Source of the DNA: Citrobacter youngae ATCC 29220
Lineage (GTDB): Bacteria; Pseudomonadota; Gammaproteobacteria; Enterobacterales; Enterobacteriaceae
Assembly: GCF_000155975.1 (NCBI RefSeq)
Contig: NZ_GG730300.1
Location: forward strand, 412,159-476,158
DNA: 64,000 nucleotides
Direction: 5' to 3'
Both the position numbers and the translations under genes were made by a program. Below are positions 1-64,000 of the stretch, piece by piece; within the stretch, counting starts at the first letter, position 1; every line of letters starts with the position of its first letter. The notes beneath the pieces are model-generated. The model made no database searches and was not told the origin of the DNA. It was given only the letters and a program-made list of their open reading frames with translations.

Positions 1-200
1 TGGTTCCAGCTCACCGGCTTGATACGGCGCACATTTAGCAGGTAGTGACGCCACTCCAGCACCATATGCGACGTCACTTCGGCGGGTAACACGTTGCGCC
101 AGTGAGTGAATTGATTTACTGCCGTGCGATAACAGCTCTGGGTGTCAGGTCGCAATAAGCGGGCAAAAAAATACTCTTCCAGGATCTGTTCAAAGGTCAT
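1..200 (-). CDS. Site-specific tyrosine recombinase/integrase, N-terminal part (cut by window edge)
   Basis: The minus strand is open from an ATG at 200 through the window edge and gives 66 residues. They begin MTFEQILEEYFFARLL and contain an SCYRTAVNQFTHWR-like stretch, which resembles the SAM-like core-binding domain at the start of tyrosine recombinases. The catalytic domain with R-H-R-Y lies outside the window, so activity cannot be judged. The ATG overlaps the end of the relaxase gene by 11 bp and has AAGGAAG eight bases upstream; an in-frame ATG at 218 is an alternative start. SPI-7-type ICEs often carry an extra recombinase gene just downstream of traI, which fits this position. The assignment is by resemblance of the N-terminal domain only. 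Confidence 0.6.
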   Translation of the reverse strand, partial: MTFEQILEEYFFARLLRPDTQSCYRTAVNQFTHWRNVLPAEVTSHMVLEWRHYLLNVRRIKPVSWN

Positions 201-1809
201 TTGAGTGACTTCCTTCATTGAGCAAGAGATGAGGGTTATTAAAGGGAACGTCATCTCCAAAAAGCGGCGTGGGATCGTCAAGCAGATATCCCTTCAGACG
301 TGAACAACGGCGTGGGCCGACAACGGCGCAGTGCCAGATGTTGAGGCCGTTTTTTTGTTTTCGGTGAAGATTCAGGTTCTGGAACTTCTTCTGTACCTCC
401 CGCCAGTATTCTTCAGGGACATTCTGACCGCAGGTGCTAAGCCAGAGTTTGAAAATACCGGGCGTCACCAGAAACACCGACCCGGCGACGGTATGGATTC
501 GGGCGTTAGGTTCATTGACTTCCAGATGTTGAGCCTGAACATTACGAACCAGCCACTGCCAGAAGGCTTCGCCTGAAAGTGGGGTATCGTCCTGTTCGGG
601 TAGGGTGGATGGTTGTTCTACTTTGGTGTTTGTTTCAATCACCGCTTCTGTCTCATTTCGGATTCCCGCTATCGGTGTGACGCTTCCACTGAAGGTTGCA
701 GGCCGCTGTTGTGGATCTTCCCAAATCAGCGAAGGGGAAAAGCGTAACAGCGTGAGTTCACTGCTCCAGCCGCCGCTGGCCTCAATCCGGCAATGCCAGA
801 TGGCTTTATCCTCACTGGGAATGAGCAACTGGTGTGCCTGCATCTCATCGAACAGCCGCACGTTATGCTGCGGTACGGCGTCAATGCCCTGGCGCAGCAA
901 CCAGCCACGGACAGCATCGGCAGCGTTCTTGCTGACCAGCCACAGCGCTTTTTCCGTTAGCCAGCCATCAGAGCCACCGTTCGGATTGTTGAGCCGGAAC
1001 TCATGCGCCAGCAGGTCGCGCAGGGCGGCGATAATTTGCTGCGGCAGCGAGGTTTGTGGGCGGTGGATAGCCTTGACCGGATCGCCGCCGAGATTAAACG
1101 CCACCGACGCCCGGTCGGCTTTCTGCACCAGTTCACCCGCCAGCCCGGCATACTGATACTGTCCGTTCAGGCAGTGCAGCAGAGTGGATAATGCAGCGGC
1201 ATCGGCGGCGAGCCAGTCAAGGCTTTCCGGTGGGAGTAGTTGGGTGAGCAGAAGAGCTACCGCAGCCGGATGGTGCAAGTAATCACGTTGCGGCAGATAG
1301 CGAAACCGATAAGACTGGGTCAGTGGGCCATGCCACGGAAACCAGCGTTTCCCGCTGACATCTTCCACCTCAATATCGGTGATGAGTTTGCCCAGATCGT
1401 GCAGCAGCGCGGCGTAGATGATAACCGTCGTCCAGCGTTCGGACTGGGCAGCCTGATCTTCCGGTGCTGCATCAGGTGGAAAAAGATAACTCTGCCGCAG
1501 CCGTGCGGCATAGCAGGCGACTTCGAGACTGTGATCGAGCAGGCCACCTGTGTGGGAATGGTGGTGGTTTTCCGAGGCCGGGAACAACTGCGCCAGTTCT
1601 GCGAAGCGGTGGATTGGTATCAGCCAGAAGCGTTCAAACAGTGAGGCGGGAAGGGCGGTGCTCTGGCGAATAAACTGGATCAGCTGTTGGCGGGTAGTTT
1701 CAGCCAGTAGCATTTCCGCGGATTCAGGATGCAGCCATCCCTCCGTGGTGCTCGGTTTGCCGTCGGATGGTATGGTCTCTGGTTTTTTGCGCGTCAGCCA
1801 TGTCCGCAT
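190..1809 (-). CDS. traI: MOBH-family TraI conjugative relaxase of the ICE
   Basis: The 539-aa protein is the likely relaxase that nicks oriT and leads the transferred strand. It has the TraI_2 layout: an N-terminal metal-binding HD-type region with a histidine cluster HHHSH at residues 82-86, LLDHS at 90-94 and LLHDLGK at 135-141, and a C-terminal winged-helix-like TraI_2_C segment from about residue 415 (SGEAFWQWLV). MOBH relaxases are known to use an HD-fold metal site instead of the HUH site. Between the domains is a lower-complexity, proline- and threonine-rich linker (about 375-410). The gene is transcribed away from the ArdC-like gene and overlaps the downstream integrase-like gene by 11 bp. 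The length is a little short for the PFL/SPI-7 TraI group but both expected domains appear present. Confidence 0.88.
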   Translation of the reverse strand: MRTWLTRKKPETIPSDGKPSTTEGWLHPESAEMLLAETTRQQLIQFIRQSTALPASLFERFWLIPIHRFAELAQLFPASENHHHSHTGGLLDHSLEVACYAARLRQSYLFPPDAAPEDQAAQSERWTTVIIYAALLHDLGKLITDIEVEDVSGKRWFPWHGPLTQSYRFRYLPQRDYLHHPAAVALLLTQLLPPESLDWLAADAAALSTLLHCLNGQYQYAGLAGELVQKADRASVAFNLGGDPVKAIHRPQTSLPQQIIAALRDLLAHEFRLNNPNGGSDGWLTEKALWLVSKNAADAVRGWLLRQGIDAVPQHNVRLFDEMQAHQLLIPSEDKAIWHCRIEASGGWSSELTLLRFSPSLIWEDPQQRPATFSGSVTPIAGIRNETEAVIETNTKVEQPSTLPEQDDTPLSGEAFWQWLVRNVQAQHLEVNEPNARIHTVAGSVFLVTPGIFKLWLSTCGQNVPEEYWREVQKKFQNLNLHRKQKNGLNIWHCAVVGPRRCSRLKGYLLDDPTPLFGDDVPFNNPHLLLNEGSHSNDL

Positions 1810-1987
1810 AATGGCCCTTTCCCCTTTTTCGGGTAAGCCCGTTACCCCTTCACTCTCTTCCCCTTAACCTTTTGGATTTTACCTTTTGGTGCCGTCAGAT
1901 TTGGGGCGAAACTGTTTATTGGGTTGCGCAAATTTATTGGAGTGGAGAAAAACGGCAGAGCAGGATACTCCGCCGTTGATATGAAGG

Positions 1988-2899
1988 TCATGCGCTCAGC
2001 GCTAACGGCTGCTGCGCCCGTTCAAGCAGATATTCACAGGCATTACGCGCTAATCCACTGGCGCGGAAAATCGCTTTTTTGTCCTGCTGCAACACCTTCA
2101 GCCACGATGCGATGTAACTGTCATGCTGTAGCTTCGACTGGATGCCGACATGAGCACACAGGAAAGCCGCTCCCATTTCGGCAACCAGCTCTTCAAAACT
2201 GTACGTCGGATCGCCGAAGGTATGCTTTCCGGCAGTGATGCCGTCCCGGTTCAGCCGTGAAGCGTGTCCGGTAGCGTGCGTCAGTTCATGCAGCAGCGTG
2301 CCGTAATAATCCTCACGCGAAGTGAACTGCTCAGGATGCGGCATGATGATGCAGTCGCGCCCCGGCGAGTAATACGCCCGGTTCTGGCGTCGGTGAGAGA
2401 TCACCACCGCACTTTGCCGGGCAACCTGTTCAGCGGCGGCGATAGGATCATCGACCATCACGACAGGCTGTGAAAACGCCTCCGACAGTCCTTCACATTG
2501 CTGAATATTGAACAGCCGGAACTCGCGTACTACGGCGTAGGACGTCAATTTAGGGTTGCCGTCAGCATCAAGAACCGTGTTCCCATTGCGGTCTACTACC
2601 TCGCGTTGTTGGGGCAGATAGAACACGGCCAGTGTAGATTTTTCGCCTTTGCGGATGTTACCGCCCGCATTGCGAATTTGAGTGAAGGTCAGCCAGCGAT
2701 CGCTTTCATATCCCTGCTGCTCTGCGCTGTTCCAGAGCAGAGGAATATTGATGCCGTGATAAAACCGCCCGGACAGGGCATTCATCGGCACCACCGGTTC
2801 CCCTTCCCGCCATGGGCGAACCCAGGGGATCACGCCTTTCTCCAGCGCGGCGATAATTTCATCGGTGACTTTCTGGTAAAGATCGTTGCTTCTGTTCAT
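1988..2899 (-). CDS. ArdC-like antirestriction / ssDNA-binding zincin protein
   Basis: The protein has 303 aa when started at the ATG at 2899, which has GAGG eight bases upstream; a longer in-frame extension to 3028 has no good ribosome site. The N-terminal half (about 5-135: LYQKVTDEIIAALEKG, PVVPMNALSGRFYHGIN, GEKSTLAVFY) is the ArdC-N/DUF1738 ssDNA-binding domain. The C-terminal half is a zinc metalloprotease-like domain with HELTH at 204-208, followed by GHASRL and a second acidic motif FEELVAEM near 235-242. Plasmid ArdC proteins protect incoming single-stranded DNA from restriction enzymes, so this gene probably helps the ICE establish itself in recipients. It lies on the edge of the methyltransferase cargo but on the opposite strand, and is a normal part of SPI-7-like elements. 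Confidence 0.85.
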   Translation of the reverse strand: MNRSNDLYQKVTDEIIAALEKGVIPWVRPWREGEPVVPMNALSGRFYHGINIPLLWNSAEQQGYESDRWLTFTQIRNAGGNIRKGEKSTLAVFYLPQQREVVDRNGNTVLDADGNPKLTSYAVVREFRLFNIQQCEGLSEAFSQPVVMVDDPIAAAEQVARQSAVVISHRRQNRAYYSPGRDCIIMPHPEQFTSREDYYGTLLHELTHATGHASRLNRDGITAGKHTFGDPTYSFEELVAEMGAAFLCAHVGIQSKLQHDSYIASWLKVLQQDKKAIFRASGLARNACEYLLERAQQPLALSA

Positions 2900-2984
2900 A
2901 AGCGTAACCTCATGATAAAGAAGCCGGGTACAGTGCTCCCGGTCGGGAGTCGCCCGGCACGGGGAGTAAAGGACGCTGAGGGAA

Positions 2985-3278
2985 TCAGCTGGTATGAAGG
3001 GCAGTAACCAACAAGTGGTTATCTTCAAGGGTTAAGCGCAGCGGCGTCATCAGCGGTACATTGCTGCTGCCGTCGGCGGGGAAACAGTACAGACCGAAAT
3101 TAATACTCTTACGATCCGGGCCTGCGCTTTTGAATGTCAGTATGGTGGCGACAATCAGGTTTTCGAGACGGTCGTCTTCCTGAGAGGGATCGGGTGGAAA
3201 ACTGACTACCTTTTCCCAGGCCTCAGATGAGATAGACAATGATAAGGATGTCGCTTCAGTGATGGATGAAGTTGGCAT
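2985..3278 (-). CDS. Small hypothetical protein upstream of the ArdC-like gene
   Basis: The 97-aa acidic protein begins MPTSSITEATSLSL. The ATG at 3278 has GGAG seven bases upstream, which makes it a better start than the longer open frame to 3338. I see no signal peptide, membrane segment or catalytic motif. The sequence EAWEKVVSFPPDPSQEDD, followed by short beta-like strands, suggests a small single-domain fold. It lies 85 bp upstream of the ArdC-like gene on the same strand and is probably co-transcribed with it. Function unknown. Confidence 0.6.
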   Translation of the reverse strand: MPTSSITEATSLSLSISSEAWEKVVSFPPDPSQEDDRLENLIVATILTFKSAGPDRKSINFGLYCFPADGSSNVPLMTPLRLTLEDNHLLVTALHTS

Positions 3279-3680
3279 AGTATTTCTCCAGTGATGAAAG
3301 CAGAGAAATACCGCCCGACAGGGAGGGATTCCCTGCATGGTGGGGTAGAGGATGTATCAGGCGCTAAGCGCTGTCCGCGAGGATGATACGGAGCGGACGA
3401 AAAGGCGAGCCTCACCGGGTGGGGTGGCAACCTGAAGGCTCTGGTTGCGAGTGAACTTCTGTGATGGTAGCTCTTATTGTTAGATATGAGAATCCTCAAT
3501 CGAGGGGCTAAACGTAAAATTGCTTTGGTATCAAATTGTCGTATGGACTAGCGCTTCACTCTGAATGCGAAATGCCGGATATTTTACCCATATCTAGTAA
3601 TCTTCTTTTGTTTGTGGTAAGCACAAGTATCCTGTAAAATCGGTCATTAATTGTTGATTATTATTAGAGTGGTCACTAAA
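3279..3680. promoter_or_regulatory. Gene-free junction between ICE backbone and methyltransferase cargo
   Basis: This stretch of about 400 bp has no credible gene. Base composition changes sharply from the GC-rich ICE backbone on the left to AT-rich DNA from about 3470 onward. It must hold divergent signals: the promoter of the small gene and ardC-like gene on the minus strand, and that of the methyltransferase operon on the plus strand (a TGTAAAAT element at about 3632-3639 is a weak -10 candidate). No convincing operator or long inverted repeat was found. Confidence 0.4.
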
Positions 3681-4853
3681 TTGAGTAAAATTAAAGCCAT
3701 AGATCTTTTTTCAGGGGCCGGGGGCTTCTCTTTGGCTGCTTTGGAATTGGGTATTGATGTTTTATCAGCAATTGAATTGGACAAAGATGCGTGTGATACA
3801 TATAGAGATAATTTAATAAGAAAGAGAGAAAATAATATAAAGCTCCTCAATCAGGATATTATGTCTATATCACCTATGTCTATGATGGAAGACCTATTTT
3901 TACTTGAAGGTGAACTCGATATTATTATTGGGGGGCCGCCCTGCCAGGGTTTTTCTTCACATAGGATAAAAAATTCTGGGGTTGACGATCCCCGAAATAA
4001 TTTATTGATTAGATACTTTGATTTTGTGAAGGTTTTTAAACCTAAATTATTTTTAGTGGAAAATGTTCCTGGTCTTTTGTGGGAAAAACACAAGGGGTAT
4101 TTAAATAAGTTTAAATCATTGGCTGAATGTAATAATTATAAAATAATTGGCCCTGTCAAATTAAATGCTAAAGATTATGGTGTTCCTCAGAATAGGAATA
4201 GGGTTTTCATTTTGGGGCTTCGCAGTGATGTTAATATAGGCGAAGTTACATGGCCGCCAGTTAGCACTCATTTTAAAGATAAAAAACCACAGTGGAAAAA
4301 TTCATCTGAAGTTTTTGAAAGACCATCCTCAGATATTATTAGAAAAATAGAAAATAAAATCGGTGCAGAGTCAACGGCAAATCTAATCTTTTATAAGAAG
4401 AGAAGTGATACTTGTAGTGATGACTCATCAAATATACATATGAACCATGCAGAATATATGATTGATAGGTTTTCGCAGACTCCTATTAATGGTAGTCGTG
4501 AGGATATTGATTTTAGACTTCCTTGTCATGCTGCTGGCTATGGTGGCCATAAAGATGTTTATGGAAGAATACGCCTGGCTCAGCCCGGCCCAACAATAAC
4601 AACAGGCTGCTTTAATCCATCCAAAGGACGTTTTCTTCATCCTTGGGAGAATCATGGGATTTCTATCAGACATGCTGCTAGATTTCAAACATTTCCCGAT
4701 GACTATATATTTTCTGGTGGGATAATTAGTCAGGGGAAGCAAGTGGGGAATGCTGTTCCTATATTAATGGGAAAGGTATTACTTAATTCATGCGTCAATA
4801 TTATAAGGCATCAGAGTCAGGAGGATGATATTGCATGCAAACAAGAACTTTGA
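3681..4853 (+). CDS. DNA (cytosine-5) methyltransferase of the candidate defence operon
   Basis: This 390-aa protein is a C5 cytosine methyltransferase. Visible motifs are motif I DLFSGAGGFSLA (8-19), motif IV GGPPCQGFS with catalytic Cys at 88, motif VI as LVENVPG, and motif VIII as PQNRNRVFILG. Near the C-terminus, NHGISIRHAARFQTFPDDYIF and QVGNAVP match motifs IX-X. The start is uncertain: the frame is open from a TTG at 3651, a GTG lies at 3669, and TTG 3681 places MSKIKAIDLF at the usual start of the family. No restriction endonuclease is encoded in the usual adjacent position; the gene overlaps the GHKL ATPase gene by 19 bp, implying translational coupling. AT-rich composition contrasts with the flanking ICE genes. 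Its job is probably self-marking of DNA for the downstream system (inference). Confidence 0.9.
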   Translation: MSKIKAIDLFSGAGGFSLAALELGIDVLSAIELDKDACDTYRDNLIRKRENNIKLLNQDIMSISPMSMMEDLFLLEGELDIIIGGPPCQGFSSHRIKNSGVDDPRNNLLIRYFDFVKVFKPKLFLVENVPGLLWEKHKGYLNKFKSLAECNNYKIIGPVKLNAKDYGVPQNRNRVFILGLRSDVNIGEVTWPPVSTHFKDKKPQWKNSSEVFERPSSDIIRKIENKIGAESTANLIFYKKRSDTCSDDSSNIHMNHAEYMIDRFSQTPINGSREDIDFRLPCHAAGYGGHKDVYGRIRLAQPGPTITTGCFNPSKGRFLHPWENHGISIRHAARFQTFPDDYIFSGGIISQGKQVGNAVPILMGKVLLNSCVNIIRHQSQEDDIACKQEL

Positions 4854-7801
4854 CGTTTAAAGCTAGGGCGAGAACTATCGAGCATTTGGGGAAAGGGCAG
4901 ATTGCAGATTGCCCTACAGCGGTTAGTGAGTTATGGAAAAATTCTTATGACGCTTATGCTCGGGATGTTGCGCTATATACAATCGATGGAGTTCGCCCAT
5001 GCGGTGCGCTGATTGACAATGGTTGCGGTATGTCCTTGGAACAACTTGTAGACAACTGGCTCATTGTTGGAACTGAATCAAAAGCAAAGAAGAAAGCTCT
5101 TAGTGAAAAAGATCGATTTGGTTTAGCACTCAGAAAAACGCAAGGTGAGAAAGGAATAGGCCGTTTGTCTGCTGCATTTTTATCGCCTGTAACTTATTTG
5201 ATTACAAAAAAAATTGATACTGGTTTTACTGCACTTTTAATTGATTGGCGTTTATTTGAAAATCCATATCTATCATTTGAAGATGTAACAGTACCTTCAG
5301 CTGAGTTCACTTCACTTGACGAAGCATCAGGAGTATTGGTTCAACTAATAGAACAGTTGAAAAAAAATGTTTATTTTGAAGGTGTTTGTAATATTAGTGA
5401 AAATGAACAATTAAGACGTAGGGCCTGGGAGCGTTTTTCATTAGATGAAATAGAGTTATCCAATAACAAGGATATTACAACAACACAGGAAAAGATTTTA
5501 AATTTTTGCTCAGAGGATGTTGTTTTTTCTGATATATATTCTCCCTGGAATGATTTCTTGAATAAAGTAGAGGAACTCGATGGAGAAAAACATGGGACAG
5601 CTCTATTTTTATTAGAGCTGGGTAGAGAATTATCATTGTTAACTAATACAGGAGATATGGCTAAGGACAATATTGAATTGGCTGATATTGAGCAAAGTTT
5701 AGTTGATACACTCCGGGCATTTGTTAACCCCTATTTATGCAAAGATGATTCCTTTTCTTACGGGATTTTTACAATTAGGAAAAATGGTAGCTATCATCAA
5801 ATTCTAAGCCAAACGGATGTCTTTGGTCGACATGACTTTAATGCTCTTGAGCATACTGTCGTGGGCAGTATTGACTCTAAAGGATGGTTCAGGGGGCGAG
5901 TGACAGCTTTTGGTGAAGATAAGGGGGATGTTATAATCCAACCTAATATAAATGTTAGTGAATACTCTGGTGTTGGTCCTTTTGAACTTTGTTTTGGAAC
6001 ATTTGAATTTAATTTTGAAAATACAACCCACTCAGCAAGAGAGCACGCAAATCTTTTAGCAAAGGCAAAAAAATATGCAGGCTTAATGGTCTTTAGAGAT
6101 AATCTTCGTGTTCTCCCATATGGTCGTGTTGATAATGATTTCTTTCAGATTGAAGAGAGACGCTCATTAAATGCTGGCCGCTATTTCTGGTCTAACAGAC
6201 GGCTCTTTGGTTATATAGGAATTGCGCAGGATGAAAATAGAGAACTAAAAGATAAGTCTGGTAGGGAGGGATTTATTAGGAATCAGGCGGCTAGAGAGTT
6301 AAAAACTATAGTCGCTGATTTACTTACCGATTTAGCTGATAAATTTTTTGGTCGCGGATCCGAAGAAAGAAAAGAACTTCTCGCACAAGTGAAAAAAGAA
6401 CGGGAGTTAAGAAAGGCTGCACAGCAACAGGCTAGAAAGTCGACGCAAAAGAGTTTTTCGGAAGCATTAAAAAAACAAAAACCTATTTTAGATGATTCTC
6501 TGAATAGCATAATATCTTTAAAAAATTCTTTAGAAAAAAGCGAAAACATTGATCTTAATAAAATAAGAAAGCTTGATGAAGAGCTGAGCATTTTAGATTT
6601 AGTGCGAACTGAAATAAAAACTCCGGTTAAACCTCCAAAGCTCGGTATATATGAAGAAAAGTATCGTGATTATAGAGATAAGTACAACGAATTTTCTGCA
6701 TATGTACTACAAATGAAACTGATTGTTAATAAGTTGGACTCCGAGTTGAATAAGCTTGAGCCATCACAACTTGCAAAACGTCACCTTGAAAAAAATCAAG
6801 GGATGATTAATTCAAAACTTACTAAGTTTGTTACCAGTATCAACGAGAAAAATAACAACCTATTAGCTAAGTGGAGTGCAGAAATAAAAGATGATCGCTC
6901 TGTTTATTATAGTAGGTGTATAAGTTTGGTTGATGAAATAGATGATAATTCGAACATAGAACAAGTGCTGAATAACCTTGATAGCGTATATATAGAGTTG
7001 ACGGATTCTTTGGCTTTTAAATATGAATCTATTTTAAAAGGATTGGATAGATTATATGATGGAATAAATCTTGACTCAGCATTTTCTATGTCAGAAGAAG
7101 AAAAATTCTATTTTGAGGAAAAAACAAAAAGCTTAAATGCTTTGGCTCAATTGGGGATTAGTGTCGAAATTCTCTCGCATGAGTTAGAGGAGATGGATGC
7201 TTTAGTTACTCGTGGATTAAATGCACTTCCATATGTTGCAAAGGAACATCCTGGTTATGAGTTAGCTTATAATGCACATAAGTCATTGACTCAGCAAATT
7301 AGATTTCTCTCTCCATTAAAAATATCTGGCTATCAGTCCCGCCAGAGGATTTCGGGGAAAAATATACATGATCATATTATTAAGTTCTTTGGTGATAGAT
7401 TTGAACGGCAACGTGTCGATTTAAAATTTGGAGATGCTTTTAAAAACATCACAATCGTCGATTTGCCATCGAGAATTTACCCTGTTTTTATAAATCTCAT
7501 AAATAATGCATTGTATTGGGTCAATTTAGCAGACAAAAGGGTTATTCACATTGATCTGGTCGATGACCTAGTCATATTGGCTAATTCAGGGCCCGCTGTG
7601 GATGAAGATGATATACCAAAGCTTTTTGAACTCTTTTACAGTAAGAGAACAAATGGCCATGGGGTTGGCTTATATTTATGTCGTGAAAATTTAGCAGTTG
7701 CCCATCATCAAATATGGTATTCGGATGTAAGAGATGGTGGTGTTTATTTGATTCGCGATGGCGCTAATTTTATTATAAAGTTTAATGGGTTGGAGATGTG
7801 A
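4835..7801 (+). CDS. Large protein with two GHKL ATPase modules (HSP90/MORC-like N-terminus, histidine-kinase-like C-terminus)
   Basis: The protein has 988 aa. The N-terminal Bergerat fold shows an N-box SELWKNSYDAYA (31-42), the G1 box DNGCGM (61-66) and a G2-like GEKGIGRLSA (about 104-113), typical of HSP90/MutL/MORC ATPases. A lysine- and glutamate-rich region from about 520 to 720 looks like a coiled coil. The last 230 residues look like a histidine kinase core: ILSHELEEMDALV resembles a dimerisation helix with an H-box-like His, INLINNALYWV is a second N-box (about 886-896), ANSGPAV stands at the G1 position, and LFELFYSKRTNGHGVGLYLCREN is an F/G2 box. So one chain appears to hold two nucleotide-binding sites. 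It is translationally coupled to the methyltransferase and followed one base later by the receiver-like gene. R-M-associated GHKL ATPases are known; this exact double arrangement I do not recognise. Confidence 0.85.
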   Translation: MQTRTLTFKARARTIEHLGKGQIADCPTAVSELWKNSYDAYARDVALYTIDGVRPCGALIDNGCGMSLEQLVDNWLIVGTESKAKKKALSEKDRFGLALRKTQGEKGIGRLSAAFLSPVTYLITKKIDTGFTALLIDWRLFENPYLSFEDVTVPSAEFTSLDEASGVLVQLIEQLKKNVYFEGVCNISENEQLRRRAWERFSLDEIELSNNKDITTTQEKILNFCSEDVVFSDIYSPWNDFLNKVEELDGEKHGTALFLLELGRELSLLTNTGDMAKDNIELADIEQSLVDTLRAFVNPYLCKDDSFSYGIFTIRKNGSYHQILSQTDVFGRHDFNALEHTVVGSIDSKGWFRGRVTAFGEDKGDVIIQPNINVSEYSGVGPFELCFGTFEFNFENTTHSAREHANLLAKAKKYAGLMVFRDNLRVLPYGRVDNDFFQIEERRSLNAGRYFWSNRRLFGYIGIAQDENRELKDKSGREGFIRNQAARELKTIVADLLTDLADKFFGRGSEERKELLAQVKKERELRKAAQQQARKSTQKSFSEALKKQKPILDDSLNSIISLKNSLEKSENIDLNKIRKLDEELSILDLVRTEIKTPVKPPKLGIYEEKYRDYRDKYNEFSAYVLQMKLIVNKLDSELNKLEPSQLAKRHLEKNQGMINSKLTKFVTSINEKNNNLLAKWSAEIKDDRSVYYSRCISLVDEIDDNSNIEQVLNNLDSVYIELTDSLAFKYESILKGLDRLYDGINLDSAFSMSEEEKFYFEEKTKSLNALAQLGISVEILSHELEEMDALVTRGLNALPYVAKEHPGYELAYNAHKSLTQQIRFLSPLKISGYQSRQRISGKNIHDHIIKFFGDRFERQRVDLKFGDAFKNITIVDLPSRIYPVFINLINNALYWVNLADKRVIHIDLVDDLVILANSGPAVDEDDIPKLFELFYSKRTNGHGVGLYLCRENLAVAHHQIWYSDVRDGGVYLIRDGANFIIKFNGLEM

Positions 7802-7802
7802 T

Positions 7803-9554
7803 ATGACTACTAATACATACAATGAACTTGTAAGTAGCACATTCTGTGATAATGCAATTCGTTCTGTTATGATGATCGATGATGAGTTTATCACATATTC
7901 GGATTCTGTTAAGGCGCTAAGTGGTCAAAAAACATTTACCGAAAAAAATATTGATTCTTCAAAAAGGGCTGCTCTGTTAGAAAGTTTTTTTCAAAGTAAA
8001 AAAATGATTTGTGACATCGACAATTGTGTTGTTAATTTCGATGTTGAACGGATTCGCAAATCAGATCTTATAATAATTGATTATCATTTGGAACATGACT
8101 CCCCAGATAAAACTCTCTCAATTCTCAATGAATTAAAAGATTCTGAACATTTAAATATGGTAGTCGTGTATACCAGGGAGAAAATGGATATTGTTTGGTT
8201 GCAAATAGCATCTATGTTAAGGGGGACATATGATATCAACTCTCTTTTAATTGAATATGATAATGATGAGGTAACAGATTACTGGGAGAATACCGTCCTT
8301 CCAGATATAAAGGCAAATGTCGGGTATTCTTTATCGAAAGATGAAATCATACAGTATATTACTTCCAATAAAACAATAGGGAACTTAAAACAATTATTGA
8401 ATAGAGATAATACCCTAACGGTTAAGGATGACAGAGATTTTCTGTACCGTTTGATATGTGAATATTATGTTCAGTCAGCTAATATATTACCAAATGAACA
8501 GCTATATCATCATGTCAATGGTGATGTTAATGGTGTTAAATGGTTACAGGCAGGGAATATTTTTATTGCATTGTATCATAAAGGTCAGGACTCTTATGAA
8601 AATGATGCGGAAAACATATGGGCAACACTGAATGAGTCGTTGTGTGAGTGGCGGCCATCTTATTATCAACTTTTAAAATCAGAAATTCAAAATAAAATAG
8701 AGGCAGAAGCTTTATCATTTAATATACATCTGGCAAATGATATATATGGGCAGGCTGCATGGCTTAATGAAATAATAAAAGCTGAAGATGGCGTGCTGAA
8801 AGATGACAATATTGATGTTATTTTTGGTAATCTTGCTGAAGAATTGTATATAAAATTAAGAAAGAATGATAAGTTGCGAGGGTTTATTAACTCTGTTTTT
8901 GATACATATAAACAAGACTTTAATGCAGGGGAAGAGCGTGATTCATTGAAGTATTGTGCTCGTGAAATGAAACTTCCTACAAACCAAAATATCACTTTTC
9001 AGGATATGTATCATGCATTGAATATGAATCTTTCCTCTAGGAATTATGAGGAGAAACACATATCAACTGGAACTGTTTTTTGGGATATTGATAATGATAA
9101 TTGGTACTTATGTGTTTCAGCTGCCTGCGATATGGTTCCAGCGCAAGGTAATGACCCTCACCATGAACGTCTACGTCCTCACCGATTGATAAAGGCACTT
9201 CAGCTTTTTCCTGTTAGACCTGATAAAGCATTACCATGCGCTCATCATTCAAAATATATTTATGCCTATGACAATAATAAGAGAAAATATTTCTCAATCT
9301 TTAATGAAGATAAAGGTTTGCCAGTTATTGACTATATGATAATACTTAATCACAGTCAGGAAGGGAATGAGGTGAATAAAAGGAACGCTACGGCTGTAGT
9401 ATTGAGAAATAACGATGGTGAAATAGAGAAAGTTAATCTTAATATTAAGATGAAATCTCAACTTCGATCTGGATATGCAGAGCGGTATCAGGCTATAGCA
9501 TCTCAGTATGGCGCAAGAATAGGTGTGGATTACATTAGTGTAGCGTTACCTTGA
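7803..9554 (+). CDS. Receiver-like protein, third gene of the methyltransferase/GHKL operon
   Basis: The 583-aa protein starts at the ATG at 7803 (GGAG seven bases upstream), one base after the GHKL gene stops. Residues about 18-150 resemble a response-regulator receiver domain: an acidic pair in VMMIDDEF (D26, D27), LIIIDYHLE with D93 at the phospho-acceptor position, and MVVVYTRE at the conserved Ser/Thr strand. Between the first and second strands there is an insertion of about 45 residues, so this is an atypical receiver. The remaining 430 residues show no DNA-binding or nuclease motif I recognise; near the end SAACDMVPAQG and HERLRPHRL stand out as possible active-site-like stretches. 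The pairing with a histidine-kinase-like domain in the preceding gene suggests phosphotransfer or a phosphotransfer-derived contact. Output function unknown. Confidence 0.65.
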   Translation: MTTNTYNELVSSTFCDNAIRSVMMIDDEFITYSDSVKALSGQKTFTEKNIDSSKRAALLESFFQSKKMICDIDNCVVNFDVERIRKSDLIIIDYHLEHDSPDKTLSILNELKDSEHLNMVVVYTREKMDIVWLQIASMLRGTYDINSLLIEYDNDEVTDYWENTVLPDIKANVGYSLSKDEIIQYITSNKTIGNLKQLLNRDNTLTVKDDRDFLYRLICEYYVQSANILPNEQLYHHVNGDVNGVKWLQAGNIFIALYHKGQDSYENDAENIWATLNESLCEWRPSYYQLLKSEIQNKIEAEALSFNIHLANDIYGQAAWLNEIIKAEDGVLKDDNIDVIFGNLAEELYIKLRKNDKLRGFINSVFDTYKQDFNAGEERDSLKYCAREMKLPTNQNITFQDMYHALNMNLSSRNYEEKHISTGTVFWDIDNDNWYLCVSAACDMVPAQGNDPHHERLRPHRLIKALQLFPVRPDKALPCAHHSKYIYAYDNNKRKYFSIFNEDKGLPVIDYMIILNHSQEGNEVNKRNATAVVLRNNDGEIEKVNLNIKMKSQLRSGYAERYQAIASQYGARIGVDYISVALP

Positions 9555-9566
9555 TTTGATTACTAG

Positions 9567-9606
9567 AGAGTGTGATGGGTTTGTTATTCATCACACTCTT
9601 TTTTAT
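9567..9606 (+). terminator. Rho-independent terminator after the methyltransferase operon
   Basis: AGAGTGTGATG at 9567-9577 pairs perfectly with CATCACACTCT at 9589-9599 around an 11-base loop and is followed by a T run. It lies between two convergent genes and could also act on the minus-strand HNH gene, because the A-rich flank of the other strand is weaker. Confidence 0.85.
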
Positions 9607-9613
9607 AAGCAAA

Positions 9614-10372
9614 TTATATTAACATTTCTGATGTGTTTGTGTTGTCTGACCATATAACCTCACACGCCAGATATTCACCTATAACAAATTTTACTACGAT
9701 ATCATCTGATGAGTCATCTACAAAGTACCGATATCGTCCTTCTTGTACATCTATCCAAGGATTAATAAATATAGGAATATGTAGCTCTTTATTTTCTTGA
9801 GAAACCATTTTAGTATCTACAACAAGTATTCTTTGAGAATTTCTACTGCCAAGTTCACTGAGAACATAAGCAAAACGGTCTGATTCAAAATCATCTAGTA
9901 ATTCCTTACCCATTAAGGCTATAGGATGCCACCAAACTGAGCTAGGTTCATTTTTGCATATTAAACTCAATTCGTAAGCTGCATGTCCTTGTGCTAGTTT
10001 TATTATGATTCTTTTTATCCTTTCACCCTCAACTGAGAAATATGTTTCTCCATCTTTTATGTATTTCGCCGATTCTAACTTTTTTTGAAGTTTTGGTGTT
10101 CGTTCTAAAACTCCAGAAACTTTCTCTCTTCGTATATCTGAGGGAGATGCACTTCCTGCTATGGCGGCCTCAAGAAGGCATGCAACATATTCCTCATCTG
10201 AAGAAAAACCGTTGTTACATTTCCTGCAAGCTCCTACTACCGGTAGATTTTCAGGAAGCGGTGCATCTAGGAATACTTTAGATGGAACATGCTCTCTTGT
10301 TTCTGGAATGCCACCACAATATACACAACCGCTCACCAGCCTATTATCTGCGTAATTATTTAATTGTTGCAT
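9614..10372 (-). CDS. HNH_5-type zinc-finger nuclease-like protein
   Basis: The 252-aa protein has an N-terminal HNH-like zinc finger: CVYC (16-19), REHVPSKVF with E27-H28, then CRKCNNGFSSDEEYV with C49/C52 and N53-N54. This order (CxxC, EHxP, CxxCNN, acidic) matches the HNH_5 group of endonucleases. The remaining 180 residues hold no obvious second catalytic motif and may recognise a target. The gene is convergent with the methyltransferase operon and lies wholly within the AT-rich cargo, so it may supply the missing nuclease or be an independent cargo gene. Start at ATG 10372; only a weak ribosome site is visible. Nuclease activity is inferred from the motif. Confidence 0.7.
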   Translation of the reverse strand: MQQLNNYADNRLVSGCVYCGGIPETREHVPSKVFLDAPLPENLPVVGACRKCNNGFSSDEEYVACLLEAAIAGSASPSDIRREKVSGVLERTPKLQKKLESAKYIKDGETYFSVEGERIKRIIIKLAQGHAAYELSLICKNEPSSVWWHPIALMGKELLDDFESDRFAYVLSELGSRNSQRILVVDTKMVSQENKELHIPIFINPWIDVQEGRYRYFVDDSSDDIVVKFVIGEYLACEVIWSDNTNTSEMLI

Positions 10373-10543
10373 TTTAATAACTCAATTTTCACGATGTTTA
10401 GGTTAGATTTGCGTGAATTATAGATCGTGAAATGTTAAATAAATAGTTTTCAATTGGCATTGAACCAATACGTGTAAATATTCATTTTATGAATGATTTT
10501 TGATTTCATATTTACATGTTGAATTTTCTATTTAGCGGGTAAA

Positions 10544-12025
10544 TTACCTCCCAATTATCCCCCCAGCCTTCCCACCACTATCCTGCGCCACCTTAACTCC
10601 GCCCGCCAGCGCCCCATTCACCGCCACGCCAACTCTCACTCCAGCCCACGTCATCGCCCCCAGCCAAAACGTTGGCAGCACCAGAAACATCGACCCCATC
10701 ACCAGATTGATAATCACATCATCCTGCGAGTTCTGGATCCCGGCCAGATTCCAGCTACTGTGAGTATCACTGCTGTAAAGCACGCCCAGCAGCCAGCTAT
10801 CTAGCCACCGCGCCAGCTCCCACCAGAATGTTAGAAAAAACATCGCGAACTGCACAAACGTCAGCGTCATCACCGCCTTCACGTCCCACGCCGAACACAA
10901 CGTTATCAGCGGAATACAAATCACCAGCGCCATTTGCAGCAACGCCTGTACCATTGGCAGAGCCTGACGCACGCTGTCAAACGCCGGGAAGGCCACTGCA
11001 CTACCTATGATGTTCCCAGCAGTGGAGACGAACCTCGTGGCGGCGTTGGTGAGCGTACCATCGACATTGCCGCCGTAGCCGGGGTAAATGCGTCCGTCCT
11101 GCGATACCTGCATTTTGCGTTCGCTGACCAGTGAGCGCAGTACGGCCTCTTCATACACCGCTTGCGGTTGGCCGATCTTTTTAAACGCTGTCCAGATATC
11201 CGGGGCCGGGAGTTGCAGGAGTCGGGCCTTCAGCCCAACAGTGTCGTCGGCCCACCACTGTTTGCAGGTGGGGTAGCCGCCCGCGCCCGTATCGGCCAGC
11301 CCGGCATCGCGTGATGCGCTATACGACCAGTCGCTATGTGGTGAAAGCGCATGGTCGGTATCGTAGTAACCAGCCGTGTTGAGAAAATAAGATGATCCCA
11401 GCCAGGCCGTATCGTCACTGGTGTCATCGTCCAGCTCTCCGGCGCGGAATTTCAGGCGGGCTCGGGAAGGGGCATAACACTCTTCAACGAAATCCCGCAG
11501 TTCCTGAGCCAGCGCCGGATCCTTAATTCGGGTGTGCTGCACCTCAAAGCGGATCTGACGCAGATCCGGCTGGCAGGGCAGGGTGGCAACCGTTGCGCTG
11601 GTGATGCCTTTGCTGATCACATGAATAAAGTACCACCAGACCGGGACGGCGGCGGTTTTGCCGCCCAGTGAGTTAATTATCGGCTGGTAGCCGGTATCGG
11701 AGGGTTGTGGTACCGACATGCCGCACTGCTTTGAGCGCGTGGTGTCATATTTGATGGTATCGAGGTCGATGTTCAACATCGGTACGCAGGTGAACATAAT
11801 CACCAGCAGCGAGGTGTACATCAGGTGCTCGGTCCAGATCAGAGACAGCGCGGCTTTGTTGCCTTCATCCGCCCCCTGACTTCTGGCCTGTAACCACAAC
11901 GCCAGCAACTTAATCAGCAGCGGCAGGGCGAATAACCCGGTGGCGCTAATCGTATTCCACAGCCCGTTATTGACCACCCAGCCGAGCAGCGTCAGAAAGT
12001 ATTCCAGGTAGCTGTTGGTCGTCAC
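10544..12025 (-). CDS. traG: TraG-N-like mating-pair stabilisation membrane protein
   Basis: The 493-aa protein starts at GTG 12025, preceded by GGAGG at seven bases, and overlaps the upstream small gene by four bases. N-terminal membrane segments (YFLTLLGWVV; ISATGLFALPLLIKLLALWL; LMYTSLLVIMFTCVPML) are followed by a periplasmic region of about 250 residues. A further hydrophobic block (MVQALLQMALVICIPLITL, LTFVQFAMFFLTFWWELA, MGSMFLVLPTFWLGAMTWAGV) precedes a glycine-rich C-terminus. This is the TraG_N pattern found at the end of the GI-type transfer operon. Length is in line with ICE-type TraG proteins, which lack the long F-plasmid C-terminal exclusion domain. Confidence 0.82.
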   Translation of the reverse strand: MTTNSYLEYFLTLLGWVVNNGLWNTISATGLFALPLLIKLLALWLQARSQGADEGNKAALSLIWTEHLMYTSLLVIMFTCVPMLNIDLDTIKYDTTRSKQCGMSVPQPSDTGYQPIINSLGGKTAAVPVWWYFIHVISKGITSATVATLPCQPDLRQIRFEVQHTRIKDPALAQELRDFVEECYAPSRARLKFRAGELDDDTSDDTAWLGSSYFLNTAGYYDTDHALSPHSDWSYSASRDAGLADTGAGGYPTCKQWWADDTVGLKARLLQLPAPDIWTAFKKIGQPQAVYEEAVLRSLVSERKMQVSQDGRIYPGYGGNVDGTLTNAATRFVSTAGNIIGSAVAFPAFDSVRQALPMVQALLQMALVICIPLITLCSAWDVKAVMTLTFVQFAMFFLTFWWELARWLDSWLLGVLYSSDTHSSWNLAGIQNSQDDVIINLVMGSMFLVLPTFWLGAMTWAGVRVGVAVNGALAGGVKVAQDSGGKAGGIIGR

Positions 12026-12279
12026 CGGAACACCTCCGGCACGATTTCGTTGAGCACAATCAGTACGATAAACCACAGCGCGATGCAGAGGATGGTCGGG
12101 CGATACGGAGGGAAGCGCTCGTACAGACGCCAGCCCACACCGGACATTGCAGCGTATAGCGTTATACGCCAGAGCAGCAGATCGCTGCGGTTAATCTGCA
12201 GCGCGTTACCTGATGATAGATAAAACATCATTGCCATGCAGGTTAGCAGCAGGGTGCTGGAGAGCATCAGCCGCTTCAT
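12022..12279 (-). CDS. Small inner-membrane protein of the transfer operon
   Basis: The 85-aa protein has an N-terminal hydrophobic helix (MLSSTLLLTCMAMMFYL), a middle stretch with a possible second helix, and a C-terminal helix (ILCIALWFIVLIVLNEIV). Start and stop overlap both neighbours by four bases (ATGA and GTGA junctions), so it is translationally coupled between the PFL_4711-type gene and traG. Such a small gene is often present here in SPI-7-like elements; its role is unknown. Confidence 0.75.
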   Translation of the reverse strand: MKRLMLSSTLLLTCMAMMFYLSSGNALQINRSDLLLWRITLYAAMSGVGWRLYERFPPYRPTILCIALWFIVLIVLNEIVPEVFR

Positions 12280-13643
12280 TGCGTATCCCCGCCAGTGGGC
12301 TTGCTGAGATCGTCCACCCGTTTATCGGTGTCGTCCTCTACGCCGACCGCCTGGCCTTTGGTCTTCGCCCGCATGGTCTGGCGTTCAAGGATGGTGAGCG
12401 CCGCGTTATCCGCCAGCGCCTGACGCATATCCAGCTCCAGCTTGAGCTGAGACAGTTCCTGGTCGAGCTGGGCGGTGGTCTGGGTCAGCGCGGTTTGTGC
12501 CTCTTTTTCTCCGGAGACATTGGGTTCGCGCATTCCTGCCAGCAGTGTGCGCCGGGCCATCAGCGCCTGCTCCATCACGCGGGAGAGAGCCAGTTCGCCG
12601 GAGAGCCGCTGGATAAGCACCGCTGCATCGGGATCGTCGCGCAGCGCCTCAATCACGCCGCGCGTCAGATGCAGCTCGCCGCCGCTGGCTTGCGCCAGTG
12701 TGTCATCGTTAACGGGCTGGCTGCGGTTCACCATATCGATAATCAGCGGCTGGATCTTATCCTGCTCTTCCTGAATCAGTGGTGTCAGCCCGACGCCGGA
12801 TTGGGCGCCGCTTTGTTGGCTAGTATCGCCGGATTGATCGTTATCCGTGGCGACGTTAATGGTCTGCTCGCCAACCACCCGAGTCAGCCATTGCGCAGCG
12901 TCGTCGGGTTTGCTCCATACCTGGCAAAGTTCACCCTGACAGTCGTTGCTGGATACTGAACTGGTGCTGGTCGCGCTGCGATTATTGAGGATGTTGTAGC
13001 CTGCAACCGTCGTATCGCGAACCAGTTTGATGGGTGATTGACCTTTACCGCCGCGATGTTCCCCACCAACCCAGCGTTTGCCTTTCTCTGCCGCTTCTTC
13101 TGCCGCTCGCTGGTCGGCGCGAACGGCATCTTTCTCACTGGCGGCAATCCCCTGATAGTTCTCCGCTTGGGCGCTCTGCGTCCATGCCGGACCGAGCGCA
13201 TAATCGGTCATCTTGCCAGCCATCTTCTGGCAGCTTAACAGTGATTTATCGAAGTCGAGTCGCCCCTGAAGTACGCCGTTGGTCAGCAGATCGTAGAGCT
13301 GGGGATTGGCACGCTGGATCACCATAGCGGGCAGGCTAGCGACCGCGCTGGTTGCGCTTTCGATAACCTCGCCCATTAGTTGCTGGAACCCGTCCGTCAC
13401 GCCGTTGAGCTGGTTGCGCACTGTGGTATCGATATCGAAATTGCCGCACATCATATCGCTGTTCCAGCTTACACCTGCCGCCAGTGGGAAGGTGTTACGC
13501 CGGGTTGCTGAAGGGGGAATGGCCGCACCGCCGCCGATGCGGTAATACATCCAGTCGCTGATCGCCCCCTGTTGCTGATACTGGTATTTATCAGCCGCTG
13601 GGGCGAGAAAGGCGACGAACAGAAGACACCAGGCTGAGCGCAT
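12276..13643 (-). CDS. ICE transfer protein, PFL_4711/TIGR03755-type
   Basis: The 455-aa protein starts at ATG 13643 with GGAGG seven bases upstream and an N-terminal signal peptide (MRSAWCLLFVAFLAPAAD). It has the composition expected of the TIGR03755 family next to TraU: QQQGAISDWMYYRIGGG, a cysteine pair (MMCGNFDID and LLSCQKM), an alanine- and glutamate-rich helical middle, then a C-terminal helical segment rich in leucine and glutamine. It is probably a periplasmic mating-pair component related in position to F-plasmid TraH or TraN. It lies two bases downstream of traU and overlaps the next gene by four bases. Confidence 0.82.
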   Translation of the reverse strand: MRSAWCLLFVAFLAPAADKYQYQQQGAISDWMYYRIGGGAAIPPSATRRNTFPLAAGVSWNSDMMCGNFDIDTTVRNQLNGVTDGFQQLMGEVIESATSAVASLPAMVIQRANPQLYDLLTNGVLQGRLDFDKSLLSCQKMAGKMTDYALGPAWTQSAQAENYQGIAASEKDAVRADQRAAEEAAEKGKRWVGGEHRGGKGQSPIKLVRDTTVAGYNILNNRSATSTSSVSSNDCQGELCQVWSKPDDAAQWLTRVVGEQTINVATDNDQSGDTSQQSGAQSGVGLTPLIQEEQDKIQPLIIDMVNRSQPVNDDTLAQASGGELHLTRGVIEALRDDPDAAVLIQRLSGELALSRVMEQALMARRTLLAGMREPNVSGEKEAQTALTQTTAQLDQELSQLKLELDMRQALADNAALTILERQTMRAKTKGQAVGVEDDTDKRVDDLSKPTGGDTQ

Positions 13644-13645
13644 AG

Positions 13646-14581
13646 TTAACCTCCACTGCTGCCAAGAAAGGTCTGCCCACGGCGCGGACAGCATTTATAG
13701 GGTCGCCACAGCGTCCAGACATATGCGCCATCCTCCGCCAGTTTATTGGCGTAAGAGTCAGTGGTGGAGCCATCTGGGAAGATGGCGCAGGAGGCAGATT
13801 TTTGGGGAACCAGCATTTGCCACTGGTGGTTATTGCTGTCGCCTTCTGTAACAGGGGCTGGAGGCCAGTAGCCGTCATGTGAACTGGTAGCCAGCGGAAT
13901 ATAAATATGCGGCTGACCACTGCGCGTTACCAGATCGGCAGCGCGTTGGGCGATGACTGCCCCGGCCTTGTAGTCATGCGTCTGGCTGAGCGCCCCGGCT
14001 CGCGGGTAGATATTGCCCCACATATCGCCGTCTTTACTCACCTCACGCAGTCCTGGCGTTAACGCCTCCGGGTAGAACATTTCCGGCACGCCGCTGCGCC
14101 AGGCGAGCGCATCCAGCGTGCTGAGAAAGTAGGGGAGAAAAGGCTGTGACGATGGGGCGCAGACGTAGCCAAACTGGGCGAAGAATTTTGCCAGCGCATC
14201 ACCGGCAGGGAAGCCTATCGCATCGGCGTTCTTGAAGCGGACTTTGCTGTGCTGGCCGACGGTGCGGGGATTGGTATCGCCCCCGGCTTCAGCGATACCG
14301 GGCAGCGGCGAGCTGAGTGGCGACATCTCGGTCCACGGATTTTGTCCGGTTACGCTGTAGGCTGATACCACCAGGTCCGGGCGGAAATGGCGTATCTTCA
14401 CCGATGTACGTACCGAGCAACCAAACGGTGAGCAGAACAGCCAGTAGCAGACGCCCACAATCTGGTATTGCACGCATTCCGGCGACAGCGCAGAGGCGGC
14501 GATTTCAGGCGTGGTGATAGCCTGCGCGGCAGGCACAGCCAGTGAGATTAATGAAGACAGGACAACGTGGCGAACAGGCAT
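13646..14581 (-). CDS. traU: TraU-like transfer protein (PFL_4710/TIGR03756-type)
   Basis: The 311-aa protein has a signal peptide (SSLISLAVPAAQA) and many cysteines, as in CVQYQIVGVCYWLFCSPFGC, which is typical of disulfide-rich TraU proteins of the mating-pair apparatus. The motif TGQNPWTEM and the C-terminal RPYKCCPRRGQTFLG support the assignment. It is the first gene of the traU-PFL_4711-small-traG unit, with ATG at 14581. Upstream, instead of other transfer genes, the sequence enters the glycan-utilisation cargo through a terminator, so this unit probably needs its own promoter in 14582-14670. Confidence 0.83.
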   Translation of the reverse strand: MPVRHVVLSSLISLAVPAAQAITTPEIAASALSPECVQYQIVGVCYWLFCSPFGCSVRTSVKIRHFRPDLVVSAYSVTGQNPWTEMSPLSSPLPGIAEAGGDTNPRTVGQHSKVRFKNADAIGFPAGDALAKFFAQFGYVCAPSSQPFLPYFLSTLDALAWRSGVPEMFYPEALTPGLREVSKDGDMWGNIYPRAGALSQTHDYKAGAVIAQRAADLVTRSGQPHIYIPLATSSHDGYWPPAPVTEGDSNNHQWQMLVPQKSASCAIFPDGSTTDSYANKLAEDGAYVWTLWRPYKCCPRRGQTFLGSSGG

Positions 14582-14670
14582 ATGGCACTCCGGATGAGAC
14601 GGATGCCGTGGGTTTATCGCACTCTATGAAGGTTTTCCCGTCGAAACTCAATATCCAGATGGGAAAATTA

Positions 14671-14698
14671 ACGGCGGCAGGAGATGCCGCCGTGGATA
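14671..14698 (-). terminator. Hairpin terminator of the GH16 operon
   Basis: ACGGCGGCA at 14671-14679 pairs with TGCCGCCGT at 14685-14693 around a five-base loop. It lies just past the minus-strand GH16 stop codon at 14700, and the minus strand continues with TTAATTTTCCC. The U tract is weak, but the nine-bp GC-rich stem and position support a terminator that separates cargo from traU. Confidence 0.7.
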
Positions 14699-14699
14699 A

Positions 14700-16076
14700 T
14701 TATTTAAAGCGGGTGGTGGCGTTAATTTGTGTGCCGATTTCAATTTCGCTCAACGCGTAGCTTTCCGGTGCGGTATTGATGACGATGCGGGCATGTTGAT
14801 TCTGCTGCAATGGCGTATCCAGCGTGATTTTTAGTCCTTCGGCAACCCCCGGCTCATCTGTCTGCCAGTCCAGATCGAAATCAGGCTTCACAACCGTCCA
14901 GTCGCCGTAGCCGTCGGCAGAAACCTCAATGCGGATATTCTGCGGGGCGGTGGATTGTGCCTGTGTGGCATAGAGGACCAGCGTGTCGAAATCCACTGGC
15001 TGATGCCATTCAATATAGATATAGCGGAACTGGTCATTGTACCAGCGTTCATTCTCCTCTTCGGTGCCGCTACCCTTAGGATAGGTGTCCGCGATGCTGA
15101 AGTGATCGCCGTCGTTCAGCTTGCCTTCCCGCGAGGTGGAGTTATCGCCGTCATAGCCATAGATATTAATAAAGGCGCGTTCGGCAATATTGTATCCGGG
15201 CAGCAGTGGATTCTGATAATTCGGCCACGGATCGGCGGGCGTATCCGCTTTTTTAAATACCCGGTAATAATCGATAGTAAACGTCTCATCGTTGGGCAGC
15301 GGTGGATCGTTATCGTAGATATTGCCCACTTCGGCGTTATTTGTTTCATGGTGATTGAGGGAAATCAGCGGGAACATGCGGTAGTCAATCGCTGATTCAA
15401 TGGTGGAAACCAGTTGCCCGTCGATATAGAGCTTCAGATATTCAGGATCCCATTCCAGGCCGTAAATATGGTAGCCATCATCCAGATCCGGTAGCGTAGC
15501 GCCCTCACCATAAGCCGTCACCAGTGACTGGCTCGCCTCTCCCTGTCGTGGCAGCAGATTAAACTTAACGACGTTCTCCAGAGTGAAGACTTCCGGTGAA
15601 TCAACCTCCATATTTTCGGTGTACACCGCATCCTGCATTCCCAGGAACCAGAAGGCTGGAGCCAGCCCGCTGCCGTTCAGAAAGCGGGTGCGGATTTCAA
15701 AATAGCCATAGCGGGTGGCAAAGGCATCGTAATACGGCATATGGTTAGTGATAGGAAAACCGCCGCTCGGCCACATATTCATGTAATCCCGTGTACCGCC
15801 AGTGATGCCTGCGACCTTGTAGGTGTTGTTGCTGGCGCGCCATGGTTGCCAGTATCCCTGCCCGGCATTATCGACGTACAGCTCCAGACTGACGGTGCCG
15901 TCGGATTCGGTAATAAAGCGATAGCGGGTGCGGGAAGCATCCAGATCGCCCCAGCTTGCCTGGTAATATGGGCACCAGCGCGGGTCGAGGTCCGGACCGT
16001 TAAATTCGTCGCTGAGATCGGGTTGATAGATCCAGTCTGCGTTATCGGGCAGGAACGGTAATATTGGTGTATTCAT
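14700..16076 (-). CDS. GH16-family glycoside hydrolase with C-terminal F5/8-type C-like domain
   Basis: The 458-aa protein has a GH16 catalytic domain over about residues 15-275. The hallmark ExDxxE is MEVDSPEVF, with E157 as the likely nucleophile, D159, and E162 as acid/base. Surrounding features also fit: ATRYGYFEIRTRF, APAFWFLG, YHIYGLEWDPEYLKLYIDG. The C-terminal third (about 300-450: RAFINIYGYDGD, IRIEVSADGYGDWTVV) resembles a discoidin/CBM32-like domain. GH16 covers many beta-glucan and beta-galactan hydrolases; given its GH89 and sulfatase partners, an endo-beta-galactosidase acting on mucin or keratan-type chains is the best inference. Notably no signal peptide is visible (MNTPILPFLPDNADW), so it may act in the cytoplasm or be exported without a classical signal. 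It lies 15 bp downstream of the porin gene. Confidence 0.83.
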   Translation of the reverse strand: MNTPILPFLPDNADWIYQPDLSDEFNGPDLDPRWCPYYQASWGDLDASRTRYRFITESDGTVSLELYVDNAGQGYWQPWRASNNTYKVAGITGGTRDYMNMWPSGGFPITNHMPYYDAFATRYGYFEIRTRFLNGSGLAPAFWFLGMQDAVYTENMEVDSPEVFTLENVVKFNLLPRQGEASQSLVTAYGEGATLPDLDDGYHIYGLEWDPEYLKLYIDGQLVSTIESAIDYRMFPLISLNHHETNNAEVGNIYDNDPPLPNDETFTIDYYRVFKKADTPADPWPNYQNPLLPGYNIAERAFINIYGYDGDNSTSREGKLNDGDHFSIADTYPKGSGTEEENERWYNDQFRYIYIEWHQPVDFDTLVLYATQAQSTAPQNIRIEVSADGYGDWTVVKPDFDLDWQTDEPGVAEGLKITLDTPLQQNQHARIVINTAPESYALSEIEIGTQINATTRFK

Positions 16077-16091
16077 GATAGTAATCCTCTT

Positions 16092-17099
16092 TCAGAAGCT
16101 ATAGATAAAACCGAGGCCGGTTTTGTGGAACTTCACAACAGGCTTATCGCCGGGAGATAAATCATGCCGGGCCTGCACTTCATAGGCGTAATCCAGCGTC
16201 ATGGAGAGATGAGGCGACAGCTTTTGCTCGATAAAGATGCCGGTACGGGTTTCCGTGGTGTGCATCCGTTGATTGCGTGAAGCATTTTGTGACCAGACAT
16301 CCAGCGTCCAGCGCCCGTAAGGCGTGATGGTGGTGGGGCCTGCGTCAAACAGTGAGAAGGTGATTGGAATATAAGGGCGCAGCTGCGAGCGGCAGAACTC
16401 GCCGGTCTGGTCGTCGCTGTTGGTATTCCAGCCCCGATCGATAAAGTAATTCAGCCGCACCGCGATGGTCGGATTAAAGCGATATTCAAAACCGCCTTCG
16501 CCTTTTAATTCACGGTTCGCCAGACCATTTTCATGCAGATTGTTGTACCAGTTGTAGACCGTCACCCAGCCAGTGGATTTGAATTTATCGGTGAAGTTAA
16601 TTCGCCAGTCGGGCTGGAACGACCAGCGCTGGGAGTTATAGCCGCCGGACTGCGTTTTTTCCGGGTTATCCTGATAGATGAAGGTGTAATTTCTGAAGTG
16701 GAAGGTCATGCCCAGCGCCAGATCTTTTTGGTCTACCATCAGATAGCGGGCGTCAAATTCGTATTGGTTAAACCAGTTGTCGCGGCTGAATCCATCGCTG
16801 TAATTGGTGCCGTGGGTTTCCTGATAATAGGAACCGTAAAACGTCCAGCGATCGCGGGAAAAATCCATCCATAATGTGGGTTCAAAAAAGCCGTCTTTAT
16901 CGAAAGACTGTCCTTCTTTGTTTTCGGTTTCGATCAGCAGGCCCGCGCGGACTTTCCAGGGCTTTGATGCCGGAGCTTGGTCGAGGCCGGTATCCACTTT
17001 TTGCTGAATATCATCGGTATCAATATCAGCCGCCATCACGGGCAGGCCGATGCCGGATGCCAGTAACGGCAGGGCGCAGAGCAGGGTATTTCTGTTCAT
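16092..17099 (-). CDS. OmpG-like outer-membrane porin for oligosaccharides
   Basis: The 335-aa protein starts at ATG 17099 with a clear signal peptide (MNRNTLLCALPLLASGIGLPVMA). The mature part has alternating amphipathic strands rich in tyrosine and tryptophan (WTFYGSYYQE, YEFDARYLM, GWVTVYNWYNNLHE) and ends in LGFIYSF, the terminal-phenylalanine signal for outer-membrane insertion. It resembles monomeric OmpG-family porins, which pass larger sugars. It sits 64 bp downstream of the GH89 gene and 15 bp upstream of GH16, so the three genes should form one transcript. It would admit glycan fragments released at the cell surface or in the medium. Confidence 0.8.
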   Translation of the reverse strand: MNRNTLLCALPLLASGIGLPVMAADIDTDDIQQKVDTGLDQAPASKPWKVRAGLLIETENKEGQSFDKDGFFEPTLWMDFSRDRWTFYGSYYQETHGTNYSDGFSRDNWFNQYEFDARYLMVDQKDLALGMTFHFRNYTFIYQDNPEKTQSGGYNSQRWSFQPDWRINFTDKFKSTGWVTVYNWYNNLHENGLANRELKGEGGFEYRFNPTIAVRLNYFIDRGWNTNSDDQTGEFCRSQLRPYIPITFSLFDAGPTTITPYGRWTLDVWSQNASRNQRMHTTETRTGIFIEQKLSPHLSMTLDYAYEVQARHDLSPGDKPVVKFHKTGLGFIYSF

Positions 17100-17163
17100 A
17101 AGATATCTCGCAGAAAGGGAGAATGCCGCAAAAACGGGCATTCTCCTTCGTATCAGGATGGGG

Positions 17164-20100
17164 TTATTGGGTTGCCGCCAGCACGCGGACTTCCGCCAGT
17201 TGTGGCTTCAGATCCGGGCGCAGTTTGAAATCTGCACCGGTCAGCGTGACCCTGACTTTCTGCGCTTCGCCCTTGTACGGCACCGCATTGACCACCTGCT
17301 TTTGCGAGAAGTCTTTCGATTTATCCTGAATGGTGTGCCAGTTACCCTGTGCGTCCTGAATCTCTACCGTCCAGCCAGAGACCACCGGGTTGCGCATATC
17401 CTCCGCTGTCTGCTCAAACTCCAGCTCGATACCGTCTACCTTCTGTGCGCCCTGAAGATCGATAATCAGATCCGCGGGCCAGGTTTTATTGCCCCAAAGC
17501 GTTGAGGACTGTCCGTCCACCACATGCTCGGTCGAGAATTCGGCGTTGATAATATCGCCATGGGTAAAGACCGGCTTGTTCAGCGCCAGATTGCGCTTAT
17601 CCTTACTTTCCCGGTACGGGCGTAAGTCTTCGCTGGTGACTGAGAACTCCGTCAGCGCCTGCTGCGCCAGTTGTCGGATATTGCGCCCGGAAGGCTGCGT
17701 CGGATAGCCGTTACCCGTCTGATTGACCCAGCGATATTCCAGCGGGAACCAGTTCACCTTGATGGCGTCCTGCTTCTGCCCGGTCGCCGCCGCATTCTTC
17801 AGGGCCTGAATCCAGGTCGCCCAGCGCTGGTAGTAGAAATCACCGGTGAGTCCCTGCCACTGGCGGTTGGAGTAATCGCGCAGCCCGGCGTCGGCGGCTT
17901 GCTCGATTCCCCATGTAGTGACCATTGCCCGTGCGTTAAACTCGAACTGGTCGCGGGTCCAGTCGTCCATACCATCCAGCATCGTGCGGGCGCTGTTGAG
18001 CCAGGTGCCGAGCATAAATTCCGGGCGGGTGCCGAGCACCTGATCCTGAAGTTTGATAAGACGCAGGAACTTGCCGGAAAGCTGGTTGAAGGCGCTGTAA
18101 TCCTTCGCCATCCACGCATCTTCAAAGGCGCGGTAATATTCATACGAGGCGTTAGCCAATACCTGACGGGTGATATCCACCAGATCGTGCTGATACGCCG
18201 GGTTATCCTTAAAGCGGTCGTAAACGCTCAGGTAGAGCGGCAGGATTTTTTCAAACTCGGCTTTGTCGTAGTCGATAAGCGCGGTGTAGTAGGTGCAGGC
18301 GCGGGTGACACCGAAGCCGGGCTTGGCGTCGATGATAGAGTCTTCCGCCCGCTGGCGGTCTTTGCGGCGGTGATACGCGGTTTTCACCATAATATCCCAT
18401 GCCTGCTCAATTTCTGGCGACTGCGCACCGTAGCGGCTGGTGAGCCAACTGTGGATATACGCCGTCGAGGATATGGGCGATTTTTCCCATGCCATGTCAT
18501 AGAGCATTTCGTACAGCATCGGGTTGGTGCCGAGCGATTCAGCGGTGACGCCCACGCCCTTCATATATTTCGATTCCGCCAGCGATTGCGGGATCTCCTG
18601 CGCCAGCACTTCCGGCATCCCGGAGAAGCCCATCCGACCGCCAAAGGCGTGCAGCATGTTCCAGATCCACGGCGTGTTGCTGAACTCGTGGCGAATAGCA
18701 TGGTTGGGCTTGTTATCGGCGTAGAGATCGAGGATCAGCGCGTGATCTTTCTTCAGGCCGTTAAGGAAGGCGTCGGTGGGGTTTTCCTGCCAGTTCTGGA
18801 TAATCCACACGGCATCTTTATCGTGCTCCAGCATCTTGTTTTGCACGGTCTGCGCCACTTTCACCATGTCCAGATCGGCGCGATTACCGCCTTCATGGAA
18901 CGGATCGACGGCGTAGTAGTGGCTGATATCACCGAAGGTGGTTTTCAGCGTCTGGTAATAAACGTCGGCGACTTTGCTGAAATAGTCCGCTCCCTGCTTA
19001 ACGTAGGTGCGCAGCATTGGCGGGCGGACAAAGCCAACCCAGTCGCCCTGATCGATCACCTGCGCCTGCGGGTTTTTGGCGGCGAAAGTATCCGGCACCT
19101 GCCCAGCAAAGCCGGGGAAGACCGGCGTGATGCCGTATACTTCCATCCTGTCGTGGATTTTACGCGCCAGCTCGGTGCGCTGGGCAAACCAGCTCTGCGG
19201 CAGCGGGCCGCCAAAGCTCTGCATATTCGCCATATAAAACCAACCAAAGTAAGCCGGGCCGGGCAGATACTGGCGCACATCATTATCGCTGTAGCCGAAC
19301 TGGTGCAGCATCCGCCGCTGAACCTCTTCCTGACCGACAACATCCAGCATCAGGTTGACACCGTTCATCGCCGCCCAGTCGAGGAATTGCTCGTAATCGT
19401 GCCAGCGCCAGAACGCCATGGTGTAGGACGGCGTGCAGAAGTTAAGGGCATATTTGTACTGATACGGCGTCGCTTTTTCCGTCACGCCCTGCGGCATCGG
19501 CCAGTCTGTCGGTATCGCCAGATTGGAGGCATTCAGCGGGTCGTAATTGACGTGCAGATAATTTTTCAGATACCAGTTCAGCCCGGAGGCCAGCGAAATA
19601 CCGTTTGGTCCACTGATGCTGATTTTGCCGTCAGCTTCTTTCACGGTGAAGCTGTCTTTGCCGGTGGTGGAGGGCGTAACCGCGAAAGTAAAACGGTTCT
19701 GATACTGTGCACCGAGCACCCGCTCAACCAGCACCTGTGCTTCGCTGATGACTTCCTGCTGGCGATACGCCGTGTTCTGGCGGCGCTGATGGCGTTTTGC
19801 CCATTCGGTGGTTGCGTAATCGGCGACCTGAATCGCAGGCGGCGTCGGCGCGGTATTGCTGATCTTATCCCCCATCAGAGAGATATCGTTGACCACGCCC
19901 TTTGTACCCGCCGAGTAGTCGGTGATGTTGATGCGCAGGCGGCTGGCGCGAACGTTGAGTGGCAGTCGGTCGTTCGGTTTGCCAGTCTTTGCGGAGGCTA
20001 TTTTGCGGTAAGTCACGCCATCATCGCTGCTGTAGACGTCGAAGCGCGTTAGCGTGTTGAGCGGGGTAGTGAGCTGTAGCTCGCTAAGCTGGTACGTGCC

Positions 20101-20313
20101 TTTTAAGTCCATCTCCAGCCAGCGGTTGTAATCCAGCTTCGATTGCCATTGGGTTGCCGGATTATTGTCCAGCAGAGGCTGGCTGACGTTGTTACCTTGC
20201 GCATCCATCACACGAATTGCCGACGCAGATAAACGGCTGCTTGCCGCTGCCTGGTGGCAGACCAGAGAAATTGACAGCGCCAGTAAAGAGAGCCATCCGG
20301 TTGTTTTTTTCAT
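17164..20313 (-). CDS. GH89 alpha-N-acetylglucosaminidase with flanking discoidin-like domains
   Basis: The 1049-aa protein has a signal peptide (MKKTTGWLSLLALSISLVCHQAAA). Domains in order: discoidin/F5/8-C-like (about 30-150), NAGLU N-terminal domain, TIM-barrel (about 280-620), all-helical NAGLU C-terminal domain, and a second discoidin-like domain at the end (about 915-1045). Catalytic glutamates are E474 in AVDPFHEGG and E592 in GVTAESLGTN; the 118-residue spacing equals that of the two catalytic glutamates (E483/E601) I recall for the Clostridium perfringens GH89. Family members remove terminal alpha-linked GlcNAc from heparan or, in gut bacteria, from GlcNAc-alpha-1,4-Gal caps of gastric-type mucin. 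ATG 20313 has AGGA eight bases upstream and is preferred over ATG 20322. It is the first gene of the GH89-porin-GH16 operon, probably periplasmic or secreted. Confidence 0.9.
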   Translation of the reverse strand: MKKTTGWLSLLALSISLVCHQAAASSRLSASAIRVMDAQGNNVSQPLLDNNPATQWQSKLDYNRWLEMDLKGTYQLSELQLTTPLNTLTRFDVYSSDDGVTYRKIASAKTGKPNDRLPLNVRASRLRINITDYSAGTKGVVNDISLMGDKISNTAPTPPAIQVADYATTEWAKRHQRRQNTAYRQQEVISEAQVLVERVLGAQYQNRFTFAVTPSTTGKDSFTVKEADGKISISGPNGISLASGLNWYLKNYLHVNYDPLNASNLAIPTDWPMPQGVTEKATPYQYKYALNFCTPSYTMAFWRWHDYEQFLDWAAMNGVNLMLDVVGQEEVQRRMLHQFGYSDNDVRQYLPGPAYFGWFYMANMQSFGGPLPQSWFAQRTELARKIHDRMEVYGITPVFPGFAGQVPDTFAAKNPQAQVIDQGDWVGFVRPPMLRTYVKQGADYFSKVADVYYQTLKTTFGDISHYYAVDPFHEGGNRADLDMVKVAQTVQNKMLEHDKDAVWIIQNWQENPTDAFLNGLKKDHALILDLYADNKPNHAIRHEFSNTPWIWNMLHAFGGRMGFSGMPEVLAQEIPQSLAESKYMKGVGVTAESLGTNPMLYEMLYDMAWEKSPISSTAYIHSWLTSRYGAQSPEIEQAWDIMVKTAYHRRKDRQRAEDSIIDAKPGFGVTRACTYYTALIDYDKAEFEKILPLYLSVYDRFKDNPAYQHDLVDITRQVLANASYEYYRAFEDAWMAKDYSAFNQLSGKFLRLIKLQDQVLGTRPEFMLGTWLNSARTMLDGMDDWTRDQFEFNARAMVTTWGIEQAADAGLRDYSNRQWQGLTGDFYYQRWATWIQALKNAAATGQKQDAIKVNWFPLEYRWVNQTGNGYPTQPSGRNIRQLAQQALTEFSVTSEDLRPYRESKDKRNLALNKPVFTHGDIINAEFSTEHVVDGQSSTLWGNKTWPADLIIDLQGAQKVDGIELEFEQTAEDMRNPVVSGWTVEIQDAQGNWHTIQDKSKDFSQKQVVNAVPYKGEAQKVRVTLTGADFKLRPDLKPQLAEVRVLAATQ

Positions 20314-20587
20314 ACTTGCCATCCTGTTTGTTGAAATTCAAAAAACGATGACAGGAAACAAACGGGAGGCTTATGACCATTATCATATACGACAGTCCGT
20401 TATTTATGATCCGCTTCACTTCATTTGTTCCATGCGGAAAAAGAGTTTGCCGCTGCGAATAAATAAATCAGCCATAAACTGTGTATCCGTTCACGCTAAT
20501 TTCCTGTGGCGTTATGACAACGGTTATAAGCAGGTTTTTAGGTGCTCTTTATTCTGAATCTGATGAAATTCCGACTCTGAGGGCATT
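20314..20587. promoter_or_regulatory. Divergent control region of the glycan-utilisation locus
   Basis: This 274-bp AT-rich region separates the divergent GH89 and permease operons and must hold both promoters. A CRP-like site is visible at 20480-20495 (TGTGT-ATCCGT-TCACG, eight of ten core positions match TGTGA-N6-TCACA), which would suit a catabolic locus under carbon control. No dedicated regulator gene for the locus is encoded immediately beside it. The CRP site is a prediction only. Confidence 0.4.
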
Positions 20588-21832
20588 ATGGCTATTCAAC
20601 GCGATACAAAATGGAATGTGATCCTCTGGGGATTCTTTTTCCTGTTCTATTACTACAACTGGTCTTCCTGCTTCTTGTTTTTACCCATGTGGCTAACCCG
20701 AATGGTAGGACTTGATAAAACACATATTGGTATGGTGTTTTCTTCTTTCGCCGTGGCTGCTATCTGCCTGCAACCGCTGCTGGGCTGGGTAACGGACAAG
20801 CTGGGGCCGAAAAAACACCTGCTGTGGCTGATCGTTATCCTGATGGTGCTCTTCGCGCCGTTCTTTATTTACGTGTATACCCCGCTGTTGCAAAGTCATT
20901 TTGCGATTGGGCTGGTAGTTGGCGGGCTGTATCTGGGATTTATCTTCCACGCGGGCTATGGCGCGGTGGAAGCCTTTGTCGAGAAAGTCAGTCGTAACCG
21001 GGGCTTTGAGTATGGTCGCCCCCGGCTGTTTGGCTGCTTTGGATCGGCGGCCTGCGCCACTATCTCCGGCATTCTGTATGGTTTCGATCCGACATGGATT
21101 TACTGGATCGGGTCGGCGCTGGCTTTACTGCTGGTGGTGATCCTACTGGTTGCCCGCTCTGAGCCGCTGCCGGGGATTGAAGCGGAACAAGTCCGCCAGC
21201 AGAAGGTCAGCGTGTGGGAGTTGTTTAAACTCCGTCGGTTCTGGTATTTCACATTATATGTATTAGGTGTGGCCTGTATATATGATGTCTTCGACCAGCA
21301 GTTTATTAATTTCTTCACTCGTTTCTTTGACCATCAGGAACAGGCGGCGAGAGCATTCGGTTATATCACTACCGCCGGAAATCTCGGCGATGCCGCCGTA
21401 ATGTTTTTTATTCCCCTGCTGATTAATAAATATCTTGGTAGCAAGAATGCATTATTAATTACCGGTACCATTATGACGATTCGGATCGTTGGTTCATCCT
21501 TTGCCACTGGACCGATTGAAGTACTCTTCTTACGGATGCTGCATAATTTTGAAGTACCGTTCCTGTTGATTGGTATTTTCAAATATATCGCTGACGTTTT
21601 TGATACTCGTCTGTCCGGGACCATCTATCTGGTGGGCGTGATGTTTATCAAGCAGTCTGCCGCCATTGTTTTATCTACCGTCGCGGGCCGCCTGTACGAC
21701 ACCATCGGCTTCCATAGCACCTATCTGATCCTCGGCAGTATTACTGCCGTATTCACTCTGTTGTCCGCTTTTCTGCTAACGGCAACCCCACGCCAGAAAA
21801 TGGCGGACGCCTACGCGCCCGCCACACTCTAA
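20588..21832 (+). CDS. LacY-like oligosaccharide:proton symporter (MFS, OHS family)
   Basis: The 414-aa membrane protein has about twelve transmembrane helices and aligns closely with lactose permease by eye: VEAFVEKVSRNRGFEYGRPRLFG matches the LacY segment with sugar-binding E126 and R144, LRMLHNFEVPFLLIG matches the H322/E325 helix, and IMTIRIVGSSFA retains the R302-equivalent. One notable change: LacY E269, a sugar ligand in TTMGELL, corresponds here to asparagine in TTAGNLG, so specificity should differ from lactose. It begins the plus-strand operon permease-sulfatase-exporter-maturase and would import oligosaccharides that enter through the OmpG-like porin. Confidence 0.88.
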   Translation: MAIQRDTKWNVILWGFFFLFYYYNWSSCFLFLPMWLTRMVGLDKTHIGMVFSSFAVAAICLQPLLGWVTDKLGPKKHLLWLIVILMVLFAPFFIYVYTPLLQSHFAIGLVVGGLYLGFIFHAGYGAVEAFVEKVSRNRGFEYGRPRLFGCFGSAACATISGILYGFDPTWIYWIGSALALLLVVILLVARSEPLPGIEAEQVRQQKVSVWELFKLRRFWYFTLYVLGVACIYDVFDQQFINFFTRFFDHQEQAARAFGYITTAGNLGDAAVMFFIPLLINKYLGSKNALLITGTIMTIRIVGSSFATGPIEVLFLRMLHNFEVPFLLIGIFKYIADVFDTRLSGTIYLVGVMFIKQSAAIVLSTVAGRLYDTIGFHSTYLILGSITAVFTLLSAFLLTATPRQKMADAYAPATL

Positions 21833-21845
21833 TGGAGAGAACATT

Positions 21846-23138
21846 ATGCAACCGAATATTCTGGTCTTTTTCACCGATCAACAGCGCTGGGACACGGTGG
21901 GCTGCTACAACCCTGCCGTCAGTACCACCCCGGTGCTGGACCAGCTTGCCCGCGAGGGCGTGAAGTTCGAAAACGCCTTTACCGTTCAGCCTGTCTGCGG
22001 CCCGGCGCGCTCCTGCCTGCAAACCGGGCGTTACCCGACGCAGAACGGCTGTTACCGCAATAATATCGCCATGCGACAGGATGAAGTGACGCTGGCGAAA
22101 CTGTTCAATCAGGCGGGGTATGACACTGCCTATATCGGAAAGTGGCACCTGGCGGATCTGGATGAAAAACCGGTGCCGGAAGAACTGCGCGGCGGCTGGC
22201 AATACTGGCTGGCGGCAGATGCGCTGGAACATACATCGCACCCTTACGGCGGTCACTTTTTTGATAAAGATAACCAGCCTGTGCATTTCGATGGCTACCG
22301 GGTGGATGACCAGACTACGTTCGCGCTCGATTACCTGAAAAATCGCCAGCCGGATAACCCATTCCTGCTGTTTCTCTCTTACCTGGAGCCGCACTTCCAG
22401 AACGATATGGCGCGTTTTGTCGCCCCGGATGGCTACGCCGAACGCTTCCAGACCGCAGCGGTGCCGCCGGATCTGATTAACCGCCCCGGCGACTGGCCGC
22501 AGAACCTTCCTGATTATTACGGCATGTGCCAGAACCTGGATGAAAACCTTGGGCGTATCGTCGATTACCTGAAGGCCAGCGGCGAATACGACAACACGAT
22601 TATTCTGTTCTTCAGCGATCACGGCTGTCATTTCCGCACCCGCAACGATGAATACAAACGCTCGTGCCATGAGTCCAGTATTCGCATTCCCTGCGTGGCT
22701 CGGGGTGGGCCATTTAGCGGTGGCAGAACGGTGGAGCATCTGGTGACGCTGCTGGATATCCCAACCACGATGCTAAGCGCCGCAGGCATTACAGTGCCGG
22801 ATGCCATGGTGGGCCGTGATTTGCAAACGGCGCTGAATGCTGAGCACTGGGATGAGGAGGTGCTGATCCAAATTAGTGAGTCGGAAGTTGGACGGGCGCT
22901 GCGCACCACACGCTGGAAATATGAAATTGTCGCGCCCGGCAGCGATCCGTGGAATGAGTCTGCTGCGAAGATTTATGTGGAGAGCCAGCTTTATGACCTG
23001 CTGAACGACCCGTGGGAGCGCCAGAACCTGATTGCCAGCCCGGAACATGTGCGGATCCGCGATAAACTACGTCAGGATATTGGCCGCAAAATGACGGCGA
23101 TTGGTGAAGACCTGCCCGTCATTGTTCCGGTGGAGTAA
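21846..23138 (+). CDS. Cys-type sulfatase, probably acting on imported glycan sulfate esters
   Basis: The 430-aa protein is a type I sulfatase: NILVFFTDQQRWDTVGC carries the metal-binding aspartates, VCGPARSCLQTGR is the C-x-P-x-R signature with C51 as the residue converted to formylglycine, and YIGKWHL is the second signature. HGCHFRTRNDEYKRSCHESSIRIP matches the later metal-binding block. There is no signal peptide, so it should act in the cytoplasm on substrates imported by the LacY-like permease. The Cys type (not Ser) and the downstream radical-SAM maturase fit together. It lies 13 bp after the permease gene, with GGAG before the ATG. Likely substrates are 6-sulfo-GlcNAc or sulfo-Gal units of mucin or keratan-type chains (inference). 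Confidence 0.9.
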   Translation: MQPNILVFFTDQQRWDTVGCYNPAVSTTPVLDQLAREGVKFENAFTVQPVCGPARSCLQTGRYPTQNGCYRNNIAMRQDEVTLAKLFNQAGYDTAYIGKWHLADLDEKPVPEELRGGWQYWLAADALEHTSHPYGGHFFDKDNQPVHFDGYRVDDQTTFALDYLKNRQPDNPFLLFLSYLEPHFQNDMARFVAPDGYAERFQTAAVPPDLINRPGDWPQNLPDYYGMCQNLDENLGRIVDYLKASGEYDNTIILFFSDHGCHFRTRNDEYKRSCHESSIRIPCVARGGPFSGGRTVEHLVTLLDIPTTMLSAAGITVPDAMVGRDLQTALNAEHWDEEVLIQISESEVGRALRTTRWKYEIVAPGSDPWNESAAKIYVESQLYDLLNDPWERQNLIASPEHVRIRDKLRQDIGRKMTAIGEDLPVIVPVE

Positions 23139-23141
23139 GTG

Positions 23142-23942
23142 ATGACTGCATGGATGATTGTCGCGCTATGCGGCTGTGGTATGGCAACCAGTTTGCTCTC
23201 GGCGCTATTTGGCGTCGGGGGCAGTATCCTGCTCGTGCCGGTGCTGCATCTGCTGTTTCCGCAATGTGCTGTGCAGGTGTTGGCCGCGACCTCCCTGACG
23301 GTGGTGATGCTGAGTGCGTTGATTAACGTCTGCGCCTTCTGGCGTCAGGGTATCCGGTTAAATTCGCGGCTGCTGGTGCTCTGGTCGCTGGGTATGGCGA
23401 CGGGAATGCAGGCGGGCGTGTACGCCAGCTTTTTGCTGTCGGATAAGATGCTGCTGATACTGTTTGCGCTGGTCCTGGTGGGGCTGGCATTGCGCTGTGG
23501 ATTTTCGCACCAGACAACCAGCGAAAACGTACAACCGGATAACCGGACACGCAGCGCCGGGATGTTGCTGTGTACCGCTGGTGGTGCAGTGGCCGGGTTA
23601 ACCGGGCTGGGCGGCGGTTCCGTGCTCGCGCCGCTGATGTCTCAACTCTCCGGCATCCCACGTCAGCACATCGCGGTGTACTGCAACTGGATGATGCTGT
23701 TCGGCAGCGCCGGAACGGTCGTCAGCTATCTGTATCGCACGGCACCGGATACCGGTGCATTGCCACCGGCGATGCAGTTTGGTTACGTCAATATGGCTAT
23801 TGTGGCCGTGATCTTTCTCTGCACGCTGGCGTTTCAGCCGATCAGCATGAGGTTGCGCACTCTGCTACCTGAATGCTGGCTACAGCGCGTTTTCTCCGGC
23901 GTATTGCTGATGATTGCCATGTTGATCCTGGTGACGCTATGA
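23142..23942 (+). CDS. TauE/SafE-family membrane exporter (sulfite/sulfur anion)
   Basis: The 266-aa protein has about seven to eight hydrophobic helices and two family repeats: SLLSALFGVGGSILLVPVL near the start and AGLTGLGGGSVLAPLMSQLSGI in the middle. TauE/SafE proteins export sulfite or organosulfonates. Here it probably disposes of the sulfate or sulfite released by the neighbouring sulfatase. ATG 23142 with GGAG six bases upstream is preferred over the GTG at 23139; the gene starts three bases after the sulfatase stop and overlaps the maturase by four bases (ATGA), so expression is tightly coupled. Confidence 0.85.
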   Translation: MTAWMIVALCGCGMATSLLSALFGVGGSILLVPVLHLLFPQCAVQVLAATSLTVVMLSALINVCAFWRQGIRLNSRLLVLWSLGMATGMQAGVYASFLLSDKMLLILFALVLVGLALRCGFSHQTTSENVQPDNRTRSAGMLLCTAGGAVAGLTGLGGGSVLAPLMSQLSGIPRQHIAVYCNWMMLFGSAGTVVSYLYRTAPDTGALPPAMQFGYVNMAIVAVIFLCTLAFQPISMRLRTLLPECWLQRVFSGVLLMIAMLILVTL

Positions 23943-25105
23943 AACACGCTTTTCATCTAATGGCGAAGCCTGCGGGTTGGCGCTGCAATCTGGCTTGTGA
24001 TTACTGTTTTTACCTGGCAAAAGGGCAGGGCGTATTGCGTGATGCCTGCGGACAGCGGCATATGTCCGATAAGGTGCTGGAAACGTATATTCGCCAGTAC
24101 ATCACGGCTTCGCCCGGCCCGGAGGTGAACTTTACCTGGCAGGGCGGCGAGCCCACGCTGGCCGGGCTGGATTTTTATCGCCGGGCCGTGGCGCTCCAGC
24201 AGCGCTACGCTGGGGATAAGCGTATTACCAACAGCTTTCAGACCAACGGCGTGCTGATTAACGACGAATGGGCGGCATTTCTGGCTCAGCATCGTTTTCT
24301 GGTCGGCATATCGCTGGATGGTCCGGCGCATCTGCATAATCATTACCGCAAAACGGGTAGCGGTAAGCCCGTGTTTGAGCAGGTGACGGCGGCGCTGGAC
24401 TGTCTGAAGCGTCACGGTGTGGACGTCAATATCCTGACCGTAGTGAACAACGTGACGGCACAAGCTCCGCTGAAAATTTACCGTTTTCTGACGCGTGAGG
24501 TGGGGGCTGAATTTCTCCAGTTTATTCCGGTGGTGAAGTATGACGCCCAACGCGGGCTGTTGCCCTGGTCCGTGACGGGAGAGGATTACGGGCGGTTTAT
24601 GATCGCCATCTTTGATGAGTGGGTGCGTCATGATGTCGGGCGGGTATTCGTTCAGCTTTTTGATAACACGCTGGCGGCGTGGCTGGGTGAAAGTCCGGCG
24701 CTGTGCGTGATGCAGCCTACCTGTGGACGCGGACTGGTAGTTGAGCAGAATGGCGATATCTACAGCTGCGACCACTATGTGGATGCAGAACACCGGCTGG
24801 GTAATCTGCTACAGCAGCCGCTGGAAAAGTTGGTTGTGGGTAAAGCACAACGGCGGTTCGGCCAGCAGAAAGCGCAGCTCCCAGATGATTGCCATCGTTG
24901 TCCGTGGCGCTTTGCCTGCCAGGGCGGTTGTCCGAAGCATCGACTACACGATAGGTCGAACCATCTCTGCGCCGGGTATCGCATGATGTTCAGCCATATG
25001 GATCCGTATATGGCCTATATGGCACAGCAGATTCGTTTGCAGCAATCTCCGGCTGGGGTGATGGTGGTGGCGGACGATTTGTGTCGTAATGATCTGATTC
25101 AATGA
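23939..25105 (+). CDS. Anaerobic sulfatase-maturating enzyme (radical SAM, SPASM)
   Basis: The 388-aa protein converts the active-site Cys of the sulfatase to formylglycine. It has the radical-SAM cluster motif CNLACDYC (C16, C20, C23) close to the N-terminus, the WQGGEPTL motif, and a C-terminal SPASM cysteine set (CGRGLVVEQNGDIYSCDHYV, CHRCPWRFACQGGCPKHR, CAGYR). The start overlaps the TauE stop (ATGA); an upstream open extension to 23873 runs into the TauE gene and has no support. Adjacent placement with a Cys-type sulfatase makes the substrate assignment firm. Being oxygen-sensitive as a family, it suggests the locus works in low-oxygen gut conditions. Confidence 0.92.
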   Translation: MKHAFHLMAKPAGWRCNLACDYCFYLAKGQGVLRDACGQRHMSDKVLETYIRQYITASPGPEVNFTWQGGEPTLAGLDFYRRAVALQQRYAGDKRITNSFQTNGVLINDEWAAFLAQHRFLVGISLDGPAHLHNHYRKTGSGKPVFEQVTAALDCLKRHGVDVNILTVVNNVTAQAPLKIYRFLTREVGAEFLQFIPVVKYDAQRGLLPWSVTGEDYGRFMIAIFDEWVRHDVGRVFVQLFDNTLAAWLGESPALCVMQPTCGRGLVVEQNGDIYSCDHYVDAEHRLGNLLQQPLEKLVVGKAQRRFGQQKAQLPDDCHRCPWRFACQGGCPKHRLHDRSNHLCAGYRMMFSHMDPYMAYMAQQIRLQQSPAGVMVVADDLCRNDLIQ

Positions 25106-25183
25106 ATAAAATTATTGCTGTCTAACATCTTTCGGGTAAGGATAGGTACAATGCAAACGTATTTTTGTCCTAAATAGCCGTTG

Positions 25184-26008
25184 ATGAATGGTGCGATGAT
25201 TATGAGCGATTTACAAGTAATTGAAGAGTTAAAAAAACTGAAAGGCAGATTACGTAGCGAAGTTGCCCCTGCATATGACTCGCAAGGCCGGGAGTTTGGC
25301 CATAATCGTTTTAGTGCTCTGAAAAATAAGACTATTAATATACTTAATGAACTCCTGCCTGGTGAAGCTCAGCGCTTTGAAAAAGCTATGATTATCGGTG
25401 CATGGGCTATGAGGTGGGATGAATCTGAATCACAGTATTTCTGGAAGAATGAAGGAAGACGATATGAAGCATACATTGATTCGCTACTGATCGACCTTCA
25501 AAACGGAGAATACTCATTACCTAATGAAACCAGCGATAATCAGGACAAGGGAAATAGTCTTTTAGCGAACAACAAAGTATTTATTATCCATGGTCATGAT
25601 GGAGAGGCAAAAGAGAAAACTGCTCGATTTATAGAAAAATTAGGACTTGAAGCAATTATTCTTAGCGAGCAAGCAAATCAGGGTAAAACAATTATTGAAA
25701 AGCTAGAGCATTATACAGATGTTGGCTTCGCAATAGTTTTATATACCGGTGATGATGCTGGCAATACGGAAGCAGAGGCTGGGATAGGTAATCTGAATGC
25801 GCGAGCAAGGCAGAATGTGGTATTTGAACATGGCCTGCTGATGGGGAGATTGGGGAGGCATAAAGTCATTCCTCTTGTATCGGGAACGCTTGAACTGCCA
25901 AGTGATATTCAGGGCGTCGTATACATCAATGACAGAAACTGGCAATTAGAAGTGGCCAGAGAAATAAAAGCGGCAGGTTATGATATTGACATGAATAAGG
26001 TTCTTTAA
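25184..26008 (+). CDS. TIR-domain nucleotide-binding protein (PF10137/PycTIR-like), candidate NADase defence effector
   Basis: The 274-aa protein has an N-terminal helical part (about 1-125) and a C-terminal TIR-like domain: KVFIIHGHDGEAKEKTARFIEKLG, EAIILSEQANQGKTIIEKLE, FAIVLYTGDDAG, then ARARQNVVFEHGLLMGRLGR, with E215 at the position of the catalytic glutamate in this TIR class. Related domains cleave NAD in Pycsar and similar antiphage systems. No cyclase or ThsA-like partner lies next to it, so it may be stand-alone; the N-terminal domain could sense the trigger. It follows the maturase gene by 78 bp on the same strand. The start is uncertain (ATGs at 25184, 25196 and 25202, none with a strong ribosome site). 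Moderately AT-rich compared with the glycan locus. Confidence 0.8.
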   Translation: MNGAMIMSDLQVIEELKKLKGRLRSEVAPAYDSQGREFGHNRFSALKNKTINILNELLPGEAQRFEKAMIIGAWAMRWDESESQYFWKNEGRRYEAYIDSLLIDLQNGEYSLPNETSDNQDKGNSLLANNKVFIIHGHDGEAKEKTARFIEKLGLEAIILSEQANQGKTIIEKLEHYTDVGFAIVLYTGDDAGNTEAEAGIGNLNARARQNVVFEHGLLMGRLGRHKVIPLVSGTLELPSDIQGVVYINDRNWQLEVAREIKAAGYDIDMNKVL

Positions 26009-26036
26009 CTGTCAAACTACAAGCATGCATCAGCAG

Positions 26037-26080
26037 AATAGCCAGTTTAGTGATTAGATATCATTTCTGGCTATTTTATT
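26037..26080 (+). terminator. Terminator after the TIR gene
   Basis: AATAGCCAG at 26037-26045 pairs with CTGGCTATT at 26067-26075, followed by TTATT. The right arm lies inside the 3' end of the convergent Crp/Fnr-like gene, so the hairpin could serve both genes. The 21-base loop is long. Confidence 0.55.
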
Positions 26081-26803
26081 ATTCAATATTGCAGTTAGCC
26101 TCTCTAGATCTCGGATGTGCAGGCGGCGTTGCGAATCGTCCAGGATACCCGCCTGTCTTAATTCCTTGCTGAACCGCAATGCGGTTTCTGTCTCACATCC
26201 GGCAAATTCCGCCACTTCACGCCACGTCCAGTCATAGCCGGGAAAATAGCTCGTCAGATACCAGAGGCTACTCAGTACCCGGTGACGGGTGCGATAACGG
26301 GCTATCCAGGTCATGCGATGCTCCGAATCAGACAGACTTGCCACCACCTGATTTAACAGAAATTGGGCGAACTGCGGGTGATGACGCAGGAAATCGCTGT
26401 TGGAGTGAGGAATGACGTGGAACAGTGATGCTGTCTGCAAAACGCAAGCATGACAGTGGTAGAAGTCCGAACCAAATAACCCAAGATAGCCAAACCAGTC
26501 GCCCTGTTGACAGGCGCGGACCAGCATCTCTTTGCCGTTTTCCAGCGTGTGGTGTAAACCGACGACGCCATGGTTGAGATACCAAAAACCGCAGATGGGT
26601 TCTTCTTGTCGATATATTTTGCCGCCTGTTTCACGGGTAATAGGTCGTAGCAGGGCGTGGCGAGAGAAGTGGGCATAGTGGAAAGCGGCGTGATTGCGAA
26701 CCGGGGCTGTGAGAAACGGCATTTCTGCTGGCGGTGGTATGGCGGCCTGCTGAATCTGGGCTGGCGTAGAGATAGTGTGGAAGCTGACGTCTGAAATGAT
26801 CAT
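26054..26803 (-). CDS. Crp/Fnr-like transcription regulator
   Basis: The 249-aa protein has a cyclic-nucleotide-binding-like beta barrel (about 45-150: GGKIYRQEEPICGFWYLNHGVVGLHHTLENGKEMLVRACQ is split here as GGKIYRQEEPICGFWYLNHG and the following strand) and a C-terminal winged helix (about 190-235, with TWREVAEFAGCETETALRFS as the recognition part). No Fnr-type cysteine cluster is visible, so the ligand is unknown. ATG 26803 overlaps the stop of the upstream Ner-like gene as ATGA and has AGGTG near, so the two regulators are translated together. It may regulate the adjacent cargo or host genes; it is not directly next to the glycan genes. Confidence 0.75.
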   Translation of the reverse strand: MIISDVSFHTISTPAQIQQAAIPPPAEMPFLTAPVRNHAAFHYAHFSRHALLRPITRETGGKIYRQEEPICGFWYLNHGVVGLHHTLENGKEMLVRACQQGDWFGYLGLFGSDFYHCHACVLQTASLFHVIPHSNSDFLRHHPQFAQFLLNQVVASLSDSEHRMTWIARYRTRHRVLSSLWYLTSYFPGYDWTWREVAEFAGCETETALRFSKELRQAGILDDSQRRLHIRDLERLTAILNNKIARNDI

Positions 26804-27060
26804 AACCGACACCTGACGGGGAGCGGATTTTTCGGTTGCCGCAGCTCGCCTTCTTCCTCATAACGGCCAGGCCAGATTTCCGCAGGGTGAAGGTTGAGTG
26901 CGCGGGCAATCAGCCACTCGCCTTTCGGCCAGGGACGCGAAAGCGCATTCGCCAGGGTGGAGGAGGCCAGCCCCGCTTCCCGCGAGACCGCTGCCATACT
27001 GGTGCCGCGCTTGTGCAGGGCGGCGATGATGTCGGCTGGGTGCCAGTCTTGCTTAATCAT
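26800..27060 (-). CDS. Ner/Nlp-family (SfsB-like) DNA-binding regulator
   Basis: The 86-aa protein is a helix-turn-helix protein of the Mu Ner/Nlp group: WHPADIIAALHKRGTSMAAV, SREAGLASSTLANALSRPW and ALNLHPAEIWPGRY are characteristic. ATG 27060 has AGGTAACAGGA directly upstream. Phage Ner proteins repress early promoters; host Nlp homologues are poorly understood. It is translationally coupled to the Crp/Fnr-like gene and divergent from the XRE gene at 27164, with which it shares a 103-bp control region. Confidence 0.85.
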   Translation of the reverse strand: MIKQDWHPADIIAALHKRGTSMAAVSREAGLASSTLANALSRPWPKGEWLIARALNLHPAEIWPGRYEEEGELRQPKNPLPVRCRL

Positions 27061-27100
27061 TCCTGTTACCTCACAAACTTGCATGTTTAACAAATTATCC

Positions 27101-27156
27101 TGTTTTGGGATTATTTTGTAAATCACTGATATTCGATTTTGGGATAAAAATCGAGT
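27101..27156. promoter_or_regulatory. Operator-like palindrome between divergent Ner-like and XRE genes
   Basis: TCGATTTT at 27133-27140 pairs with AAAATCGA at 27147-27154 around a short GGGATA spacer, and TTTTGGGAT occurs twice (from 27103 and from 27137). The same TGGGAT core forms the arms of the palindrome upstream of the second XRE gene, so this is probably the binding site of one of these XRE proteins. Confidence 0.55.
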
Positions 27157-27163
27157 ATCACAA

Positions 27164-27400
27164 ATGTCATCTATTTATTCTGAACAGTATCAGCAGGTTA
27201 TAAGACTGTTGCGTTCGGCGAGACAGGATAGAGGCCTGACGCAAGCGCAACTTGCAAAAGCATTAGGCCGTCCGCAGTCATTTGTTGCCAAAGTTGAAAA
27301 TGGTGAGCGTCGTCTGGACATCATCGAATTTGCCCATATTGCTCATTTGCTATCTCTGGATCCTGCAGCCGTGCTGAAAACGGTTTTGCCTCAGAAGTGA
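27164..27400 (+). CDS. XRE-family helix-turn-helix regulator 1
   Basis: The 78-aa protein is a single HTH domain: RSARQDRGLTQAQLAKALGR and PQSFVAKVENGERRLDIIEF are a textbook HTH_3. It is a close paralogue of the 74-aa protein encoded 108 bp downstream, sharing the segment SF(V/I)AKVENGERRLDI. The start is directly preceded by a palindrome that probably allows autoregulation. Its target outside this intergenic region is unknown. It resembles antitoxin or immunity-type repressors in size, but no toxin partner is visible. Confidence 0.85.
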   Translation: MSSIYSEQYQQVIRLLRSARQDRGLTQAQLAKALGRPQSFVAKVENGERRLDIIEFAHIAHLLSLDPAAVLKTVLPQK

Positions 27401-27434
27401 CGTTTTCTAAGATCATTGTTGTTGGATTTGATAG

Positions 27435-27459
27435 TAAATATCCCACTTTGGGATATTTA
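27435..27459. promoter_or_regulatory. Perfect palindromic operator upstream of XRE regulator 2
   Basis: TAAATATCCCA at 27435-27445 and TGGGATATTTA at 27449-27459 are perfect 11-bp inverted arms with a three-base spacer, 48 bp before the second XRE start. The core resembles TATCC-N-GGATA operators of HipB-like regulators. Confidence 0.7.
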
Positions 27460-27507
27460 GATGGTGACATGATAGTCGGGCCTTAACTTATTGTTGAGGC
27501 TGACGAA

Positions 27508-27732
27508 ATGACTTCTGTCTACTCCATTGAATACCAGATGGTTATAAAGGCATTACGTGAAGCGCGGGTTGCTGGCCACATCACCCAAGATGAGCTAGGT
27601 AAGGCGCTGGGAAGGCCACAATCTTTCATTGCAAAAGTAGAAAACGGAGAGCGGCGGTTAGATATCGTCGAGTTTGTTCATCTATGCCGATTAGTTGGTA
27701 TTGATCCTGTCAGCATCATTAATAAGCTATAG
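27508..27732 (+). CDS. XRE-family helix-turn-helix regulator 2
   Basis: The 74-aa single-domain HTH protein (KALREARVAGHITQDELGKA, then PQSFIAKVENGERRLDIVEF) is a diverged tandem duplicate of the preceding XRE protein. GAGG lies upstream of the ATG. A perfect palindrome in the intergenic region suggests repression of its own promoter or cross-regulation with the first copy. It is followed 132 bp later by the 429-aa hypothetical gene, which it may control. Confidence 0.85.
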   Translation: MTSVYSIEYQMVIKALREARVAGHITQDELGKALGRPQSFIAKVENGERRLDIVEFVHLCRLVGIDPVSIINKL

Positions 27733-27864
27733 TACTAATATTCACTTCGAGAACATGAGGTTACTAAGTGAAGGATGTTCACAATATAGCCCTCAAAAAG
27801 TGATTTCGTTCAATCTATTATCCGTTAGATTCTTTGATAATGTTTCCCGCAAAGGGAGAATGCC

Positions 27865-29154
27865 ATGTCAGAGAGCCTGCAATCTAACGCAACTCAAACG
27901 TTACCTGACGACAGGGAAGAACTTTATCATCTTGTCTGGCGCGAGCCAGCGGAGCGTATTGCTGTCCTCTACGGTATAAACACAGAATATCTGGGCAAGC
28001 GGTGCAGCGAGTTACGGATCCCCAGACCACTTGCTGGCTACTGGAAAGCGCTGGCAAAAGGAGCCGCGCCAGCTATACCACCCCTGTCCGTGTTGGAAAA
28101 ACGTAAAGGTAAGAAGATTCCGGAGAAAGCACGCGTTGCCGTTCCATCTTCTGCACCATCCTCACTCCAGCCAATAAAACCCAAACTTCGCAAGCAGCCT
28201 TCAATTACCGGAAATGGCTATGGTCTGATTAACGATCTCAAAAACTATCTTCCTGGTTCTACCGTCACCAGAGACGGTTACTACAAGCCCACGAAAAAGA
28301 AACTCCTGGATCTCAATGTTTCGGACACGGGGTTCGAAAGTGCAATAGATTTCCTTAGCCGGTTCTTTGATGCGCTGGGGAAACAGGGCTATCGGGTCAC
28401 ACTGGATGTTCCGGGAGAAAGGCTTTCTCGTGCGGAAATTGATATCAAGGAAGAGCCAAAAGGAGAAGGGTATCGCTGGGACAGTTTATGGCGACCTTAC
28501 ACGCCAAGTGTCATCTGCGTCGACGATATGCATTTTGCGTTCAACCTTGCTGAAATGACGGAATATGTACCAGCGAAGGAAGTAAAGGGACGTTATGTGA
28601 GAGATGAGCAGATGGGGCGCTGGATGCGTGGCAAAAATACAGGACCATTTTTTCATGTTTCTAAGCATACCCTGCCTACCGGACGATTCCTTTTACAACT
28701 CTATTCGCCTTATGAGTCAGCTGACTGGCGAGTGCAGTTCCGACAGACAAAACAGTGTGGTTTGATAAGCCAGATCCCAAAGATGATTTCGGCATTACAG
28801 GAAGTTATTCCGCTTATTTCAAAGCAGTTAGAAGACGCCAGAATCAAAGCCGAAGAATGGCGTATCCAGTGGGAGCGTGATCAAGCCATCTATCTGGAAA
28901 AAGAACGGATACGTCGGGAAGAAGAAGCGCACAAAGCCAGCATTACCGAACTGAACGCGATTATGGCCCAGTGGGCTGAAGACAAACGTACGGAACAGTT
29001 TTTCCGCGAAGCTGAGCTGGATGCAGCTGGTCTTGATGAACAACAGAGGGTACGGGTTATGGAACGACTACAACTGGCCCAACAGTTTTTGTCGGAGGAC
29101 ACGGCGGTTGAGCGGTTATTGAAGTGGAAAACTCCGCAGGATAGACTGAAATGA
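27865..29154 (+). CDS. Hypothetical 429-aa protein with C-terminal coiled coil
   Basis: I do not recognise this family. The N-terminus (REELYHLVWREPAERIAVLYG, GKRCSELRIPRPLAGYW) looks like a small helix-turn-helix-like domain. A lysine/proline-rich linker follows (about 75-120), then a mixed alpha/beta domain (about 150-310, with FHVSKHTLPTGRFLLQLYSP), and a charged helical region (about 315-425, EEWRIQWERDQAIYLEKERI) likely forms a coiled coil. ATG 27865 has GGGAG upstream. It is the last gene of the XRE cluster and probably regulated by it. A role in DNA binding is conceivable from the N-terminus but not shown. Confidence 0.7.
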   Translation: MSESLQSNATQTLPDDREELYHLVWREPAERIAVLYGINTEYLGKRCSELRIPRPLAGYWKALAKGAAPAIPPLSVLEKRKGKKIPEKARVAVPSSAPSSLQPIKPKLRKQPSITGNGYGLINDLKNYLPGSTVTRDGYYKPTKKKLLDLNVSDTGFESAIDFLSRFFDALGKQGYRVTLDVPGERLSRAEIDIKEEPKGEGYRWDSLWRPYTPSVICVDDMHFAFNLAEMTEYVPAKEVKGRYVRDEQMGRWMRGKNTGPFFHVSKHTLPTGRFLLQLYSPYESADWRVQFRQTKQCGLISQIPKMISALQEVIPLISKQLEDARIKAEEWRIQWERDQAIYLEKERIRREEEAHKASITELNAIMAQWAEDKRTEQFFREAELDAAGLDEQQRVRVMERLQLAQQFLSEDTAVERLLKWKTPQDRLK

Positions 29155-29166
29155 AGTTGGGCAAAC

Positions 29167-29192
29167 TAGGTCAGTAAAGAAATACTGACCTA
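29167..29192. terminator. Hairpin between convergent hypothetical genes
   Basis: TAGGTCAGTA at 29167-29176 pairs perfectly with TACTGACCTA at 29183-29192 around a six-base loop. No T run follows on either strand, so it may be a weak terminator or another kind of site. It lies between two genes transcribed toward each other. Confidence 0.45.
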
Positions 29193-29209
29193 CTGTGACA
29201 TGGATGCAT

Positions 29210-30346
29210 TTAAAATGTTACATACGTGTTTCTTGAAACAAGTGAGCCATCATTGTGCTCTACAATTAAATTCCCATTGCTAATGTTATAGCCATTATAT
29301 GTTAACTCTTTAGCGTTAAATATTTTCCGATTTAATGGGATTGAAGCATAAGGGTTATGGTATATGTGTAATCCATCAATATGTTTTTCTTTATGTTGGG
29401 TTGAATCACAAAAATACATATCACAACCAACTATATGATTTCCTGATGGATGTCTGAATGTCAAGAGCATATCTTGATTATCGAACTCTTTTAAAGTTTT
29501 CCCGATTTTTTCAATGCCCATATCTGAAAGTTTATTAAACTCCTTCATGGTGAATTGGCGGTACTTAGTTGCTCTGACCTTGCAGGGGATTTTGGCTTCT
29601 ATTATAGCCTTGCTGAACATACCGACAGTTGAGAAAATTATAGCACTAATTTCTTTATAACTATCATTTGTGAATATTCCAAGATCAATAATATTACCTG
29701 CCTTTGTAATTATTGATGGTATTTTTTTTACTGTTCCATCAGGGAGTGTATCAATACCGAATAAGACCCTATTTATTGCTCTGTTATTTTGTCCCGATGA
29801 TAGTAGATTGTCAAAAGGTGCTATTGCAAGAATAAACGGATTTCCCATAACATGTGGCAGTTTTGAATAAGGATATTTTTTATTCCCGTTATCGATAAAT
29901 AGACTCTTCTTATCCCTTATCTTTCCAATAAGCCTGATAGATGAGTTGTCCATGAACTCATCAATTTCAGTCTGTGCGGCTTCTTGAAGTGAATCGGGTA
30001 AGTAATATTTTTCTTTTTCATTGTTTATATTATTTGATGTTACTGCTTCGACATTCACATGCTCACCGGATGGGTGAATAAGATGGAAGTCTGGAGATTC
30101 GTAACTATAATCAATGTTAAAACCCATGTCGATAAACGCTTTGTTAAGGTATAACTCCCAAAAGCTTGAGTTAAATGTGGTCTGGAATTCTTTAATAAAT
30201 TTATCTCCCTCTCCTCGTCGCTCTAAAATTCCTTTTCCCCAACTATTAATAGTCTTTATTGTCGGGTGATATACAGGTTCAGCCATGATCTGTTTGATAA
30301 GTGGGTGTAAACGTTCGTCAGCCACTTGGGGTATGAATAAATCCAT
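29210..30346 (-). CDS. Hypothetical protein, possible PD-(D/E)XK-like fold
   Basis: The 378-aa protein is encoded in AT-rich DNA that contrasts with its neighbours, which suggests recent acquisition. The region about 55-105 reads FQTTFNSSFWELYLNKAFID, then a helix-turn, then SPDFHLIHPSGEHVNVEAVT. The order (glutamate in an alpha helix, D in a beta hairpin, E two residues before the end of the next strand) resembles the PD-(D/E)XK nuclease core, but the usual Lys after the E-x pair is not present (EAV). The rest has no motif that I recognise. ATG 30346 has AGGA eight bases upstream. It could be a defence nuclease or an inactive relative; the assignment is tentative. Confidence 0.55.
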   Translation of the reverse strand: MDLFIPQVADERLHPLIKQIMAEPVYHPTIKTINSWGKGILERRGEGDKFIKEFQTTFNSSFWELYLNKAFIDMGFNIDYSYESPDFHLIHPSGEHVNVEAVTSNNINNEKEKYYLPDSLQEAAQTEIDEFMDNSSIRLIGKIRDKKSLFIDNGNKKYPYSKLPHVMGNPFILAIAPFDNLLSSGQNNRAINRVLFGIDTLPDGTVKKIPSIITKAGNIIDLGIFTNDSYKEISAIIFSTVGMFSKAIIEAKIPCKVRATKYRQFTMKEFNKLSDMGIEKIGKTLKEFDNQDMLLTFRHPSGNHIVGCDMYFCDSTQHKEKHIDGLHIYHNPYASIPLNRKIFNAKELTYNGYNISNGNLIVEHNDGSLVSRNTYVTF

Positions 30347-30409
30347 CGTATGGTCCTAATCATAAATCAGCAATCACTATTATAAATTAGAATTACGATA
30401 ACATTCATC

Positions 30410-33052
30410 CTATAAATTTTGTGCCATCCTCATCGCCGCCTCCAACTCACTACACCCAAATTTCCTCATAATCCGCATTCGCTCTGCCTTTTCATGTTTC
30501 TCCGTCATCCCCAACGCCAGCCACAGGGCAGGGGAGACCACGCGAAACAGCGCTTCGACGCGCGGTGAAAGCACCACGCCTTCGGTATATTTCCCCGGCG
30601 CTTTGGTGGGGCTGAGCAGGAGCTGGCGCTGTTCCGGCGTCAGGGATTTAAAGCGGCTAACCTGCTCCACCTCCTCGGGTGGCATCACCAGTAGCTCCCA
30701 CCATTCAATCATATTGAGCAGTTTTTTCGCATCGTCCGGGAAGTCGCTCAGATTCTGCGTTGCCAGCCAAAGCCAGATGCCCAGCTTGCGCCACATCTTC
30801 GAACCCTTGGTCAGAAACCGCGCCAGCAGCGGGTTAACGGTGATGATATGCGCTTCGTCGGTGATATTAACGATGGGCCGCGCCAGATGCTGATCGCGTT
30901 CGCCAAGATTGTTGATATGGTTAATCAGCGAAATATAGGCGATCGCCAGTTGGGCTTCGTACCCTTCGCGGGCAAACATCGCCAGATCCACCAGGGTGAT
31001 ATCCGCCTCCGGCCACGCCTCACCCTCGCGATTGAACAATTCCCCTTCAAACCCGGAGCAGAACATATTCATCGCTTCGCCCATCTCCCACAGTCGGTTA
31101 CGGCGGGATTCTGGTAGCGCAGCATCCTGTGCCAGCGTGAACAGGGCATCGCGGATATCCTGCGTCAGCGTCTGGCGTTGTTCGCGGGCGGTGAGCTGGG
31201 CTGCGAGCAGAATCGCTTCGCGAATTAATGCCCGATCGGAGCGTGTCAGGCGGGCGTCCTCTTTTAGCTCGCCGCCAGTGATCATTAGTCGAGCCGTGAT
31301 CTCCATCTCACCCAGCAGATCTCGCTGTTCGTTGTCGGTCTCTTCGGGGTCGTCGTCGTCTGGTTCTGGCAAAATCACGTCGCTTTCTGCGAGTTTCCAG
31401 GCATCAGCAAACAGCGGCAGCGTGATACCGGAGCCGGGTTTCAGGCTGATTTTATTCACCGTCAGGCCGTGCTCGCGGGCGTAATCGGCCATCAACCCGA
31501 AGGAATTGCCCGCCTCGACGATAAACAGACGTGGGCGATGCAGCGCCATCAGTTGCGCGATTTTGGCGTTCAGGGTGGCGGATTTACCTGCGCCGGTTGG
31601 GCCGAGCAGCAGCAGGTGGCCGTTCTGGGCGCGGTCCTCGCGGTTGAGCGGGTCCCAGCACAGCATTCCGCCGCCCCGGTTGAAGTAGCTGACGCCCGGA
31701 TGCCCGGTGCCGCTTTCGCGGCCAAACAGCGGCAGCAGGTTGGCGAGATGCTGTACAAAGCTGAAGCGGGTGTAGAGCTGGCGCTTGTCCCGCGCCGGGT
31801 CGAAGCACATCGGCAGCCAGCGCAGCCACGAACTGAGCGGGGCGAGTTCGTCATTCTCCTGTACTGGAACCATACCCGCATTCAGCAGCAGGCTGTTCAG
31901 GTTGCGCACGCGTCGGGTCAGTTCGCCGTTATCCGGGGCAGAAAGATAAAACGCCAGTGCGCTGCGGTAGAGCTTGTGGCCGTCCTTCAGCCAGTGGCGC
32001 ACCTCCTGACAGTCTTTTTTGGTGTACTCCGATTCGACGTTCTCGCCGATGGCGCGGTCGCTGAGGCGACTTAAATGTTCTTCCAGCCGGTCCTGCGGCC
32101 AGACGACGATGGTCAGCGCCATAATCACCCCTTCCGGCAGCAGGTCGAACAGCGCGTTAATGCCGTCGCCGCGTGCGGATTCTCCGGTCATATGGCCGAC
32201 TGTGGGCGGTTTGCGCAGTCTGTCCAGCACGATGACCTTATGCGGGCGCTGGTCGAACAGCCATGCCCCTTGCGCGGCCTGCGAGCGGGGTTCGCTGCAC
32301 AGCAGGCTCTCGGCAAAGTCGTGCAGCTCTGGTGTGTCATCCTGCTGTGCCATCTGTTGCCAGAACTGCCGGGGTGAATCGGCCATCTGCGGGGCGGGAT
32401 TAAACCAACGCAGCAGCCAGTGGCGAATGGCCTCACATTCCAGTCTGTGGACGTGAATACCCGCGCCTGCCAGCGCGGAAACCATTCGCTCGCAAACGGT
32501 GTTCAGCGCCTCCTCCGGGGAATCTTCCAGCGGATCGCGGGATTTATTGGGTAGCCAGCGGTAGACCACCATCCGGGTGTGGCGCTGCTGAGCACGCCAG
32601 CGGGTATGACTGACGGCATCGTCCAGGAAGTAGCCTTCCGGGCGGGAAACCGCGTGCAGGTGGCGCTCCATCTCGTTCAGCCATGCGTGGGTAAAATCAG
32701 AGTTCTTCGCTTCCGGTACGGCGTAGTCATGCAGTGCGGCCAGCCAGCTTGCGGTGTCGTCCTCATCCTGGCAGTAAAACTGCACCACCCACGGCTGGCG
32801 GTCGTATTCCGTGAAGCTGTCCTGGATCGCGTCTTTCAGGATATCGCGTAATTCTTCCAGCCGTGCTGGAGAGCGGCCTTCGGTGCCAAACGGCGTGATG
32901 TCATACACCGCGCCAACCGAGCGCCCGTCATCCAGCAGCAGCGTTTTGCTTTTCGGCTGGTACTCCACCCACGGCAGAAAATCGACGAACGACGTGCCTT
33001 TCTGGTACAGACTGTCCACCGTCTGTTCGGTCAGGGTGCCGCTGCGCATCAT
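30410..33052 (-). CDS. traC: TraC/VirB4-like conjugative transfer ATPase (PFL_4706/TIGR03744-type)
   Basis: The 880-aa protein powers pilus assembly and DNA transfer. The C-terminal half has the VirB4-type Walker A LLLGPTGAGKSATLN, and a Walker B-like IVNITDEAHIITVNPLLARF. The motif KLGIWLWLATQNLSDFPDD is the conserved Q-loop region of this ATPase family. The N-terminal half (about 1-400) is the helical assembly domain. The start among GTG 33055, ATG 33052 and ATG 33049 is unclear; 33052 overlaps the TGA of the TraV-like gene. It is the last gene of the lipoprotein-TraB-TraK block in the direction of transcription. Confidence 0.9.
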   Translation of the reverse strand: MMRSGTLTEQTVDSLYQKGTSFVDFLPWVEYQPKSKTLLLDDGRSVGAVYDITPFGTEGRSPARLEELRDILKDAIQDSFTEYDRQPWVVQFYCQDEDDTASWLAALHDYAVPEAKNSDFTHAWLNEMERHLHAVSRPEGYFLDDAVSHTRWRAQQRHTRMVVYRWLPNKSRDPLEDSPEEALNTVCERMVSALAGAGIHVHRLECEAIRHWLLRWFNPAPQMADSPRQFWQQMAQQDDTPELHDFAESLLCSEPRSQAAQGAWLFDQRPHKVIVLDRLRKPPTVGHMTGESARGDGINALFDLLPEGVIMALTIVVWPQDRLEEHLSRLSDRAIGENVESEYTKKDCQEVRHWLKDGHKLYRSALAFYLSAPDNGELTRRVRNLNSLLLNAGMVPVQENDELAPLSSWLRWLPMCFDPARDKRQLYTRFSFVQHLANLLPLFGRESGTGHPGVSYFNRGGGMLCWDPLNREDRAQNGHLLLLGPTGAGKSATLNAKIAQLMALHRPRLFIVEAGNSFGLMADYAREHGLTVNKISLKPGSGITLPLFADAWKLAESDVILPEPDDDDPEETDNEQRDLLGEMEITARLMITGGELKEDARLTRSDRALIREAILLAAQLTAREQRQTLTQDIRDALFTLAQDAALPESRRNRLWEMGEAMNMFCSGFEGELFNREGEAWPEADITLVDLAMFAREGYEAQLAIAYISLINHINNLGERDQHLARPIVNITDEAHIITVNPLLARFLTKGSKMWRKLGIWLWLATQNLSDFPDDAKKLLNMIEWWELLVMPPEEVEQVSRFKSLTPEQRQLLLSPTKAPGKYTEGVVLSPRVEALFRVVSPALWLALGMTEKHEKAERMRIMRKFGCSELEAAMRMAQNL

Positions 33053-33441
33053 CACAGCGGATCGGTCCGCTCGCCGGGCAGGGCGTACTGCACCCGGTTG
33101 TAGAAGGGGAAGACGGTGGTATAGCCCGGCACCGGGACGCCTTCACTACCTGCCAGATGGGGAAAGATATACATCTCCAGATCCGGATTTGGCAGTCGCT
33201 GGAACAGCGCCTTCGTCGAATTACCATCGCTGCGTGTGGCCTGCTGCTGTTGCGCGTTCAGCGTGGCATCATCCAGTGGGCGACGCAGGATCGATCTCGC
33301 GTCGTACAGCGCCTGCGCATCGTTATTCTGTCTGCCCCAGATATTCAGCATGGTGGTGTTTTCATCCACCGGCAGCAGCGTTTTCTGGTCGGTGCTACAG
33401 GCGGTCAGCAGCAGCGATAACAGCAAAATCAGGATACGCAT
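33052..33441 (-). CDS. TraV-like lipoprotein (TIGR03751-type)
   Basis: The 129-aa protein has a lipoprotein signal peptide ending in the lipobox LLTAC, followed by STDQKTLLP. It occupies the position of the outer-membrane core lipoprotein (TraV/VirB7-like) of the GI-type secretion channel. It overlaps the stop of the upstream TraB-like gene by one base and the TraC start by three bases. C-terminal VPVPGYTTVFPFYNRVQYAL is typical of the ICE family. Confidence 0.82.
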   Translation of the reverse strand: MRILILLLSLLLTACSTDQKTLLPVDENTTMLNIWGRQNNDAQALYDARSILRRPLDDATLNAQQQQATRSDGNSTKALFQRLPNPDLEMYIFPHLAGSEGVPVPGYTTVFPFYNRVQYALPGERTDPL

Positions 33442-34778
33442 CAGTCCAGATCTCCAGTTCGATCGCCTGCTGTGCGGTAGTTAACCCGTCGTCCGTCAGG
33501 CTCGTAGTCGATGGCGAGCTGGCGAGTGATATGGATGGCAACGGCCTGGCCTGGCGGCACGTAGATGGCGTCGAACATCTGGCCGTAGCGCTGCTTAAAC
33601 CAGTCGGCGCTCTCTTTCAGGCCACCGCCCAGTGCCTGGCCGAGTACGTACTGCCCACTGTCGCCTGTCAGTGCGGTGGTGACGGAACCATCTTCCACGG
33701 TGGAGGTGGTCTGGTTGTTTGCCAACGTTTGCGCGGCAGCGGACGAACCGGCCAGCAGGAACTGCGAGCCGATATATTCGGTGGCGTTGGATTTCCGTTC
33801 ACCGGGAATGCAGGGCAGGCCGTGAGGATCGGACAGCCAGCCGATATTGCCTTCCGTTCCGCTTCCTGTTTTATCGCCTTCGGAAGGTAGCGTACGTACT
33901 GTGCCGTCGCGAAAGACAAAGGTGATTGAGGTTAAGCTGCCGCGCACGCAGGAGAGCGTCCAGTCGCCGGTGGCGTTGCCGGAGATCACTGCACTTTCAA
34001 TGTCGGGTAACTCGATACCGTTGGCGGTAAGGTTATCGCGGCCAATCAGCACTTTGAACGGGTAAGGGTCGGTGACGCTGCCGTTGAGCGGAATGCGGCC
34101 CAGCAACGCGGTCATCGCCACCGAGCCGATTAAGGTGCTGTTCTGCGGCAGGGTGTAGACCGGTTTGACGGCGGCTGGCGGTGGTGTTTCAGGTTGTGGC
34201 GCGGTGTTCTGCATCGTGGAGGGAAAGGCCAGCCCAGGTTGCAGTGGACGACCGTTTTTATCGGTTGGCAGGGCGTCGGCGGGGGCTATCCAGCGCAGTG
34301 GTTCGCCGGAGGTCGTTTCCGGTTCATCAATCCCCAGCCCGGCCAGCGAGTCGTCCGTTGTTCTGTTGCCCTTAAGCTGTTGGATCTTCGTCTGTAACGA
34401 ACTGAGTAATTCGTTTTGCTGCTGTGAAACGCTGGTTTGCTGGCGGTTAATGGCTTCGTTGATACGGCTGTCGGTATTCTGCTCGCGTTCACGCAGGCGC
34501 TGATTTTCCTGCACCAGTGCGGCGTTGCTGGCTTTCACCGTCTCCAGCTCCTTACGCCAGAGCTTCATCTGGCCGACCAGCGTGGCGACGGTATCGGAGG
34601 GCGTGTCGCCCTCAATCCCCAGCGCTTTCAGCTCGTCGTGACTGAGGGACGTTGCAGGCGCAGAGGATTTTGATGGGGTAGCTTTGCGATCCTGACAGGC
34701 ATGAAACAGCAGGACGCAGCCCGCCAGCAGGATGAGCGGCGTCAGAACCCGCAGCAGGATATTCGCCTGGAGCTTCAT
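33441..34778 (-). CDS. traB: TraB/VirB10-like channel protein (TIGR03752/PFL_4705-type)
   Basis: The 445-aa protein has an N-terminal membrane anchor (LLRVLTPLILLAGCVLLF), a long coiled coil (about 60-140, MKLWRKELETVKASNAALVQ), a proline-rich periplasmic linker (about 185-220) and a C-terminal VirB10-like domain (about 220-440) with ARIP-type strands and AGSSAAAQTLANNQT. It should span from inner to outer membrane in the secretion core complex. Start ATG 34778 overlaps the TraK-like gene by four bases. Confidence 0.84.
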   Translation of the reverse strand: MKLQANILLRVLTPLILLAGCVLLFHACQDRKATPSKSSAPATSLSHDELKALGIEGDTPSDTVATLVGQMKLWRKELETVKASNAALVQENQRLREREQNTDSRINEAINRQQTSVSQQQNELLSSLQTKIQQLKGNRTTDDSLAGLGIDEPETTSGEPLRWIAPADALPTDKNGRPLQPGLAFPSTMQNTAPQPETPPPAAVKPVYTLPQNSTLIGSVAMTALLGRIPLNGSVTDPYPFKVLIGRDNLTANGIELPDIESAVISGNATGDWTLSCVRGSLTSITFVFRDGTVRTLPSEGDKTGSGTEGNIGWLSDPHGLPCIPGERKSNATEYIGSQFLLAGSSAAAQTLANNQTTSTVEDGSVTTALTGDSGQYVLGQALGGGLKESADWFKQRYGQMFDAIYVPPGQAVAIHITRQLAIDYEPDGRRVNYRTAGDRTGDLD

Positions 34779-35563
34779 TTTTTCTTCTCCGGTGCAGGCT
34801 CAGGCAGGATTGCCTGTTCAGGACGCTGATTGCGGGTGATGAGATAGAGCACGGTAGTGTCTTCGGCGCTCCCTGCAGGCCCCAGCCAGCGATGCTGAAA
34901 GGACGCGGCGTAAAACCGCCCCTGAAGCTGTCGCGGATCGAGTTCCAGTCGGGTGGCGCTTTTATTCTGCAGCCGGATCGCCGCCAGGTGGTAAGGATCC
35001 AGCCGCCAGCCGCCGATCGGGATGGCGTTGATGGGTAATGCAGGCAGCAGGGTGGTGATGGTTTTTGCCAGCCGCACGCCTTCGGGCTGAACGCCCGGCA
35101 AAGGCTCCACGGTGCGTAGCGGGGCATATAACATCTGCGCGGCATAGCGGGTAAGCGCCACCGGAAGCGGCGTGGAGGGTAAGGGGTCAGGAATTGTATC
35201 GGGCTTCGCGTCTGTCGCTTTTTTCTCTTCTCGGACAATGCGCATCGGCTCCAGGATGTGCCCGCCCTTGCTGGCGGAGACGTCCAGCAAAATCAGCTCG
35301 CCGTTCTCTGTGTCCTGAATCTGTAGCCGGGTGGCGGCAAACGGCTGGCTGGCAAGCAGGTACAGCGTGCCGTTGCCGCTCTGAATGCGCAGCTTGCCTT
35401 CCAGTGCGGCGGGATAGCCCACCCGGACATTGCGATCGACAAACACGATCCGCTCCTGCCCGATGTTCAGCGCCACTGGTAGTGGGATGCGTTCCCACTT
35501 CACCAGTTCAACGGCGTGCAGGGGCAGGGCAACCAGCAGGATCAACAGCGGGCGGGCATTCAT
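34775..35563 (-). CDS. TraK/VirB9-like periplasmic protein (TIGR03749/PFL_4704-type)
   Basis: The 262-aa protein has a signal peptide (MNARPLLILLVALPLHA) followed by VELVKWERIPLPVALNIGQE and beta-rich repeats (LRIQSGNGTLYLLASQPFA, RLQIQDTENGELILLDV), typical of TraK-like secretin-domain proteins. The second half carries a second beta domain ending in LITRNQRPEQAIL. It probably forms the core complex ring with the TraB- and TraV-like proteins. Both ends overlap neighbours by four bases. Confidence 0.82.
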   Translation of the reverse strand: MNARPLLILLVALPLHAVELVKWERIPLPVALNIGQERIVFVDRNVRVGYPAALEGKLRIQSGNGTLYLLASQPFAATRLQIQDTENGELILLDVSASKGGHILEPMRIVREEKKATDAKPDTIPDPLPSTPLPVALTRYAAQMLYAPLRTVEPLPGVQPEGVRLAKTITTLLPALPINAIPIGGWRLDPYHLAAIRLQNKSATRLELDPRQLQGRFYAASFQHRWLGPAGSAEDTTVLYLITRNQRPEQAILPEPAPEKKK

Positions 35564-36186
35564 GGTTTAGCCGCCTCCAGCTTCTGCGGCGGCGATGAGA
35601 AGCAGTCCAGCGCCAGTCCCCACGGATTTTTCTGCTGATCGATGTTGTAGCGCAGCACTTTAATGGGGTAACGGACCATCGCCCGTTTGACGGTTTCGGA
35701 GTGGAAATACTCATCGACGGTGAGATCCAGTGTCACAATCCAGTTGTCGCGGTCGAGGATCTGCACCCGTTTATCGCTGAATCCCCGACCGGGGATTTCA
35801 TACACCCCGCGCACCCGGTCGCGTAGCTCGCCGTTTTGCAGGCGCTGGCGAAATTCGCGGTCAATCTGGCTGTAGCAGCCGGGGGTAAGATAGGCCCGTA
35901 GCGCACTGAGGTTGCGGGGATAATCGGCCTCGCCGTTGGTTGGCCAGCGGTTAATCTGCTGAAACACCGAAAACGCGAAGGCATACACCGTGGAGGGCGG
36001 CACTTCCCACCACGGACGCTGGCTGGCGGCGCGGAGATCCGGCGGCAAATAAACGGTGAGCTGGTGCGGGGCGCTGTACCAGCCAAAACCCATGCCTGAT
36101 GCCAGCAGGAATAACGCGGCCAGCGCAATATGCAGGGTGCGGATATGTGCATCCCGCGCGGCCAGCGCGTGTTTAAAGGCGCTCAT
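35560..36186 (-). CDS. TraE/VirB5-8-like inner-membrane transfer protein (TIGR03746-type)
   Basis: The 208-aa protein starts at ATG 36186, which overlaps the upstream stop as ATGA; the frame remains open further upstream but that part lies over the previous genes. One N-terminal membrane helix (HIALAALFLLASGMGFGWYS) is followed by a periplasmic domain with QLTVYLPPDLRAA and VTLDLTVDEYFHSETVKRA. It matches the single-pass scaffold protein of this ICE family in position and layout. Confidence 0.82.
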   Translation of the reverse strand: MSAFKHALAARDAHIRTLHIALAALFLLASGMGFGWYSAPHQLTVYLPPDLRAASQRPWWEVPPSTVYAFAFSVFQQINRWPTNGEADYPRNLSALRAYLTPGCYSQIDREFRQRLQNGELRDRVRGVYEIPGRGFSDKRVQILDRDNWIVTLDLTVDEYFHSETVKRAMVRYPIKVLRYNIDQQKNPWGLALDCFSSPPQKLEAAKP

Positions 36187-36536
36187 CGTCGGCTCCGGCG
36201 AATGGCCCAGACGCCATCGTGCAGGACAAAACGTTGTGTACCGATACCGAAACGGGCCAGTTTCAGCTCCAGCGCCCGGTACAGCCAGCTCTCTGGGCGT
36301 CCGCGTTTTAGCCGCGCCAGCCAGCGTCCGCCGCAGAGGATCGCCAGCGTAGCGCCGGGCAGGGCGCTGCCGGGGATAAGGCTCCAGTTGCGCCACAGTA
36401 TTGCCGGAATGGTTCCAGTGATTGCGCCAGTAGTCAGTCCGACCAGCAGCGCTATCAGCAGCTCGCTGACCGTCAGGCAGCGAAACACCGCAGGCTCGCG
36501 GTTTAGCCGTTCCGGGAGAAAGGAGATAGTGCTCAT
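36183..36536 (-). CDS. Small transfer membrane protein (TIGR03750/TraL-like)
   Basis: The 117-aa protein begins ISFLPERLNREPAVFRCLTV, the typical opening of TraL-like proteins, then two membrane helices (ELLIALLVGLTTGAITG and LPGATLAILCGG) and a basic C-terminal tail (LKLARFGIGTQRFV, ending RRSRR). It is coupled to the next gene by an ATGA overlap. Confidence 0.82.
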   Translation of the reverse strand: MSTISFLPERLNREPAVFRCLTVSELLIALLVGLTTGAITGTIPAILWRNWSLIPGSALPGATLAILCGGRWLARLKRGRPESWLYRALELKLARFGIGTQRFVLHDGVWAIRRSRR

Positions 36537-36539
36537 GGC

Positions 36540-36866
36540 TTACAGAATGTCCGAAGCCTGATTGAGCAACCAGATGGTGATCACCAGCAGAACTGCCCCG
36601 ACGCCCGCCATGGCGCCCAAATCTTTCCACTGCTTACGCCCGCCCTGGATTTCGGAGTAAGTGGCGATGCAGTTGTTGGCGACCACCAGAAAACCCACGG
36701 CGCAGATGCCCAGCGTCATCAGGATCACGATGTCATAGCCGTAGTTCTGCAATGTCTCCATGATACCGTTGCCCTGACCGCGTGAAGGATCTTCCATCTC
36801 TGGCAGATCGGCATATGCAGGCAGGGTCGGGAACCACAGCAGCCATCCGAAGATGCGTTTTTTCAT
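36540..36866 (-). CDS. Small transfer membrane protein (TIGR03745-type, TraA/VirB2-like)
   Basis: The 108-aa protein has a signal peptide (IFGWLLWFPTLPAYA) and two membrane helices (IVILMTLGICAVGFLVVANN and AGVGAVLLVITIWLLNQ). The two-helix, post-signal layout is that of pilin or VirB2-like subunits. It lies three bases before the TIGR03750-type gene. Confidence 0.8.
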   Translation of the reverse strand: MKKRIFGWLLWFPTLPAYADLPEMEDPSRGQGNGIMETLQNYGYDIVILMTLGICAVGFLVVANNCIATYSEIQGGRKQWKDLGAMAGVGAVLLVITIWLLNQASDIL

Positions 36867-36884
36867 TTTGCCTCCTGAAATCCG

Positions 36885-37118
36885 CTAGCTCAGTACCAGC
36901 CAGAAGCTGACCAGCAGCAGTAAGATGGTTCGCCCACCGATGCTGCCCAGCGCCCGCCAACTCACCCGCGCGGTTGCTACGCCCCTGTAGGCATCATTCA
37001 GTACCCAGACCACCCACAGCAGCAGAAAGGCGCTGAACAGGCCGAGCATCACCAGGCTGAGAGCATCGGGCTTGACCAGACTGGCAGCCTGAAAGGCGCT
37101 GATTTGTTCGGGGGTCAT
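36885..37118 (-). CDS. Small transfer membrane protein (TIGR03758-type)
   Basis: The 77-aa protein has an N-terminal helix (TPEQISAFQAASLVKPDALS) and two hydrophobic helices (VMLGLFSAFLLLWVVWVL and TILLLLVSFWLVLS). This matches the small pilin-like subunit after the RAQPRD gene in PFGI-1-type elements. Start ATG 37118 overlaps the RAQPRD stop by four bases. Confidence 0.8.
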   Translation of the reverse strand: MTPEQISAFQAASLVKPDALSLVMLGLFSAFLLLWVVWVLNDAYRGVATARVSWRALGSIGGRTILLLLVSFWLVLS

Positions 37119-37426
37119 GGTGTGGTTTTTTCCTCACCGTATTGCCCGACGAGCGTCGCCGTATCTCGCGGCTGGGCGCGGGCGGGGGTGAGGTAATTTT
37201 CAATCCCGCTACGCAGGGTGGTGATATCACCGTGGATACGCGGATAGTCGAAGTAGTAGCGCTCGTTGATGCCGGTTCTGGCGCTTTGCTGGGCGCGGTT
37301 GAGCGAGGCTTCGATTTGGGTTAGCTGGTTGAGGGATAGGGTTAGCTCTTCGCGCTCGGTGAGGGGGGCTGCGAAGGCTGGGGACGAAAAGAATAAGGCG
37401 ATTAGAATTGAAGTGATCGTACGCAT
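37115..37426 (-). CDS. RAQPRD-family periplasmic ICE protein
   Basis: The 103-aa protein starts at ATG 37426, with GAGG ten bases upstream, and has a signal peptide (MRTITSILIALFFSSPAFA). The name-giving motif is present as ARAQPRDTATLVGQY near residue 84-98. The family (TIGR01690) is found in ICE transfer operons; its exact role is unknown. It is the first gene of the block that runs to traC. Confidence 0.9.
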   Translation of the reverse strand: MRTITSILIALFFSSPAFAAPLTEREELTLSLNQLTQIEASLNRAQQSARTGINERYYFDYPRIHGDITTLRSGIENYLTPARAQPRDTATLVGQYGEEKTTP

Positions 37427-37776
37427 AGTATGGTTTCCTCCGCTTTCCTGTTTATTGGATACCATGCTACGAACCGGAAGAGAAGGCAGTACGAAATTGA
37501 ATATACGGTTACTAGATTTAGACGTAATATCTATTTATTAGTATAGTTTATAGTATTAATGAGATTGTGGTCACATTAAGTTTCGGCGCTATTTGATAGT
37601 GGATTATCCGTAATGATGTTTATTTGACATAAAGTATGTCAGGTGTAAGCAAATAAACCCTTTATTGGATCTTTCGTTTAACATTTTTATGTATCTTTCT
37701 GAGATATCTCTGGTTTATGAGGCATGCTTTGGCTAAAATATTACAATTTTGTAATATCAAATTGTGGAGTTAACTC
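37427..37776. promoter_or_regulatory. AT-rich junction upstream of the SIR2 gene
   Basis: This 350-bp gap holds the promoter of the RAQPRD-to-TraC block and of the divergent SIR2 gene. Composition turns AT-rich near 37500. ATATTACA at 37738-37745 and TGTAATAT at 37750-37757 form a perfect inverted repeat with a four-base spacer, 20 bp before the SIR2 start; it is either an operator or lies over the promoter. GGAG stands seven bases before the SIR2 ATG. Confidence 0.5.
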
Positions 37777-40596
37777 ATGGTTAAGTTTAGTTACCTTTCA
37801 TTTCCCGAGCATGATTTAAAGGAAATATTGACCTCAGCACAAGATAATAAATTAGTTTTTTTTATAGGTTCTGGGTTTTCTAAATTCAGTGAAACTGAGT
37901 TTATAAAAATTCCTGATTGGACTGAGTTGATCGATGAGTTAAAAGAGGACTTAAATCTTCCATATGAAAGCGATTTCTTAAAAATTGCACAACTATATTT
38001 TCTCAAATATGGTCAGCATTCATATGTTCAAAAAGTAAAATCTTCCATTAAAGACTTAGAGCCAAGTTCGTTTCATAAAAGTTTGTTCGATTTAAATCCT
38101 CACTATATCATTACTACTAATTGGGATGATTTAATTGAGAAAACTGCTCAGGATATGGGGCTTGCCTATGATGTGATCAGCTCTGACGTAGACTTGGCAC
38201 AGAGCCGTCTGGACAAAAAAATAATAAAAATGCATGGGGATTTTAGACAGCACAATTTTGTTTTTAAAGAAGATGATTATTTGCAGTATAGTCAGAACTT
38301 CCCTTTAGTAGAGAATTACATAAAAGGAATTTTTTCAACGTGTACAATAGTTTTTTTGGGTTATTCTTATAGTGATTATGATTTAAAACAAATAGTATCT
38401 TGGATTTCAAATATATCTAAGGCAACACCAAAAAAATATTTACTCCAAAAAACATTTGATGATGCTCAAGCTTATTATTTAAGAAACCATGGTATATCGT
38501 TGCTCACACCAATGAATTCTAACATAGATTATCGTGAACTATACTTAGGTTTCTTTAAGGATCTTAAAACTATAAAAGATCAAGATGAACTTATAAAAGA
38601 AATCTTGATTTCCGCTGAGATGGAGTTAGAGAAAATAGATAATGATGTCAATTTTTCTGATGCGGAGAAAAATAACGAAAAACGTTATGTATATGATTTT
38701 CTTAATAGTAGGATAAATAAAGCGTTAGATAATAAATTTAGAGTGCTATCTCAGTATAAGATGTTACTCCCTGAGCAGGTAAGCAAACGATTGACAAATT
38801 GTACTATTGATTATAGTTCTTCGCCTGATATTATATTGATATCTCATGGTAAATACCTTACTACGGATTACGATGAATGCAGTAGAAAAATAAACAATAT
38901 GTTTTTTGATAATGTTCTTAGTGTGAATAATAAATATACTAATGCTTTTTCAGCTCTGTTGGAAAAGGCATTTATCACAAAGGTCATTTACGATGTGGAC
39001 TCGAATAGTTACTCCCTGAGAAAATCATCATATCTATTTGAGGGAGACTTATATAAGAAGCTTATGTTCGAGTATACTCAGGATAGTGTGGATTTTCTCT
39101 TTATAAATAAAGATTATAGCAGAGCTTTGGAGTGTCTTATATCAGAGGTGAAATATTTTCTTAAAGAGAAAAATTATATTCGAGCGACTATTTATATGGC
39201 AAATTTTGATATTATTTATGGCATTATTCAACGCTCGATCTCAAGCAAGGGTGATGAATTTAAAGAACCACCAGTAAAGATAATAGAAAAATTTTCCCCA
39301 TTCGATTATAAGAATAAAGTGCTTGATTTCCCTAGGGAAATGCAAAAAGATCTTCGTGAACTTATAGACATTCTTGAATTCAATGAAATATACAAAGCCT
39401 ATTATAAGTTTCATAGGGAAACACAAAAAAATTTAGGGTATGCAAAACTCAGGAAAGATGGTGGCATAGCGCTTTCAGGTGATGAATTTAGTATAAGGGC
39501 AAAACTATATCCATATGTATATTTTATATTAGGGAATGATATTTTTATTGAAGAGTTTGTTGAGGTGAAACAGTTTTTTGAGTCTAATATATTTGGAAGT
39601 TTAGAACATTATTTAATTGAGGGTAAATTTCATGTCAATATTATGGATTTATTCATATTGATTAAATATTGTGAAATGAAGAAGGTTAAAGAGTTTGCCA
39701 GTAGATTGCTTGAAATTCAAAAAAATAATCAAGTGGCTCACTTTAGTGCTAAAGAAATTGTACGCATAAAAAAATATTTACTACTCGCATTGAAAAATAT
39801 AATAAATCTATTCAATATGCAAAGTGAAAGTTTCTTGCATATGACATCAATTGATAGATGGCTTAATAATTTGTTAATTTTATTTGGTTTTGCCAAATGG
39901 AACGACAATGAAATGAAGGAAATAATCAGCACTATAATTTCTTTGTTAGAACATAGAACAAAAAACATGGTTATTTATGATAATGCTCAATATTTTCTAA
40001 CTGTAAACGCGTTGTTGTATCAAAAATCACACCCTGATATCTTAAAACTTTTAGATGTTGTTTTGGAGAAGATTTCCAATAATCAGTTAAACGGTTTTGA
40101 TCAACAAATTATGTATGGAGATACTTTAAGAAATATTTATGCATTATCAGAAAATCACAATCATATTTACAATAACACAAAGTTAATAAGATCTGCTTTA
40201 CTGAAAATAGAAGCTCGCAGTGATGAGTGGAAAAAATTCATAACAGATAATTTATTATTAGACCTTAAGCGAATTGGGTCTGAAGAAATTAAATCAATTA
40301 TTGATGATTTTATTGCAAAGAATATTTTGGTGTTGCCATGTAGTACGCCGAAAGACTATATGGAACGTTTGACGTTGATGGCCAATGGGTACCCTATGCC
40401 TGAAGGTTTTGTGGAAGAATTAAAATCATTTGTTGATAATAATATTCCTAATAATTTAAGTAATCTGGAATTTATCAAGGCAAGAGTAGACGCTGGATTC
40501 CCGGAGTTATTAAGGTTTCTAATAAAAGAGAAAAACTACGCTGGGTTGCAACCTATTCTTGATGCTTTTGAAAATAGAACAAAACTGATTGAATAA
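37777..40596 (+). CDS. Stand-alone SIR2-domain defence protein (DSR-like)
   Basis: The 939-aa protein has a SIR2 NADase domain at the N-terminus (about 20-250): VFFIGSGFSKF (G31, S32, G33), YIITTNWDDLIE with N115 and D117, KMHGDF with H153, and IVFLGYSYSD. The remaining 680 residues are helical, charged and without known motif, similar in layout to antiphage proteins DSR1 and DSR2, where the C-terminus senses phage proteins. Activated SIR2 proteins deplete NAD and stop phage growth. It is an AT-rich single-gene cargo oriented opposite to the transfer genes and flanked by an upstream palindrome and a downstream terminator, which fits a self-contained defence module. Which phage component would trigger it is unknown. 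Confidence 0.85.
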   Translation: MVKFSYLSFPEHDLKEILTSAQDNKLVFFIGSGFSKFSETEFIKIPDWTELIDELKEDLNLPYESDFLKIAQLYFLKYGQHSYVQKVKSSIKDLEPSSFHKSLFDLNPHYIITTNWDDLIEKTAQDMGLAYDVISSDVDLAQSRLDKKIIKMHGDFRQHNFVFKEDDYLQYSQNFPLVENYIKGIFSTCTIVFLGYSYSDYDLKQIVSWISNISKATPKKYLLQKTFDDAQAYYLRNHGISLLTPMNSNIDYRELYLGFFKDLKTIKDQDELIKEILISAEMELEKIDNDVNFSDAEKNNEKRYVYDFLNSRINKALDNKFRVLSQYKMLLPEQVSKRLTNCTIDYSSSPDIILISHGKYLTTDYDECSRKINNMFFDNVLSVNNKYTNAFSALLEKAFITKVIYDVDSNSYSLRKSSYLFEGDLYKKLMFEYTQDSVDFLFINKDYSRALECLISEVKYFLKEKNYIRATIYMANFDIIYGIIQRSISSKGDEFKEPPVKIIEKFSPFDYKNKVLDFPREMQKDLRELIDILEFNEIYKAYYKFHRETQKNLGYAKLRKDGGIALSGDEFSIRAKLYPYVYFILGNDIFIEEFVEVKQFFESNIFGSLEHYLIEGKFHVNIMDLFILIKYCEMKKVKEFASRLLEIQKNNQVAHFSAKEIVRIKKYLLLALKNIINLFNMQSESFLHMTSIDRWLNNLLILFGFAKWNDNEMKEIISTIISLLEHRTKNMVIYDNAQYFLTVNALLYQKSHPDILKLLDVVLEKISNNQLNGFDQQIMYGDTLRNIYALSENHNHIYNNTKLIRSALLKIEARSDEWKKFITDNLLLDLKRIGSEEIKSIIDDFIAKNILVLPCSTPKDYMERLTLMANGYPMPEGFVEELKSFVDNNIPNNLSNLEFIKARVDAGFPELLRFLIKEKNYAGLQPILDAFENRTKLIE

Positions 40597-40607
40597 TATA
40601 AAACGAT

Positions 40608-40656
40608 ATGTTCCCCATGGTTTGGTGAGATTCCAAGCATGGGGGACATGTTTTTT
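40608..40656 (+). terminator. Rho-independent terminator of the SIR2 gene
   Basis: ATGTTCCCCATG at 40608-40619 pairs with CATGGGGGACAT at 40638-40649 (one G-T pair), followed by GTTTTTT. It closes the SIR2 cargo just before the convergent transfer gene. Confidence 0.85.
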
Positions 40657-40706
40657 AAGATTAATGTTGATGGGTATATAAATAATGCATATTTATATAC
40701 ATGGCT

Positions 40707-41387
40707 TTATATATATTTCTTAAAAGAGCTGATTGTCAAGGATATTACAAAACCAATTGCGATAGACCCTGGTACAAACATTTGCTTTGGCTCAAGACAT
40801 AACGGTAATGTCAACCACATCAATCCCGTAGCCAATACGCTGGAAGTGATCATACGCCTAGTCTGGTGATACACAAATCCAGACTCATGGCCTGCGCCGA
40901 ATCGTCGTAAGTCGCGTCTTACCAACCCGTCAATCAGCCCGACGATGATAGTCAGAGCAAACAGCGGCAGAGCCTGCAACAAAATCGCCAGTCGCAGCAA
41001 AAAGGTTAGGGTGACGTTACCCGCAGACAGTAACGCGCAGCGGATCACCGTAGTGGCCGTCTCTGTCCAGAACAACCCACTTTGCCCGTTGAGCGCATGA
41101 ACCAGTGCCGCAATCCCTTGCTGCAACGTACCGCTGACAAGCGCCAGATCTTCTACTAACCACACTGGTGCGCTAGCGGAACCCCGCCACCACAGCCATG
41201 TTGCCTGCAATACCTGTTCGCTATGGCTGGCGCAGGTGTTCCGCCAGAAAAATGCATCGCCCAGCCACTCCAGCGCTATTGCCAGCATCCATGCGCCGAG
41301 GCAAAAGCCAACCAGCACGCCGGGCAGCAATGCGATCCAGCCGAGCAGTCCGGAGCGGCGCACAGGTTGTGGGGCATGGTCGGGCAT
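40707..41387 (-). CDS. ICE membrane protein (TIGR03747/PFL_4697-type)
   Basis: The 226-aa protein has four likely membrane helices: IALLPGVLVGFCLGAWMLAI near the N-terminus, NVTLTFLLRLAILLQALPLF, FALTIIVGLIDGLV and a C-terminal SVLATGLMWLTLPLCL. The segment GLVRRDLRRFGAGHESGFVY with YHQTRRM is typical of the family that follows TraD in GI-type ICEs. It starts at ATG 41387, which is also the last base of the preceding gene. Confidence 0.84.
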   Translation of the reverse strand: MPDHAPQPVRRSGLLGWIALLPGVLVGFCLGAWMLAIALEWLGDAFFWRNTCASHSEQVLQATWLWWRGSASAPVWLVEDLALVSGTLQQGIAALVHALNGQSGLFWTETATTVIRCALLSAGNVTLTFLLRLAILLQALPLFALTIIVGLIDGLVRRDLRRFGAGHESGFVYHQTRRMITSSVLATGLMWLTLPLCLEPKQMFVPGSIAIGFVISLTISSFKKYI

Positions 41388-41653
41388 CAGTGCAGCGGCA
41401 GCGTGACGTAGCGGCAGAGGAATCGCGCCTCGTGAGCCTCATCCAGTCGTACCTGAAAAATATCGTGTTCATCCTGCGGTGATGTAGCTTCGCGCCATGC
41501 CTGAAAGCCCTGCAAATTCATGCGAGCGATAATCTGGTCGGGCGTTTCTCCCTGCGTCAACGCATCTACCGCCTGTTGCAGGGGAAGTGGCAAGGTTTGC
41601 GCGGGCCATATAACTTCAACGCTTACGAGATGGCGATGTGTCCGGGGTGTCAT
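41387..41653 (-). CDS. Small conserved ICE protein downstream of traD
   Basis: The 88-aa soluble protein (QAVDALTQGETPDQIIARMN, FQVRLDEAHEARFLCRYVT) lies between traD and the TIGR03747-type gene. It overlaps the traD 3' end by 38 bp and the next gene start by one base, so translation is coupled. I see no known motif. Comparable small genes occur here in related elements. Confidence 0.65.
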   Translation of the reverse strand: MTPRTHRHLVSVEVIWPAQTLPLPLQQAVDALTQGETPDQIIARMNLQGFQAWREATSPQDEHDIFQVRLDEAHEARFLCRYVTLPLH

Positions 41654-43649
41654 CGGTCAGTTTCTCCGTGGTTTCGCTGTCGTTCAGCCATAAAATAGGG
41701 TCGTTTTTCGCCGTTACAACTGCCTCCGGGCGGTTCCACCATACGGGCGCGCTGTCGTATTGTTTTTCCATATAATGGGTGATTTGCGCGATATTCTCCG
41801 GCATCAGCGGATCGTGCGCTGCGTCCGGTAACGGGATACGTAATTTCCAGAGCTGGCCGCCTTCCTGCAGGGCGAAAGCCTGACCTTTGGGGAGCTGGAC
41901 GAGTGCGGCGGGTTCCAGTAGCGGCACCTGTACGCTGCTCACCCGATCCTGGGTGTTGCTGGAAAATCCGATATTGCCCTGAGCGTCGGCGCTGTCGGTG
42001 ACGCCGGAACTGATGCTGTTGCTGAGCACGTCTACCTGTGGCAGTTGTCTGGTCAGCAGTTCGGCGGTAGCTGTCTCCCGTACTCTCATCATGATCAGGC
42101 TGTTGAAGTTGCCGACTACCTGGCCCGCTTTGGCGCGGTCGCCGATGCGGGCTTCGATGTCGGAGAGCGTCTGAGTGTAAGCCGTGACCTGTACACCCGC
42201 GCCGCCGCCTTTGTTAATCAGCGGAATAAATTCATCACCCATCAGTTCGCTGAACTCATCGCAGTGCAGGTTGATGACCGCTTTTTCTTCCACCTGTGGC
42301 AGGCCGTCCATCACGCCGTGTTTGTAGATATGTCCGGCGACGCTGACCAGATCGGCGAACATTGAATTGCCGACAGCGGCGGCAATCTCGGCGTCAGACA
42401 GCGCATCCAGCCCGACATAGACAATCGCCCGCTGACGAATGGCTTGCTGCCAGTCGAACACCGGGCGCGGATCGTTGAGGTCGCCATAGTCCGGGGCCAG
42501 CAGTTGGGCGATTTTCCCGGTAGTCAGCTTTTCCAGCAGTGGTAGCAGCGAGGCGACAATTTTATCGAAATAGGTTTTGTCGTAGCGGACGGCAGAGCGC
42601 AGGCCGTCGAGGATTGGGTCATGCAGCCGGGTGGTGGAAAGGTACTGCTCCAGCGCGACGACGTAGCTGTCCCGTCCCTGAAGGTTACGCGGCGTGTTTT
42701 TCTCGGTGATGCCACCGGCAATCCGCACCACGTTATCCCATGCCTGGCGGTCGTGACCGGGCAGGAAGACGCGGGCGTAGTCGATAAACAGCTCGTCGAT
42801 GTTGATAACGTGACGGGCGATACGGGCATAGTCCGGGCGCTGGCCCAGCGCCACCAGGGCGCGGGTGATGATGTTAACGAAGCGCCACGCGAACTCGCGG
42901 AAGGCGGCGGAGTTGCCTTCGGTGGAGAGCTGACCGGCGATGCGACTGGCGACTTCCGAGATGCGGCCAAAGCGTCCGACGGCGTTGTAGCGGGCGGAAA
43001 TCTCCGGCCAGCCGAGATGAAACAGCCAGAAGACGTTTTCCCGTCCGGCACGGTGCGCCTCCGCCCACACGCGACGCAGCAGGTCGGCGTCACCCTTGGG
43101 ATCAAAAACAATCACCGTGTCGCCACGGCGAATATCCTGAGCAATCAGCAGTTCCGCCAGCCGGGTTTTGCCGACGCGGGTGGTACCGAGGACCAGCGTA
43201 TGCCCCGGTCGGTCTCGTAGCGGCAGCGTGATGTGGCCTTCGTGCAGCTCCACGCCGTGCAGCAGTGGATCGCCGCCGCTGGCGGAAGGACGGTCTGTCC
43301 TTAGCCAGTACTCACACTGCGGCAGACGGCACAGATACAGCCGCTGGGTATGCCTGGGTAGCCAGCGAAAGCCGCGCCCGAGAAACAGCGCGCTGGGCAG
43401 CAATGGGATACGGCTGGCAGAGAGCGTCCAGAGTGGCAGATGGCGCACGCGGCGGCGAAAGCGCAGGATGCGTAATCCCTGCTTTAGCCGCAGGACAGAC
43501 AGTGCAAGTAATGGCAGCGCCAGAAGCCAGCCGGAATAGGGCGTCAACAGCAGTGTTTGCGGAGCCGTCACGCACCATAATGCCGCCAGCAGGGCCGCAC
43601 TGGCGCTGTAAAGCTCCACCGCCGGTCGCAGGATAAAATCGAGCCTCAC
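41616..43649 (-). CDS. traD: TraD-type conjugative coupling protein (TIGR03743-like)
   Basis: The 677-aa protein delivers the relaxase-DNA complex to the secretion channel. Two N-terminal membrane segments (ELYSASAALLAALWCV and GWLLALPLLALSVLRL) precede the motor domain with Walker A LVLGTTRVGKTRLAELL, the conserved DPKGDADLL, and a Walker B-like VINLHCDEFSELMGDEFIPL. It starts at GTG 43649, overlapping the TIGR03765-type stop as GTGA; the longer open frame to 43850 is overlap with that gene. The C-terminal tail is acidic and threonine-rich. Confidence 0.9.
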   Translation of the reverse strand: MRLDFILRPAVELYSASAALLAALWCVTAPQTLLLTPYSGWLLALPLLALSVLRLKQGLRILRFRRRVRHLPLWTLSASRIPLLPSALFLGRGFRWLPRHTQRLYLCRLPQCEYWLRTDRPSASGGDPLLHGVELHEGHITLPLRDRPGHTLVLGTTRVGKTRLAELLIAQDIRRGDTVIVFDPKGDADLLRRVWAEAHRAGRENVFWLFHLGWPEISARYNAVGRFGRISEVASRIAGQLSTEGNSAAFREFAWRFVNIITRALVALGQRPDYARIARHVINIDELFIDYARVFLPGHDRQAWDNVVRIAGGITEKNTPRNLQGRDSYVVALEQYLSTTRLHDPILDGLRSAVRYDKTYFDKIVASLLPLLEKLTTGKIAQLLAPDYGDLNDPRPVFDWQQAIRQRAIVYVGLDALSDAEIAAAVGNSMFADLVSVAGHIYKHGVMDGLPQVEEKAVINLHCDEFSELMGDEFIPLINKGGGAGVQVTAYTQTLSDIEARIGDRAKAGQVVGNFNSLIMMRVRETATAELLTRQLPQVDVLSNSISSGVTDSADAQGNIGFSSNTQDRVSSVQVPLLEPAALVQLPKGQAFALQEGGQLWKLRIPLPDAAHDPLMPENIAQITHYMEKQYDSAPVWWNRPEAVVTAKNDPILWLNDSETTEKLTDDTPDTSPSRKR

Positions 43650-44053
43650 TGTTCCAGCCCCTTGTCGGTGAGCAGTACCGGATACGCGCTGATGGGCAGG
43701 TGTTTTGCCATATCGTCGGCGCTGACGGGCAGCAGCGTTAACGCTGGAGCGATGGTCCGCAGGGTATTCAGCCGCGCCAGCGTGGTGACGTTCACGACCA
43801 GCCCGGTGGCGTGCAGGGTTTTTAATGCGTCCTGGTGCTGGCGCAGCCATTCTGTAGACAGTGGATCGTCGCCGATTAAAAACAGCGGCGCCATCCCCGG
43901 CAGGTTGAGTGCCAGACGAGGTTGCTGACCAGGATACAGATTGTGGGTGATGACCGGCAGCAACCGGGCCTCATCCAGCGCCTGCATGGGAACGGCAGGC
44001 CCGGCAATCGCGGTAGCAGTGACCAGCAGCATGGCTGGAGTCAGGTGTTTCAT
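43646..44053 (-). CDS. ICE protein PFL_4695/TIGR03765-type
   Basis: The 135-aa protein has a signal peptide (PAMLLVTATAIAGPAVP). The DEARLLPVITHNLYPGQQPR and LSTEWLRQHQDALKTLHATG segments match the TIGR03765 family, which lies directly before traD in this ICE lineage. The protein probably acts in the periplasm with mating-pair components. Coupled by GTGA and ATGA overlaps on both sides. Confidence 0.8.
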   Translation of the reverse strand: MKHLTPAMLLVTATAIAGPAVPMQALDEARLLPVITHNLYPGQQPRLALNLPGMAPLFLIGDDPLSTEWLRQHQDALKTLHATGLVVNVTTLARLNTLRTIAPALTLLPVSADDMAKHLPISAYPVLLTDKGLEQ

Positions 44054-44583
44054 GGCGACGTCCTTGATGCGGAGAGCAGCCGGATTTGCTGGCTGATTTT
44101 CTGGCGATAAATGGCTGCGGGTTTGCCTCCTGCTGGGTGGTGGTAGCGGGCAGCGGCGTCCAGCCAGCTTCCAGGAGATGCGTTGTAGTGCTGACGCAGC
44201 AGCAGGGCGGTGATGGTGAGATTGTCCGCCGGATCAAAACTGGCGCACAGCGAGGGGAACCATTGCCCGTTCCAGCCGAGATTAATCTGTCCCAGCCCGG
44301 CGTCGATACGTTTCAGGCTGCGGGTACGGGCGAAGGTGAGCAGTGCCCGGCAGGCTGAAGAACGGTTGGGGTAACGGTAGCCGATTCCGGCAATATTTAG
44401 CGTCCACGGCCACGGATGCAGCCCCTGCGCCAGTCGGGTGCCGCTTTCAGCGCGGGCTACCGCGTAGAGCAGTTCAGCCGGAACCTGCTGCTGGCGGGCG
44501 ATTTGCGCATACAGCGGCGGCACGGCACAGGCGTGAGTGCTGATAAGCAGGCCGACTGTCAGGGTGCAGAGACGGGACGCCAT
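44050..44583 (-). CDS. Lytic transglycosylase of the conjugation apparatus
   Basis: The 177-aa protein has a signal peptide (LCTLTVGLLISTHACA) and an SLT-like fold: QVPAELLYAVARAESGT contains the expected catalytic Glu, and DAGLGQINLGWN is the second SLT motif (GxxQxN). ALLLRQHYNASPGSWLDAAA and YHHPAGG match the later part. It would open the peptidoglycan for the transfer channel. It overlaps the TIGR03759-type gene by 25 bp. Confidence 0.87.
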   Translation of the reverse strand: MASRLCTLTVGLLISTHACAVPPLYAQIARQQQVPAELLYAVARAESGTRLAQGLHPWPWTLNIAGIGYRYPNRSSACRALLTFARTRSLKRIDAGLGQINLGWNGQWFPSLCASFDPADNLTITALLLRQHYNASPGSWLDAAARYHHPAGGKPAAIYRQKISQQIRLLSASRTSP

Positions 44584-45209
44584 TGCTCCCCCTGTTGTTC
44601 CAGCAATAGCGGCAGCTTTCCGCCGCCGAGGCGTTGCCAGCGCCCTTTATCGTGATTAAGCGTTATCTGTCCGCGTTCGACCTTGCGCATATCAATATGC
44701 TGGCGCTGCGCCCAGAGTTGCAGGCTGGCATCGTCGTTACGGCTGTTGACCAGCCAGATATCCAGCGGGCGGTCGTCGTTAATAAGCTTCTGCGCCAGCG
44801 TCTCGCAGGCCGGACATTTTTCGCTGACGAACAGCGCCAGACGTGGCTGGACGACGCTGCGGATGGGCGTCAGCGTCGGGTAAAGCCGCTTCCACGCCTG
44901 GTCGTAGGCACGCTGGAACGCCAGCTCTTTCTCCACCCGCTGATGCTCTTTACGAGCCAGCAGCTCGGCGAAGCGCTGGCGTTCGGCGTCGTTGTTGGCT
45001 TCAACACCAAGGGTGGTGAGGGGATCGAGTCTCGGCGACCAGATGCCGCGCTCGCCCTGATGCAGTTGCTGGTAGCGCTGCCATTCACTGTCGGTCAGCC
45101 CCCACTGCTGTGCCTGCGTGTGAGTGATGGCCTGTTCTTCAATATGGGTTTGCTGTGGGCTGGCAAACAGCGGTAGTAGCAAAAGGCACAGCAACAGATA
45201 TCTGCGCAT
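44559..45209 (-). CDS. ICE protein PFL_4693/TIGR03759-type, thioredoxin-like
   Basis: The 216-aa protein has a signal peptide (LLLCLLLLPLFASPQQ), the ICE-typical WGLTDSEWQRYQQLHQGERG segment, then a thioredoxin-like C-terminal half: RLALFVSEKCPACETLAQKL carries a CPAC motif. It could handle disulfides of cysteine-rich transfer proteins such as TraU. GGAGG lies upstream of the ATG at 45209. Confidence 0.85.
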   Translation of the reverse strand: MRRYLLLCLLLLPLFASPQQTHIEEQAITHTQAQQWGLTDSEWQRYQQLHQGERGIWSPRLDPLTTLGVEANNDAERQRFAELLARKEHQRVEKELAFQRAYDQAWKRLYPTLTPIRSVVQPRLALFVSEKCPACETLAQKLINDDRPLDIWLVNSRNDDASLQLWAQRQHIDMRKVERGQITLNHDKGRWQRLGGGKLPLLLEQQGEQWRPVSAP

Positions 45210-45215
45210 TGCGGT

Positions 45216-45824
45216 TTATCCTCCGGCGTTCAGCGTCAGCCGCTGCCCGCCTTTACGGAAAGTGGCGTGGCTGCCGTCCAGTTGCAGCAATTGCCAGCCC
45301 TGCACGCTGTCGCCGGGGGCCACAAGCTGAAGCTGTGAGAGCGAGCGATAGCCGGATGGAGCGATGACGGCGAACTGCCGCCCGGCACGAAACTCGCTGC
45401 CAATAAGAGAAAAAGGGGCCTTTGCGGCCCAAAGCGGAGATGGGACGGGGCGTTTTGCCTTTGCGCGGCTGCGCGTGGCGGTCTGTTGTTGCAGGTGTTG
45501 ATAACTGGTGTTCAGGGTCTGGATTTTTCCCTCCAGTGCTCTGAGCTGTTCGTTGATGGGGTGAAGTTGTTCGGCCTGATCTCTGGCGGCATCGTTAAGC
45601 TGTTTAGCAAGGGCTTCCGTGCGCCCGGTAATGTCTTTTACGGCAACCTCCAGTTCGCGATAATCGCTGTCTGGCTGCGGCGGTTCGCGCCACTGTGTTA
45701 TCTGGCGTTGTGTCTGTTGCTGCGCCAGCGTCAGGGCATTCAGGCGGTTGACGCACCAGAACACCGCCGCTGCCAGCAGCAGGAGAGCGCTGCCGGTAAT
45801 CAGGTAAGCCAGACGTTTAAGCAT
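45216..45824 (-). CDS. Inner-membrane coiled-coil protein of the ICE pilus/transfer cluster
   Basis: The 202-aa protein has an N-terminal membrane helix (AYLITGSALLLLAAAVFWCV), a coiled coil (about 30-115, ALTLAQQQTQRQITQW, LEGKIQTLNTSYQHLQQQ) and a small C-terminal beta domain (about 135-200, GYRSLSQLQLVAPGDSVQGW). The layout resembles PilO or PilP-like alignment proteins, but the match is not firm. It overlaps the PilL-like gene by eight bases and lies six bases before the TIGR03759-type gene. Confidence 0.65.
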   Translation of the reverse strand: MLKRLAYLITGSALLLLAAAVFWCVNRLNALTLAQQQTQRQITQWREPPQPDSDYRELEVAVKDITGRTEALAKQLNDAARDQAEQLHPINEQLRALEGKIQTLNTSYQHLQQQTATRSRAKAKRPVPSPLWAAKAPFSLIGSEFRAGRQFAVIAPSGYRSLSQLQLVAPGDSVQGWQLLQLDGSHATFRKGGQRLTLNAGG

Positions 45825-46281
45825 GATGGTCCCCCGTTCCCGGCGTGTTCAGGTGAAAACAGACTTCGCGGTTCAGTACGTCGGTCTGCATCAGCCAGCC
45901 CGGTCCGGCTAGGGTTTTAAGCGCCTCTTCCAGTCGCATCGGGCCAAGCTGGTATTGCGAAAGCGGCAGCGGTTTGCCAGCCAGAAACTGCGTGGGATGG
46001 TCATCGGCGCACAGGCTGTAGCCGCTCTGTTTCAGCAGCCAGGTGAAGGCGTCGCCTACGGTGAGCTTCAGTTTCAGCGGCAGGTTTATGTTGACGATTT
46101 GGTGCAGCGGGTTGCGCTGGGCTTCGTCGGGTCGGGTGTTGATCAGCAGATAGCGGTCATAGCGCACTACTTCAGGTGCGGGCGGTGTTGGTTGTTTTGG
46201 CGCAGGCGCAGGGGGCTGGCGGGGTGCGGTGCAGCCGCCCAACATCAGAAGTGTGATAATCCATCCTGTTATTCGCGCCAT
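45817..46281 (-). CDS. PilL-N-like lipoprotein
   Basis: The 154-aa protein starts at ATG 46281; the frame extends upstream but without signal. It has a lipobox (LLMLGGC), a proline-rich linker, then RYDRYLLINTRPDEAQRNPL and VNINLPLKLKLTVGDAFTWL, matching the N-terminal domain of PFGI-1-type PilL proteins. In this ICE lineage such short PilL-N proteins start the conjugation cluster. It is the first gene of the 46.3-40.7 kb block and needs a promoter in 46282-46360. Confidence 0.75.
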   Translation of the reverse strand: MARITGWIITLLMLGGCTAPRQPPAPAPKQPTPPAPEVVRYDRYLLINTRPDEAQRNPLHQIVNINLPLKLKLTVGDAFTWLLKQSGYSLCADDHPTQFLAGKPLPLSQYQLGPMRLEEALKTLAGPGWLMQTDVLNREVCFHLNTPGTGDHHA

Positions 46282-46364
46282 CGTCTCTCTGAATCTGGTG
46301 AGGAATAGCCCGAGGGTGCGCAATGGTGAGAAGGCAGACAACGCGAAATTGTTTTTCGGTGATG

Positions 46365-46390
46365 AAAAAAAGACGCCCGGAGTGGGCGTC
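46365..46390 (-). terminator. Rho-independent terminator after the DUF3577 gene
   Basis: On the minus strand GACGCCC pairs with GGGCGTC (plus coordinates 46384-46390 and 46372-46378) and is followed by seven T (46365-46371). It lies 12 bp downstream of the DUF3577 stop and separates it from the pil/transfer block. Confidence 0.9.
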
Positions 46391-46401
46391 ATGATAAAGA
46401 T

Positions 46402-46818
46402 TCAGGCTGCATCAGCTTCCGACTCTGCTTCCTGATTTCCGGCCTGCCAGACGACTTCACCGTCAATTTTGACAAGGCCAATATAGAGCAGCCGGGCTTT
46501 CAGGCTGACGCCTGTTTCGCCTTTACGCTCGCCTTTGCTGTAGGTGAACATATCGACGTATAAGTCGCCCAACCGGAAGTGGATTAGCACCTTGCGCTTT
46601 TCATTGACCGCCTGCTCACAGCGGGCAATCAGCTTACGCGCTTCGCTGCCGGTGACTTTGCAGTCAAAGCGGACATAGTCCACGTCATCGGCGGCTCCGC
46701 TTAATGCGGCAATGTCACAGCATAAAAAGGGTTCGCCGCGTTTTGGGGTGACGGTGCGGACACGGTTAACGTAACCCAGACCGCTGGTGTACAGATTGAA
46801 GTAAGTTTTCTCGCTCAT
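46402..46818 (-). CDS. DUF3577 / STY4534-family ICE protein
   Basis: The 138-aa protein starts at ATG 46818 with GGGAGG upstream; the frame is open further but not supported. YFNLYTSGLGYVNRVRTVTP and CDIAALSGAADDVDYVRFDC are the recognisable DUF3577 signature. Family members in SPI-7-like elements are thought to have an OB-like, replication-related role. A strong terminator follows. The acidic tail (EAESEADAA) is typical of ssDNA-binding protein partners. Confidence 0.85.
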   Translation of the reverse strand: MSEKTYFNLYTSGLGYVNRVRTVTPKRGEPFLCCDIAALSGAADDVDYVRFDCKVTGSEARKLIARCEQAVNEKRKVLIHFRLGDLYVDMFTYSKGERKGETGVSLKARLLYIGLVKIDGEVVWQAGNQEAESEADAA

Positions 46819-47384
46819 AGGATCCTCCCGCGTGGCTGAACGCGGCGCTTGGTGATATGCAGAGTGCATCGGGTGAAAGGGATGCGCCTGTGTGATGCTG
46901 CGCAATTAAAAGGTGATGGAACCGCGCCTTACGGCGGGTAGCGTGCAGGTTCCGGCTACCAGATAAGCAAGGGGGATTTAAACGAGGGGGAAGGGAAATT
47001 ACGAGGCGATATTCTGTTTGCTGCACCTTAAATATCGTGTTCCGCACGGAGGCTGTTAAGGTGCAGCGTGCTGAAGGGGTCACTGCCCGCGTAGGGTTAC
47101 GCGCGATTTCTGCCAGCAGTGTAAATCGCAAAAACTGGCGCTTGCGCACAAACGGATCCCGTTGTTATCCGGTGGGCGCCGGAAAAATGCAGGAGGTCCG
47201 GGCGGATAGCGAGACGGTTGTCGCCTGGCTATCCGCCCGGAATGAGGCTGAACAGGAGTGTAAAGGGTGTTTTGCGCGACGGGAGCGTCACGAGCGCGAA
47301 CCAGCAAAACATGCCGCGCTGTTGGGAGTGCATCGAGATTAATCGCGCAGCTGCTTAGTGTCGTGCTGCAATTCATGTCCTGCG
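46819..47384. other. Gene-free 566-bp region with a 14-bp perfect inverted repeat
   Basis: No credible gene was found. The main structure is TCCGGGCGGATAGC at 47197-47210 against GCTATCCGCCCGGA at 47228-47241, perfect over 14 bp with a 17-base loop. Several shorter GC-rich repeats surround it. The region contains the DUF3577 promoter and lies in the maintenance part of the ICE, so an origin-like function (oriT or replication) is possible but untested. Confidence 0.5.
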
Positions 47385-47879
47385 TCAGCTATTTTGCCGC
47401 CCCTGATACAGCATTTCTGCCTGGTTCATCTTTTCCTGGCACTCCCGCGCCTGGCGGATAATGAAGGTCAGCACCGACATCTGCATATTGAACACGATGC
47501 GATCCCGCTCGATTTCCAGCAAGGCATCTCTCGCACGTTGCGGGATTTTGGGATCGCAAATCAGGTTGCAAAATGCCGGGGTGCCGGATTTATTGTTTTG
47601 CTGGTTCCGCCAGCGCAGGAAGTTTGCGCCAGACGGGGCCGGTCCGATGGTGAATATCAGTGGAAGCTGGCGCACGGGGTAGCGTCTGGCACTTTGGATC
47701 AGGCGTTGCATCAATGGCTCCATCATCTCGCGCACGCTTCGGGCGTTGCTCTCCAGCAGCTCCAGCTCCCCCTTACTCTTAAAAGGTTTTAAAAGGCCTT
47801 TTAGCGAGGAGACGTAAGCCAGCATTTTATAGTCTTCATCAGCCAGCGACTGATAGCCGGTTATGGGGTTATTCATCAT
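47385..47879 (-). CDS. DUF3158-like ICE protein
   Basis: The 164-aa soluble protein (GYQSLADEDYKMLAYVSSLK, LLKPFKSKGELELLESNARS, FLRWRNQQNNKSGTPAFCNL) resembles the DUF3158 proteins that follow PFL_4669-type genes in this ICE lineage. It starts with ATG ATG at 47879 after GGAG and overlaps the preceding gene by 11 bp. The function is unknown; there is no signal peptide, membrane helix or catalytic motif. Confidence 0.75.
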   Translation of the reverse strand: MMNNPITGYQSLADEDYKMLAYVSSLKGLLKPFKSKGELELLESNARSVREMMEPLMQRLIQSARRYPVRQLPLIFTIGPAPSGANFLRWRNQQNNKSGTPAFCNLICDPKIPQRARDALLEIERDRIVFNMQMSVLTFIIRQARECQEKMNQAEMLYQGRQNS

Positions 47880-48567
47880 CGGCAGCTCCGGGATTTTCGG
47901 CCTTGCCAGGCAATGGTGATGAAAACGATGAGCGCAGCTTGCCGCTCAGTATCGCTTCCGGTAGCGGGCCTAAACGTTCAATGGCGGCCCTAGCCTGCGG
48001 TGTATTATCGATAAAGTCCTGACGAGTCAGCCCGGAGCCGTGATATTTCTGCACCAGACCGAAGGCGCTGCGAATAACCGTTGCGCCATTATTTAACCGG
48101 TTGTGCATTTCCCTGCGGGAGATGACGGCGATATGCGAGGCCAGCAGAAGTTGGCGTGCGAGCTGGTCGAAGTCGGTCAGCAGATAAACACCCTGATAGG
48201 CCAGCGGGGCGTTGATAAACAGCGGAAAGCGGGCAGGCTGAATATTGAAGCAGGTTTCAATATCGATGCCTTCTGGCAATTCGCTGAACATGGCTTTCGC
48301 CTGATCCAGCATCACTTGCATCAACTTACGCGACTGCACCAGTTTCTCTTCCATACGCAGCATCCACAGATCGGCGTAAGGATCGTTATGTTCTGCGGCA
48401 ATGCGCATCTGGTTGAGGATTTCGATAAAGCGCGGCATTCCGATGATTGGCGCAGGGCCGTTCTCGGTCGCCCGCCGTCCGGCCCACAGCCGGGTGGCGT
48501 TATGAGTGTGAAGCTGAATATGGATCGCACTACGCAGGGGACCCATGTTGAAGGTGTGGTCCGACAT
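47869..48567 (-). CDS. ICE protein PFL_4669/TIGR03761-type
   Basis: The 232-aa protein begins MSDHTFNMGPLRSAIHIQL, followed by LHTHNATRLWAGRR, which is the typical opening of the PFL_4669 (DUF1845) family. GIDIETCFNIQPARFPLFIN and YLLTDFDQLARQLLLASHIA follow. The function is unknown; it is conserved in the replication/maintenance part of SPI-7-like ICEs. A damaged copy of its 5' region and upstream DNA is found at 50.04-50.18 kb, beyond the next cargo gene. Confidence 0.85.
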   Translation of the reverse strand: MSDHTFNMGPLRSAIHIQLHTHNATRLWAGRRATENGPAPIIGMPRFIEILNQMRIAAEHNDPYADLWMLRMEEKLVQSRKLMQVMLDQAKAMFSELPEGIDIETCFNIQPARFPLFINAPLAYQGVYLLTDFDQLARQLLLASHIAVISRREMHNRLNNGATVIRSAFGLVQKYHGSGLTRQDFIDNTPQARAAIERLGPLPEAILSGKLRSSFSSPLPGKAENPGAADDE

Positions 48568-48879
48568 ATGTGTTTCCTGTTGCGGATGGGTGTCAGCGCA
48601 GAGTGATGGCGTGAGGGGTTGTGAGCAATGGGAAAACGAAAACGCAGGCGGGAAAATTTTTAGGGATTATGAAATCGGCAATATTAATTGACATGGTGAT
48701 TGTTTATTCTCTTCTAATACTGCCATTAAAGAATTATAATCATTTTAAAAATACTATTGCTTATCCTGCTTTACGTTTGCCCTTCTAGCGTTCCTTATTA
48801 ATTTAGATGCTTTATGACTATTCACTAATATGTATATGTAGTAGAATATTAGTTTTTAACTCAGTGGACTTCATTAACA
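48568..48879. promoter_or_regulatory. Intergenic region with the left member of a direct repeat
   Basis: This 312-bp gap holds the promoters of the minus-strand PFL_4669 gene and of the plus-strand coiled-coil gene. Positions 48602-48654 are one copy of a 53-bp imperfect direct repeat. The DNA becomes AT-rich right after 48655, which marks the cargo boundary. No further structure was seen. Confidence 0.5.
48602..48654. repeat. 53-bp direct repeat, left copy
   Basis: This copy begins AGTGATGGCGTGAGGGG and matches 50123-50175 at 49 of 53 positions by direct comparison. The two copies bracket the coiled-coil membrane protein gene. Confidence 0.9.
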
Positions 48880-49917
48880 ATGCGAAAAAATCCCACTAAT
48901 GCTTTCAGAGAAAGTTATCTGGAAGCACAGAAATACAAGAAAGAAAAGAACCGGAAATTAGGGGTGAAGGTTTTTCATGCTTTATTAAAATCATTTGTAT
49001 TTTTTGCTATGGTGATATATTTAACTCAATCATTAGTGAAAATAGGTACACCTATTGTCCTGACAGAGTTTCTTAGCGAAAATAAAACGCCATTTATTAT
49101 TTTGCCGATAATTTTAGTATTCTTTGCCGGAGTGATTGGTGTCATTTCATCGAGAAAAATTAAGGCGATAGACTATGAGCCTGATAGCTATAGTTCATTA
49201 AAAATTCGTATTTCCGCGTTGCAAAAGGCAATCGATGCATGCAGGGAGCAACAGGGCAGATTACATGAAGATGTGACAAATTATCTTGATGGCGATAGTA
49301 GAAATGAATTATATGAGACTATATATAGTTCATTGAAGAATGAGGCGTCTGGAAGTTTGCTTTGTGAGTTAGAGGAGAAAGTAAAATCTAATAATACTTT
49401 AATTGATGTTAAGGATTATTTTCTTGATATGCAAGCTAGGCTCAATCAAAGAGCTAGTTCATTAAATACGGTGTCATTTATAAACTTATTTATTGGTATA
49501 AGTATAGCTACGATAGGGATATCTATATTATTATATTTTGTATTTAATACTGATTATGTAAATACTGACAAAACAGTACTCTTAATTGAAATGATGTCAA
49601 AGCTTGGTGTGAGTTTTGGGATCGAGTTGCTGTCTTTCTTCTTTTTGAATCTATATAGAAAGAACCTTCAAGAAATCAAATATATACAAAATGAATTAAC
49701 AAACATTGAAGCAAAGAAAATATCTTTGACAATGGCACATGATTTGCCTACTGACTTGAAGTTTAAAATAATAAAATCTATTTCTATGACCGAAAGGAAC
49801 TTTATTCTAGAAAAAGGTCAAACAACTTCTGATTTAGAAACATTGAAGTACGAAAAAATGGATATTGCAGCTTTACTTAAAGCATCGCCAGAGTTGATTA
49901 AGGCTTTGAAACACTAG
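48880..49917 (+). CDS. Hypothetical membrane protein with four helices and coiled coils
   Basis: The 345-aa protein is AT-rich cargo. Membrane segments are visible at about 32-50 (SFVFFAMVIYLTQSLV), 63-86 (TPFIILPIILVFFAGVIGVI), 198-223 (FINLFIGISIATIGISILLY) and about 238-258 (LGVSFGIELLSFFFLNLY). The soluble segment between the helix pairs (about 95-195) and the tail (about 260-345) are charged and helical. Two helix pairs flanking a cytoplasmic coiled coil could form a membrane sensor or effector, as in several phage-defence or toxin systems, but I recognise no family. The start ATG 48880 has no strong ribosome site. It is bracketed by the 53-bp direct repeats. Confidence 0.65.
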   Translation: MRKNPTNAFRESYLEAQKYKKEKNRKLGVKVFHALLKSFVFFAMVIYLTQSLVKIGTPIVLTEFLSENKTPFIILPIILVFFAGVIGVISSRKIKAIDYEPDSYSSLKIRISALQKAIDACREQQGRLHEDVTNYLDGDSRNELYETIYSSLKNEASGSLLCELEEKVKSNNTLIDVKDYFLDMQARLNQRASSLNTVSFINLFIGISIATIGISILLYFVFNTDYVNTDKTVLLIEMMSKLGVSFGIELLSFFFLNLYRKNLQEIKYIQNELTNIEAKKISLTMAHDLPTDLKFKIIKSISMTERNFILEKGQTTSDLETLKYEKMDIAALLKASPELIKALKH

Positions 49918-50040
49918 AAATGGGTTTGTATCGGTTAATATAATTTATTCTTTATAGAGAACGAATTATTATAATGCGTAACGTCCATATTTTGACTCAA
50001 CTACGTAGTATCCTATGTAATATTTTCGACAACAGCTGCA

Positions 50041-50175
50041 TTTAGGTTGTTGGAGCAGGACTTTTCTCGGACACTCGCCACCCAGTCCGCAGCCGGGTGG
50101 CGTTATTGGGGCGTCAGCGAAAAGTGATGGCGTGAGGGATTGTGAGCAATGGGAAAACGGCAACGCAGGCGAGAA
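50041..50175. repeat. Truncated duplicate of the PFL_4669 gene 5' region, right repeat copy
   Basis: Positions 50090-50106 repeat 48487-48503 exactly, the sequence before them is recognisably similar, and 50123-50175 repeats 48602-48654 with four mismatches. About 82 bp between the two blocks is missing in this copy, including the start codon region, so it cannot encode the protein. It is a scar of a duplication or recombination that bracketed the coiled-coil cargo gene. Confidence 0.85.
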
Positions 50176-50194
50176 GATTGTTTGTCGGTAATTT

Positions 50195-50248
50195 TGATGC
50201 CACTGGCATCACCCTTTTGCCTATCGGTTGGTAGATATTGATAGGTGG
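50195..50248. repeat. Dispersed repeat with TGATGCCA-N-TGGCATCA palindrome (left copy)
   Basis: TGATGCCACTGGCATCA at 50195-50211 is a perfect palindrome around one base and is followed by CCCTTTTGCCTAT and GATAGG. The same composite element recurs in direct orientation at 57624-57746, so the two sites bracket the autotransporter-retron cargo. Confidence 0.75.
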
Positions 50249-50280
50249 AGATGGCAATAGAATTAATATAGAGACAAGCA

Positions 50281-50874
50281 TTAATGACCTGATGGTGTTC
50301 TTTCTGCATTGTAAGATTTTACAAAATGCTCCGCCTTTTCAAAGGCAAAAAACTCCATTGTTATTGCATGAATAAAGAATGCAAAGCACGTGATAAAAAT
50401 CGCACATGCTATTATCGATGAAATATTTATAGCCATTAATGTGACATCATGATGATGCGTTACCAGAGACATTACAGAGGATATCATACAAGCAATTAAT
50501 ATGAAGAAAATGATCAGGAATGATATGAACATAAAGAGGAATGTGTACTTTTTCGTTTCGTTATATCTGTCGGATAGTTTACATTCTCCGTTATCAATAA
50601 ACTCTACTGTACGGGCAATATAATTAATGCCTTTAGCCATATACAACATTTTTGATGGATCGGATGAGGCCATTATAAAACAAATATCCCGGTACTTTGC
50701 GTAACGCCATCCGGTAAACTGACAAAACCAGTATTCCACCAAACGATGGTTACAGTTTTCTTTTGCGTATTCATCTAAGAAATTATTATGAGCTTCCTCC
50801 TGACCTTTTCGTTTTCCTAAAAATGCCTCCAGTAATATAATTAATGCTTTCCCGAATGATCCTAGAAATGACAT
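50281..50874 (-). CDS. Hypothetical small membrane protein
   Basis: The 197-aa protein has an N-terminal basic segment (EAFLGKRKGQEEAHNNFLDE), a middle soluble part and two membrane helices: FMFISFLIIFFILIACMISS and INISSIIACAIFITCFAFF. ATG 50874 has AGGAGA five bases before it. I recognise no family. It lies between the dispersed repeat and the autotransporter gene, on the same strand as the autotransporter, and is separated from it by 107 bp. Its expression could be independent. A helper role for the autotransporter is possible but nothing in the sequence shows it. Confidence 0.6.
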   Translation of the reverse strand: MSFLGSFGKALIILLEAFLGKRKGQEEAHNNFLDEYAKENCNHRLVEYWFCQFTGWRYAKYRDICFIMASSDPSKMLYMAKGINYIARTVEFIDNGECKLSDRYNETKKYTFLFMFISFLIIFFILIACMISSVMSLVTHHHDVTLMAINISSIIACAIFITCFAFFIHAITMEFFAFEKAEHFVKSYNAERTPSGH

Positions 50875-50981
50875 GGCTATCTCCTGACATAATCTCTAAT
50901 GTTAAGAAGGTAAATGGTGTTCTTATTTTATTGTAAAATCAATGGATGTATATGGATTGATATGAAATATGGTATGTCATA

Positions 50982-53294
50982 TTAAAAACTATAATTAAAA
51001 CCAATTGTTCCAGTCCACGGCGATTCCATCCCATTACCTTTCTCGTAATTTATGCTGGCGTAAATATGCATTTGCTGCGTAAGAGCTGTGCTGATGCCTG
51101 CCTGATAACTTCCTCTTGTTCCGGCAATATCGTTATTGAAATTATCGTCATTAACTGTGACCGGGTTGTTATGCACAAACTCCTGCTCCAGCGAGACTTT
51201 CAGCCACGGAATGAACTGCATACCACTGCGAGTAGTAATATTCTGGCGCAGCCGGAACCCGACTTGTCCCAGCGCGGATTTAGCCGTGCCGGGATGTGCC
51301 TGCATACCGTTAGACAGCCTGTAATCATTGCTTTGCGAAATGAAGCCAGTGAAACCGACAAAAGGGGAGAGGGTGGTCCTGGCAAATCTGGCGTCATACC
51401 CGGCAATCAGGCTGCCACCCAAGCCGGGGATGGTGTAACTGCCGTCGGCATGGCCGCCGGAACTCATGCGGGCATTAAGGTGCTGGTTAAACAGATTGCC
51501 TTTCAGCATTCCGTCCAGCCAGAAACGACTTTGATCATAATAGCTGGCGTATAACGCGGCGCTGTAACTGTCTACTGAACCGTCGCTGTTGTTGGCGAGA
51601 TCAAGATCGGAACGGCTGTAGCCGCCTGCAATACCGAGTGTAAGCAGGCCAGTCTGGCGAGGAAGACTTCTGTCATAGCCCATCATCAGCCCACCGAGCC
51701 GCTGGCGATAGGCTGCATTGCCTGTGCGGTTAACGTCAAAACGATTACTCAGCGCCTGCACCCATAGCTCTCCCTGATGCGGACGGGAACGAGTAACGTC
51801 CAGGCGGGTTTGCAACGCACTGGCTTCGGCCTGAAAAATGGTGGGAGTGACATTTGCCATCGCCAGAACGGCTTTAGTTGATGGCGTGGGAGTTGCCTGC
51901 GGCGTCAGCGACCAGTTGCCCTGATCGTCGGGAGTGAGGCCATATTCCCAGGTGCCGATATCTACCTGCTGGTTTGGGTTCAACAGCGTAAACTGCGCGT
52001 CTCCACCTCCGGTTTGTACGACCTGTAGTGACTGTGGAGCAGCGGGGGATTCGCCAGTGTCGTTTATCCAGATCCCAAAATCACCGTTGGCTTCCCCGGA
52101 GACGTTAATCATATCGCCCTGTTGTGCGGCGATATTGGTATTCATCCAGAAATTGCCGTTGCCAGAGAGCGTTTCCATACTCAGTGTGGCGAAGGAGGTT
52201 GAGTCAAACAGCACCGTACCGCCATTCATCTCCAGACCTGCAATCTGATAATTATGCGGGCCAGCATCACTTCCGTTTTGCAGGGAAAGTACTCCATCCA
52301 GCGCTAAGGTCAGGCCGGAGGTTTTTGCGCCCTCGTGAAGTATCAGTTGGCCACTGCTACCCACTGAACCGGTGCCTGTCAGGGTTGCCTGGCTGCTGAC
52401 GTTCATCAGCCCATAAAGCCAGAAGCTATCCAGAGCACCATCATTTATTTGGGCACTGCCGCCTTGGGCAATGGTGAGCTGGTGGGAGAGGCCATAACCG
52501 CTCAGCGTGTATTGCCCGCCGGACTGCACCGTAGTGTTTTCATCGAGTCCGCCCTGATTTTGCATCACGCCGTAAACCAAAGTGTCATCTGCGGTGCCGC
52601 GATACCAGGCCGAAGGCTGGCTGTCGGTGACGACATTGTAGTGCCATGTGCCGGTGACGATTAATGTGCCGCCATCATTGACCTTGCTACCTTCGCTTGT
52701 CCCGCCGTTGCTGACCTGCTGAATACCACCGCTTTGTATAACGGCATCACGGGAAAAGGCAGTGTTACGAGTTTCGTAAGGATAGTTCCAGCCGGTATCC
52801 AGTTCGCCACCTGCTTCAATAACCGTATTCGTGTCGATGCCGTAGCGATTAACGATCAGGCCGCCAGCACCGACGGTGGTATTAACAATCTGGCCGCCTT
52901 GGTCTGGGTCTTTGACGCCATTGTTTCCAGCGTTAACGTAAACCTGTCCGCCACTATCCACATAGGTGTTTTCAGCATAACCGTTCACCTGTAGATCTCC
53001 ATTGGCGGTTATCTGTGTGTCATAAGCGCTGCCGCCCGGTTCCAGAAATAGCTCACCGTGATCGGTAACAGTGATGTGATTGGTTTGCCCGCCATCGCCA
53101 ACGTAGCTATAGGCATAGGGGCCAGTGATGGTGGAGTCAGTTAGTGTGCCATAAACATGCTGATTACCTTTTGAGCCATCAACAACATCGCCAGAAACAG
53201 TATTTCCGGCGTTAATTTGGGTGTGGTAATCCGCTTCGGCAGATAACGAGAGAAACGGCAGCGTCAGTGTTATCAGGTAGAGAACGAGTTTCAT
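50982..53294 (-). CDS. AIDA-type autotransporter adhesin, complete
   Basis: The 770-aa protein has a signal peptide (MKLVLYLITLTLPFLSLSAEA), a passenger of degenerate 15-25-residue repeats (about 25-480; VSGDVVDGSKGNQHVYGTL, TQITANGDLQVNGYAENTYV, NTVIEAGGELDTG) as in AIDA-I or antigen-43 beta helices, and a C-terminal beta barrel (about 505-770: RSRPHQGELWVQALSNRFDV, GLMMGYDRSLPRQTGLLTLG) ending in GFNYSF, the phenylalanine signature for outer-membrane insertion. It should display a surface adhesin that promotes aggregation or attachment. A broken copy of its first 120 codons and its upstream region sits at 57.15-57.6 kb beyond the retron. I see no phase-variation repeat in its promoter. Confidence 0.9.
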   Translation of the reverse strand: MKLVLYLITLTLPFLSLSAEADYHTQINAGNTVSGDVVDGSKGNQHVYGTLTDSTITGPYAYSYVGDGGQTNHITVTDHGELFLEPGGSAYDTQITANGDLQVNGYAENTYVDSGGQVYVNAGNNGVKDPDQGGQIVNTTVGAGGLIVNRYGIDTNTVIEAGGELDTGWNYPYETRNTAFSRDAVIQSGGIQQVSNGGTSEGSKVNDGGTLIVTGTWHYNVVTDSQPSAWYRGTADDTLVYGVMQNQGGLDENTTVQSGGQYTLSGYGLSHQLTIAQGGSAQINDGALDSFWLYGLMNVSSQATLTGTGSVGSSGQLILHEGAKTSGLTLALDGVLSLQNGSDAGPHNYQIAGLEMNGGTVLFDSTSFATLSMETLSGNGNFWMNTNIAAQQGDMINVSGEANGDFGIWINDTGESPAAPQSLQVVQTGGGDAQFTLLNPNQQVDIGTWEYGLTPDDQGNWSLTPQATPTPSTKAVLAMANVTPTIFQAEASALQTRLDVTRSRPHQGELWVQALSNRFDVNRTGNAAYRQRLGGLMMGYDRSLPRQTGLLTLGIAGGYSRSDLDLANNSDGSVDSYSAALYASYYDQSRFWLDGMLKGNLFNQHLNARMSSGGHADGSYTIPGLGGSLIAGYDARFARTTLSPFVGFTGFISQSNDYRLSNGMQAHPGTAKSALGQVGFRLRQNITTRSGMQFIPWLKVSLEQEFVHNNPVTVNDDNFNNDIAGTRGSYQAGISTALTQQMHIYASINYEKGNGMESPWTGTIGFNYSF

Positions 53295-53572
53295 TGGGAT
53301 CTCCTGGCAGCGATTGTGCTGGAGTCTGGGGAAATCCCGAAGGGACGAACAGGTTGTTTTGTATATGGGACGTGGAAGTTTTTGCGGAATGTAGTTAGGG
53401 TAATCGATACTAATTCAGTCTTTTTGATATAGATTCTAAACCATTTTTTCACTGTTTTATGGTGTAGTTAAGTATAACAAGCTTACATTTATAAGCTTGT
53501 TATAGGGCGTTTTTGTGATTTTAAATTTCAACTGCGTGGGGCTAATAATTTGTAAGTTAAGTGTTGACATTA
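53295..53572. other. Junction between autotransporter promoter and retron 3' end
   Basis: Positions 53295-53400 are the autotransporter upstream region; the same sequence, diverged, occurs at 57516-57605. Positions 53474-53485 (ATAACAAGCTTA) and 53492-53503 (TAAGCTTGTTAT) form a perfect 12-bp hairpin, a likely terminator or barrier at the downstream end of the retron. Composition becomes AT-rich from about 53400. Confidence 0.5.
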
Positions 53573-54676
53573 TTAAGGAATGCTATCTTCCAGTTCTTTT
53601 ACTAATTTTTTTGCGGATTTTAAGAATTTCTCATCAATGGATTTATATTTTTCATTGAATTTTATAATGGAAACCAAATATGATCTGTAACCTTTTATTT
53701 TATTTTGTAATTGATCTGTTGCATATCTATTGTAAAAAGTATAGTTATTGGTGTACTTTGGTTTAAAACTTTTTCTATTTAAATTGAAAACATTCTCCAT
53801 AATATATATAGGTGATTTTCCTTGTCTGAGTAATGCTGTCATTTTTTTTATTATTTTTGTTTTTTTATTCGATACCCGTATGGTTCCAATAGGAGCATCT
53901 TTATAGAAAAACATATTAAATAGTTTTTTTTGCTTTGTGTTTTGAATTACATATCCATTTAAAGATATCGTGTTTTCGCTAGCAGTTCTCTTGCTTTTTT
54001 TCAATCTGAGAGATAGAGTGGAAATAAAAATAGATATTTCTCTCTCAAATTGCTCTCCATGGATAAAATTGCTTTTGGCTGAAGAGAATAATAGATCATC
54101 GGCGTATCTGCTATATTCAATATTCTTATCTTCACAGTACTTTTGAATTAAAATATCTACTTTTCGGAAGATTATATTTGATATAACAGGGGATGAAGAA
54201 AAACCAATTGGAAGGATTTCTTTATCTCTTAACTCAGAATCAGACAGGCTTTTGCTTGTCTTATGTAATACAGCCATAAGAGCAATATCTAATGCTGAAT
54301 ATTTTTCTTCTTTCTTGGTATTGCTAAAATAAACTTTAAAAAGAGATTTAACTTCTGAAGCAGGAATAGAGTGAAAGAATTTTTTGATATCTAGCCTTAG
54401 AAAAAAATAACCTTTGATATGTGGGTTTAGAAAATCAAAATATGATTTTCCTTGTACAAATCCGCAGGCTGAAGAGTTAATTGGTATTTGTGAAAGAATA
54501 AATTTAGTGATTCTTTCATTTATTTTCCGATGATCTGAGTCCTTTTCAATTTCAAAAAAAACATCAGGGCCAACTTCTCGTTCTGTAACGCTTGGTGTGA
54601 ATTCATTGAAGAGAGCTGAATTCCCTTTAAGAATAGCATTCTTAAAAAAATCATCGCTGAGAATTTTATTTTTCAT
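53573..54676 (-). CDS. Retron reverse transcriptase
   Basis: The 367-aa protein is a reverse transcriptase: the first catalytic aspartate is D96 in FFLRLDIKKFFHSIPAS, and the YADD box is Y191-D194 in YSRYADDLLFSS. PIGFSSSPVISNIIF is the domain-4 motif (G-x-x-x-S-P). FEREISIFISTLSLRLKKSK and TISLNGYVIQ match domains 6-7, with a C-terminal thumb. Size and motifs are those of bacterial retron enzymes. The start codon lies four bases from a 14-bp inverted repeat that closes the putative msr-msd RNA. The gene order ATPase/TOPRIM effector, RNA, reverse transcriptase, all on one strand, makes a three-part retron. Confidence 0.92.
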   Translation of the reverse strand: MKNKILSDDFFKNAILKGNSALFNEFTPSVTEREVGPDVFFEIEKDSDHRKINERITKFILSQIPINSSACGFVQGKSYFDFLNPHIKGYFFLRLDIKKFFHSIPASEVKSLFKVYFSNTKKEEKYSALDIALMAVLHKTSKSLSDSELRDKEILPIGFSSSPVISNIIFRKVDILIQKYCEDKNIEYSRYADDLLFSSAKSNFIHGEQFEREISIFISTLSLRLKKSKRTASENTISLNGYVIQNTKQKKLFNMFFYKDAPIGTIRVSNKKTKIIKKMTALLRQGKSPIYIMENVFNLNRKSFKPKYTNNYTFYNRYATDQLQNKIKGYRSYLVSIIKFNEKYKSIDEKFLKSAKKLVKELEDSIP

Positions 54677-54679
54677 ATT

Positions 54680-54879
54680 GCTTCAACCCGATACAAATGA
54701 ACAACATTACACCGTAGGTGTGACTCATCGGTTACACTAATACGAGTGACTAGGTTAGTCACTATTGGGACTATGCTTAAAGCCAAAAAGCAACTTTCAC
54801 TTAATGGCATCAAACTGGAGGAGCAAGCCCTCAGATACTCGTAAAAACTCATATCTCCCCTCTACTATCGGGTTGAAGC
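54680..54879 (-). ncRNA. Retron msr-msd non-coding RNA (predicted)
   Basis: The region is bracketed by a perfect 14-bp inverted repeat: GCTTCAACCCGATA at 54680-54693 and TATCGGGTTGAAGC at 54866-54879, the expected a2/a1 pair. Inside, on the minus strand, there are hairpins: an msr-like four-bp stem with seven-base loop (54818-54821/54829-54832), an eight-bp stem with a three-base loop (54745-54752/54756-54763, AGTGACTA with TAGTCACT), and a five-bp stem (54709-54713/54717-54721), the last two likely in msd. The a1 arm lies in the 3' end of the effector gene; a2 abuts the reverse transcriptase start. The branching guanosine cannot be placed from sequence alone. Confidence 0.8.
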
Positions 54880-56969
54880 CTTCTGATGATATCATATAAC
54901 TCAGGGAAATAAACCTTAAAAACACTTCCGAAAGATTTATTTTCAGCTTTAGATTGATTTGCTATGTGTTCAACTGCGTAGTTTATAAAATTAGTAGTCC
55001 AACCATCTGTTTTGTCCAGATCTTTGTTAGCTATTGAATGTTCTTCAATGAAATTCATTAAAACTTTTGCTCTCGTCGATGTCTTTTTAAGTCTATCATT
55101 AAGAGGCTGACATTTCTGGATTGCTTGTTTATAAGCATTGAAATTGAAATGCTTATAGTCTATCAGAGTTTTTGTTTTTCCATTGAAAATGACCCTGAAA
55201 TAATCTGCTAATAATTCCGGAGTTAAGTACTTGCGTGTTTTAATTTTGAGTTTATCTATTATGCTGATATCAAAGTCATATTTTTTTGCAGCCCATTTAT
55301 AAAATAGTATTAAACTGTCATTCTGTATCAAGCACCCTTCAATTGTAGTTCTGTTTATGTAAATATTTTTTAAAAGTAGTCTTTTCTTTATGGCGTTAAA
55401 GATATCTTCAAATTCAGAATCAAATGAAAAATTCTGTGTGGTTAAATTAACATCTAGTTTTTTATTTATACACCTTATAAGGTAGGATGTATTATTCATT
55501 AATTCTCTATGTATTTTACTGAATCCTAGTTTATGTTTCTTTAATTCCTCCTCAAGGATTGTTTTTTCAAAACTGAAATACTCTCCATTCTTTTTATAAT
55601 TAATGGTAAATGAACCAACCCCACCATTAATCGAAATGGCTTTGTCAGCATCAAATAAAAACATGTAGGGTATAGACGAGTTAGAATAAGAGGGATTTAT
55701 CCTTTCCCCGATAACATTGCTACTACTTTTATATACATCAATATTTTTGAGATGAGGGAAATATTCAGCGAGCTTCATGTTCCCGAATATTTCGAGCTCT
55801 GTTTCTCCCTCAACAAATAAGATGTAATCGCTAAAAAACAATCGGGCTTCGTTATCACTAAATATATTTATAAAACTTTCATTATCATAGGTTGAATTTA
55901 GTGTCCTTATTGATGTAGATGATTCTTTATTTTTTCGAAAACAATAGACTCTTTGTCTATCTCTAAATTTTTTGATTACTTCTTTAATTATATTGGGAGA
56001 GTGGGTTGCTATAAATACTTTAGGTCTGGTTACTTTATTATTTCGTCCTGAATTATATTTATACTTACTATACACATCGTGAATCAGGACTTCGTTCATC
56101 TTTGGATGTAATCCAAGCTCTGGCTCATCAATGAATATAAATGGAGTAATATATTCTCTGCGTGAAATTGTAATTAATATATTAAGATATGTTTTTATAA
56201 AATGAAAAGAGTTTGTTCCGTCTGAATGAAGCTTTAAGTCTCTTTCGTCTATTTCAAAATTATATCCTTTCAGACCAGCCTTAATATAACTAAGGATTTT
56301 TTCTTTTTGAGTACTCGGTTTTGTAAATATATTATCATTGAGCTCTTTAATGTAATTTTTGTATGAGCTATCACCATTGGTATTAATAGACTCATCAAAA
56401 AATGTAATAATGGAATCTTCACTAATAGTTGATAAGTTGAATGATTTAATTCTTGATATTAGATCCCATAAACTATCCCACTCATGTAAATTCATGTGCC
56501 TGGGTTCAATATGGAAAAAGGGGTATAGATACAATATTAGATTTAATGTTTGCTTATCGTTCGTAGACCATTTAACTTTGCCATCATTATAAATGTTCAA
56601 TGAAAGGGTAAAAGTGGTATGATCATCATCATACTTTGTAAGTGAAAAAACACTTCTTTTATGTATAGGAATTAGTTTTCTGACAATGAATGAAAAATAT
56701 TTATTCGATGGTTGTCTTCTTGCAATCCTAAAAATCCGGGTGGTATCAAACGTAATTGATATTGTTCCTTTGTATGAATAGTTAGAATTCAGTCTCGGGG
56801 GTAATTCTTCTTTCCCTTCTAATTTATTGTAGAAAAATTTAAGAGTCTTTAGTAAATTTGATTTACCAACGTTATTTCTACCAACAATGCAATTAATATC
56901 ATTTAGTTCGTCAATTTCAATTTCATCAAAAGAAAGTAAGTTTGTTATTTTAATTTTTTGTATTGTCAT
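54849..56969 (-). CDS. OLD-family ATPase/TOPRIM nuclease, retron effector
   Basis: The 706-aa protein has an ABC/SMC-type ATPase head: Walker A GRNNVGKSNLLK (30-41) and ITPFIFIDEPELGLHPKMNE as Walker B with downstream His-loop VFIATHSPNI, then a TOPRIM domain with LFVEGETELEIFG (acidic first motif) and MFLFDADKAIS (DxD). This is the OLD nuclease layout found as effector of type I-B retrons such as Eco8. The reverse-transcribed DNA would normally hold it inactive until phage attack. It is upstream of the ncRNA, which overlaps the last 31 bases of its coding sequence. AT-rich, like the reverse transcriptase. Confidence 0.88.
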   Translation of the reverse strand: MTIQKIKITNLLSFDEIEIDELNDINCIVGRNNVGKSNLLKTLKFFYNKLEGKEELPPRLNSNYSYKGTISITFDTTRIFRIARRQPSNKYFSFIVRKLIPIHKRSVFSLTKYDDDHTTFTLSLNIYNDGKVKWSTNDKQTLNLILYLYPFFHIEPRHMNLHEWDSLWDLISRIKSFNLSTISEDSIITFFDESINTNGDSSYKNYIKELNDNIFTKPSTQKEKILSYIKAGLKGYNFEIDERDLKLHSDGTNSFHFIKTYLNILITISRREYITPFIFIDEPELGLHPKMNEVLIHDVYSKYKYNSGRNNKVTRPKVFIATHSPNIIKEVIKKFRDRQRVYCFRKNKESSTSIRTLNSTYDNESFINIFSDNEARLFFSDYILFVEGETELEIFGNMKLAEYFPHLKNIDVYKSSSNVIGERINPSYSNSSIPYMFLFDADKAISINGGVGSFTINYKKNGEYFSFEKTILEEELKKHKLGFSKIHRELMNNTSYLIRCINKKLDVNLTTQNFSFDSEFEDIFNAIKKRLLLKNIYINRTTIEGCLIQNDSLILFYKWAAKKYDFDISIIDKLKIKTRKYLTPELLADYFRVIFNGKTKTLIDYKHFNFNAYKQAIQKCQPLNDRLKKTSTRAKVLMNFIEEHSIANKDLDKTDGWTTNFINYAVEHIANQSKAENKSFGSVFKVYFPELYDIIRRLQPDSRGEI

Positions 56970-57151
56970 AATAACGTACTCAAAATTATTTATTTGTATT
57001 ATATCATTTTTTTTGTGTATTGCATATAGTTACTAAGGCAGTAGCTAGTTATTTTGTTTTCTGTGATCCTGTGGTTATTTTATAATTAATTAAGTTGACG
57101 GGGATATTGTTAGTATTAATAGTAGTATAAAATATTTTGAAAGGTTAATTA

Positions 57152-57515
57152 GTACTGTTGACGCTATTTCCTCCTGGGTTAATGTAAACTTGTCTGTCGC
57201 TATCCACATAGGTGTTTTCAGCATAACTGTTCACTTGTAGATCGCTATCGGCGGTTTTCTGCATGTCATAAGTGTTGCCGCTGGTTCCAGAATTAGCTCA
57301 CCGTTATTGGTAACAGTTATGTGACTAGTTTGCCCGCCACTGCCACCGTATCTATAGAATTATGAACCGATGAGCGTAGAGTCAGTAAGTGCGCCGTGAC
57401 CCTTTGAGCCTTCAACAACATTGTCAGAAACAGTATTTCCGGTGCTAATCCGGTTATGGTAATTCGCTCTTGTAGATAACGTGATAAGCGGCAGCATGTA
57501 AGGGCCGAGTTTCAT
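57152..57515 (-). pseudogene. Truncated, frameshifted second autotransporter copy
   Basis: The minus strand from ATG 57515 reads MKLGPYMLPLITLSTRANYH, then VSDNVVEGSKG and LTDSTLIGS before a stop, matching the intact autotransporter start with substitutions and deletions. DNA similarity to 52912-53294 continues to about 57152 past the stop, and also upstream over 57516-57605. The rest of the gene, including the barrel, is absent. It is a relic of a second autotransporter gene, cut where the retron begins. Confidence 0.88.
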
Positions 57516-57623
57516 TAGGGGCTTCCTGTAGCGATTGTGCTGAAGCCTGGGGAATTCCCGGAGGGGCGAACAAGTCGTTTTGGATTTGAGCCGGGGAAGT
57601 GTCAGTGGAATGTTGTGGGTACA

Positions 57624-57746
57624 TCATCCTTTTACCAATTGGTTTATAGGATATTGATAGGTGTTTATGTGATGCCAGTGGCATCACCCTTTTACCTATT
57701 GATTGGCGATGGATCGATAGGCGTTTATGTGATGCCACTGACATCA
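57624..57746. repeat. 60-bp tandem repeat, related to the element at 50.2 kb
   Basis: Two units with a 60-bp period: CATCCTTTTACCAATTGG and CATCACCCTTTTACCTATTG both lead to GATAGG and to (G/C)G-TTTATGTGATGCCA. The TGATGCCA-N-TG(G/A)CATCA palindrome lies at 57670-57686 and 57730-57746. A third diverged unit lies 7.4 kb away at 50195-50248. Confidence 0.85.
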
Positions 57747-57807
57747 AAGCGTATTTTTGTCACTCTTGGCATAAGCATCTGGCGTTAGAATTAATTCACA
57801 TCTTTTC

Positions 57808-57835
57808 TTCAAGTTTTTCGCGCGAAAAACTTGAA
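57808..57835. promoter_or_regulatory. 28-bp perfect palindrome, candidate parS-like or operator site
   Basis: The sequence is perfectly symmetric about the centre of CGCGCG; the left half reads TTCAAGTTTTTCGC and the right half is its exact reverse complement. It has no loop, so it is less likely to be a terminator than a protein-binding site. It lies between the repeat cluster and the hip operon, 3.7 kb from the parB-like gene. Confidence 0.6.
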
Positions 57836-57924
57836 TTGAGGATTGGGTTACCATTCTGGCTTTATCATTTCCCCGTTCCAGAATGCTGCTGATGAGAACT
57901 CATCAGATAAGGAGCCCTCTTTTT

Positions 57925-58022
57925 ACAGCTTATAGGGTGTTTTATTATTTTAACAGCTTATAGGCTGTATTTTGCATTTACAGCTTATAGGATGTATTGT
58001 TTAAAAACAGCTTATAGACTGT
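57925..58022. promoter_or_regulatory. Four-copy HipB-type operator array upstream of hipBA
   Basis: Four near-identical 16-bp imperfect palindromes of form ACAGCTTATAG-N2-TGT start at 57925, 57953, 57980 and 58007 (spacing 28, 27, 27 bp). The array ends 30 bp before the HipB start, so it should cover the promoter and allow cooperative autorepression. Confidence 0.85.
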
Positions 58023-58052
58023 ATCAGCGCCTCTAACAATGGTAAATGCCTT

Positions 58053-58358
58053 ATGAATACTGTTTATCCGTTGAAAACTTTGAATCAAATACGTCCATTG
58101 CTGATTGGCTTTCGCAAGGCTAATGGACTGACACAAAAGGAAGTTTCTGAAAGGTTAGGAGTAACTCAGCAAACCTATGCCCGACTGGAAGCGAATCCAG
58201 CCAGTGCCAGTATGGAGCGATTATTCAGGGTATTTACTGTGCTGGGTGTTGAAATGGTACTCTCTTCTGGACCACAGATACTTTCTTCGATGTCATCTTC
58301 AACAATGGAAGGGGCAGATAAGCAAATAGATTCACCTGCCAGACGGGAAAAATGGTGA
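58053..58358 (+). CDS. hipB: HipB-like antitoxin and autorepressor
   Basis: The 101-aa protein has an HTH_3 domain (residues about 15-70: LLIGFRKANGLTQKEVSERL, GVTQQTYARLEANPASASME, RLFRVFTVLGVEM). The C-terminal tail (about 75-101) is probably flexible, as in HipB. It is four bases upstream of hipA, the standard antitoxin-toxin order, and preceded by an array of four operator repeats. It should bind HipA and repress the operon. Confidence 0.9.
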   Translation: MNTVYPLKTLNQIRPLLIGFRKANGLTQKEVSERLGVTQQTYARLEANPASASMERLFRVFTVLGVEMVLSSGPQILSSMSSSTMEGADKQIDSPARREKW

Positions 58359-58362
58359 CGAT

Positions 58363-59691
58363 ATGCGTCGAACACAGCAGCGTTTAGCGATATGGATGAA
58401 TGGAATTCGGGTCGGATTCTGGGAGAAGATCAGAGGTGAGGATTCATTACAATACCTTCCAGAATGGATAGTTGATGAACAGGGAAGACCTTTATCGCTT
58501 TCTTTGCCTTTTACTCCTGGTAATCAGCTTTGGCGCGGTAATGTTGTTCGTGACTATTTTGATAATTTATTGCCTGACAGCGAAAGTATACGCAGGCGTT
58601 TAGCTATGCGTTACCAGGCTGAAAGCCTTGAGCCTTTTGATCTATTGGCTGAGCTGGGAAGAGACTGCGTTGGCGCAATACAGTTACTGAATGTTGATGA
58701 AGAGCCCACTGATTTATTTTCCGTAAATTATCGCCCACTTTCTGAAGCTGATATCGCCACTACATTGCGTAATACTACGGCGGCATCGTTGCCTGGTCGG
58801 CAGGACGAAACTGACGATTTGCGTTTATCAATTGCCGGTGCGCAGGAAAAAACGGCTTTATTGTGGCATGAAGAACAATGGTGTTTACCAGAAGGTAATA
58901 CCCCAACCACGCATATCTTCAAGCTACCGCTTGGGTTGGTTGGGAACATGCAAGCGGATATGAGTACATCGGTTGAAAATGAATGGCTGTGTTCTTTGCT
59001 TCTTGAGCACTACGGGATCCCTGTAGCAAAAACACAGATTGCGCAGTTTGAAGATCAGAAGGCATTAGTGGTTGATCGTTTCGACAGAAGATGGTCAGGC
59101 GATCGGCAATGGATCATTCGTTTGCCACAAGAGGATATGTGTCAGGCTTTAGGTGTTTCTCCATTACGAAAATACCAGTCTGATGGTGGGCCGGGTATTT
59201 CCGATATTATGGACATCTTGAGTCATTCAGATCAGGCTGAGCAGGACAAAGAGCAGTTCTTCAGGGCGCAAATTATTTTCTGGTTGTTGGCTGCTACTGA
59301 CGGCCATGCCAAAAATTTCAGTATCGCTATTGAGCCACAAAGTCATTACCACCTTACGCCTCTTTACGATGTTTTATCAGCATGGCCGGTAATTGGTCAT
59401 GGTAATAATCAGATTCACTGGCAGAGATGCAAACTGGCAATGGCTGTTCGCGGTAGCAGTAATTATTACCACATTTATAGAATTCAACGACGGCATTGGA
59501 TCAATCATGGTGAATTAAACGGATTGGGAAGACGACAAGTTGAGTCCATGATGGATGACATTATATCCAGCACGCCAGAAGTCATTGAGCGTGTATCTGC
59601 GTTGCTTCCAGAGTCGTTTCCACCTGAGCTTGCTGAGTGTATTTTTGATGGCATGCGGCAGCAGTGTGGGCGTTTGGCTGAAAGAGGGTAA
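58363..59691 (+). CDS. hipA: HipA-like serine/threonine kinase toxin
   Basis: The 442-aa protein is a full-length HipA. The N-terminal part (RLAIWMNGIRVGFWEKIRG, LPFTPGNQLWRGNVVRDYFD, NLLPDSESIRRRLAMRY) is the couple_hipA domain. The kinase part has the SIAGAQEKTALLW loop, ALVVDRFDRRW, and the catalytic ATDGHAKNFSI with D313 as probable base. HipA kinases phosphorylate glutamyl-tRNA synthetase (GltX) or related targets and cause growth arrest and persistence; HipB neutralises them. All motifs look intact, so the pair probably stabilises the ICE or serves as a defence module. Confidence 0.92.
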   Translation: MRRTQQRLAIWMNGIRVGFWEKIRGEDSLQYLPEWIVDEQGRPLSLSLPFTPGNQLWRGNVVRDYFDNLLPDSESIRRRLAMRYQAESLEPFDLLAELGRDCVGAIQLLNVDEEPTDLFSVNYRPLSEADIATTLRNTTAASLPGRQDETDDLRLSIAGAQEKTALLWHEEQWCLPEGNTPTTHIFKLPLGLVGNMQADMSTSVENEWLCSLLLEHYGIPVAKTQIAQFEDQKALVVDRFDRRWSGDRQWIIRLPQEDMCQALGVSPLRKYQSDGGPGISDIMDILSHSDQAEQDKEQFFRAQIIFWLLAATDGHAKNFSIAIEPQSHYHLTPLYDVLSAWPVIGHGNNQIHWQRCKLAMAVRGSSNYYHIYRIQRRHWINHGELNGLGRRQVESMMDDIISSTPEVIERVSALLPESFPPELAECIFDGMRQQCGRLAERG

Positions 59692-59702
59692 TTCACGGTA
59701 CT

Positions 59703-59827
59703 GACATGTTCCAGCTATATGTCGATAAAATGCATTTTTTAAACATATAGCCGAAATATGTTTATGGCATCGACACGTTTCGACCATATGTCGATAAAAC
59801 GGTTTTTATAAACATATAAGCAGAAAT
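59703..59827. repeat. Two tandem 69-bp-spaced repeats between hipA and the replication gene
   Basis: Units at 59703-59757 and 59772-59827 share GACA(T/C)GTT, ATATGTCGATAAAA, AAACATATA and a GAAAT end. Each also has internal symmetry (CATATGT against AACATATA). They end 20 bp before the stop of the minus-strand replication-type gene. They could be a convergent terminator region or protein-binding sites. Confidence 0.7.
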
Positions 59828-59846
59828 CGATAAAGCCGTCACGGCA

Positions 59847-60980
59847 TCAGCCTCTCCCCAAATACTGCGCCCGAATCTCCGCAACCAACTTACTGATATC
59901 CCGCTTTTGACGCGGCCTTGCCGGTATGTCTGGCCCTGAAACCACAGGCGGCACAAACTCCGGTACCGCCGCTTTGCCGCGCCGATACTGATTAAATTCA
60001 CCTTCCTGAGCTTTGCGTAGTGTCGCCAGCAGATAGGCGAGCGGGTTTTGTATGCCGCCACGGGCAACACGTTGAGCTGCATCATCTAGCACGTCCTGGC
60101 GCAGCGGAGGCGGCAGGTTCTGCATGGCCTGCAAGACAAGCTGTTTTTCAGGATGAGTTAACGGAATTTCCGGCGGCCAGTTTGGTGGCGAGTTGTTCGC
60201 GCGCGCGGTAGTACTATTACAAAGATCTGTAGGTACAGTACGTACAGGAGCCCGGTCCTGATTTGAGACTAAGCCGCCAGGCCCCGGTTTCCGGCTTAGT
60301 CCTGATTCGGTACCAGGTGAAATTTTACCTGGTACCGTATTGAGACCGGACGTTTCTGGCTTAGTCTTCTCAGGAGACTGGCGCTGTTGCCAGCGGGCAC
60401 GTTCTTCCAGCAGTTCTATACGCGAGGATAGATAGCGCAGACTGGTGTCCTGGCGAATGTCGTACAAAATGCCTTGCGCAGTAGCGCGAATTGCTTTGTT
60501 TTCATGTCGCGAGCACTGCTCCAGTAGATGAAGATAGCTGGCATCAAAACGCACGGCATCCAGTACGCTCAGTGGTTCATCGTGCAGGGCGTAGATATTC
60601 CCGAGGATGCGCCCGGATACCCGATCCCGCGCTTTATGGCACAGGCTGAGCCAGCGCGTCAGGCGCAGCATCAGCAATGCCCGGCTGACGGTACTGCGCG
60701 AGGCTTTTTCATCCTGCGGGCGGTTAGAGAGCTGCACCTGCAATTCGCTGTAGGAGGGGAACACCGCACCGCCGTTGTCCTGCGCCTGCATTCGGATCAC
60801 CTGCCAGGCAAATTTATCTCTGGGCGATAGCAACGGATCCTGCAACAGGCGACGCGGAACCGTGTCATGCTGATTGCCCATAAACAGCAGGCTATCGGAA
60901 GCGGTTGTCGGATCCTTTTGCATCCGTTGCTGGAGTTTGTCGCCGGTCATAGCGATCAGCGCCTGGATATACGGTGTCAT
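59847..60980 (-). CDS. STY4528-like ICE replication protein
   Basis: The 377-aa protein starts at ATG 60980 with GGGGAAG upstream. The N-terminal half has a replication-initiator-like winged helix (SPRDKFAWQVIRMQAQDNGG, FPSYSELQVQLSNRPQDEKA, STVSRALLMLRLTRWLSLC), a proline/serine-rich linker (about 205-285) and a C-terminal helical part (EKQLVLQAMQNLPPPLRQDV). This is the layout of SPI-7 STY4528-type pathogenicity-island replication proteins. It is the last gene of the dnaB-parB-DUF2857-repl operon, starting 18 bp after the DUF2857 stop. Confidence 0.8.
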   Translation of the reverse strand: MTPYIQALIAMTGDKLQQRMQKDPTTASDSLLFMGNQHDTVPRRLLQDPLLSPRDKFAWQVIRMQAQDNGGAVFPSYSELQVQLSNRPQDEKASRSTVSRALLMLRLTRWLSLCHKARDRVSGRILGNIYALHDEPLSVLDAVRFDASYLHLLEQCSRHENKAIRATAQGILYDIRQDTSLRYLSSRIELLEERARWQQRQSPEKTKPETSGLNTVPGKISPGTESGLSRKPGPGGLVSNQDRAPVRTVPTDLCNSTTARANNSPPNWPPEIPLTHPEKQLVLQAMQNLPPPLRQDVLDDAAQRVARGGIQNPLAYLLATLRKAQEGEFNQYRRGKAAVPEFVPPVVSGPDIPARPRQKRDISKLVAEIRAQYLGRG

Positions 60981-60998
60981 GATCTTCCCCTCGGTCAC

Positions 60999-61538
60999 TC
61001 AGCTTTTTTCCCACTGCCGGATCAGATTCCAGACCACGGTCAGCGAGAGCGAACGTTCCTGCGCCAGCAGCATCATGGCTTCCAGCGCTGGGATGGAGTC
61101 GATGTTATCGACTTTGATCTCCTGCCAACGGTTCCAGAGCGCGGCTTCCTCTTCTTCGCCGGGAACCTGGTTGCGCCCCTGACGAACGTGGATCCCCATC
61201 AGCCGACGGCGGGCGCTGATTTCAGCAGTCGATATCCCGAAGTAGTGGCTGATTAACGCTATTGAACCGCCAAGCTGTACCGCCTGGCCGACCAGTTGCT
61301 GGAATTTCTGCTCCTGACGCACCTGAACCAGCATTTTGCGCAGCACGTCATGGTTGATGGTGATTTTCAGGAACTGCGCCGAGGTGTTGCCCATGTGCAT
61401 TAGCTCTTCAAAGGTCAGGGCGTTCAGTTCGTTCAGCTCCTCGCGGTCAAAGCCCAGCGCTTCGCAATAGCGCACATTGCCGTCCTTCAGGGCCTGTATC
61501 ACCTGTGACAAAACGGCCTGATTAATCGTCGGCAGCAT
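60999..61538 (-). CDS. DUF2857-family ICE protein
   Basis: The 179-aa protein begins MLPTINQAVLSQVIQALKDG at ATG 61538 with AGGAGG upstream. NVRYCEALGFDREELNELNA and GGSIALISHYFGISTAEISA match the DUF2857 family, which accompanies parB in SPI-7-like elements. The second segment looks like a helix-turn-helix. It overlaps the parB stop by 17 bp. Exact role unknown; possibly a regulator of the maintenance operon. Confidence 0.82.
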   Translation of the reverse strand: MLPTINQAVLSQVIQALKDGNVRYCEALGFDREELNELNALTFEELMHMGNTSAQFLKITINHDVLRKMLVQVRQEQKFQQLVGQAVQLGGSIALISHYFGISTAEISARRRLMGIHVRQGRNQVPGEEEEAALWNRWQEIKVDNIDSIPALEAMMLLAQERSLSLTVVWNLIRQWEKS

Positions 61539-63006
61539 GTTGTGCCTCCTGCTGGAACTCTTTGATCCGGCGGACAATACGGATCAGCCGGAATGCTTTA
61601 ATAAGGAATTCATCGCTGAAGAAGAAGCCGTCTGCATCGTGTTGAAAAAAGAGCGTAGGCGTCAGCGCGGCGGCCAGATCTTCCGTCAGCGGGATCTCAT
61701 TGAGTGCCGCCAGCAGCGCCCAGCAGGCGCGGGACTGTGGCCGGGTGAACATGGGGTGATCTGATGCGAATGGCATCACCTGGAAGCCAATGCCATTTAC
61801 ATCGGCATCTGAAATTATCCGGTCGTCGATGGCGTAATGTTCAGCCAGATCCCACGCCAGGCGATCGCTGACCGAGCGTAATGACTCCGTGGTATCCCAC
61901 AGTTGTGGGATGCGCCAGATATCCGTAACGGGTTCGGTCCCTTCACACAATAGCGATGGCGCTTCTTCTGGTTCAGGCAGAGGAGCGGGCGCGCCAACTT
62001 CTTCTTCCTCTGTTTCAGGTTTACGCCTGCGCGTTATCGGGCGTGGCTCGGGTTCTTCCGGTGGAACATAAGGCGGTGGTTCAGGTGTAGGGCCGAGCAC
62101 GGCCTGACGTTTTTGCTCGGAGGGATCGACGTCCAGCAACAGCAGGTTGTAGTCAACGTTCAGCTCCTGACTCATCAGCCCCAGCAGCTCATCCTGTACC
62201 CGTTCGATGGCGAAGTCTTCAGGCTGGTCGTTGAACAGTGACAGCGCGGAGGAAAAGAGATTATCAAAGGAACCGATATCTTCAGCCTCATGGCGCTGCC
62301 AGAGATGTAATGATGCCGCCCGCAGTGACAGCAGCTTTTCCACCTGCGAGCGGCCCATCCCCGCGTACAGCACCTCGGGGATGCTGGGCAGTAGGTACTC
62401 CAGCGCCTGTTCCATCCGGCTGATATGCGACTGATTAATGGGGTAGCCGTCGTTCTTCAGATGCTCCGCCAGCTCCCGTTGTGAAAGCTGGCACTTTTCC
62501 ACCTGCTGGTACAGTTCCCGCGCCTTGTTGATCCCCAGCGCCCGCTCGATAAAGCTGAGTTTGCCATGCATATCGTTTTCCGCCAGATGGCCGATCAGGC
62601 AGCGCAGTTCGCCCAACATGGGTTGATCGGATGTACCGGCCCACGGCTTGTACAGACACTGAATGCGCCAGAATCGTTCGTCATGCGTTTCGCGCCACAG
62701 TTCGTTGAGGATCGACAGGCGGGTATTGCCGCCGTTGGCGATGATGAACCACTCCTGATCGGGACGACGGGTGATAGGCGGCGGCGTGTCCAGTCCACGA
62801 CGACGGATCGATTCCTTGATGTCGTCATAGCTGGGGTTACGTATCAGTCGCGGATTGAGATCGTAAGGGCGAAGTTGTTCCAGCGTGACTATCATCGAGG
62901 TTTCCATCAGCGGATCGGCAAATCGTTCATCGGGCGATCTTCCCCGATCAAAATTGCCCTGTAGCAGGCGGGACTGGAGTTCCGTCGAAGTCAGTTTGTT
63001 GTTCAT
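61522..63006 (-). CDS. parB: ParB-family partition protein of the ICE (TIGR03764-like)
   Basis: The 494-aa protein has the ParB N-terminal domain (IVTLEQLRPYDLNPRLIRNP, ESIRRRGLDTPPPITRRPDQ, FIIANGGNTRLSIL), in which NGGNTR is a variant of the GERR-type box. A helix-turn-helix segment follows (SQRELAEHLKNDGYPINQSH). A long proline- and glutamate-rich linker (about 300-350) leads to an ICE-specific C-terminal domain. It probably aids segregation and replication of the excised element. It overlaps the dnaB stop by four bases and the DUF2857 gene by 17 bp. Confidence 0.87.
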   Translation of the reverse strand: MNNKLTSTELQSRLLQGNFDRGRSPDERFADPLMETSMIVTLEQLRPYDLNPRLIRNPSYDDIKESIRRRGLDTPPPITRRPDQEWFIIANGGNTRLSILNELWRETHDERFWRIQCLYKPWAGTSDQPMLGELRCLIGHLAENDMHGKLSFIERALGINKARELYQQVEKCQLSQRELAEHLKNDGYPINQSHISRMEQALEYLLPSIPEVLYAGMGRSQVEKLLSLRAASLHLWQRHEAEDIGSFDNLFSSALSLFNDQPEDFAIERVQDELLGLMSQELNVDYNLLLLDVDPSEQKRQAVLGPTPEPPPYVPPEEPEPRPITRRRKPETEEEEVGAPAPLPEPEEAPSLLCEGTEPVTDIWRIPQLWDTTESLRSVSDRLAWDLAEHYAIDDRIISDADVNGIGFQVMPFASDHPMFTRPQSRACWALLAALNEIPLTEDLAAALTPTLFFQHDADGFFFSDEFLIKAFRLIRIVRRIKEFQQEAQHAADD

Positions 63007-64000
63007 GACCCCACTCCCTGCTGGCTGAGCGATTCGAAGCGGGTTTGATCGCTGATAAATCGGGTTCGCACTGTGCCTATCGGGCCGTTGCGCTGTTTGC
63101 TGACAATGACTTCAGCGATACCTCGATCCAGCGTGTTTGGATCGTACAGTTCGTCGCGATAGAGGAATAAGATCACGTCGGCATCCTGCTCGATAGAGCC
63201 GGAATCGCGCAGATCGGCATTGCAGGGGCGTTTATTAAGGCGCGATTCCAGCGCCCGGTTAAGCTGCGACAGCGCCAGTACCGGGCAGTTGAGTTCCTTC
63301 GCCAGCGCTTTCAGCGATCGGGAGATCGTCGAGATCTCCTGATTGCGATTCTCCGCTCCGCCGCTGCGCATCAGTTGCAGGTAATCAACCACGATTAGCG
63401 AGGGAAGCCCGTACTGGCGCAGCGATCGTCTGGCCCGACTGCGTAGCAGGGATGGGGTGAGGATTCCGGAATCGTCGAGCAGCAGACGATCTTTCCACTC
63501 GTTCATCAGGATACTGGCGCTGAGGCCAATCTGCTGCCAGTCGTCATCACTCAGATCGCCGCTGCGTAGCCGGGTCTGCGAGACACGGCCAATCAGAGAA
63601 ACCAGCCGCAGCAGTAGCTGCTCTGCTGACATTTCCATGCTGTAGATTTGTACTGGCTGGGTGGGGAGGAGCATTAGCGCGTTGACGCACAGCGTCAGGG
63701 CGAAAGCGGTTTTACCTACGGAAGGGCGTGCGGCGGCGATAATCAGGTCGGCAGGCTGGAAGCCGCAGGTCAGGGCGTCGAGCTGTTCCAGCCCGGATGG
63801 CGTACCGCTGAGGCTACCGCGTTCGGCCTCATAGCGCTGAGCGATGCCTGCCAGCACGTTGTCAAAGCAAGCGTTGATGTCGGTCAGGCCGCCATCCTGA
63901 TGCGACCGCGCAATGGCAAACAGCTTTTGTTCGGCAAAGTTCAGTACATCGGCCACATTGCTGCGCGGCTGGCCTGCCATATCGCTCAGTTCATTGCCTA
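63003..64000 (-). CDS. dnaB: DnaB-like replicative helicase of the ICE (5' end outside window)
   Basis: The frame stays open to the window edge, so the N-terminal domain lies beyond 64000. The 332 visible residues hold the RecA-like motor: Walker A as AARPSVGKTAFAL, the IYSMEMSAEQLLLR segment, Walker B-like LIVVDYLQLM, the H3-like CPVLALSQLNRALESR, and SIEQDADVILFLYRDELY. The C-terminus resembles chromosomal DnaB closely. Such helicase genes start the replication-partition operon of SPI-7-like ICEs (DnaB-ParB-DUF2857-STY4528) and suggest that the excised element can replicate. Confidence 0.9.
   Translation of the reverse strand, partial: GNELSDMAGQPRSNVADVLNFAEQKLFAIARSHQDGGLTDINACFDNVLAGIAQRYEAERGSLSGTPSGLEQLDALTCGFQPADLIIAAARPSVGKTAFALTLCVNALMLLPTQPVQIYSMEMSAEQLLLRLVSLIGRVSQTRLRSGDLSDDDWQQIGLSASILMNEWKDRLLLDDSGILTPSLLRSRARRSLRQYGLPSLIVVDYLQLMRSGGAENRNQEISTISRSLKALAKELNCPVLALSQLNRALESRLNKRPCNADLRDSGSIEQDADVILFLYRDELYDPNTLDRGIAEVIVSKQRNGPIGTVRTRFISDQTRFESLSQQGVGS

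Follow-up and report, generated by a model that had tools for sequence, protein, structure and literature searches.

The HEF_HK (PF19191) and Response_reg_2 (PF19192) domains were defined by Bellieny-Rabelo et al. (2021, PMC8011034), who reported a linkage of 91.6% in 644 regions, often with a C5 methylase gene upstream. These authors suggested a soluble two-component-like system, tied to restriction-modification (R-M) and derived from paraMORCs. The abstract, Results and Discussion of that paper contain no phage test of the set, and no later experimental test was found in the open-licence PMC literature. For MORC and paraMORC ATPases, a location in R-M loci next to C5 methylase and Vsr genes has been described (Iyer et al. 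2008, PMC2292703). Furthermore, a GHKL ATPase of the paraMORC kind takes part in phage defence in the Shedu protein VcSduA, there together with a DUF4263 nuclease (PMC12137116). For the DefensePredictor candidates (Science 2026, PMC13092281) comparison was made by the legend of Fig. 6F, which lists HATPase and REC among the domains of highlighted untested systems.

The locus investigated here lies in a window, i.e. the whole analysed stretch, of 64,000 nucleotides from Citrobacter youngae ATCC 29220. Three intact and coupled genes were observed at 3681-9554 on the forward strand. MT (3681..4853) encodes a C5 cytosine DNA methyltransferase of 390 aa, counted from TTG 3681; GTG 3669 and TTG 3651 are other possible starts in frame. 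GHKL (4835..7801, ATG start, 988 aa) encodes a MORC-type ATPase, a helical stretch and a histidine-kinase core, and RR (7803..9554, ATG start, 583 aa) a receiver fold and a C-terminal domain of no named family. The ORF calls reproduced the coordinates and couplings of the original prediction, including the 19-bp overlap of MT and GHKL (4835-4853) and the single base 7802 between GHKL and RR. The terminator claimed for the end of the block could be recognized by direct reading of the sequence. An inverted repeat with T run, a probable terminator, follows RR at 9567..9604 (forward strand) and lies between RR and the convergent gene; its perfect 10-bp stem (9568-9577 pairing with 9589-9598) encloses an 11-base loop. 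The automated inverted-repeat scan covered loops of 3-8 bases only, hence this stem was not listed. The block is also AT-rich as claimed, with a GC content of 33-37% from 4 to 10 kb compared to 53-59% at 1-3 kb and 11-14 kb.

Both domains of the HEF_HK/Response_reg_2 pair were found above cut-off in adjoining genes with a C5 methylase neighbour. The domain order HATPase_c_3, HEF_HK and HATPase_c is the commonest architecture in the 2021 paper, and the adjacency, the upstream C5 methylase and the Vsr and HNH neighbours are described there as well (PMC8011034). The set is thus the predicted family described in 2021, and the attribute "undescribed" of the original prediction does not apply, since the pair and its link to C5 methylases had been published. 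New here are the MORC-like fold, the insert in the receiver, the residue K260, the RR domain without relatives and the loss pattern. The window copy is a distant one, reaching 33 bits with the HEF_HK model of Pfam compared to 86 for a second copy in the same genome.

The claim of a C5 methyltransferase was confirmed. MT matched PF00145 (DNA_methylase, Pfam) with 196.3 bits and TIGR00675 with 154.1 bits (cut-off 100.65), and C5-methylase motifs are present, with Cys88 within PPCQG at 86. By the PF00145 match and these motifs, MT is a DNA methyltransferase of the type required in R-M systems. Its PADLOC matches, DruM of Druantia included, are read as generic C5 methylases. The target-recognition region was placed at about residues 181-297, with bounds set by hand from the motifs.

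For GHKL, an HSP90/MORC-like N-terminus and a histidine-kinase-like C-terminus had been proposed, and both were supported by Pfam matches and predicted folds. HATPase_c_3 was matched at 28-138 (37.9 bits, cut-off 25), HEF_HK at 772-830 (28.9 bits, cut-off 24.1) and HATPase_c at 878-969 (47.0 bits, cut-off 26.4). In the predicted fold, residues 11-517 match the ATPase modules of MORC3, SMCHD1 and Hsp90 (GHKL and S5), as expected for a member of the MORC/paraMORC group; about 517-772 would form a helical stretch and 772-987 a histidine-kinase core with H782. The pLDDT of the model is below 50 at 762-782; the position of the H-box helix is therefore uncertain, and the similarity to kinases depends mainly on the ATP-binding domain. 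The H-box H782-E783 was not part of the original prediction. In all 46 aligned GHKL proteins E32, N36, D61, G63, G65, KGIGRLS (106-112), H782, N887, N891, G943 and G945 are conserved, and position 783 is occupied by E (42 proteins) or D (4 proteins). The Asp of the kinase G1 box is replaced by Asn (917) in the window protein and in seven others of the 46. GHKL thus has the H-box histidine and the kinase ATP-binding core of a two-component protein. With the MORC and paraMORC proteins of R-M loci it shares an N-terminal GHKL and S5-like module with intact motifs. It differs from them in its fusion to a histidine-kinase core and in its receiver partner, and neither a helicase nor an RE-fold nuclease is among the recurrent neighbours here (PMC2292703). 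Other than in VcSduA, no DUF4263 match was detected in the set with Pfam at E up to 1. PADLOC 2.0.0 (2023) gave no match for GHKL or RR at E up to 1.

The proposed receiver-like N-terminus of RR was verified by a Response_reg_2 match at 19-169 (87.7 bits, cut-off 27). The receiver residues are complete: D26, D27 and D93, the latter being the receiver aspartate, are found in 52 of 52 RR proteins, K260 is invariant, and at position 124 T was found in 51 proteins and S in the remaining one. RR consequently shows the DD, D, T/S and K of a two-component receiver. According to the model, the receiver fold probably extends over about 17-140 and 247-285 with a helical insert. Structure alignment of the whole protein (VIA-align) gave a receiver match with coverage mainly of residues 17-285, and RR may have a known fold beyond these residues. 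With Foldseek, no match at E 0.001 or better was obtained for the whole RR; receivers alone appeared, at E about 0.07 and above. The C-terminal domain (404-583) matches no named family, and its profile found no match better than E 3.3 in the PDB. Among 349 genomes this profile was detected in five, all of them with a PF19192 match as well. A known DNA-binding output domain was not found in RR by the Pfam search, and neither in GHKL nor in RR was a nuclease or other effector family recognized (Pfam, PADLOC, NCBIfam and profile searches, for RR also Foldseek). PF19192 is sparse: of 295 genomes from the order, 8 exceeded its cut-off, and of 398 from the phylum sample, 11 did so (both figures include the own genome), whereas none of 14 control genomes did. 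A search with the RR protein gave no match in phage records and two matches in plasmids.

Residues 13-203 of GHKL also matched positions 8-189 of the BbrUII/HgiDII restriction-enzyme model (NCBIfam NF050001) with E 7e-14, but the 51.3 bits compare with a cut-off of 550 and the rest of the model was unmatched. Hence, GHKL and RR might cut or block unmodified DNA in a direct, ATP-dependent manner, without phosphate transfer. This would agree with the prediction of MORC and paraMORC proteins as R-M parts (PMC2292703) and with the near-obligate MT described below. The invariance of H782, D93 and K260 would then be needless, however, and no nuclease family was recognized by the searches above; direct restriction appears rather unlikely.

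The surroundings of the sets were examined with 116 ORFs within 900 bp. Vsr was found 20 times and HNH_2 seven times, other Pfam families at most twice each. With PADLOC, among the matches listed (25 of 75 families), PDC-M01B was found up to 4 times and type II REase models up to 3 times each. Vsr repairs deaminated 5-methylcytosine. Its recurrence as a neighbour therefore supports real methylation by MT. A constant restriction enzyme was not detected among the 116 neighbours. This bears on the view that the set is a regulator and not a weapon, with GHKL and RR as a cytoplasmic two-component pair controlling methylase or R-M genes or sensing nucleotides, and with neighbouring enzymes performing any restriction. 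Such a role follows the proposal of the authors of 2021 (PMC8011034). Kinase and receiver residues, complete save for the G1-box Asn, are in line with it, and the C-terminal domain of RR could be the output domain. It is opposed by the lack of a constant restriction enzyme, by the low counts of the type II REase models and by the Pfam search for DNA-binding output domains, and we regard it as improbable.

The joint conservation of the three genes, named in the original prediction as a check, was demonstrated. A scan of named genomes yielded 55 loci. In 50 of them a long GHKL adjoins RR, and MT lies within 1.5 kb in 45. The remaining loci were read by hand: MT was present in L069 (miscalled start), in L073 (at 1.6 kb) and in L060 (at about 3.1 kb), L065 was without MT, and L080 begins at a contig end. 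Of the 45 loci, 32 have MT upstream, while in 8 it follows downstream with the same orientation and in 5 it is convergent; the link to MT therefore outlives changes of gene order. With additional loci and a stricter criterion, an intact GHKL was found in 60 of 70 unique loci, and an intact C5 methylase lies within 3.1 kb in 58 of these 60, for 57 of them within 600 bp. This count refers to the intactness of GHKL and MT, that of RR aside. The two exceptions are L080 at its contig end and L067, where MT has an in-frame stop and GHKL is intact. Seven of the ten loci without intact GHKL are also without MT (L051, L052, L059, L065, L102, L103 and L105, several at contig ends), and L073, L094 and L112 combine a broken GHKL with an intact MT. 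In thirty related genomes between 0 and 7 C5-methylase matches were counted per genome, with fragments included, and therefore a chance C5-methylase neighbour within about 1.5 kb is estimated for less than 1% of cases.

The set of 70 loci excludes L047 (identical to L061), the viral-contig loci L021-L046 (RR 55-58% identical to that of the window, not examined singly), the short L001-L020, L110 and L111, the window itself and L113 (window region). L114, L115 and L131-L133 were regarded as repeats of the contigs of L053, L058, L088, L074 and L078, judged by their length or gene layout. L118-L121, L124-L128 and the E. coli loci L107-L109, L122 and L123 were left out as well.

Over 51 sets (one duplicate included), the identities of GHKL and RR were correlated with 0.95, those of MT and GHKL with 0.42. 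For the loci L087 and L090 identities of 94% (GHKL), 93% (RR), 66% (MT core) and 47% (MT recognition region) were determined, which suggests that MT can be replaced. The reverse case is given by L056 and L057 with 91% for GHKL and 47% for RR. A recognition region in GHKL or RR matched to that of MT was sought by partial correlation and was not found: no segment clearly tracked the recognition region of MT, the partial r not exceeding 0.22, or 0.13 when the MT core was held constant as well. The single suggestive value, that of RR 481-560, was reached in only 6 of 500 permutations, but before control for the MT core.

In 5,426 E. coli genomes, MT was matched in 205 and the first half of GHKL in 205 at a cover of at least 80% (206 in part). 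The whole set was found at a cover of at least 80% in 205 genomes and a smaller part in 26 more; these figures were counted separately and not paired within individual genomes. Of the 26, the five listed contain nothing but 3' parts. Some of the 205 copies are broken. H62 carries IS1 in the set, with GHKL annotated twice, and in H94 the GHKL gene is annotated in two pieces; MT is annotated in both. The E. coli copies are at least 99% identical, and their counts thus stand for few events. The commensal strain SE15 is among the carriers, with its copy at 4542611-4548686 of NC_013654. Downstream of the set, both SE15 and DEC5E have genes for an HNH protein, for ArdC and for a MobH relaxase, a setting similar to that of the window. 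At the DNA level no match of the window block to E. coli genomes and plasmids was detected at megablast sensitivity. A different E. coli copy matches 573 of the 5,426 genomes (560 at 80% cover). It is represented by L107, L108 and L109, where GHKL is truncated by the N-terminal third or more, MT is lacking and a remnant of RR is left. This remnant adjoins an integrase gene and a 138-aa gene of no assigned function, with ssrA beside two of the three. A protein family of 129-146 aa follows RR in loci of Erwinia, Citrobacter and Serratia.

The trend of these losses fits, indirectly, a protective MT, but the close similarity of the E. coli copies limits its weight and L067 is a counterexample. An intact GHKL, rare without MT, could also be expected if the set were mainly a selfish stabiliser that kills cells losing the integrative and conjugative element (ICE) through loss of methylation, with defence being secondary. 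The ICE around the window set and the ArdC and MobH genes close to the sets of SE15 and DEC5E would suit this idea, L067, which retains GHKL with a broken MT, would not; we consider it highly improbable.

The convergent gene at 9614..10372 (reverse strand) had been assigned as HNH_5-like, a label resting on a motif seen by eye, and as a possible effector. Its protein gave no match in Pfam, PADLOC and NCBIfam at E up to 1. A homologue (E up to 1e-3) was present in 1 of 70 unique loci, the Magnetospirillum locus L100 (107 bits), where it is likewise convergent and downstream of the set. Nine relatives were found on plasmids, none of them in the two records that matched RR, although more distant RRs could have been missed. 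No relatives were found in viral contigs, and a match was detected in 4 of 247 genomes of the order, the own genome counted. A four-gene system with this protein as effector could refer to the arrangement in Magnetospirillum and to the seven other HNH proteins (HNH_2) among the 116 neighbours, one of which follows RR in E. coli SE15. With a homologue in a single unique locus, plasmid relatives apart from RR matches and a gene on the opposite strand, such a system has scarcely any probability. The gene was rejected as a fourth part, and from its sequence distribution it is best regarded as an independent neighbour, not as a core part.

The claimed position as cargo of an ICE was corroborated by six conjugation and partition models above cut-off (MobH relaxase, TIGR03755, TIGR03752, TraC, TraD and ParB), which assign the element to the PFGI-1 class. 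The cargo is rich in defence genes: a type I-B retron-like pair, a PD-T7-5 homologue, a SIR2 protein, a TIR protein, HipA and ArdC. The ArdC anti-restriction protein (1988..2899, reverse strand; PF08401 122.2 bits, PF18818 152.2 bits) flanks the module. The retron-like pair (53576-56969, reverse strand) consists of a reverse transcriptase (PADLOC RT_I-B, 322 bits) and ATPase-Toprim_I-B (741 bits), and the PD-T7-5 homologue (29213-30346, reverse strand) reached 424.5 bits. A protein of 939 aa with a SIR2_2 domain (37777-40593, forward strand) lies within an AT-rich insert; ThsA models cover its first 230 residues or so and the remainder is unclassified. The CAP12/Pycsar-type TIR protein (25181-26005, forward strand) is a candidate PDC-S35. 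Glycan-use cargo was identified at 14703-25102 with a NAGLU-type glycosidase, an OmpG porin, a LacY-like transporter and a radical SAM/SPASM protein, besides sulfatase-like and glycanase-like proteins with scores below the model cut-offs. For the cargo proteins at 48880-49914 and 27865-29151 (both forward strand), Pfam and PADLOC searches at E up to 0.001 gave no match. The host genome (5.15 Mb) contains another, diverged set of MT, GHKL and RR, about 187 kb away. This set (L112 7289-13144, contig C9 near 229-235 kb) has an open MT and a GHKL gene in two overlapping frames. In general, the three-gene module with its domains, phosphotransfer residues and C5-methylase link in a defence-rich ICE stood as predicted originally; the novelty and the HNH part did not.

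The analysis established the three genes and their near-obligate linkage, the domain families, the conserved residues and the predicted folds. From these results we infer DNA sensing, methylation dependence, phosphotransfer, effector activity and defence against phages or plasmids as follows. MT would mark the DNA of host and element with 5-methylcytosine. GHKL would be a MORC-type ATP-dependent clamp engaging DNA; MORC-1 of Caenorhabditis elegans is reported to entrap DNA (PMC8277788). On foreign unmarked DNA, the cycle of the N-terminal ATPase could act through the helical stretch on the histidine-kinase core, leading to its autophosphorylation at H782 and to transfer of the phosphate to D93 of RR. 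Phosphorylated RR might then free or activate its C-terminal domain for attack on the invader, recruitment of an effector or shutdown of the cell. This reading is favoured by the conserved residues and predicted folds, the BbrUII/HgiDII match, the near-obligate MT, the correlated identities of GHKL and RR, the Vsr neighbours, the E. coli counts and the defence-rich ICE. The G1-box Asn, the MT stop of L067, the low pLDDT at 762-782, the missing match to an effector family, the failure to find a segment tracking the MT recognition region and the few events behind the E. coli counts speak against it. In balance, we see an even chance that this HEF_HK/Response_reg_2 set distinguishes self from non-self by methylation, with the MORC clamp driving a phosphorelay that ends at a putative effector domain. 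Phosphorelay immunity, with a MORC-type clamp as kinase sensor that converts the recognition of unmethylated DNA into a phosphoryl signal to an RR with a new effector domain, is proposed more tentatively, at somewhat below an even chance.

If this is true, two-component signalling would control a restriction-like immunity in which a MORC-type ATPase of bacteria senses the DNA. It would also bear on the relation of MORC proteins to DNA methylation in plants and animals. The interest of the set lies in the fusion of a MORC module with a kinase and in the copy of the commensal E. coli SE15, by which the set is directly testable.
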